20,956 nt of DNA from a virus: positions 1 through 20,956 of IMG/VR virus record IMGVR_UViG_3300031801_000033; one strand, 5' to 3'. The notes under the pieces were generated by a model. The model was given only the letters and a program-made list of their open reading frames with translations, had not been told where the DNA came from and ran no database searches. Within the stretch, counting starts at the first letter, position 1. The number at the start of each line of letters is the position of its first letter. The translations under genes were made by a program, and so were the position numbers. Positions 1 through 20,956 of the stretch are shown here, in pieces.

Positions 1-305
1 AACGTCGCGGGACTGGCATCTCTCGCCACCGTGCCTCGACTCGTCAGTGTCTTATCTGCATTCACCTCGTAGAGTGTCTGCCCAATCACCGCAAAGCATC
101 GTCCATTTTGTTCAGTCATCCCACGCACAGGTGATTCACTCGCTGATACAAACGACTCACACCCAGGCGTCGGATAGAGCACTGTCTGGAAGGGCTCTGA
201 GCCAATTTCGATGCTCTCGACATACCAATTCACGCACCGCTGCGTTGATGCCAACACACTTTGGCTCTCGTACGACGCACCCACAAACCCAGGAAATTTC
301 ATCAT
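1..305 (-). CDS. P22 gp10-like packaged-DNA stabilisation protein (N-terminal part, runs off left edge)
   Basis: Partial gene; an open frame continues to the left edge with no stop, giving about 101 residues. The N-terminus reads MMKFPGFVGASYESQSV, followed by RCVNWYVE and LYPTPG, then PVRGMTEQNGRCFAVIG and LYEVN. This is the start pattern of the P22 gp10 family, which forms part of the tail hub and plugs the portal after packaging. The ATG overlaps the stop of the upstream gp4-like gene as TAATG, so translation is probably coupled; a second ATG follows directly. Its place just after gp4 matches P22 gene order. The family call is from recognised sequence pattern, the tail-plug role is from P22. 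Confidence 0.82.
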   Translation of the reverse strand, partial: MMKFPGFVGASYESQSVLASTQRCVNWYVESIEIGSEPFQTVLYPTPGCESFVSASESPVRGMTEQNGRCFAVIGQTLYEVNADKTLTSRGTVARDASPAT

Positions 306-1045
306 TAGCGGTACCGATCCGTGCGCCAGTCATAGCGGCCACCTTCAGATAGTAATGCCGCATCAATCGTCAACTCCTCAGTCGTCGTTGACGTATTCAC
401 CCGCTTCACATTGGCATAGGTATCTGTTGCCAACTTGAATATTTCCGGAGAAATCGACACGCCAAATTCAGGAGCCAATCGCAACGCCAGTTGATAACGC
501 ATCGCCTCTTCATATCCAGGAGGAAACGTATACGCCGTAACCAGATCAGCAAACTGCGACAACGCCGTTGGGGTATACAACACGAGTTGACAATTACTAC
601 TATTTGGAACCGGCCAGACGCTAATCGTCGCCAACCCTGCCGTCCACTTCTTATCATAGAAAAACTGTGTCGGATACGTACTCGTCAATCCCTTAATGCC
701 CACCTCTTGCCACTGACGAATCGTCAACGCATTCGAGATCGGCAGTTCCTGCTTCTGAGCACTGGACGCATTTTTATCCGTAATGATACTTGCCGCGACA
801 ATCCATTGCGGGCGAGGGATATTAAACGTCCCACCCGTGCCAATCGTGTAATCCTGCGTTGACGCAGACAAATCAAACGCCGTTCTCGCCACAGTGAAAA
901 TCATGAGACGTTCAGTCGCCCACGTGTCCACCATGTTATTCAAGACAACCAGCGCATCCGCCACGTCTTCACTTGACGCTGTTTCACCAGACGCAAGGAC
1001 GCCTACCGTTTTTAACGCCCGCGTAATTAACTCATTTGCCGTCAC
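305..1045 (-). CDS. P22 gp4-like tail accessory factor (head-to-tail connector)
   Basis: 246 residues, longer than P22 gp4 (about 166). N-terminus MTANELITRALKTVGVLASGE followed by VADALVVLNNMVDTWATERL is the characteristic helical start of the P22 gp4 tail accessory family. The middle has the usual IPRPQWI segment and a C-terminal half with FPPGYEEAMRYQLALRLAPEFG. In P22 this protein binds below the portal ring after packaging and starts tail assembly. The start is GTG; no in-frame ATG lies nearby, and only a G-rich stretch precedes it, so initiation may be weak or coupled to the 71-residue gene that ends 3 bases upstream. It lies between coat and gp10 homologues, as in P22. Confidence 0.85.
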   Translation of the reverse strand: MTANELITRALKTVGVLASGETASSEDVADALVVLNNMVDTWATERLMIFTVARTAFDLSASTQDYTIGTGGTFNIPRPQWIVAASIITDKNASSAQKQELPISNALTIRQWQEVGIKGLTSTYPTQFFYDKKWTAGLATISVWPVPNSSNCQLVLYTPTALSQFADLVTAYTFPPGYEEAMRYQLALRLAPEFGVSISPEIFKLATDTYANVKRVNTSTTTEELTIDAALLSEGGRYDWRTDRYR

Positions 1046-1048
1046 GAC

Positions 1049-1264
1049 TTAACCGCCCCCAACCACGGCCCTCTTCGACAGACGCCTCGCACGAGACGCT
1101 TTTTTCACATCCACTGCAGACGTAAATGGACCCGCTGGAGACTCCGCCCATGACACCGTAATCTTCTTGATATCGTCAGGGGTCTGCAGCAATCTCGGTT
1201 CAATAACGCCCTCTGAACTTTTGACATACACCCATTTCGGGTATGACGGATACTGGTAATCCAT
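1049..1264 (-). CDS. Small hypothetical protein between coat and gp4
   Basis: 71 residues. SD AGGAAG lies 8 bases before the ATG. The N-terminal half (YPKWVYVKSSEGVIEPRLLQ) and the middle (DDIKKITVSWAESPAGPFT) look like a small beta-rich domain. The C-terminus is basic, ending RARRLSKRAVVGGG. No family recognised with confidence; small proteins at this site in P22-like phages are often head decoration or completion factors, but nothing here proves that. It follows a terminator hairpin located after the coat gene, so it and the downstream connector genes would be transcribed by read-through. Confidence 0.65.
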   Translation of the reverse strand: MDYQYPSYPKWVYVKSSEGVIEPRLLQTPDDIKKITVSWAESPAGPFTSAVDVKKASRARRLSKRAVVGGG

Positions 1265-1277
1265 AGTATGACTTCCT

Positions 1278-1316
1278 AGAAAAATACCGGAAGGGAGTCT
1301 CCCCCCTCCCGGTATT
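1278..1316 (-). terminator. Hairpin terminator after coat gene
   Basis: Read on the minus strand, AATACCGG pairs with CCGGTATT, with an inner G-rich/CTCCC pairing, and the hairpin is followed by a run of T (TATTTTT). It sits 14 bases after the coat stop and before the 71-residue gene. This is the expected place for a partial terminator that gives coat mRNA at higher level than downstream connector genes. The structure is seen; the partial activity is inference. Confidence 0.75.
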
Positions 1317-1330
1317 GAGTAACCGTGAAC

Positions 1331-2542
1331 CTACGCCTGTATCCGACAAGCCAACTCAGGACGGAGTGTTGCCCACCCAAACAGTACATCCAGTCTGCAT
1401 GGGAATTTGTCCGTGGTGATGTCGTAATCTCGGATCAACCGAATCGACATTCCCAGTTGGTCGTCTGACACACGAGCCGCCATGTCGGTGCCTTGCGGCA
1501 ACGGCAGATCGGCCATCGCCAACGTAAACGCATCTTTGTGATGCGCCACGCCTTGCGGCGACTGTGTTGAGGCTGCCCCAACAATCGTCAACGCGGCGTT
1601 ATCTGCTGGCAACGCATCGACCGTTTGGAAGGCCCCACTGCTGGTAATCGCTGGACTAATTGCTGCAGTCAAATTACCAGACCCATCAGAACTGACATCA
1701 GCGGTGACAACAAACTGCTGCGCCGAGCCTGTCGATTGACGCGACTGCGGGTTGACATGATTGACACCAGCAATGGTGAAAACATCACCCTTCTTTAGAC
1801 GCGCTGCCGCCGATGAAGTCCACCCATCCGTGACCAACGTGGTTGCGCCACTGGCCGTGCTGCCGTTCACCAATGGTGTGCCACCAAGCGGTCCCACCGT
1901 ATGCGTATTGACGTTCTGATCCATGTACCAGTCGTACCCGACTGCCGTGCCCATCACGCCACGTCGATACTGTGACGCAATCGCGGTCGATTGCTGGAAC
2001 AACCCTTTCAGGGCATCCACAATCGTCGCTTGCATCAGCGGTGTAATACAGACTGACCGCTGCCCATCCATCGGGGCAGAGTTGTCATCCAGCTTCACGC
2101 CTGACTGCAAATACGTCAATAGCGCATTCGGCGTCGTCCCTGGCGTTCCCACACTGTTGTAAATATCCTTATACAGTGCAAGTCCAGCGTTATCGATCTT
2201 ATTCGCAATCGTTGCCACCGCTGGAGAAACGAAGCGCTTACTAAAATCATCAATCTTCAACGCCAAGTCTTCACTCGTGAACGAAATATCCACACCAAAC
2301 TGCGTATCCAATGTCACTGCGACCTGCGTTTCAGTCGCATCTTCAATGGAAATCGCCGACCCGGTGCGACCCACATAACGTGGAGGTTTCCGCACATTCA
2401 ATACGGTCCCGATCTTCGCCCCTTCGACACCAAAACGGTCGTCGTACTGGCGATTCACAGTCTTCGTGAATGTCAAGTTATTTTCCAAGACCCGAAGGGC
2501 TTCCCGCGTAATCATGGAAATTGTTAACAGTGTATTAGCCAT
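1331..2542 (-). CDS. Major capsid (coat) protein, P22 gp5 type
   Basis: 403 residues; P22 coat is 430. The start MANTLLTISMITREALRVLEN, then FTKTVNRQYDDRF, GTVLNVRKPPRYVGR and VAVTLDTQFGVDISFTSEDLAL form the typical N-terminal arm and beginning of the HK97-like fold in the P22 coat family. The middle (around residues 205-310) is Gly/Ser/Thr/Ala-rich and probably corresponds to the inserted domain of P22-type coats. The C-terminal part has SIRLIRDYDITTDKFPCRLD and ends in GWATLRPELACRIQ, also typical. The protein assembles the icosahedral head shell around scaffold. The scaffold gene lies directly upstream, and a terminator hairpin follows. Confidence 0.95.
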   Translation of the reverse strand: MANTLLTISMITREALRVLENNLTFTKTVNRQYDDRFGVEGAKIGTVLNVRKPPRYVGRTGSAISIEDATETQVAVTLDTQFGVDISFTSEDLALKIDDFSKRFVSPAVATIANKIDNAGLALYKDIYNSVGTPGTTPNALLTYLQSGVKLDDNSAPMDGQRSVCITPLMQATIVDALKGLFQQSTAIASQYRRGVMGTAVGYDWYMDQNVNTHTVGPLGGTPLVNGSTASGATTLVTDGWTSSAAARLKKGDVFTIAGVNHVNPQSRQSTGSAQQFVVTADVSSDGSGNLTAAISPAITSSGAFQTVDALPADNAALTIVGAASTQSPQGVAHHKDAFTLAMADLPLPQGTDMAARVSDDQLGMSIRLIRDYDITTDKFPCRLDVLFGWATLRPELACRIQA

Positions 2543-2574
2543 AATCTTTACTCACTTGCGCCATTCCTCATGCA

Positions 2575-3645
2575 CTACCATCGACCATTCGCCCGTGCGT
2601 CTTCTTCCTGTTTGTTTCGCACGCGCCGATAGTCCTGATAGTTCATCTGATCCATTGGGACCGTCGATGACGCTATCGCACTTCCCCCAACCGGCTTGAT
2701 GGGTTTTGGTGCCTTGGTTACAGTTCGTGCAGCTTGTGTCGGGCCGGATGAAGCGACCTCAAGCTGCGCTTCAAGTCTTCCAAGTTCCTTAATCGCTACC
2801 AACGGAGGTAACGACGCGATACGGTCACACGTCTCTGGATTCTTACAGAGGTGATACATTAACGCGGGACCACTCTCGGAACTAAGCACGGTATCCTGCA
2901 TTGGCATCGTCATTGGCAAATGCCGACCGCGCTCTAACGTCGCATCAAAATCTCCATGCTCCGACCGAAAGTTATCGATTCGCGCATGATGCGCAGCGAC
3001 AAGGTCTTCCTGGGCACGTTGGGCTTGTTCGCGTGAGATGCGTTCACGCTCATCCTGCTGATGTGTCTCCAAGCGCCGTGAGACTTTCCAATCAACAAGG
3101 TTCTCCTGAAATTCTTCGTATGTTTCAAAATCCTCTTGCAGTGGTTTTTTGTCACCTGTTTCCTTCGCTTCCACTGACGGTTCTTCTGCCTCATTCGGAG
3201 GTGCTACGGATGGCGAAACAGGCGCTGCTCGACGCAGCGCGTTAACCTCCCTCGCCAACAAATCTGCACGCGCAGACTCTGCAGCCTTCTCTCTCGCAAG
3301 CTGACTTGCTCGGTCCTTATACGATCGACCGCGACGACGACGCTTCCGTGGAACATCTTCAGATTCAGCTTCTTCCTCTGGAGGCGTCTCCTCTGACGCC
3401 TCTTTCGCAGGCGCTTCCTCGTCAGGAGCAGCTGCTTCTTCAAGAGGCATCTCTTCTGCGCTGTCTGCTTCGACGGATGTATCGTCTGTTAGCTCCGATA
3501 CTTTTTTCGCCTCCACCTTAACGGGAATCTCCGCTGGTGAAGACTCTCCTGTGACAACTTCAGGGGCTGGATCTGTATTAGCAACCGTATTCAAAGCCGT
3601 AACATCCCGCTCCGTATCCGTCGTGCTTGCAATCGTAACGGTCAT
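2575..3645 (-). CDS. Head scaffolding protein (P22 gp8 position)
   Basis: 356 residues. Residues 1-100 are strongly acidic and Ala/Pro/Glu-rich (disordered). A basic stretch RKRRRRGRSYKDRASQ follows at about 103-118, then a long charged helix region (AREKAAESARADLLAREVNAL) and another helical part with RISREQAQRAQEDLVAAHHA. The C-terminus MDQMNYQDYRRVRNK is a small basic helical end like the coat-binding helix-loop-helix of P22 scaffold. Composition plus position between portal and coat support scaffolding, the internal assembly core that leaves the head before or during packaging. Sequence identity to P22 gp8 itself is not claimed. Confidence 0.8.
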   Translation of the reverse strand: MTVTIASTTDTERDVTALNTVANTDPAPEVVTGESSPAEIPVKVEAKKVSELTDDTSVEADSAEEMPLEEAAAPDEEAPAKEASEETPPEEEAESEDVPRKRRRRGRSYKDRASQLAREKAAESARADLLAREVNALRRAAPVSPSVAPPNEAEEPSVEAKETGDKKPLQEDFETYEEFQENLVDWKVSRRLETHQQDERERISREQAQRAQEDLVAAHHARIDNFRSEHGDFDATLERGRHLPMTMPMQDTVLSSESGPALMYHLCKNPETCDRIASLPPLVAIKELGRLEAQLEVASSGPTQAARTVTKAPKPIKPVGGSAIASSTVPMDQMNYQDYRRVRNKQEEDARANGRW

Positions 3646-3695
3646 CGTATCTTTCTTACCCTCTCTGCGCAGTGTGCCAGAAAATCTCTACGCTG

Positions 3696-6077
3696 TTAAG
3701 TTCCTTCTCTAGGCCCACGCAATGGCGGTCCAGGTGGAGGCCCTTGTGGAGGCCCTTGTGGAGGCCCAGGTGGAGGCCCAGGTGGCGGTCCTTGTGGAGG
3801 CCCACCCGCTGGTGGAAGTGGCGCTCCACCTGGAGGTGACGACTCCTTGAATGCGATCTTGTCAAAACGGTCTTCGTCACGATTCGATTGCGCAACCTGC
3901 CTCGTGATCATTTGATCCAAGCGACCAATTTCTGTTTGCAACACCTCAGACGCTCGTTTCTGATCAAGATTCGCTAATGCTCTCGCATTTTCCCCTTGCT
4001 GCTTAATTTGCTCTAGCTGCACTCTCGCCTGCAAATCACGCTCCTGGGAAGCTGCACTCGCTGCTAATTCTCGTTCCTTGATCGCAACCTTTGCCCCTTC
4101 CTTCACACGTTGTGTTTTCAACGCCTCCTGCGCTTGCTCGTATGCCTCCATGACTTGCTGCATTTGCTGTTGCATTTGCTGCATCTGTGCCTGCACTTCT
4201 GGAGGAATGACGTTTGGATCCACCTCATCCTGAAGATGCTCAGGGAGACTTTTCTTAAGACGTGCTTCCATTTCCTTCGCCATGGGCACATCCATGTTCC
4301 CAAATAATAAATCGCCAATCACTGGAAACACATTCGGATAGGCTTGGACTAATTGCGTCATCGCATCTACAGCTTCCTGACGGCGCGTTTGAAAACTCGG
4401 CCCCACCGCGACATTGACATCGTACCGACCAACACCTACGTCATACATACCCATGACACCTGGAGGCATCTCCTCCTCTTGCGGGCGATTCCCCTCCCCT
4501 GCAAACACCATCACGCTGCGCGGTCGCTCGTCATCACCAAGAATCCGCAACACACGAGAGGTATCATAAATTTTGGGAATCAAATCCACGAGAATCCGAC
4601 CCACCTGTCGAACAGCCCGTCCCAGATTGTCTAAATAATGACTATTCGCCATCTCATCCTGCTGTTGACGGCTCCGAATCGCACGACCGGACTCCTGCGG
4701 ACCACGCTGGCCTAATGACGCATCATTGAATCCGCCCGTGGCTTTCAAGTCGTTATCACTCTGCGCAATCGCCGCAGTCATTGCCTGAATTGGCGGTTCC
4801 CACGATTGCCGCTGGGGTGGTGGCGCTAACTGCCCACTTAAGCCAGTCTGCTTATATTCCAAATAGGGATAATTCCGCACATTGGCCATCTCCCACTTTC
4901 GTTCATGTCCCGCAAACTGCCCCTCCGCACCCACGAATGGCGCTCTGGGGGCCAGTGCAATCATCTCCGTTTGCGCACTTACCCAGTAGTTATACATCCG
5001 CTGCGGATCTTTACTGTCTCTCACGACGCCACGGTAGTCACGCACGCCATTGATATTGATTTCATCTCCCGTCACGGGAACGATCGGAATATATTTCCCA
5101 GGCCATTGCTGCCCTTCCGTCTTTTCATCATTGCCTTCAAGGATTTCCACGGCATTAATCAGACACCAACGGACGGTTCGCGTCGTTACATCTTGTGTCC
5201 CGACAACTTCGAAACCTCTCGGAACCGTGTCTTTCGGCATACTCTCCAGTTCGCTCGTCAAGATACGCGAACTCGACCCATCACTCATTTCGAGAATAGA
5301 CATCTCTTCGCGTTGTTCGTCAATGTAAAAATATTCCGCGACACGCACATTGCCTTCAGGCATCCAATCAGGCTTCGTATTTCCAATCCCCGTAAACTCC
5401 GATAACCCCGCCAAGGCTGAGTCTGGATACCGAAAGCGGTACTCTTCCGTGGGAATATCCTCCACAATAAAGGCATAGCGTGCATCCGATCCATCAGGGT
5501 TTTGCGTAGATGGGTCGACGTAGACAGAAAACGGATTCGGAATACGCCGAACCTTAATCTCCTGATTCATCGACAGTGGATCCTCGTCTATATAATCCGT
5601 GACAACACGCACGTACCCACGTCCCATCGTGACTTGATGGTCACCCGCCGTGGTATACGCCACGTCGGCATCACTCTTTGTTTCGATGTGACGCACAATA
5701 CCCTGAAGCACTTCCGCAATTCCTGGATCGCCCTCGTCTCCAGTTGGGCTCACTTGCACAGCTGGACGAGACGCGCGTTGATTATTCGTGACCTGACGAA
5801 TAAAACTTGGCATTCGATTAATCGTTAAACAGGGGCGATTGTCCTTCTCTCGCATCGATCGGATATGGTCCGGCCACTGCTCAGACGCTCGAAACCTCAA
5901 ATCTTCCAACATATTCTGGCGAAGCTTTGCTTCAGTCTCTTCAACGGTTCGATAGCGCTCATGCGCCAACGACAGAAATTCCTCAACGTCTTGACGGTGT
6001 TGATCGTCAGGACTCAGACTTTCGTCGTCCTCCTCAACCACCACCTGCTGATAACCACCACCTGTGGGATCTGCCAT
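3696..6077 (-). CDS. Portal protein, P22 gp1 type
   Basis: 793 residues; P22 portal is 725. After an acidic N-terminus comes RFRASEQWPDHIRSMRE, then RPCLTINRMPSFIRQVTNN and QRASRPAVQV, the classic start of the P22 portal family. GRGYVRVVTDYIDEDP and VRRIPNPFSVYVDP follow, and later the YWVSAQTEMIALAPRAPFVG and ATGGFNDASLG regions of the wing and stem. A Gln-rich coiled coil lies at about 630-730, resembling the barrel helix. The dodecameric portal ring is the DNA entry channel and terminase docking site. The last 45 residues are a Pro/Gly repeat (GPPQ/GPPP units), which is unusual. The start overlaps the preceding stop as TAATG, with GGAG 8 bases upstream. Confidence 0.95.
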   Translation of the reverse strand: MADPTGGGYQQVVVEEDDESLSPDDQHRQDVEEFLSLAHERYRTVEETEAKLRQNMLEDLRFRASEQWPDHIRSMREKDNRPCLTINRMPSFIRQVTNNQRASRPAVQVSPTGDEGDPGIAEVLQGIVRHIETKSDADVAYTTAGDHQVTMGRGYVRVVTDYIDEDPLSMNQEIKVRRIPNPFSVYVDPSTQNPDGSDARYAFIVEDIPTEEYRFRYPDSALAGLSEFTGIGNTKPDWMPEGNVRVAEYFYIDEQREEMSILEMSDGSSSRILTSELESMPKDTVPRGFEVVGTQDVTTRTVRWCLINAVEILEGNDEKTEGQQWPGKYIPIVPVTGDEININGVRDYRGVVRDSKDPQRMYNYWVSAQTEMIALAPRAPFVGAEGQFAGHERKWEMANVRNYPYLEYKQTGLSGQLAPPPQRQSWEPPIQAMTAAIAQSDNDLKATGGFNDASLGQRGPQESGRAIRSRQQQDEMANSHYLDNLGRAVRQVGRILVDLIPKIYDTSRVLRILGDDERPRSVMVFAGEGNRPQEEEMPPGVMGMYDVGVGRYDVNVAVGPSFQTRRQEAVDAMTQLVQAYPNVFPVIGDLLFGNMDVPMAKEMEARLKKSLPEHLQDEVDPNVIPPEVQAQMQQMQQQMQQVMEAYEQAQEALKTQRVKEGAKVAIKERELAASAASQERDLQARVQLEQIKQQGENARALANLDQKRASEVLQTEIGRLDQMITRQVAQSNRDEDRFDKIAFKESSPPGGAPLPPAGGPPQGPPPGPPPGPPQGPPQGPPPGPPLRGPREGT
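3723..3803 (-). repeat. 12-bp tandem repeat encoding a Pro/Gly tail of the portal
   Basis: About six degenerate copies of a 12-bp unit (plus-strand forms GGAGGCCCTTGT, GGAGGCCCAGGT and GGCGGTCCTTGT) at the 3' end of the portal gene. They encode GPPQ or GPPP repeats in the minus frame. Because 12 bp is four codons, copy-number change keeps the frame. Confidence 0.85.
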
Positions 6078-6316
6078 TACTGCCGCTCCATGGGCGTGAG
6101 TTCTGCCGCCCGACCCTCAATCAGTCGAAACGCATCACGAAAGTCCGCATTCGTAAAGCCATGTCCCACCCAATGACATCTCGCATGTGAGAGAAACTGA
6201 TCCTGCCCCCCAGAGACCATCGACAACAACGTCGGAAGGTCCACCTGCTGCAAGAGACTCATCACCGCAGACTCCACCATGAGTTTCCGTTCATCCAATA
6301 ACGTTTCATTGCCCAT
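6077..6316 (-). CDS. Small hypothetical protein upstream of portal
   Basis: 79 residues, MGNETLLDERKLMVESAVMS at the start, helical, with one HARCHWVGHGF segment. No family recognised. It starts 3 bases after the stop of the preceding 359-residue gene, with AGGA 7 bases before the ATG, and its stop overlaps the portal ATG as TAATG. The tight coupling on both sides makes the gene real and suggests a late virion-related job, but no function can be read from the sequence. Confidence 0.72.
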   Translation of the reverse strand: MGNETLLDERKLMVESAVMSLLQQVDLPTLLSMVSGGQDQFLSHARCHWVGHGFTNADFRDAFRLIEGRAAELTPMERQ

Positions 6317-6319
6317 CGT

Positions 6320-7399
6320 TCAATCCTGCCCCCGTAAGGTCGAAAGCATGCGATCTAAAATATCAATCTGTTCATCGGTGTACAAGTCCTGACGCCGCAT
6401 TTCATCACGCTCGTCAGGCGACAGATACCCCCGTATCCACGCATCTAACCCGGAATAGTCCCAATAGTCTTCAAATGACCGCTCGTCGTTCCCCCGCCGT
6501 TCCCATAACCGACGATCCTCTTCGAGTTGCGTGACCTCAGGATTAAACTTGGACGGCGTCTGTCGAATCGACTCATCCAATTGATCTCTCAACGCCTGAA
6601 ACTGTGGCGCTCCCGCCCGATCTTCAATATAGTTCCCGTCCGGGTCTTTCGCGCTGAACTGGTGGAGCATGTCGCCAAACAACGCCGCCGCCAAACTCTT
6701 CGGCTGTCCCGTCTCTGGGTCCACGTCGTCCATGCCTTCATACACTTCAATCGATGGGACATACGGTCCACGCCCAGACGTGGCGTTATTCGTCGGAGAA
6801 GCTTGCCCCAGGTTGCCTTCTATCGCCCATTGTTGCATGGTGTTGTCACGTAAATCCTTTTCGCTTCTCGGATCCCACGTATCCCCCACCTCCCAACCCG
6901 ACTTAAACTCAATGCGCCCAAACCTATTGTTCTCGCGCAACCGTTGATTCACCGCATCATCGCGCCGATAATCCAGCACCTGAATCTCAAGGTCTCGAAA
7001 CCGGGGGAACGCCGCATACACCGCTTCCTTCGCGGCCTCCATCTGTGCGGCATCCTGTTCCGGATCACCCGTGCTCTGCACCTGTTCCCCAAAGCCCCGA
7101 TGGCGAATCATGTCCTCTCTCGACCAATAGCGTTCCGTATCTAACGTTTGACCCACCGGAGGCGGTTCCGACGCTGTCACGGCCTCCGCCATCGCTGTCT
7201 CCTCGGCTGTTACTGGCGCATCGCGATCTTGCGCAAACAACCCCATGTGTTGCCGCCCCGACCGATAGTCCATTAATTCATCCATAACAGGGGCTCTGGA
7301 CTGATAGTCCATCAGCCCTCGCGGCGGCTGTGCCATTGACGGTGCAGCGCGATCTTGCGTAAACATCCCCATGCGTCCCATGTGTGGTCGATGCGCCAT
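6320..7399 (-). CDS. Conserved phage protein of unknown function between terminase and portal
   Basis: 359 residues from the ATG that overlaps the nuclease stop as TAATG; an in-frame ATG 12 bases further upstream is the alternative. The N-terminal 65 residues hold two similar units: MGMFTQDRAAP and MGLFAQDRDAP, each linked to LMDY-containing segments. The rest is charged and Trp/Tyr-containing: YAAFPRFRDLEIQVLDYRRDD, GRIEFKSGWEVGDTWDP, PSIEVYEGMDDVDP, AALFGDMLHQFS, and a helical C-terminus FEDYWDYSGLDAWIRGYLS. The pattern (IEF..., IEV..., GDMLH, DA-RGYL) resembles a protein family often found beside terminase or portal genes of podovirus-type phages, whose role is not known to me. Late-gene context suggests a virion or packaging role. 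Confidence 0.8.
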   Translation of the reverse strand: MAHRPHMGRMGMFTQDRAAPSMAQPPRGLMDYQSRAPVMDELMDYRSGRQHMGLFAQDRDAPVTAEETAMAEAVTASEPPPVGQTLDTERYWSREDMIRHRGFGEQVQSTGDPEQDAAQMEAAKEAVYAAFPRFRDLEIQVLDYRRDDAVNQRLRENNRFGRIEFKSGWEVGDTWDPRSEKDLRDNTMQQWAIEGNLGQASPTNNATSGRGPYVPSIEVYEGMDDVDPETGQPKSLAAALFGDMLHQFSAKDPDGNYIEDRAGAPQFQALRDQLDESIRQTPSKFNPEVTQLEEDRRLWERRGNDERSFEDYWDYSGLDAWIRGYLSPDERDEMRRQDLYTDEQIDILDRMLSTLRGQD

Positions 7400-8139
7400 T
7401 AGTGCATCCATCCCATGGTTTCTGTCCCTGTCTGGTAGAACTTAATCACGGGATCATCCTCTGCCGCTGGTTCTGTGGAGAGCCAATTCACGCCAGAGAC
7501 AATCGCGTACCGTGTTGCGTCCATCAAATGGTCGTTCTGTTTCACCACACGTCCCTTGGCGTCCCGTCGATACAGCCGAAACTCTTCAATCCAGGTCTTA
7601 CAGGACGCAAAGACTTTCAGTTGCCCTGTCGACAGCAGCCGCCAAACATCTAATAATCCCGACTCCACGGCATTCGGCGCCACATCCAGATACAATCCCA
7701 TCTCCACATACGCCTGAATCAGTTGCGACCCATCGCTCTGACTCCGTCCACGAGAGGCCGGATCAATCCGGCCTGGAATCCACAACCCGCGTGCGCGAAT
7801 CGCATCCGCATGGACACTTGGTTCTGCCTCTCCCCGCTTATGCACGGCATAGACATACCGAATATTCGTCTCCCGGTCATGGGCAATCCAGACAGCGGCG
7901 GTGCAATTCCATCCCACGTCGAGGCCATAGCCTCGTGCAAAATACGCAGGCACTTCGAAATCATCGACCAGGACATCCGTCTCTGGGACAGGGAAAATTG
8001 CACCCGACCCCAACTGCGGAACGCCCTTCGTTCGCGCTTCACGCTGGTGCGGAGGAATCGACGCAATCAATTCCACCTTCTCTGTCTCTGACAGATGCGG
8101 GACATCGTCCCAATCGGCCATGACTACAAATTTGCCCAT
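7399..8139 (-). CDS. Large terminase, nuclease domain only (split gene)
   Basis: 246 residues matching only the C-terminal half of a phage large terminase. It starts MGKFVVMADWDDVPHLSE, a segment normally internal to TerL just after the ATPase domain, then PPHQREARTKGVPQLGSGAI. RNase-H-like nuclease residues are visible: D74 in YGLDVGWN, D126 in RIDPAS, and D203/D207 in NDHLMDATRY. It would cut the concatemer at packaging. No ATPase motif is present; that domain is encoded about 960 bp upstream at 9099-9962. The gene has its own start and a good SD (AGGTAGGG, about 6 bases before the ATG), so it can be translated as a separate protein. Confidence 0.9.
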   Translation of the reverse strand: MGKFVVMADWDDVPHLSETEKVELIASIPPHQREARTKGVPQLGSGAIFPVPETDVLVDDFEVPAYFARGYGLDVGWNCTAAVWIAHDRETNIRYVYAVHKRGEAEPSVHADAIRARGLWIPGRIDPASRGRSQSDGSQLIQAYVEMGLYLDVAPNAVESGLLDVWRLLSTGQLKVFASCKTWIEEFRLYRRDAKGRVVKQNDHLMDATRYAIVSGVNWLSTEPAAEDDPVIKFYQTGTETMGWMH

Positions 8140-8163
8140 ACGATGCCCTACCTCTTGTTCAGA

Positions 8164-8574
8164 CTACTTCCCCCGACGCGACCTCTGACTAGAGCGTTTC
8201 GCTACGCTCGTGCGAGACGCGCCTGTTTGTCCTCTGCGCGTTCCACGCGTACCCATCGACACTGGAGACCTTCCAGGACTGCGTGTCGCATACTGTTCAG
8301 CCGTCCGTCCTTCATACGTCGGGCCTGTATGCATCTTCCCACGTTTCGCTTTTCCTGGTCCCAACGCACGCCCTATCTTCTTCGCCGCGCCCACCGCAGC
8401 ACGACCATACGCACGAACAGGACGTGTTGCCACTTTTGCCGCACCAACCGCTGCACGACCAATCGCTCTCGCCGGACGCGTTGCGGCTCGTGTTACACCG
8501 GACGCCACACGACGGGCCTTTGAACTTGATGAAGGTTTTTTTCGCCGCTTAATACTTCCCAATAGTCTTGCCAT
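8164..8574 (-). CDS. Small strongly basic, repeat-containing protein inside the terminase split
   Basis: 136 residues from ATG (a TTG 6 bases upstream, nearer the SD AAGGAG, is an alternative start). Composition is dominated by Arg, Ala, Lys, Ser and Gly. Two near-identical units of about 18 residues occur in tandem: ATRPARAIGRAAVGAAK and ATRPVRAYGRAAVGAAK. The remainder is Ser/Thr/Arg/Gly-rich up to SSQRSRRGK. No catalytic motif. Such polybasic proteins usually bind nucleic acid; here a DNA-condensing or head-internal protein is possible but unproven. The stop of the preceding gene overlaps the SD. It lies between the two pieces of the large terminase. Confidence 0.65.
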   Translation of the reverse strand: MARLLGSIKRRKKPSSSSKARRVASGVTRAATRPARAIGRAAVGAAKVATRPVRAYGRAAVGAAKKIGRALGPGKAKRGKMHTGPTYEGRTAEQYATRSPGRSPVSMGTRGTRRGQTGASRTSVAKRSSQRSRRGK

Positions 8575-8589
8575 TTTCAACGTGCTCCT

Positions 8590-8883
8590 TTAATCCGCTG
8601 GACGCAATCCCGCTGGAGGATTCGTCACCAACATTAAACACGGAAGTGTCGTCACCATCATCTCTTTTTCCTGGGTCTCAGGATGCGTCCATCGCGCTTC
8701 TAAGAGAATCCCCTGCTGCCGTAATATAAAATCCGGCACATTCGGGACTTCCACCACCACCTGTCCATCGTGGTAACACGCGAGAATCTGCGGCGTATCC
8801 GACTGCGCCATGACGGAACAGCCAATCGCCGTCAACAACGCGACCCAGAATCCAACGACGCTTCCACATACGAACTTCCACAT
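8590..8883 (-). CDS. Small exported or membrane-anchored protein inside the terminase split
   Basis: 97 residues starting MWKFVCGSVVGFWVALLTAIG, a short basic N-terminus and one hydrophobic helix, followed by CSVMAQSD. This can be a signal peptide (cleavage after VMA) or a poor lipobox (AIGC). The rest, QILACYHDGQVVVEVPNVPD onward, is beta-like with no known motif. The start was chosen at this ATG because GAGGG lies 5 bases upstream and the preceding gene stops one base earlier; a 20-residue upstream extension lacks an SD. Beside the possible holin-like gene it could be a spanin-type lysis component, but this is only inference. Confidence 0.62.
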   Translation of the reverse strand: MWKFVCGSVVGFWVALLTAIGCSVMAQSDTPQILACYHDGQVVVEVPNVPDFILRQQGILLEARWTHPETQEKEMMVTTLPCLMLVTNPPAGLRPAD

Positions 8884-8884
8884 C

Positions 8885-9154
8885 TCATCCCTCGCGTGAG
8901 CTCCCGCGATCCTTGATGACATTCTGCAACGACACGACCGCACGAATCACATCACGAGTCGCCGTATTGACCGCCTCGTCATTCAGTAAATCCTTGTCCG
9001 TTCCCGCTTCAATGGTCTTAAGTAAACTGTCCACCATCGTCACGGCTAACTCTTCCTTCTCTGGACTGCCTCGCCCATGCACAAACTTTTCGACCGATTC
9101 AATGGCCGTCATCACGTAGGGCAACAGCTTCAGTCCAATCGTCAGAAATCCCAT
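8885..9154 (-). CDS. Small protein with N-terminal hydrophobic helix, possible holin-like
   Basis: 89 residues from ATG with GGGAG 8 bases upstream; a GTG three codons earlier is alternative. MGFLTIGLKLLPYVMTAIES is a hydrophobic or amphipathic segment, followed by EKFVHGRGSPEKEELAVTMV and a helical remainder (LLNDEAVNTATRDVIRAVVS) resembling small phage proteins I have seen near lysis genes. Function unknown; a single N-terminal helix with charged tail would fit a pinholin-like or accessory holin protein but evidence is thin. Its first 56 bases overlap, out of frame, with the non-conserved tail of the terminase ATPase gene, suggesting it came with the insertion that split the terminase. Confidence 0.62.
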   Translation of the reverse strand: MGFLTIGLKLLPYVMTAIESVEKFVHGRGSPEKEELAVTMVDSLLKTIEAGTDKDLLNDEAVNTATRDVIRAVVSLQNVIKDRGSSREG

Positions 9155-9962
9155 CCACGTCACTCCCTTCGGGCTCGTCCACCCATGTTTCTCCCGCCAT
9201 CTCAGGCATCTCCCCCTCTGGTAAGCGCCCTCCTGGCAAAAACTCCAACACCAACGGCGTCAATCCCTGTAACGGGGTAAACGTCAACATCAATAAGCCC
9301 CCCTCGAAATCCGACGTTTGTGCCGTGCGTAACAAGCACTCGACGTAAATATCATCCGGTGGCTCTTCGTCCAGCCAAATCCCATGCTTTTTCGTGCCCT
9401 GAAACGCTTCCCGTCGCTGGTCGTAACTTTTCAGTCCAAGCTCTGACAGGCACGGGGCGCCATGTTCTTTCTCCACGTGCTTCACCCAGACGGTCTCAAT
9501 CGCATCCGTGACCCCAGGTTTTCTCGAAAAATGCTCAATCCGATGGCGGGGAATAAATCCCGTGCCAATCGCATTCATCGGACCCATGAGCTCTAATTGT
9601 CCAATATCACGTACCGTTTTTGAGGTATCCCCCACCGACCACCAGGACACAGGCTCCGAAAACCTCCGCCCCTCCCACCAGGACGGATAGTCTCCCGTTA
9701 AATGTGCCGTGGTTTCGAACGCCCCCGCTTGCGTCTTGCCAATCCGGTTCGCCGCAATCATCAGCCGCTCTCTCGCGTGAGACGCAAAAAATGCTTCGTG
9801 TTTCGGATATAACGTTCGACACATCCCGGTATGATCGTCAACCTCCCAGGATGTCACATCGCACGCCTCCGTACAGTCAGGGAAGTACCGATAAAACTTC
9901 GTGCGCTGCCGCGCCTTCAGTAACGCCTGCACTTCCTGATGCATCTCTACTGGGTTCGCCAT
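9099..9962 (-). CDS. Large terminase, ATPase domain only (split gene)
   Basis: 287 residues covering only the N-terminal motor half of TerL. Walker A is at 70-77 (AANRIGKT), with Y52 upstream in LYPKHEAFF as the adenine-motif position. Walker B plus catalytic Glu is GIWLDEEPP at 194-202. The coupling motif LTFTPLQG is at 226-233. These make the packaging motor that hydrolyses ATP at the portal. Homology fades after about residue 265; the last 20 or so residues overlap the start of the next gene out of frame and look like read-through rather than conserved sequence. The nuclease half lies at 7399-8139. The gene starts inside the end of a 72-residue ORF, with only a weak SD (GGTAAG). Confidence 0.9.
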   Translation of the reverse strand: MANPVEMHQEVQALLKARQRTKFYRYFPDCTEACDVTSWEVDDHTGMCRTLYPKHEAFFASHARERLMIAANRIGKTQAGAFETTAHLTGDYPSWWEGRRFSEPVSWWSVGDTSKTVRDIGQLELMGPMNAIGTGFIPRHRIEHFSRKPGVTDAIETVWVKHVEKEHGAPCLSELGLKSYDQRREAFQGTKKHGIWLDEEPPDDIYVECLLRTAQTSDFEGGLLMLTFTPLQGLTPLVLEFLPGGRLPEGEMPEMAGETWVDEPEGSDVDGISDDWTEAVALRDDGH

Positions 9963-10095
9963 ACGGACTTACCGTCCATTCCTCAATCGGTGGACATGTG
10001 CAGTCAGACACATGCTCCTGATGCGTGCTACACCAGAAATCGTCACAGAGCTCACACCGGACCCAGACCGCCCCCTCTAGTGAAACATGTCCCAT
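9877..10095 (-). CDS. Small Cys/His-rich zinc-binding-like protein
   Basis: 72 residues. A cluster of likely metal ligands lies at C14, C17, C22, H25, H28, C32 and C34 in RCELCDDFWCSTHQEHVSDC, a compact zinc-knuckle pattern; PPIEEW follows. The C-terminal 30 residues are low-complexity. The 3' part overlaps the terminase ATPase start by 86 bases out of frame, and the 5' end overlaps the previous gene by 19 bases; the start is therefore uncertain. Function unknown; small zinc-binding proteins next to terminases are common in phages. Confidence 0.6.
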   Translation of the reverse strand: MGHVSLEGAVWVRCELCDDFWCSTHQEHVSDCTCPPIEEWTVSPYGEPSRDASGSAGVTEGAAAHEVLSVLP

Positions 10096-10253
10096 AATGA
10101 GACTTTCTGTTCACCCGTTGCAGCCTTAACCACCGGTTCCATCGTCTTACTGGGCTGTTTCCCAGCATGTGGGTCCGCTACTTCTTTCGGGGGGCCGATC
10201 GGTCCAAATGTAATCACTTCAATCTTTGGGACAGCCTTCTTCCCTTTTCCCAT
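10077..10253 (-). CDS. Small hypothetical protein
   Basis: 58 residues, starting MGKGKKAVPKIEVITFGPIG. The start is fixed by a strong SD (AGGAGG, about 8 bases upstream), which lies at the end of the preceding gene; a longer frame upstream lacks support. It is basic at the N-terminus, then PIGPPKEVADPHAGKQPSK and ends SLWDMFH. No recognised family. Part of the tight chain of small genes upstream of the terminase. Confidence 0.65.
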   Translation of the reverse strand: MGKGKKAVPKIEVITFGPIGPPKEVADPHAGKQPSKTMEPVVKAATGEQKVSLWDMFH

Positions 10254-10257
10254 GTGC

Positions 10258-10989
10258 TTACCTCCTACCTCCAAGTCCAGGGCCACGAACGCCACGTCCG
10301 ACCGATTTCGCCAGAGACGCTCGTCTCTTCGCCCCTGTAGACCTTTTTGCGCCCTGCTTTTCAAGCCATTTTGGTATCATCCTCGTTCCAGAAGGAGGCC
10401 CTGCAGTTCCGCCCCGCTTTTTCGCAAACTCCGCTGTCGCTCTCCCATACTTTTTCCGCTCCGCCATTTGTGCAGATTGTGAAGGAGGCGCTTTCTTTCG
10501 CGCACCAGACGACGGTCTCGGTATCGACTTGGCCATCTGCTTCATATGCGCTGCATATGACCTATCCCGAGACTCCGCTGCCGTTTTCTTTTGCGCAGCA
10601 GACGCTGAAAACCTCTTCGTTGCACCTTTCTTAAAAGCACTGAGGCTACCCGCGTAGTCCTTCATTTTTTGAGACATCTTGGCCCGAGACGCCGCAGACG
10701 CCGGTTTCCGCGCTGTTGGCGCAGCGGCTCGTGTTGCGGCTGCGGCCTTCCGCACGCCTCTTCGCCCACGCGAGAGCGCCCCGCTTGAGAGAGCCGCAGA
10801 GGTAAGTGGGGCAAACCCCAACCCCCCGGCTCCTGTCGTTTTTCGACGCCCGCCAGCCGCCGGACGGCGTGGGCGTGGCGGCCGTAACGGCTGGCTCTCG
10901 GAGAGCGTGCTACTCGCCGGTCGATTCTTCTCTCTCGACGATCGCTTTGCGGTCCGAGGGCCACGATAGGTTCCTAGATTTGCCGCCAT
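10258..10989 (-). CDS. Highly basic low-complexity protein
   Basis: 243 residues, dominated by Arg, Lys, Ala, Ser, Gly and Pro. There are stretches such as RAAAPTARKPASAASRAKMS and ERKKYGRATAEFAKKRGGTA, and motifs KMKDYAGSLSAFKKGATKRF and SYAAHMKQMAKSI that may form short helices. No enzymatic motif. SD GGAG lies 7 bases before the ATG. Composition suggests a nucleic-acid-binding or unstructured protein; with the 145- and 136-residue neighbours it makes a group of polybasic proteins around the terminase genes. Function unknown. Confidence 0.6.
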   Translation of the reverse strand: MAANLGTYRGPRTAKRSSREKNRPASSTLSESQPLRPPRPRRPAAGGRRKTTGAGGLGFAPLTSAALSSGALSRGRRGVRKAAAATRAAAPTARKPASAASRAKMSQKMKDYAGSLSAFKKGATKRFSASAAQKKTAAESRDRSYAAHMKQMAKSIPRPSSGARKKAPPSQSAQMAERKKYGRATAEFAKKRGGTAGPPSGTRMIPKWLEKQGAKRSTGAKRRASLAKSVGRGVRGPGLGGRR

Positions 10990-11000
10990 GGGGAGGCTCC

Positions 11001-11438
11001 TTATTTTGCGTACCGTCGACGTGTGGGTGCAGCGGCTCGTACCGCTCGTGTGCGTTGACGTCTCTGCCTATTTTCAGCCGTGATACTCGATTTTGCTGCA
11101 CCTCGTCGCGCTTGATGGATGCCACTCGCCGCCATGCTTCGCCCCCCGATCGGGACGGGTGATCTCCCTTTCGTCGGCGTGCTTCTCGGAGATGCCCCTC
11201 GCCCCTGGACAGGACGAAGCCCCGCTGGGCCAGCGGTGCGTCTTCGCGGAGGAGCGGTCGGAACAGCCCAACCACCACCCATGGCGGTCCTGTCGGATCG
11301 AAGTTTTGCGGCGCGTCTATCGCGCCCTCGCGGTCCACCCGCTCGTCCCGGATCCACGCCTGTGCCAGGAACCGGTCGGCCCCCTCCTTGGTTGAGCGGT
11401 GTCTGTGTTCGGCGTCTAGTCCTCTGTCCTATGGGCAT
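11001..11438 (-). CDS. Arg/Gly/Pro-rich basic protein
   Basis: 145 residues rich in Arg, Gly, Pro and Ala; N-terminus MPIGQRTRRRTQTPLNQGGG and C-terminus RAVRAAAPTRRRYAK. The frame was chosen over two competing overlapping frames because it starts 8 bases after a clear SD (AAGGAG) and ends immediately before the SD of the next gene. The C-terminal RAAAPT motif is shared with the 243-residue basic neighbour. No known family; nucleic-acid binding is plausible from charge only. Confidence 0.5.
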   Translation of the reverse strand: MPIGQRTRRRTQTPLNQGGGRPVPGTGVDPGRAGGPRGRDRRAAKLRSDRTAMGGGWAVPTAPPRRRTAGPAGLRPVQGRGASPRSTPTKGRSPVPIGGRSMAASGIHQARRGAAKSSITAENRQRRQRTRAVRAAAPTRRRYAK

Positions 11439-11730
11439 CTAATGGCTCCTTGAGTACACGAAAGCGTCGTTTTGTTTCTCTGCTGATGACTTCTGGGGAT
11501 TTTTCTAAAATGGCACACCAATGCTGAAGCATCGGGCCGTGGGGGTCCATGAGAAAGACTCTCGCGCTTTCTATGCGACTCCCGATTCTGTGGTCTCCAC
11601 TCGACCGGTCCATCTTCGACTGGAGCCCCGGTAAACACGCATCTTCTACCGCTAACGCTAACACCGCTTGCGCTAATCGCGCTTGCCCGTCAAGTCCTCG
11701 TGGATTGCGCCTCACGCGATACCTCCGCAC
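11416..11730 (-). CDS. Small helical protein, first gene of the leftward structural run
   Basis: 104 residues with GTG start, supported by AGGAG 5 bases upstream. Basic N-terminus (MRRYRVRRNPRG), then a helical part QARLAQAVLALAVEDACLPG and a second one SARVFLMDPHGPMLQHWCAI followed by LEKSPEVISRE. The second half (MLQHWCAILEKSPEVISRET) resembles a small phage family in which a Phe/Trp-Cys helix ends in LGLDPE..R; those proteins are of unknown role, perhaps DNA-binding. The resemblance is from memory and weak. It overlaps the next gene by 23 bases. Confidence 0.6.
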   Translation of the reverse strand: MRRYRVRRNPRGLDGQARLAQAVLALAVEDACLPGLQSKMDRSSGDHRIGSRIESARVFLMDPHGPMLQHWCAILEKSPEVISRETKRRFRVLKEPLDAHRTED

Positions 11731-11840
11731 GTGACTCCTACCCTACAGACTTTTCTCTCAAAAATCCACCCCGTACAGGCCTTCACTTCTCTTTAGTTCT
11801 TTTCTGTTCTCTTCTGTTTAGTTCCCTTTAGTTAAGAGGG

Positions 11841-11900
11841 AACTTTCTGGAACTTCCGGGAAACTCCGGGAAACTCCGGGAAACTCCGGGAAGTGTCTCT
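11841..11900. repeat. 10-bp phased tandem repeats
   Basis: Three exact copies of AAACTCCGGG at 11861-11890 are preceded by variant copies AACTTTCTGG (11841) and AACTTCCGGG (11851), and followed by AAGTGTCTCT and, at about 11909-11919, GGGAATTTCCGG. A 10-bp period is close to one turn of DNA helix, so a protein could bind the same face repeatedly. Confidence 0.9.
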
Positions 11901-12096
11901 CAATTCTGGGAATTTCCGGATTTTTTCTGAAAAGTATGGGGATGGAGACACAGACATTGGGCTGGGTACTACCATAAGAGGCCACCGGTTCCTTTTGGGT
12001 TAGTGATCGGGGGTGGGGTTCTGTGGGGGATAATGCCTTATCGTCAGGGGAAACCGCGGGCAATCGATCAATTTTTCTCTCGCCCGCGCGTGAGAC

Positions 12097-12125
12097 TTGA
12101 CGTGCAGGCACGAATATGGTAGAGT
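12097..12125 (+). promoter_or_regulatory. Probable sigma70-type promoter of the rightward two-gene unit
   Basis: TTGACG (12097-12102), 17-base spacer, TAGAGT (12120-12125). Start of transcription would be near 12132, at the first base of the leader hairpin. Matches are 5/6 and 4/6 to the bacterial consensus. Confidence 0.6.
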
Positions 12126-12130
12126 TGATG

Positions 12131-12220
12131 TAGCTCGCGGGTTGGCTGCGAGCTATAAGCAGTCGCAAGTTCTTTCACAACTGAATACGAATAGCAGCGG
12201 AGCAAGTGAAAACTTGCGAC
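12131..12220 (+). promoter_or_regulatory. Structured 5' leader RNA with two hairpins
   Basis: Hairpin 1: TAGCTCGC (12131-12138) and GCGAGCTA (12148-12155), 8 perfect pairs with a 9-base loop. Hairpin 2: GTCGCAAGTT (12162-12171) with AACTTGCGAC (12211-12220), extended by TTCAC (12174-12178) with GTGAA (12206-12210); its 27-base loop holds GAATAGCAGCGGAGC (12189-12203). The SD GGGAG starts at 12221, directly after the second stem. The loop segment is the exact reverse complement of 12518-12532, in the gap before the second gene. The pairings are seen; regulation of translation by this structure is inference. Confidence 0.75.
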
Positions 12221-12232
12221 GGGAGAATGCTG

Positions 12233-12505
12233 ATGATTGACTCATTAAGAATGGAACTACGAAGCTGGCTAGGTATCGAAGATCAACGATGGATGCTGAC
12301 CAAGTTACATAGGACTGTTGAACAGCACAGCAGACAAATAGATAACTTAACCACAAAGGTTAGCGACCTAGTCAAGAACAAAGCTTCAGCCCGACAACTC
12401 GGACGCAACGACGAGAAGGTTATGGAAGTTCTCGCAAAGGTTCGGAGTACTCAGGCTGAAGTAATCAAGAAGACGGCAGCACTAGAAGCTGTGCTTCATC
12501 GATAA
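12233..12505 (+). CDS. Small coiled-coil protein, first gene of rightward unit
   Basis: 90 residues from the ATG 7 bases after the SD GGGAG; an ATG two codons earlier is too close to the SD and a GTG at 12206 lies inside the leader stem. N-terminus MIDSLRMELRSWLGIEDQRW may be amphipathic, then a heptad-like region HRTVEQHSRQIDNLTTKVSD and NDEKVMEVLAKVRSTQAEVI to the end. No Cys-rich or catalytic motif and no family recognised. It sits between inverted-repeat arms and is followed by a two-helix membrane protein in the same transcript, so the pair may act together. Confidence 0.72.
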   Translation: MIDSLRMELRSWLGIEDQRWMLTKLHRTVEQHSRQIDNLTTKVSDLVKNKASARQLGRNDEKVMEVLAKVRSTQAEVIKKTAALEAVLHR

Positions 12506-12517
12506 CGAATAGAGAAG

Positions 12518-12532
12518 GCTCCGCTGCTATTC
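12518..12532 (+). promoter_or_regulatory. Intercistronic complement of the leader loop
   Basis: GCTCCGCTGCTATTC is a perfect 15-nt reverse complement of the leader loop segment at 12189-12203. It ends 9 bases before the AAGGAGG SD of the membrane-protein gene. It can alternatively form a short local hairpin (GAATAG at 12508-12513 with CTATTC at 12527-12532). Confidence 0.8.
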
Positions 12533-12553
12533 ACTAACTCAAGGAGGAAGCAG

Positions 12554-12748
12554 ATGAAAGGCTTAGAAACAACAATAGGAATGTTTATCGTAGTTGGTGC
12601 TGGAACGTATTCATTCATCACTGGCGTTAACATGCTGGCTTCGAATCAATACGTGAACACTGAAAGCCCTGAGTTGCTTATAGCTGTTGGGGCACTTCTT
12701 ATGATAGCCCCGACGTTGCTGTGTGTTATCCGAGGACGAATGATGTAG
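12554..12748 (+). CDS. Small two-helix membrane protein, second gene of rightward unit
   Basis: 64 residues after a very strong SD (AAGGAGGAAG). Two predicted transmembrane helices: about 8-28 (IGMFIVVGAGTYSFITGVNM) and about 41-59 (LLIAVGALLMIAPTLLCVI), joined by a polar loop NQYVNTESPE; the end RGRMM is basic. Size and two-helix layout resemble class II holins or small superinfection-exclusion proteins, but no family match is claimed and there is no endolysin gene beside it. It is cotranscribed with the coiled-coil gene and followed by a strong terminator. Confidence 0.75.
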   Translation: MKGLETTIGMFIVVGAGTYSFITGVNMLASNQYVNTESPELLIAVGALLMIAPTLLCVIRGRMM

Positions 12749-12762
12749 TCAGCGTACAAGGA

Positions 12763-12790
12763 GAGGGCCCCGAATGGGGCCCTTTTTTTA
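12763..12790 (+). terminator. Rho-independent terminator of the rightward unit
   Basis: GGGCCCC (12764-12770), loop GAAT, then GGGGCCC, followed by a run of seven T. It closes the two-gene rightward unit and faces the end of the leftward gene at 12816-13124. Confidence 0.95.
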
Positions 12791-12815
12791 TGCTGATGCA
12801 ACGATGTACCCTGGC

Positions 12816-13124
12816 CTAATTGTTTTCTAATGAACAGAGCTCAAGCCATTGATCGTCTGGTATCTGGAACTTCGAGATAAGTCCAGACTTACCATAGACA
12901 TCCTTGCGAACCATGCAAAGATGCCCATTCGCGATGCTTATCTTCTCGTCGAAGCTTGAACACTGCGTGATTAATTCCTTCCAGCACGATGCAGTTGCTG
13001 CAGTTGCTTCCGTTTCTGTGCTGTATTCACCCATTGGGATAAGCCCAGCAACTGTTCCCAGGATGGTGCCTGGAGCTTCTCCGACCCATTCAAGTATGAA
13101 CTGTGCGTCTGCTTGTGTATTCAT
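12816..13124 (-). CDS. Hypothetical protein, single-gene unit 1
   Basis: 102 residues, MNTQADAQFILEWVGEAPGT at the start; alanine/threonine-rich middle (TETEATAATASCWKELITQC), then SFDEKISIANGHLCMVRKDV and a C-terminus with PDDQWLELCSLENN. No recognised family or motif. SD AGGA lies 8 bases upstream of the ATG. It is preceded by a three-copy cluster of the conserved 23-bp element, which abuts the terminator of the next gene. Its stop faces the terminator of the rightward unit, so it is transcribed alone. Confidence 0.7.
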   Translation of the reverse strand: MNTQADAQFILEWVGEAPGTILGTVAGLIPMGEYSTETEATAATASCWKELITQCSSFDEKISIANGHLCMVRKDVYGKSGLISKFQIPDDQWLELCSLENN

Positions 13125-13190
13125 GCGTCCATCCTACCATAGATTCGTGCAGGCTAGAATCCCTTTGAGCTCGTGGCGATCGCTGGCTGA

Positions 13191-13261
13191 CGATAACCCC
13201 ACCGGAGGTACCGACGATAACTCCACCTGAGATAGCGACGATAACTCCACCTGAGTTAGTG
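13191..13261 (-). promoter_or_regulatory. Operator-like element cluster A (3 copies, 24-bp period)
   Basis: Copies start at 13191, 13215 and 13239, exactly 24 bp apart. The second and third read CGATAACTCCACCTGAG on the plus strand, followed by ATAGCG or TTAGTG; the first is a variant (CGATAACCCCACCGGAGGTA). All point the same way. The cluster lies upstream of the gene starting at 13124 and ends 2 bases before the terminator of the gene at 13314-13727. Confidence 0.85.
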
Positions 13262-13263
13262 AC

Positions 13264-13290
13264 AAAAAAAGGGAACCCCGAAGGGTTCCC
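13264..13290 (-). terminator. Rho-independent terminator with UUCG loop
   Basis: On the minus strand GGGAACCC, loop TTCG, GGGTTCCC, then a run of seven T. It ends the 13314-13727 gene. A second small hairpin (TAGGCG/CGCCTA, 13294-13308) lies between it and the stop codon. Confidence 0.95.
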
Positions 13291-13313
13291 TTGTAGGCGT
13301 TACGCCTAGAGCT

Positions 13314-13727
13314 CTACGACCACTGTCGATTTCCGCGCTTGTCGTTCTCGCCTGCGCGCGCTTCAATCATCACCACGTATTCGTCAGGGCCGTCCGTCTC
13401 AGGCAAGTCGGCAGGGTCAATGCCTCGGCTGTTGGCGTTGTCGACCTCGCGCTGGCAATGATCGCCCCATGCCGTCTTTGCATCCTTGGACAGCGATTCC
13501 GCTAGCGTTTGGATACGCTCATATATGTTCGCAGCATGAGCCTCACTCACGCATTCAACCCATTGCTCTAGAACGTAATCGTTACCCCACCAGCCGCCTT
13601 CCTCCGGCCCTCCGTAGAACTGCCGCACGAGATACAGCGAGATGATCCGTTCCTTGCCTTCGACGATAGGATCAGTCTCGTTGATCCGGACGATTGTTTC
13701 GAATGCTGCAGTAATGTAATTAGACAT
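13314..13727 (-). CDS. Conserved phage protein (YGGPEEGGWW type), single-gene unit 2
   Basis: 137 residues from the ATG preceded by GGGAGG (spacing about 7); a longer upstream frame is unsupported. N-terminus MSNYITAAFETIVRINETDP, then SLYLVRQFYGGPEEGGWWGN at about 30-50, a motif I know from many phage hypothetical proteins, with helical middle EAHAANIYERIQTLAESLSK. The C-terminus (PDEYVVMIEARAGENDKRG) is acidic/basic. Function unknown. It has a good promoter at 13773-13801, operator-like elements upstream and its own terminator, so it is regulated as a single gene. Confidence 0.82.
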   Translation of the reverse strand: MSNYITAAFETIVRINETDPIVEGKERIISLYLVRQFYGGPEEGGWWGNDYVLEQWVECVSEAHAANIYERIQTLAESLSKDAKTAWGDHCQREVDNANSRGIDPADLPETDGPDEYVVMIEARAGENDKRGNRQWS

Positions 13728-13772
13728 TATGCTTCCTCCCAGAAGACTGGTTAACTTGTTATTACTCTTATA

Positions 13773-13801
13773 ATTATACCAATTCCAAAGGGCCTTCGCA
13801 A
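13773..13801 (-). promoter_or_regulatory. Strong sigma70-type promoter with extended -10
   Basis: Minus strand: TTGCGA (13801-13796), 17-base spacer, TATAAT (13778-13773) preceded by TG one base away (TGGTATAAT). Transcript start near 13766, giving a leader of about 40 bases before the ATG at 13727. The operator-like copies at 13853-13903 lie about 50 bp upstream of the -35. Confidence 0.85.
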
Positions 13802-13852
13802 AACAAGTCGACCAGGCATCATGCTTTCGATCAACTCTCTCGCTCCAATTCA

Positions 13853-13903
13853 CGATAACTCCACCTGAGGTAGCGATAAACGATAACGCCACCTGAGGTA
13901 GCG
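13853..13903 (-). promoter_or_regulatory. Operator-like element cluster B (2 copies)
   Basis: CGATAACTCCACCTGAGGTA followed by GCG at 13853-13875, and CGATAACGCCACCTGAGGTA followed by GCG at 13881-13903, 28 bp apart. Located upstream of the promoter at 13773-13801 and directly abutting the terminator of the upstream gene. Confidence 0.88.
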
Positions 13904-13929
13904 ATAAAAAAAGGGCCCCGAAGGGCCCC
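13904..13929 (-). terminator. Rho-independent terminator with UUCG loop
   Basis: Minus strand GGGCCC, loop TTCG, GGGCCC, then a run of seven or more T. Ends the 13936-14184 gene. Confidence 0.95.
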
Positions 13930-13935
13930 TGTGGT

Positions 13936-14184
13936 TTACGAGCGCCGAGGAAGTTCGGCTTGTTTAATGCGTTGATACCATGGTTGCAGTTCAAGCCAAC
14001 CAACATACTCTGCAAACAACTTTGCTTTGCGTCGAGTTTTCACGCCAAGGATAACGCGAACGTCCTCAGAGACGGAGCCATACTTCGAATGTTTTAGCCC
14101 CGTCTTCGTTTCAATCGACAGCGCACACTTCAAGGCTAGCATCCGAGCCTGCGACAGTTGATCTTTGGTATGTAGTATTCCCAT
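13936..14184 (-). CDS. Small hypothetical protein, single-gene unit 3
   Basis: 82 residues, MGILHTKDQLSQARMLALKC at the start, then ALSIETKTGLKHSKYGSVSE and RVILGVKTRRKAKLFAEYVG. Basic and helical, possibly DNA- or RNA-binding, but no family is certain. SD GGAGG is 4 bases before the ATG and sits directly beside the terminator of the upstream gene, so this gene may rely on read-through; no element cluster lies between it and the zinc-ribbon gene. Confidence 0.75.
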   Translation of the reverse strand: MGILHTKDQLSQARMLALKCALSIETKTGLKHSKYGSVSEDVRVILGVKTRRKAKLFAEYVGWLELQPWYQRIKQAELPRRS

Positions 14185-14194
14185 ATGCCCTCCA

Positions 14195-14218
14195 AGAAAA
14201 GGGGCCCCGAAGGGCCCC
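14195..14218 (-). terminator. Rho-independent terminator with UUCG loop, between two short genes
   Basis: Minus strand GGGGCCC, loop TTCG, GGGCCCC, then TTTTCTT. Only about 10 bases separate it from the next ATG (14184), so it could act as an attenuator between the zinc-ribbon gene and the 82-residue gene. Confidence 0.85.
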
Positions 14219-14230
14219 ACTGGGAGAAAC

Positions 14231-14440
14231 CTAACCCAGAACTCCCATAAGGAGAAGCTCCGGGGCACCATACACCGCTGGCTTACCGCAGGCGTCACAT
14301 TGATACTTTCGTGCGTCAGGTTCAGCTGGATGATCCATGCCGCAGTTCGTGCAGTAACCAACATCAGACATGCCCATACCGCTTACGTCTTCCTCCGAAA
14401 CGTCGACGACGGTTCCTTCTTTGCATCGAAAACTAAACAT
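14231..14440 (-). CDS. Small zinc-ribbon phage protein
   Basis: 69 residues from the ATG 7 bases after GGGAGGG. Two CxxC pairs are visible, GYCTNCG at about 28-34 and QCDACGK at about 46-52, forming a treble-clef or ribbon-type zinc site; the end AVYGAPELLLMGVLG is typical of a widely distributed small phage family. Function unknown in that family. It has its own extended -10 promoter, a two-copy operator-like cluster upstream, and a terminator downstream. Confidence 0.82.
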   Translation of the reverse strand: MFSFRCKEGTVVDVSEEDVSGMGMSDVGYCTNCGMDHPAEPDARKYQCDACGKPAVYGAPELLLMGVLG

Positions 14441-14488
14441 GTATTCCCTCCCAGAAATGCTAGTCACCAACTGACCAGCGATGTATCC

Positions 14489-14497
14489 ATTCTAGCA
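14489..14497 (-). promoter_or_regulatory. Extended -10 promoter of the zinc-ribbon gene
   Basis: Minus strand TGCTAGAAT, an extended -10 (TGnTATAAT-like). No good -35 was found at 16-18 bases. The same sequence followed by GGAT occurs upstream of the 14615-15298 gene. Confidence 0.6.
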
Positions 14498-14547
14498 TGA
14501 ATCTACGTGTTAGCGCTAATGCAACGCATCGACCTGGAGCGAGATAA

Positions 14548-14591
14548 CGATAACTCCACCTGAGGTAACGATAACTCCACCTGGGGTAGCG
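14548..14591 (-). promoter_or_regulatory. Operator-like element cluster C (2 copies, 21-bp period)
   Basis: CGATAACTCCACCTGAGGTA followed by ACG at 14548-14570, then CGATAACTCCACCTGGGGTA followed by GCG at 14569-14591; the two overlap by 2 bp. Located about 50 bp upstream of the TGCTAGAAT promoter and directly next to the hairpin at 14591-14608. Confidence 0.88.
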
Positions 14592-14608
14592 GCCGGATTT
14601 CTCCGGCC
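14591..14608 (-). terminator. Hairpin after the Cys-rich gene, no T run
   Basis: GGCCGGA and TCCGGCC form a 7-bp stem with a 4-base loop. It lies 6 bases after the stop at 14615, where the other units have terminators, but there is no T run on the minus strand, so termination may be weak or factor-dependent. Confidence 0.5.
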
Positions 14609-14614
14609 TTCAGT

Positions 14615-15298
14615 TTAGTGTTCTTCGTCACTGACTCCAAACGCACGCCGCCCACTGTGACCGTTGCACCACTGGCATCGTTGACAGGTTGTCATCTTGC
14701 CAGCCTCAACAGCCGCTGGGCATTGCACGCACCCTTTCGGGAGAGGTTCGCCAACCGGGCGCGAGTAGAACGGACGCCATCCAAGCGCGAGAGCCTGATC
14801 CACTTCCGCTTCTGTTCGACAGGACGCCATAGAGAACGCCTTAAGCCAGTCGAGCGAACGCACGCGCCATCGTTGGGTGTAGCTGGTCATATTGCCTTGG
14901 CTCGTCTTCGCGAGTCCCTCCACAAGCCACCGAGGCAGGAACCCCGGATCACCATAGGCGCCAGCACGAACGCCAAGCCGAGGCAACCAGAACGCCGGCC
15001 AGTCTCGACGAGATACCACGCTAGATTGCTTGTGGGCTTGCCATGTCTGATTGGGAGCTCTCATACGCACATAACACCGCGCGCACCCGGCATCCTTACA
15101 CGTTCCCGGCCGACGTTCGCAGGAACCACAGACAAGCACATCGCCGCCGCGATCAATCGATTCATAAGGATTGACCGAAGATACTAAGATCCACAACTGC
15201 GCCATCGGGCCTGTCTTCGAGTTACTCGATAACCCTTGTTGCGGATCGTAGCCTGTGAGAATGGCGCGAATGTTCCGATCTGGCATAGCCTCAGGCAC
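14615..15298 (-). CDS. Cys-rich conserved phage protein of unknown function
   Basis: 227 residues from a GTG preceded by GGAGGGG; an ATG at 15337 would coincide with the expected transcript start and an ATG at 15286 has its SD too close. Features: RAILTGYDPQQGLSSNSKTG near the start, VCGSCERRPG..CKDAGCARCYV, then WLPRLGVRAGAYGDPGFLP, QRWRVRSLDWLKAFSMASCR, ALGWRPFYSRPVG, and a C-terminal VQCPAAVE..TTCQRCQWCNG cluster. This order (N-terminal CxxC, CYV, GAYGDP, MAS, GWRPF, CPA, CxxCxxC) is a phage/plasmid family I recognise; its function is unknown to me. The many cysteines suggest metal or Fe-S binding. Confidence 0.8.
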   Translation of the reverse strand: MPEAMPDRNIRAILTGYDPQQGLSSNSKTGPMAQLWILVSSVNPYESIDRGGDVLVCGSCERRPGTCKDAGCARCYVRMRAPNQTWQAHKQSSVVSRRDWPAFWLPRLGVRAGAYGDPGFLPRWLVEGLAKTSQGNMTSYTQRWRVRSLDWLKAFSMASCRTEAEVDQALALGWRPFYSRPVGEPLPKGCVQCPAAVEAGKMTTCQRCQWCNGHSGRRAFGVSDEEH

Positions 15299-15343
15299 CG
15301 CACCCCTCCAACTAGATTTTCCCTCCCATAACAACATGAATCC

Positions 15344-15352
15344 ATTCTAGCA
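15344..15352 (-). promoter_or_regulatory. Extended -10 promoter of the Cys-rich gene
   Basis: Minus strand TGCTAGAAT followed by GGAT, the same sequence as at 14489-14497. No clear -35. Transcript start would be near 15337. Confidence 0.58.
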
Positions 15353-15400
15353 CGTTCGTGTCTGCACTGCCTAGCTGGCCGGTTATAACTACTGAAAGAG

Positions 15401-15521
15401 CAATAGGTTCCACCTGAGATAGCGACACCTGAGGTATGGAGGTTCTCGTGGATTCACGATAACTCCACCTGAGGTAACGATACCTACACCTGAGTTGGCG
15501 ATACTTGGGCCTGAGTTGGCG
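15401..15521 (-). promoter_or_regulatory. Operator-like element cluster D (at least 4 copies)
   Basis: A variant at 15401-15424 (TTCCACCTGAGATAGCG core), a partial copy at about 15424-15436, a full copy at 15457-15479 (CGATAACTCCACCTGAGGTA then ACG), and diverging copies at 15478-15500 and 15499-15521 in strict 21-bp steps. The last ones overlap the end of the small-terminase gene and encode its repeated QVSPTQ tail. Confidence 0.82.
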
Positions 15522-16074
15522 ATACTTGGGCCGACACGGCGCTGAGTTCGGCGTAGGCCTGTTCAACCTTCGCCAGCTGCTGATCAGACATGGCCTGTAG
15601 CTGTTCTGGGGAAAAATGCACGACCGCATGGACATGCTGGTGCTGGTCTGGCTTCAAGAGTCCGAGATGCCGACACAGCTGCTCAAGCGCCCTCACCTTG
15701 TCCCATGTCTTAATCCGACTAACCTTTGTCACGCCATCCTTGCTGGTGGTCACCTCGATACTCGCGATGGACGCGGCTGCCTCGTCACTGAGCGCATGAA
15801 TCGGCTGAACCGAGCCATCCTCCGCCAAGAGCGCCCGAATGTCGGAGAACGCAATCTGAGCCAGTTCCGCCAAGACATTCTCGGCTCGAATCGACGCTCG
15901 ATCTAACTGCCCTTTGTGTATGCGCTGCACGAGCGCGGCCACCTCGGGTTTTTGCAAGAGGTCAAAGCCCTGACTGGAGGCCGACCGTGCATTATAGCCA
16001 GCACGAACAGCTGCCTGTGTACAATTCAGATCCACGCAGTATTCATTGGCAAATCGCCGTTGTTTGTCATTCAT
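15484..16074 (-). CDS. Terminase small subunit (Terminase_2-like)
   Basis: 196 residues. MNDKQRRFANEYCVDLNCTQ followed by AAVRAGYNARSASSQGFDLL is the typical helix-turn-helix start of the Terminase_2 small-subunit family, then KPEVAALVQRIHKGQ and a central AELAQIAFSDIRALL. It binds the packaging start site and recruits TerL to the DNA. The C-terminal tail QVSPTQAQVSPTQV is made of a 7-residue repeat encoded by the 21-bp operator-like units, so the tail probably evolved from them. Only a weak SD (GGGATGA) precedes the ATG. It is separated from TerL by about 5.5 kb of other genes, unlike P22 where TerS and TerL are adjacent. Confidence 0.9.
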   Translation of the reverse strand: MNDKQRRFANEYCVDLNCTQAAVRAGYNARSASSQGFDLLQKPEVAALVQRIHKGQLDRASIRAENVLAELAQIAFSDIRALLAEDGSVQPIHALSDEAAASIASIEVTTSKDGVTKVSRIKTWDKVRALEQLCRHLGLLKPDQHQHVHAVVHFSPEQLQAMSDQQLAKVEQAYAELSAVSAQVSPTQAQVSPTQV

Positions 16075-16163
16075 CCCATCAGTATACAGACGAATTGTCT
16101 TGCGTTCTACGGTGGTTAGTGTAGACTCGTATTATTCAGTCAACAAAACAGGGAGGGGAACCA
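16075..16163. promoter_or_regulatory. Divergent promoter region between TerS and the rightward accessory genes
   Basis: Minus strand TATACT (16086-16081) lies about 7 bases before the TerS ATG, with a poor -35 (TAGAAC, 17 spacer). On the plus strand TTGCGT, 16 bases, TAGACT (about 16100-16127) could drive the rightward genes. Both are weak guesses from motif reading. Confidence 0.4.
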
Positions 16164-16439
16164 ATGACATCGACCACTCGACCCAAGTGGGGTCACGGCC
16201 ATCAATCACTAGACGGGTACAACGCCTGCCCGATCTGCGGCGAAAGCATCTACGGCTCCATGGATACGCCAATATCTTTTGTGCGACTAGACAGTGAGGG
16301 CATTCCGCTCGAATGGGATGAGGACGTGGATGTCGAATTTTCTGTGCGATGCCATGGTGACCCATCGCATAACGCCGACGAGATGCAGCGCCGCTACGAA
16401 GACGACGCACAGAAACATGAACCCCCAGTGGGACACTAA
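16164..16439 (+). CDS. Small zinc-knuckle-like protein, paralogue A
   Basis: 91 residues after a strong SD (GGGAGGGG). YNACPICGESIYGSMDTPIS at 19-38 carries a CPIC pair; VDVEFSVRCHGDPSHN at about 55-70 supplies further Cys/His ligands. Acidic overall. It is clearly similar to the protein at 16581-16832 (CPICG, MD-P-I, VEFS-C-GDP, EM-Y). No family or function recognised. First gene of the rightward accessory operon. Confidence 0.72.
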   Translation: MTSTTRPKWGHGHQSLDGYNACPICGESIYGSMDTPISFVRLDSEGIPLEWDEDVDVEFSVRCHGDPSHNADEMQRRYEDDAQKHEPPVGH

Positions 16440-16440
16440 G

Positions 16441-16584
16441 ATGGCAAACCGGTACAACGAGTTGACGCTCACGCAACAACGCATTGTGGACATCATCATC
16501 AACGCTATTGCCGCGTCACCCGACGACCCCGTAGGCACCACGATTCAGCAGTGCCTCAAAGCCCCCAAGGAGCGCACCACATGA
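16441..16584 (+). CDS. Very small hypothetical protein
   Basis: 47 residues, MANRYNELTLTQQRIVDIII then NAIAASPDDPVGTTIQQ and KERTT. A TLTQQRIVDIIINAIA helix pair could be part of a helix-turn-helix, but it is too short to call. Starts one base after the stop of paralogue A; only a poor SD is visible. Its stop overlaps the next ATG as ATGA. The last codons (KERTT) come from the same duplicated junction sequence as seen after the 83-residue gene. Confidence 0.5.
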   Translation: MANRYNELTLTQQRIVDIIINAIAASPDDPVGTTIQQCLKAPKERTT

Positions 16585-16832
16585 AAACACAGTTTTTCTA
16601 CGATAAGAAGCAGAAATCTGGAGACGGACTCTATAGCAACTGCCCCATTTGCGGGGCTGATATCAGTGGAACCATGGACGTACCGATCTTCGACATTGAA
16701 GTGTGTGACGGGATGGGGCCAACGGCATGGACTGATGACGACCAAGGCGTGGAATTTTCGTTCAGCTGCAACGGTGACCCAGAACATACGTCTTTGGAAA
16801 TGCATGAACACTACAAGGAGCGCACCACATGA
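16581..16832 (+). CDS. Small zinc-knuckle-like protein, paralogue B
   Basis: 83 residues. SNCPICGADISGTMDVPIFD and VEFSFSCNGDPEHTSLEMHE align with paralogue A, so the pair arose by duplication. Starts at ATGA overlap with the previous stop, SD AAGGAG 9 bases upstream. Acidic. The N-terminus MKTQFFYDKKQKSGDG shares KQKS-DG with the next protein, again by duplicated DNA. Function unknown. Confidence 0.72.
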   Translation: MKTQFFYDKKQKSGDGLYSNCPICGADISGTMDVPIFDIEVCDGMGPTAWTDDDQGVEFSFSCNGDPEHTSLEMHEHYKERTT

Positions 16833-17164
16833 AGCAGAAATCTGAAGACGGCATCGCAATAGAAGTAGATACCAGGCAATGGGCAGATGACGTGGAAGGC
16901 CCAACAGTATGCCTGCGACCAGCAGGCACAGGAGACTACGGGTCAGCCGACGGACATGGCTGGCCGGTCATCGTGGAAATTTTTGATGGCGTACCAATCC
17001 TGCACGTTTGGGCCGACATCAATCAGGAAGACCCCACGCATCGCATCGACCTACGGGGAGCCTATGAGGCGCATCGACGGCCTGATGGGCAAACATCCCC
17101 AAGTCGCATATACGAATATGAAGACACGTATGGCGCACCACAAAAACAGGAGGACGACCAATGA
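16829..17164 (+). CDS. Conserved phage protein of unknown function
   Basis: 111 residues; ATGA overlap with the previous stop and the same AAGGAG SD. ADGHGWPVIVEIFDGVPILH followed by VWADINQEDPTHRIDLRGAY is a sequence pattern I know from small hypothetical proteins of many phages (WADI-EDPTH-I-L-GA). Acidic, beta-rich, no catalytic residues visible. Function unknown. ATGA overlap with the next gene. Confidence 0.75.
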   Translation: MKQKSEDGIAIEVDTRQWADDVEGPTVCLRPAGTGDYGSADGHGWPVIVEIFDGVPILHVWADINQEDPTHRIDLRGAYEAHRRPDGQTSPSRIYEYEDTYGAPQKQEDDQ

Positions 17165-17682
17165 GAGAAGTCACAGTCAAGCGTAGCGAATGGTTACGGG
17201 GAGATAATCGTGCAATCCGAAATAGACTCGCGGAGACATATGTCAACGCCCATGGACATGGGATGCGCGAAGCACAAAGCATTGGGACAACCCTCTGCGA
17301 AACGTTCCTCGCCGACAATGACCCCAACTGCGCCGTCACCGGTCGTTGCTGCCTCGGATTTTGGGCCAACAGTATCGGATTTTCTGACGACGAATTATCG
17401 CATCAAGGCACGCCACATGACCTTGCGGCATCCCACTGCCCCACGTACACTGAGTTGCAGACACTGACCGAGCAGGACAAAGAACTGCTCGACAGTTTAG
17501 CCAACTGGGATGGTGACCCGGTCAGGACATGGGATTGTTTCGACAACGACTGTGCGCCGAACAGTAATTTTAGCCAAATGATGCGGATCAATGATGATCC
17601 AACAATCAATGACGCAGAGCGAGAAGCTCACCTAATCACGATGGGCGCAAGAGAAGATATTGAATTTACCTTTGTTGACTAG
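17161..17682 (+). CDS. Conserved phage protein (WLRGD ... CCLGF type)
   Basis: 173 residues, SD AGGAGG 7 bases upstream. MREVTVKRSEWLRGDNRAIR at the start and GRCCLGFWANSIGFSDDELS at about 60-80 match a small phage family with WLRG and CCLGF motifs, function unknown. The C-terminal half (LTEQDKELLDSLANWDGDPV to the end) is acidic and helical, with SQMMRINDDPTINDAEREAH. Several cysteines could bind metal. Confidence 0.78.
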   Translation: MREVTVKRSEWLRGDNRAIRNRLAETYVNAHGHGMREAQSIGTTLCETFLADNDPNCAVTGRCCLGFWANSIGFSDDELSHQGTPHDLAASHCPTYTELQTLTEQDKELLDSLANWDGDPVRTWDCFDNDCAPNSNFSQMMRINDDPTINDAEREAHLITMGAREDIEFTFVD

Positions 17683-17694
17683 GGAGGACAACGA

Positions 17695-17964
17695 ATGGCC
17701 TTCGAATTTATTGGCGACAAGCTCATGGTGAAAAACACCAAGCGGAAACGTATCCATATCAACCGCCACGTGATGGCGCGGAACAAGAAGCAACAGGAAG
17801 ATCGACCGGCCATTGGCGTGGAGATACTCGGAATGCAGAAAGTGTATGGGCATAGCGTGTCCATCCTTGGCCCATCACGGGTCATACATACAGAAGACAA
17901 GCCGTTGAAGTGCGGCGCACGGGCATGGGTGGAGACAACGGCCCCTGTTGTTGTCAACCCATGA
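17695..17964 (+). CDS. Conserved small phage protein (YGHSV ... CGARAWVET type)
   Basis: 89 residues after GGGAGG. KRKRIHINRHVMARNKKQ, then RPAIGVEILGMQKVYGHSVS and KPLKCGARAWVETTAPVVV. This order of motifs (H-N-HV-NKK, YGH, P-PL-CGAR-WIET) is shared by a widespread phage and plasmid family of unknown function. Basic N-terminal half, beta-rich. Stop overlaps the next ATG as ATGA. Confidence 0.8.
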   Translation: MAFEFIGDKLMVKNTKRKRIHINRHVMARNKKQQEDRPAIGVEILGMQKVYGHSVSILGPSRVIHTEDKPLKCGARAWVETTAPVVVNP

Positions 17965-18200
17965 CGCCCCGTTGGGACTGGTGGACTCACGAGATGGAAC
18001 AACCAGCAGATGTCATCGTCGCGATCAGCGCCGCCTTCTATCGCTTCACCCCACAGTCACCGTATGCCAAGCACTGGTGCGATGAACATATCGACCATGA
18101 CATGCTGTACCCTGACGAAGGGCTTATGGTCAGTGTCGAGGTTGGTCGCGCACTGGTGCATACGATGACGGAAGCTGGACTGACCCTTGATCGACAATAG
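17961..18200 (+). CDS. Small hypothetical protein
   Basis: 79 residues from the ATG overlapping the previous stop (ATGA). MTPRWDWWTHEMEQPADVIV then AISAAFYRFTPQSPYAKHWC and EGLMVSVEVGRALVHTMTEA. Helical, acidic, no known motif. A longer upstream frame lacks an SD. Confidence 0.65.
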   Translation: MTPRWDWWTHEMEQPADVIVAISAAFYRFTPQSPYAKHWCDEHIDHDMLYPDEGLMVSVEVGRALVHTMTEAGLTLDRQ

Positions 18201-18209
18201 GAGGAAGCC

Positions 18210-18650
18210 ATGACAATTCCATTAGGGTTTTGCGTAGATAGATCAAGAGAGGCACTACCAAATAACTACGGAGAAAATAGACGACGATCGCCAGACCCCA
18301 TCACATATGGATGTCTGTATTACTACACCCCCGTCGAATGGGATTTCGACCCACTTATTCATCGACGGCCAGCGAAGCATCAACAGATTCGGGTGAGGTA
18401 TCTCTCCGATATCAAAGACTTTTCCTTAAACTATGTCGCAGTATCAGAGGCAGACAGTGACGAAATCATTGGGATTGTTCCAACCAGAAGCCTCTCACCA
18501 GACTACCCAAAGCGCATCCGGACGCCTGATCCCGACCCCTGCCAGCATCGAGATAGTGGACGAGGTGTCTGCGTCGAATGCGGAACATTCCTGGAGGATA
18601 AGACATGGCGACAAAAGACTCAAAAAAATACGACCTGCTCAACGACATGA
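18210..18650 (+). CDS. Hypothetical protein with C-terminal Cys cluster
   Basis: 146 residues, SD AGGAGG 6 bases upstream. N-terminus MTIPLGFCVDRSREALPNNY; middle with PITYGCLYYYTPVEWDFDPL and RVRYLSDIKDFSLNYVAVSE; C-terminal CQHRDSGRGVCVECGTFLED offers a C-H...C-C metal site. Function unknown. The last 46 bases overlap the next gene in another frame. Confidence 0.68.
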   Translation: MTIPLGFCVDRSREALPNNYGENRRRSPDPITYGCLYYYTPVEWDFDPLIHRRPAKHQQIRVRYLSDIKDFSLNYVAVSEADSDEIIGIVPTRSLSPDYPKRIRTPDPDPCQHRDSGRGVCVECGTFLEDKTWRQKTQKNTTCSTT

Positions 18651-18943
18651 TTGAGGACGGCTCCATCTCAGAAGATCAATGGAAAGAACTTGAACTGATC
18701 GCCACGAAAGTGATTGCGAAGGTGCGGGAATTGTCGCACCAGGAACTATGGCTAGCCACGGCCAGTACGGCACTGGTGATGAGCTATCTCCTCGCGATGT
18801 CAGGCGTCAGCCTATCGGTACGAGAAGGCATTATGGAATTCATCGAAGCGCACCGAGACGTGCTGCGACAACAACTCGAAGCAACCGATATCAATGTCGC
18901 CATGCAACCCCCGACTGACGACGATACCCCGACGATTCATTAA
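18605..18943 (+). CDS. Hypothetical protein with a central hydrophobic helix
   Basis: 112 residues; SD GGAGG about 7 bases before the ATG. Acidic helical N-terminus (LLNDMIEDGSISEDQWKELE), then a hydrophobic stretch ELWLATASTALVMSYLLAMS that may be a membrane segment, then a helical part IMEFIEAHRDVLRQQLEATD and an acidic tail. Its stop overlaps, tail to tail by 4 bases, the stop of the leftward gene at 18940. Confidence 0.68.
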   Translation: MATKDSKKYDLLNDMIEDGSISEDQWKELELIATKVIAKVRELSHQELWLATASTALVMSYLLAMSGVSLSVREGIMEFIEAHRDVLRQQLEATDINVAMQPPTDDDTPTIH

Positions 18944-19095
18944 CGACGACCGACCCTCGCTCTCCTCGTGGAGGCACGTTTGAAGTACTCAACCTGGCTG
19001 AGTCTCTTCTTCGCGCCTTCACGAGTCTTGTGTTCTCCCATATTTTTTCCCGTCTTCGAGACGACACGATACGCATTCTTCACTTTCTTAATCAT
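18940..19095 (-). CDS. Conserved very small phage protein (KTREGAKKRLSQVEYFK type)
   Basis: 51 residues from the ATG 6 bases after GGGAG; an upstream extension has no support. MIKKVKNAYRVVSKTGKNMG followed by EHKTREGAKKRLSQVEYFKR is a very common small phage protein pattern (K-VVS-tGK-lg-yKT---A-kRL-QVEyFK). Basic, probably folds as a small beta-beta-helix unit. Function unknown. It overlaps the upstream gene by 8 bases. Confidence 0.85.
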   Translation of the reverse strand: MIKKVKNAYRVVSKTGKNMGEHKTREGAKKRLSQVEYFKRASTRRARVGRR

Positions 19096-19753
19096 CAGTA
19101 TCTCCCAAGATTGGTGTTCCAAAGCCCACAATCACGACACGTCCATCCGCAGGCGACGACCCCCATCCTTGAAACGGCCAACGACTATGAAACAGGTGCG
19201 ATGGATAGACCGTGAGGCGATTCGCTTTGAGTGGAGCGACGGTATCTAACGTCCAACAGCGTAGGTCACCAGCGTCTTCATTGAGCAGTCGCGCATGTTC
19301 ATCCTGTGTCTCTGGTGTAAATCGCAGGCCACTCCCATGTTTGTAGTGATCAAAGAATGCCGTGCCAGAGGGGTGACTCCCTCGTATGGCTGGCGTCTGT
19401 CCATCCGTCGGACTCCAGACCCACGCATGGGTGCCTCCCATCATCGCGTCCGTATGAATCCTGATGTCAGCATCGATTGCATCCGTTGAGAGTCGAGCAA
19501 AGGTCATGGCGTCATCAAGGTCAGACACGCCAAGGCACGCCTGTACAGACCGATACACCAGACGTTCAATGAACGGTGTTAATCTGGCAATCGTGAAGGG
19601 CGTTCCACCATGCCGTTCAACGCGGAAGGGTGCCTCGTGACGAAGCCAGTCATTCACGTCATCAACACCTGGAATGGCGTCATCCCAGACGCCAACCACA
19701 TTCTCGCGGAACGGTGACCACTTCAACGCTGGCGACTTCATCACTTTCGGCAT
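19088..19753 (-). CDS. DUF6445-like / 2OG-Fe(II) oxygenase-fold protein
   Basis: 221 residues from ATG with SD AAGGA upstream. IRIHTDAMMGGTHAWVW gives an HxD pair (H100, D102), followed by HPSGTAFFDHYKHGSGLRF and the C-terminal RLTVYPSHLFHSRWPFQGWG (H186 or H189) and R205 in DGRVVIVGFG. The HxD...H...R order and the G-T-A-F-F-H block are those of the DUF6445 and related prolyl-hydroxylase-like families. It may hydroxylate a protein or small molecule using Fe(II) and 2-oxoglutarate; the substrate is unknown. It lies in an operon with nuclease and winged-helix genes. Confidence 0.7.
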   Translation of the reverse strand: MPKVMKSPALKWSPFRENVVGVWDDAIPGVDDVNDWLRHEAPFRVERHGGTPFTIARLTPFIERLVYRSVQACLGVSDLDDAMTFARLSTDAIDADIRIHTDAMMGGTHAWVWSPTDGQTPAIRGSHPSGTAFFDHYKHGSGLRFTPETQDEHARLLNEDAGDLRCWTLDTVAPLKANRLTVYPSHLFHSRWPFQGWGSSPADGRVVIVGFGTPILGDTDD

Positions 19754-20058
19754 AGTCCTTCCTTGTGTAATTGGAGCGCCCATGCCACAGCGGCCTCGAC
19801 ACTGCGCAAGACCACGACCGGAGCGCCTGTCCATGTCGCGACAAACGTTTGCTGATCAGGTGTCAGCTTTTGCGCAGACGGTACCTTTGCCCCATCCTTG
19901 ACTTCGATTAAGTACGTCACGCCATGAATGCCGCAAATGAGGTCTGGAATTCCATTGCCCTGACCAGCCAATGACCTGATACTGACCCCTGGCACTGAGC
20001 GAAGGGCTGCAATAATGACACTCTGGTTCCGATCAACCTTCGCGGCTCGACGCATCAT
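19741..20058 (-). CDS. VRR-NUC / PD-(D/E)XK nuclease-like protein
   Basis: 105 residues (a second ATG follows directly). RNQSVIIAALRSVPGVSIRS at 10-29, NGIPDLICG with D39, LIEVKDG with E52 and K54, and SAQKLTPDQQTFVATW at 61-76 together form the D...ExK core and downstream Q of the VRR-NUC-type nuclease fold. In phages such small nucleases act on branched DNA or replication intermediates. SD GAGAGG precedes the start. It overlaps both neighbours, so operon expression is likely. Confidence 0.82.
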   Translation of the reverse strand: MMRRAAKVDRNQSVIIAALRSVPGVSIRSLAGQGNGIPDLICGIHGVTYLIEVKDGAKVPSAQKLTPDQQTFVATWTGAPVVVLRSVEAAVAWALQLHKEGLCRK

Positions 20059-20311
20059 CAACCTCTCGCACGAGACAAAAGTCTGTACCAGACTCATCAG
20101 GGATGTAACGATACTCCGAGATGGACTTCCCTTTGACCTTGCGCTGACGATTATCTATGGTCATGCCAAGCTGACGCCGACAATCAGACACTCTGGTGCG
20201 CCAAGCATACTCACCGCCGACACGTTGGAGCTCTCGTCCATCGACCCATTCGTGAGGACGTGACCGAAAGTAACTGGCTAGCTTCTCAACCATACGTGTT
20301 TTGGGTGCCAT
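20033..20311 (-). CDS. Winged-helix DNA-binding protein
   Basis: 92 residues from ATG with GGAG 9 bases upstream; a longer start at 20377 overlaps the upstream stop by 8 bases and is possible. KLASYFRSRPHEWVDGRELQ followed by GEYAWRTRVSDCRRQLGM is a helix-turn-helix unit with recognition helix AWRTRVSDCRRQLGM, and SISEYRYIP is the wing. The pattern is common in small phage winged-helix proteins. It may regulate or assist the nuclease and replication genes beside it. Confidence 0.78.
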   Translation of the reverse strand: MAPKTRMVEKLASYFRSRPHEWVDGRELQRVGGEYAWRTRVSDCRRQLGMTIDNRQRKVKGKSISEYRYIPDESGTDFCLVREVDDASSREG

Positions 20312-20369
20312 CGAACGCTTCTCCACTGGGCCAAACGCCTGCGTCGGATCAAAGACCGGAACTGACCGT

Positions 20370-20675
20370 CTATACATGGGTTCCCCGTGTTCTCCCCGCT
20401 ACGGGATCAGTCGAATCTATACGATTCCACCGCCCTTTGCGCTGGAACCCCCACGCACAACACCCTGACGCATGACACGATGCCGTCACCACAACGAAGG
20501 GCACATACGTAAAGTGCATATTGGGAGCCGTCACTTGTCGAACCGTCTCAATGGTGAGGGGATGCCCACGATCGCAACAGGCGTCAGGAAATCCAGCAGC
20601 AGAGAGCGGGGAGCCACGGAGAGGTTCATCGGCCTCTATCTCCTCTAAAAATAAGTGTCGTTGTACCTCCACCAT
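20370..20675 (-). CDS. Hypothetical protein
   Basis: 101 residues from ATG, preceded by a G-rich stretch (GGGGTGG) that also belongs to a tandem repeat; a longer upstream frame runs through the repeats and is not favoured. MVEVQRHLFLEEIEADEPLR, then FPDACCDRGHPLTIETVRQV and ASCHASGCCAWGFQRKGRWN with several cysteines and histidines that could bind zinc. Function unknown. Confidence 0.6.
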   Translation of the reverse strand: MVEVQRHLFLEEIEADEPLRGSPLSAAGFPDACCDRGHPLTIETVRQVTAPNMHFTYVPFVVVTASCHASGCCAWGFQRKGRWNRIDSTDPVAGRTRGTHV

Positions 20676-20678
20676 AGC

Positions 20679-20766
20679 CACCCCTATCTCCACCTTTCGC
20701 CACCCTAATCTCCACCTTTCGCCCCCACTACCTCCACCTTTCGCCCCCACTACCTCCGCCTTTCGC
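20679..20766 (-). repeat. Four 22-bp tandem repeats
   Basis: Units 20679-20700, 20701-20722, 20723-20744 and 20745-20766, each ending in CTCCACCTTTCGC (last copy CTCCGCCTTTCGC). On the minus strand each carries GCGAAAGGTGGAG. They lie just upstream of the gene starting at 20675. Confidence 0.92.
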
Positions 20767-20956
20767 CCTCCTGGCCTCCGCATTGCAGTCGGCATTGCAG
20801 TGCATTGCAGTGGCAATAAAGACGGGGGTAAATTGATTGCAGTCGGCATTGCAGTGGATTGCAGTGACTTCTACGCAATCGATACACCAGCAGAGAGGTC
20901 AATCGTTGCACCGGAATATCGAAGAATTCGAAGCGCACGCCGTTGTGCGTTCGGCA
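20750..20956 (-). CDS. Possible C-terminal end of a gene entering from the right edge
   Basis: Open minus frame from the window edge to a stop at 20750, with the stretch NGVRFEFFDIPVQRLTSLLV before a Cys/Leu-rich part (CNPLQCRLQS and CNALQCRLQC) that comes only from the ATTGCAGT repeats. The real protein probably ends in or just before the repeats. Start and identity are outside the window. Confidence 0.35.
   Translation of the reverse strand, partial: CRTHNGVRFEFFDIPVQRLTSLLVYRLRRSHCNPLQCRLQSIYPRLYCHCNALQCRLQCGGQEGERRR
20782..20865. repeat. Six ATTGCAGT repeats in two identical triplets
   Basis: ATTGCAGT starts at 20782, 20794, 20804 and again at 20836, 20848, 20858; both triplets have 12- then 10-bp spacing and are offset by 54 bp. 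A short less repetitive stretch (CAATAAAGACGGGGGTAAAT) lies between. Iteron- or operator-like. Confidence 0.92.

Follow-up and report, generated by a model that had tools for sequence, protein, structure and literature searches.

A 23-bp dyad repeated in one orientation before four small transcription units of an uncultivated phage: a putative orphan regulatory element

In the virus record IMGVR_UViG_3300031801_000033, the region between the genes for the small and large terminase subunits contains four small accessory transcription units (units A–D). Some twelve copies of a short element, all pointing the same way, precede these units. What these copies do is the question that the locus raises. 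An earlier note on this DNA had read them as a phage regulon of regulator sites, as one-directional stoperators, or as module boundaries for gene exchange. We analyzed the whole record of 20,956 bases, referred to here as the window, together with related viruses and sequence collections. The element is real and, judged from its sequence and surroundings, an orphan putative regulatory element, the copies of which probably serve a phage regulator as binding sites. The features of the locus are given in Table 1.

Table 1. Elements, promoters, hairpins and genes of the locus (window positions; copies are given by their starts)
Feature	Position	Strand	Description
Cluster A, distal part	15457..15532	+	full copy 15457, weaker 15478, degenerate 15499 and 15520; 21-bp spacing
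Cluster A, promoter-proximal part	15402..15439	+	partial copies 15402, 15417
Cluster B	14548..14591	+	copies 14548, 14569; 21-bp spacing, CG in common; upstream of leftward gene starting 14440
Cluster C	13853..13903	+	copies 13853, 13881; 28-bp spacing; upstream of leftward gene starting 13727
Cluster D	13191..13261	+	copies 13191, 13215, 13239; 24-bp spacing; upstream of leftward gene starting 13124
Promoter A	15336..15352	-	extended -10 TGCTAGAATGGATTCAT; -10 hexamer 15344-15349
Promoter B	14481..14497	-	extended -10 TGCTAGAATGGATACAT; -10 hexamer 14489-14494
Promoter C	13773..13801	-	TTGCGA-17-TATAAT; unlike A, B, D
Promoter D	13123..13139	-	extended -10 TGGTAGGATGGACGCAT; -10 hexamer 13131-13136
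Hairpin	14591..14608	-	after gene ending 14615; abuts cluster B; no T-run on leftward strand
Terminator-like hairpin	13911..13930	-	T-run; belongs to gene ending 13936; abuts cluster C
Terminator-like hairpin	13269..13292	-	T-run; belongs to gene ending 13314; abuts cluster D
Terminase small subunit	15484..16074	-	C-terminal AQVSPTQAQVSPTQV encoded by degenerate element copies
Unit A gene	14615..15337	-	240 aa, phrog_2554, Cys-rich
Unit B first gene	14231..14440	-	69 aa, zinc-ribbon-like, below Pfam cut-off
Unit B second gene	13936..14184	-	82 aa, phrog_19182, without element of its own
Unit C gene	13314..13727	-	137 aa, phrog_24642
Unit D gene	12816..13124	-	102 aa, family search without match

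The 20-mer CGATAACTCCACCTGAGGTA has eight matches at ≤3 mismatches in the whole record, all on the + strand, while none is expected by chance (0 in 100 dinucleotide shuffles). The matches start at the copy positions of clusters B, C and D and at 15457 in cluster A. A ninth copy at 15478 is weaker than that at 15457, and there are weaker or partial copies at 15402, 15417 and 15499, the promoter-side half of 15402 being degenerate. The earlier claims of at least nine clear copies, one orientation, tandem spacings of 21, 24 and 28 bp, and four clusters were thus borne out, and scanning both strands with the weight matrix revealed no comparable copy in the record outside the four gaps. The position of the copies upstream of leftward genes was also confirmed, while their intergenic nature was not entirely so: from 15484 to 15532, cluster A coincides with the 3' end of the gene for the terminase small subunit, the last heptads of which are read from degenerate copies. 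We rejected a translated heptad repeat as the general explanation of the element, since a spacing of 28 bp does not preserve the reading frame and the majority of copies are not within genes.

The most fitting description of the element is a 23-bp dyad with a 9-5-9 layout, CGNTANCTC-N5-GAGNTANCG. Across the copies, 53 of 72 arm cells are complementary, a value reached in 23 of 20,000 column shuffles. Seven of the nine arm pairs match in the consensus, and the two mismatched pairs include columns 18 and 21, the two most variable ones. The small central palindrome ACCTNAGGT pointed out previously is broken in five of nine copies, and the larger dyad, the center of which is displaced by 3 bp, is the better description of the site.

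In three of the four gaps the cluster directly follows a hairpin of the preceding gene (13261/13269, 13903/13911 and 14591/14591 for D, C and B), as the earlier note had stated, although the hairpin before cluster B lacks a T-run on the leftward strand. The same note had regarded the units as single-gene units, which does not hold for unit B: this unit carries two genes, given that 13936-14184 is preceded by a hairpin and a ribosome-binding site and by no element. The genes of different units are mutually unrelated and patchily distributed. Two of them have homologues in small-gene arrays of actinophages, and the unit A homologue sits in the repeat-separated small-gene array of Diminimus (Bongovirus). 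For the unit A protein, structure prediction gave a low-confidence model that had no informative fold match. No viral contig with the unit C gene was found.

The order of terminator, element and promoter is completed by promoters that we called from sequence, B and D solely by their likeness to A. Promoters A, B and D have a near-identical extended -10 in common, and TGSTAGRATGGAYNCAT occurs without mismatch at only three places in the record, each below a cluster. Their -35 regions appear poor, with four, three and two of six positions matching TTGACA in A, B and D, respectively. Promoter C (4/6) is near-consensus and set apart from the others. The center of the nearest copy lies 66.5, 67.5 and 68.5 bp from the center of the -10 in units A, B and D and 88.5 bp above it in unit C, that is, two helical turns farther; relative to the inferred transcription start, these positions are about -77 (A, B and D) and about -98 (C). 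The linkers between cluster and promoter show no homology and are no more alike than shuffles. By simulation, this spacing has a chance probability of about 6e-4 for four clusters and 0.009 when only B, C and D are counted, where both values are post hoc and the proximal copy of A is partial. A fixed or helically phased distance to the promoter, as in activator binding sites, is seen here (post hoc, n = 4), while distal copies spaced at 24 and 28 bp lie out of helical phase with the proximal copy.

We propose that the 23-bp element is bound by a sequence-specific, probably homodimeric, regulator that would be encoded by the phage. A dimer sitting on one face of the helix at about -77 or -98 would recruit host RNA polymerase to the called promoters, the tandem copies may provide cooperative binding, and units A–D would be switched on together. 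The earlier suggestion of a regulon is strengthened in part by the dyad, the near-fixed, helically phased spacing, the promoter motif common to units A, B and D, and the absence of the element elsewhere in the record; binding and activation themselves are what the model predicts. Taken as a whole, a dimeric phage regulator activating four units has, in our estimation, an even chance of being correct. As for the direction of control, the position at -77/-98 and the poor -35 hexamers make an activator the most likely regulator, with a repressor or silencer as the main rival. At promoter A3 of phage phi29, the p4 site is centered near -82. The p4 protein binds there as a dimer to imperfect inverted repeats and activates a promoter with a poor -35 (PMC3100819); imperfect inverted repeats are common to both systems, while the -35 hexamers here appear poor and a dimer and activation are only proposed. 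The phi29 arrangement also differs in having four sites between two promoters instead of one tandem cluster for each of four promoters, and the sequences are unrelated. The gene at 20033-20377, a guess at the regulator gene, remained without a match when compared with Pfam, NCBIfam and solved structures.

Were the copies operators of a repressor or silencer, such as an immunity repressor or an early-to-late shut-off factor, tandem dimers could silence the units by oligomerizing or looping to the promoter, or could stop read-through from the upstream gene. Dyad symmetry and tandem copies would fit this equally well, and two clusters come directly after a terminator. Phage-wide repeats before small genes are repressor sites in SPbeta, where the SPBRE, bound by MrpR, lies at the promoters of some ten phage genes of mostly unknown function and was recognized by sequence long before MrpR was found (PMC10516654). 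The SPBRE is a 15-bp motif of a Bacillus prophage, unlike the 23-bp element, and is not known to have tandem clusters or a fixed promoter spacing. Cluster A mycobacteriophages (L5, TipsytheTRex) likewise have repeated repressor sites, with many operator and stoperator copies in short intergenic gaps and an orientation that follows transcription (PMC9283540). The likeness in orientation holds, as all copies here are on the + strand and all units are leftward. However, stoperators are asymmetric, 13 bp long, occupied by a monomer and spread genome-wide, whereas the 23-bp dyad is confined to four gaps, where it follows a terminator and precedes the next promoter instead of lying downstream of a promoter; for these reasons the stoperator reading of the earlier note is disfavored. 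Against repression in general, the nearest copy is about 67 bp above the -10, outside the usual reach of simple occlusion, and promoters A, B and D with their poor -35 hexamers would be weak unaided. We therefore consider a repressor possible but somewhat unlikely.

The remaining readings concern DNA exchange, RNA and packaging or replication. If the repeats were homologous recombination sites for the exchange or duplication of single-gene cassettes, with no direct effect on transcription, it would be natural that every cluster stands at a unit boundary and that the unit genes are unrelated and patchily distributed; in cluster M mycobacteriophages, gene insertions are accompanied by a CR3 copy (PMC7953290). 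This reading, which predicts neither the near-fixed promoter distance across unrelated linkers nor the dyad symmetry, is improbable as the sole explanation; exchange could hold in addition to regulation, and the module boundaries of the earlier note may persist as a by-product. Pairing of tandem copies in leftward read-through transcripts, aiding termination, processing or stability, is suggested by clusters C and D, whose folding exceeds that of shuffled sequences (z -4.8 and -3.0), and by the terminator directly preceding two clusters. Clusters A and B, however, do not surpass shuffled sequences in folding (z -1.5 and -1.2), and each cluster pairs in its own way; such pairings are the expected by-products of a near-palindromic direct repeat, and the promoter spacing would be left unexplained, so that we regard an RNA-level role as very unlikely. 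Least probable of all are packaging sites bound by the terminase small subunit, or replication-origin iterons. One cluster does overlap the 3' end of the small-subunit gene, and 21-bp direct repeats look iteron-like, but the four clusters are dispersed over 2.3 kb, each above a promoter, rather than forming one array, and no initiator gene was found. Moreover, three relatives that share the terminase genes, with a complete small-subunit gene, lack the element and carry, immediately downstream of that gene, a different 10-bp array, which is the better packaging candidate; an array of this type is also present at 11855-11892 in the window.

The search of related phages proposed previously yielded neither a recurrent element nor the promoter motif in relatives or in the other viral contigs searched. 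Twenty related virus records contained one match, with 3 mismatches, and an IMG/VR scan with the 16-mer core gave ten matches, all single copies, while the examined matches to tandem cores and to the promoter motif had the look of coding repeats or of chance. Neither plasmids nor, at the DNA level, phages contained a match to the element; Rfam gave a single unrelated match far below the cut-off. None of nine viral contigs had a tandem array of direct repeats upstream of its phrog_2554 homologue. As regards the host, genome contigs with related portals came from mixed, mostly metagenomic, bins.

The element sequence is thus new, while the kind of arrangement is already known from other phages. 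In cluster M mycobacteriophages (Estes, Aziz and relatives), the CR3/CR4 repeats separate numerous small genes and have stem-loops on their upstream side (PMC7953290). Small genes parted by a stem-loop and a repeat correspond to the hairpin and cluster in three of the four gaps here, a likeness in architecture only, as the repeat sequence is unrelated. In Diminimus gaps, a conserved CACGGAGAAGGGA-type sequence coincides with the ribosome-binding site immediately ahead of the ATG, in contrast to a tandem 23-bp dyad about 50 bp above the promoter. The ESAS of cluster K phages are phage-specific imperfect inverted repeats, intergenic and before small non-structural genes, mostly in one orientation and tied to putative promoters, with a stem-loop before some units (PMC3203893; PMC11373665). 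Their arms of 15-17 bp are separated by 12-14 bp and the promoter lies within the inverted repeat, whereas the tandem dyads here have 9-bp arms, a 5-bp spacer and centers 66.5-88.5 bp from the -10. The 13-bp SAS GGGATAGGAGCCC was not seen shortly before start codons when the upstream sequences of all likely starts were inspected.

A broader reading is that terminator-operator-promoter cassettes, with unrelated repeats and overlapping small-gene families, arose independently in unrelated phages, as a recurrent way of bringing newly gained genes under common control through a phage-specific repeat and a dedicated regulator, with operator copies here also incorporated into the coding end of the terminase small-subunit gene. 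We offer this only tentatively and consider it doubtful in its full extent. The phages named in this connection are the present P22-coat-type phage, cluster M mycobacteriophages and Gordonia phage Ronaldo.

The locus presents a putative orphan regulon of an uncultivated phage. Its geometry lends itself to direct testing, and the element is a ready bait in the search for its regulator. Two small-gene families are linked to repeat-separated arrays of actinophages, suggesting that such arrays may be a recurrent form of accessory-gene control.

A search of the whole record, as the earlier note had proposed, here on both strands for CGATAACTCCACCTGAGGTA at up to three mismatches, returned eight matches, all on the plus strand, and none in shuffled sequences. 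No comparable copy was found outside the four clusters, which contain these matches, a ninth copy and several weaker ones. The same-direction tandem arrangement described in that note was borne out, with spacings of 24, 28 and 21 bp, as was its placement: every cluster lies upstream of a leftward gene, and three are immediately preceded by a hairpin, two of these hairpins carrying a T-run. The description of the leftward accessory transcription units A–D (starts at 15337, 14440, 13727 and 13124) as single-gene units does not extend to unit B, which is taken as two genes because no cluster precedes 13936-14184. The element is real and specific and, judged from its sequence and placement, in all likelihood regulatory.

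Copies of the 23-bp element in the record
Feature	Start positions	Strand	Match
Copies with up to three mismatches	13191, 13215, 13239, 13853, 13881, 14548, 14569, 15457	+	CGATAACTCCACCTGAGGTA
Ninth copy	15478	+	
Weaker copies	15402, 15417, 15499		

Alignment of eight copies revealed a dyad, CGNTANCTC-N5-GAGNTANCG, in which two 9-bp arms flank CACCT. Complementary arm cells numbered 53 of 72, a value attained in 23 of 20,000 column shuffles. Columns 1–7, 9–13, 15, 17, 19, 20 and 23 are invariant; variation is greatest in columns 18 and 21, which both belong to the two unmatched arm pairs (6/18 and 3/21). Conserved symmetric positions combined with one-sided freedom at asymmetric ones are the pattern that a homodimer site would show. 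The small central palindrome ACCTNAGGT reported previously is disrupted in five of nine copies; the symmetry found is that of the 9-5-9 dyad.

From the centre of the -10 hexamer to that of the nearest element, the distance is 66.5 bp in unit A, 67.5 bp in B, 68.5 bp in D and, two helical turns more, 88.5 bp in C. Simulation put the chance of such spacing at approximately 6e-4 when all four clusters are counted and at 0.009 with B, C and D alone, both values being post hoc and the proximal copy in A being partial. The linkers (49, 50, 51 and 71 nt) are no more similar to each other than shuffled sequence, indicating that the spacing is kept and the sequence is not. TGSTAGRATGGAYNCAT is common to the predicted promoters A, B and D and has exactly three zero-mismatch occurrences in the record; the -35 matches of these promoters are 4/6, 3/6 and 2/6, respectively. 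Predicted promoter C, TTGCGA-17-TATAAT, is unlike them. The called -10 hexamer of units A and D (minus strand) ends 6 nt before the ATG, so their transcripts may be leaderless.

The copies at 15478, 15499 and 15520 degenerate as they pass into the terminase small-subunit gene, and at its 3' end their sequence is read as AQVSPTQAQVSPTQV. Alignments with relatives stop short of this tail, which thus looks derived from the element array. In the related record G003, the gene likewise ends within a tandem repeat, with a 13-bp unit, TTCTCCGACGTAA, whose exact or one-mismatch copies are confined to L116 580-640 within that record; a phrog_2554 gene (the family of the unit A gene) follows, and in front of it are repeats of 13 bp and 10 bp that differ in sequence from the element. 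Arrays of 10-bp units of the TTCCCGGAGT/TTCCCGGAAT type occur at 11855-11892 in the window and in related sequences (L116 418-486, L118 900-1190 and L122 13026-13095), several then running into purine-rich GAACAGAA-like repeats. The window's array is flanked by the genes for the small and large terminase subunits, and those of three relatives follow the small-subunit gene; these arrays are a candidate packaging site. Towards its right end, the record has a 22-bp tandem array (~4.8 copies, 20664-20768) and ATTGCAGTCGGC-type repeats (20780-20866).

In the most likely mechanism, a phage regulator would bind the tandem dyads as dimers and activate the promoter, which lies ~50 bp further downstream, and the terminator would keep each unit insulated. 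The chief rival is repression or silencing through the same sites, as comparable phage repeats can be repressor sites, an example being the SPBRE repeats bound by the repressor MrpR (PMC10516654). A packaging role of the element is less likely, since three relatives in which the terminase small-subunit gene and its downstream flank are complete (G003, G004 and G006) carry in that flank a different, 10-bp array of the type at 11855-11892 (G010 was left out, its contig ending inside the gene). An RNA-level role is unlikely, RNA folding being inconsistent between clusters.

The 20,956-base record is an entire IMG/VR virus entry, probably a piece of a larger genome, with genes for a P22-type coat protein, a portal and terminase subunits as well as many orphan genes. 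A near-identical sequence, L031 (99.7% identity to window 1-10997), adds 6.3 kb leftward, with long reading frames that look like structural genes and no element. The next-closest relatives have the portal in common, at 65–73% protein identity. Separate genes encode the ATPase part and the nuclease part of the terminase large subunit (9099-9962 and 7399-8139, minus strand), ~1 kb apart with small genes between them; G003, G006 and G010 share the split with different insert sizes (L117, L119 and L120), and EBPR podovirus 1 has one unsplit gene.

The search of relatives suggested earlier yielded one three-mismatch match among 20 related records and nothing else. Tandem element arrays were not found in other IMG/VR contigs, nor the element at the DNA level in phages and plasmids, in sequence searches that diverged forms could escape and collection scans that may omit records very close to the window. 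The unit A gene has homologues in Mycobacterium, Gordonia, Klebsiella and other phages, and the unit C gene has them in phages of Gordonia and Mycobacterium. In Gordonia phage Ronaldo and Mycobacterium phage Diminimus, these homologues lie within runs of small genes (L146 and L147), many separated by gaps of ~80–100 bp with a conserved ribosome-binding stretch; an inverted repeat was spotted by eye in many gaps. Cluster M phages are described as carrying CR3/CR4 repeats between genes, with stem-loops upstream (PMC7953290); the Diminimus gaps may be of this kind. The sequence and geometry of the element are new, and this kind of arrangement is already known in phages.
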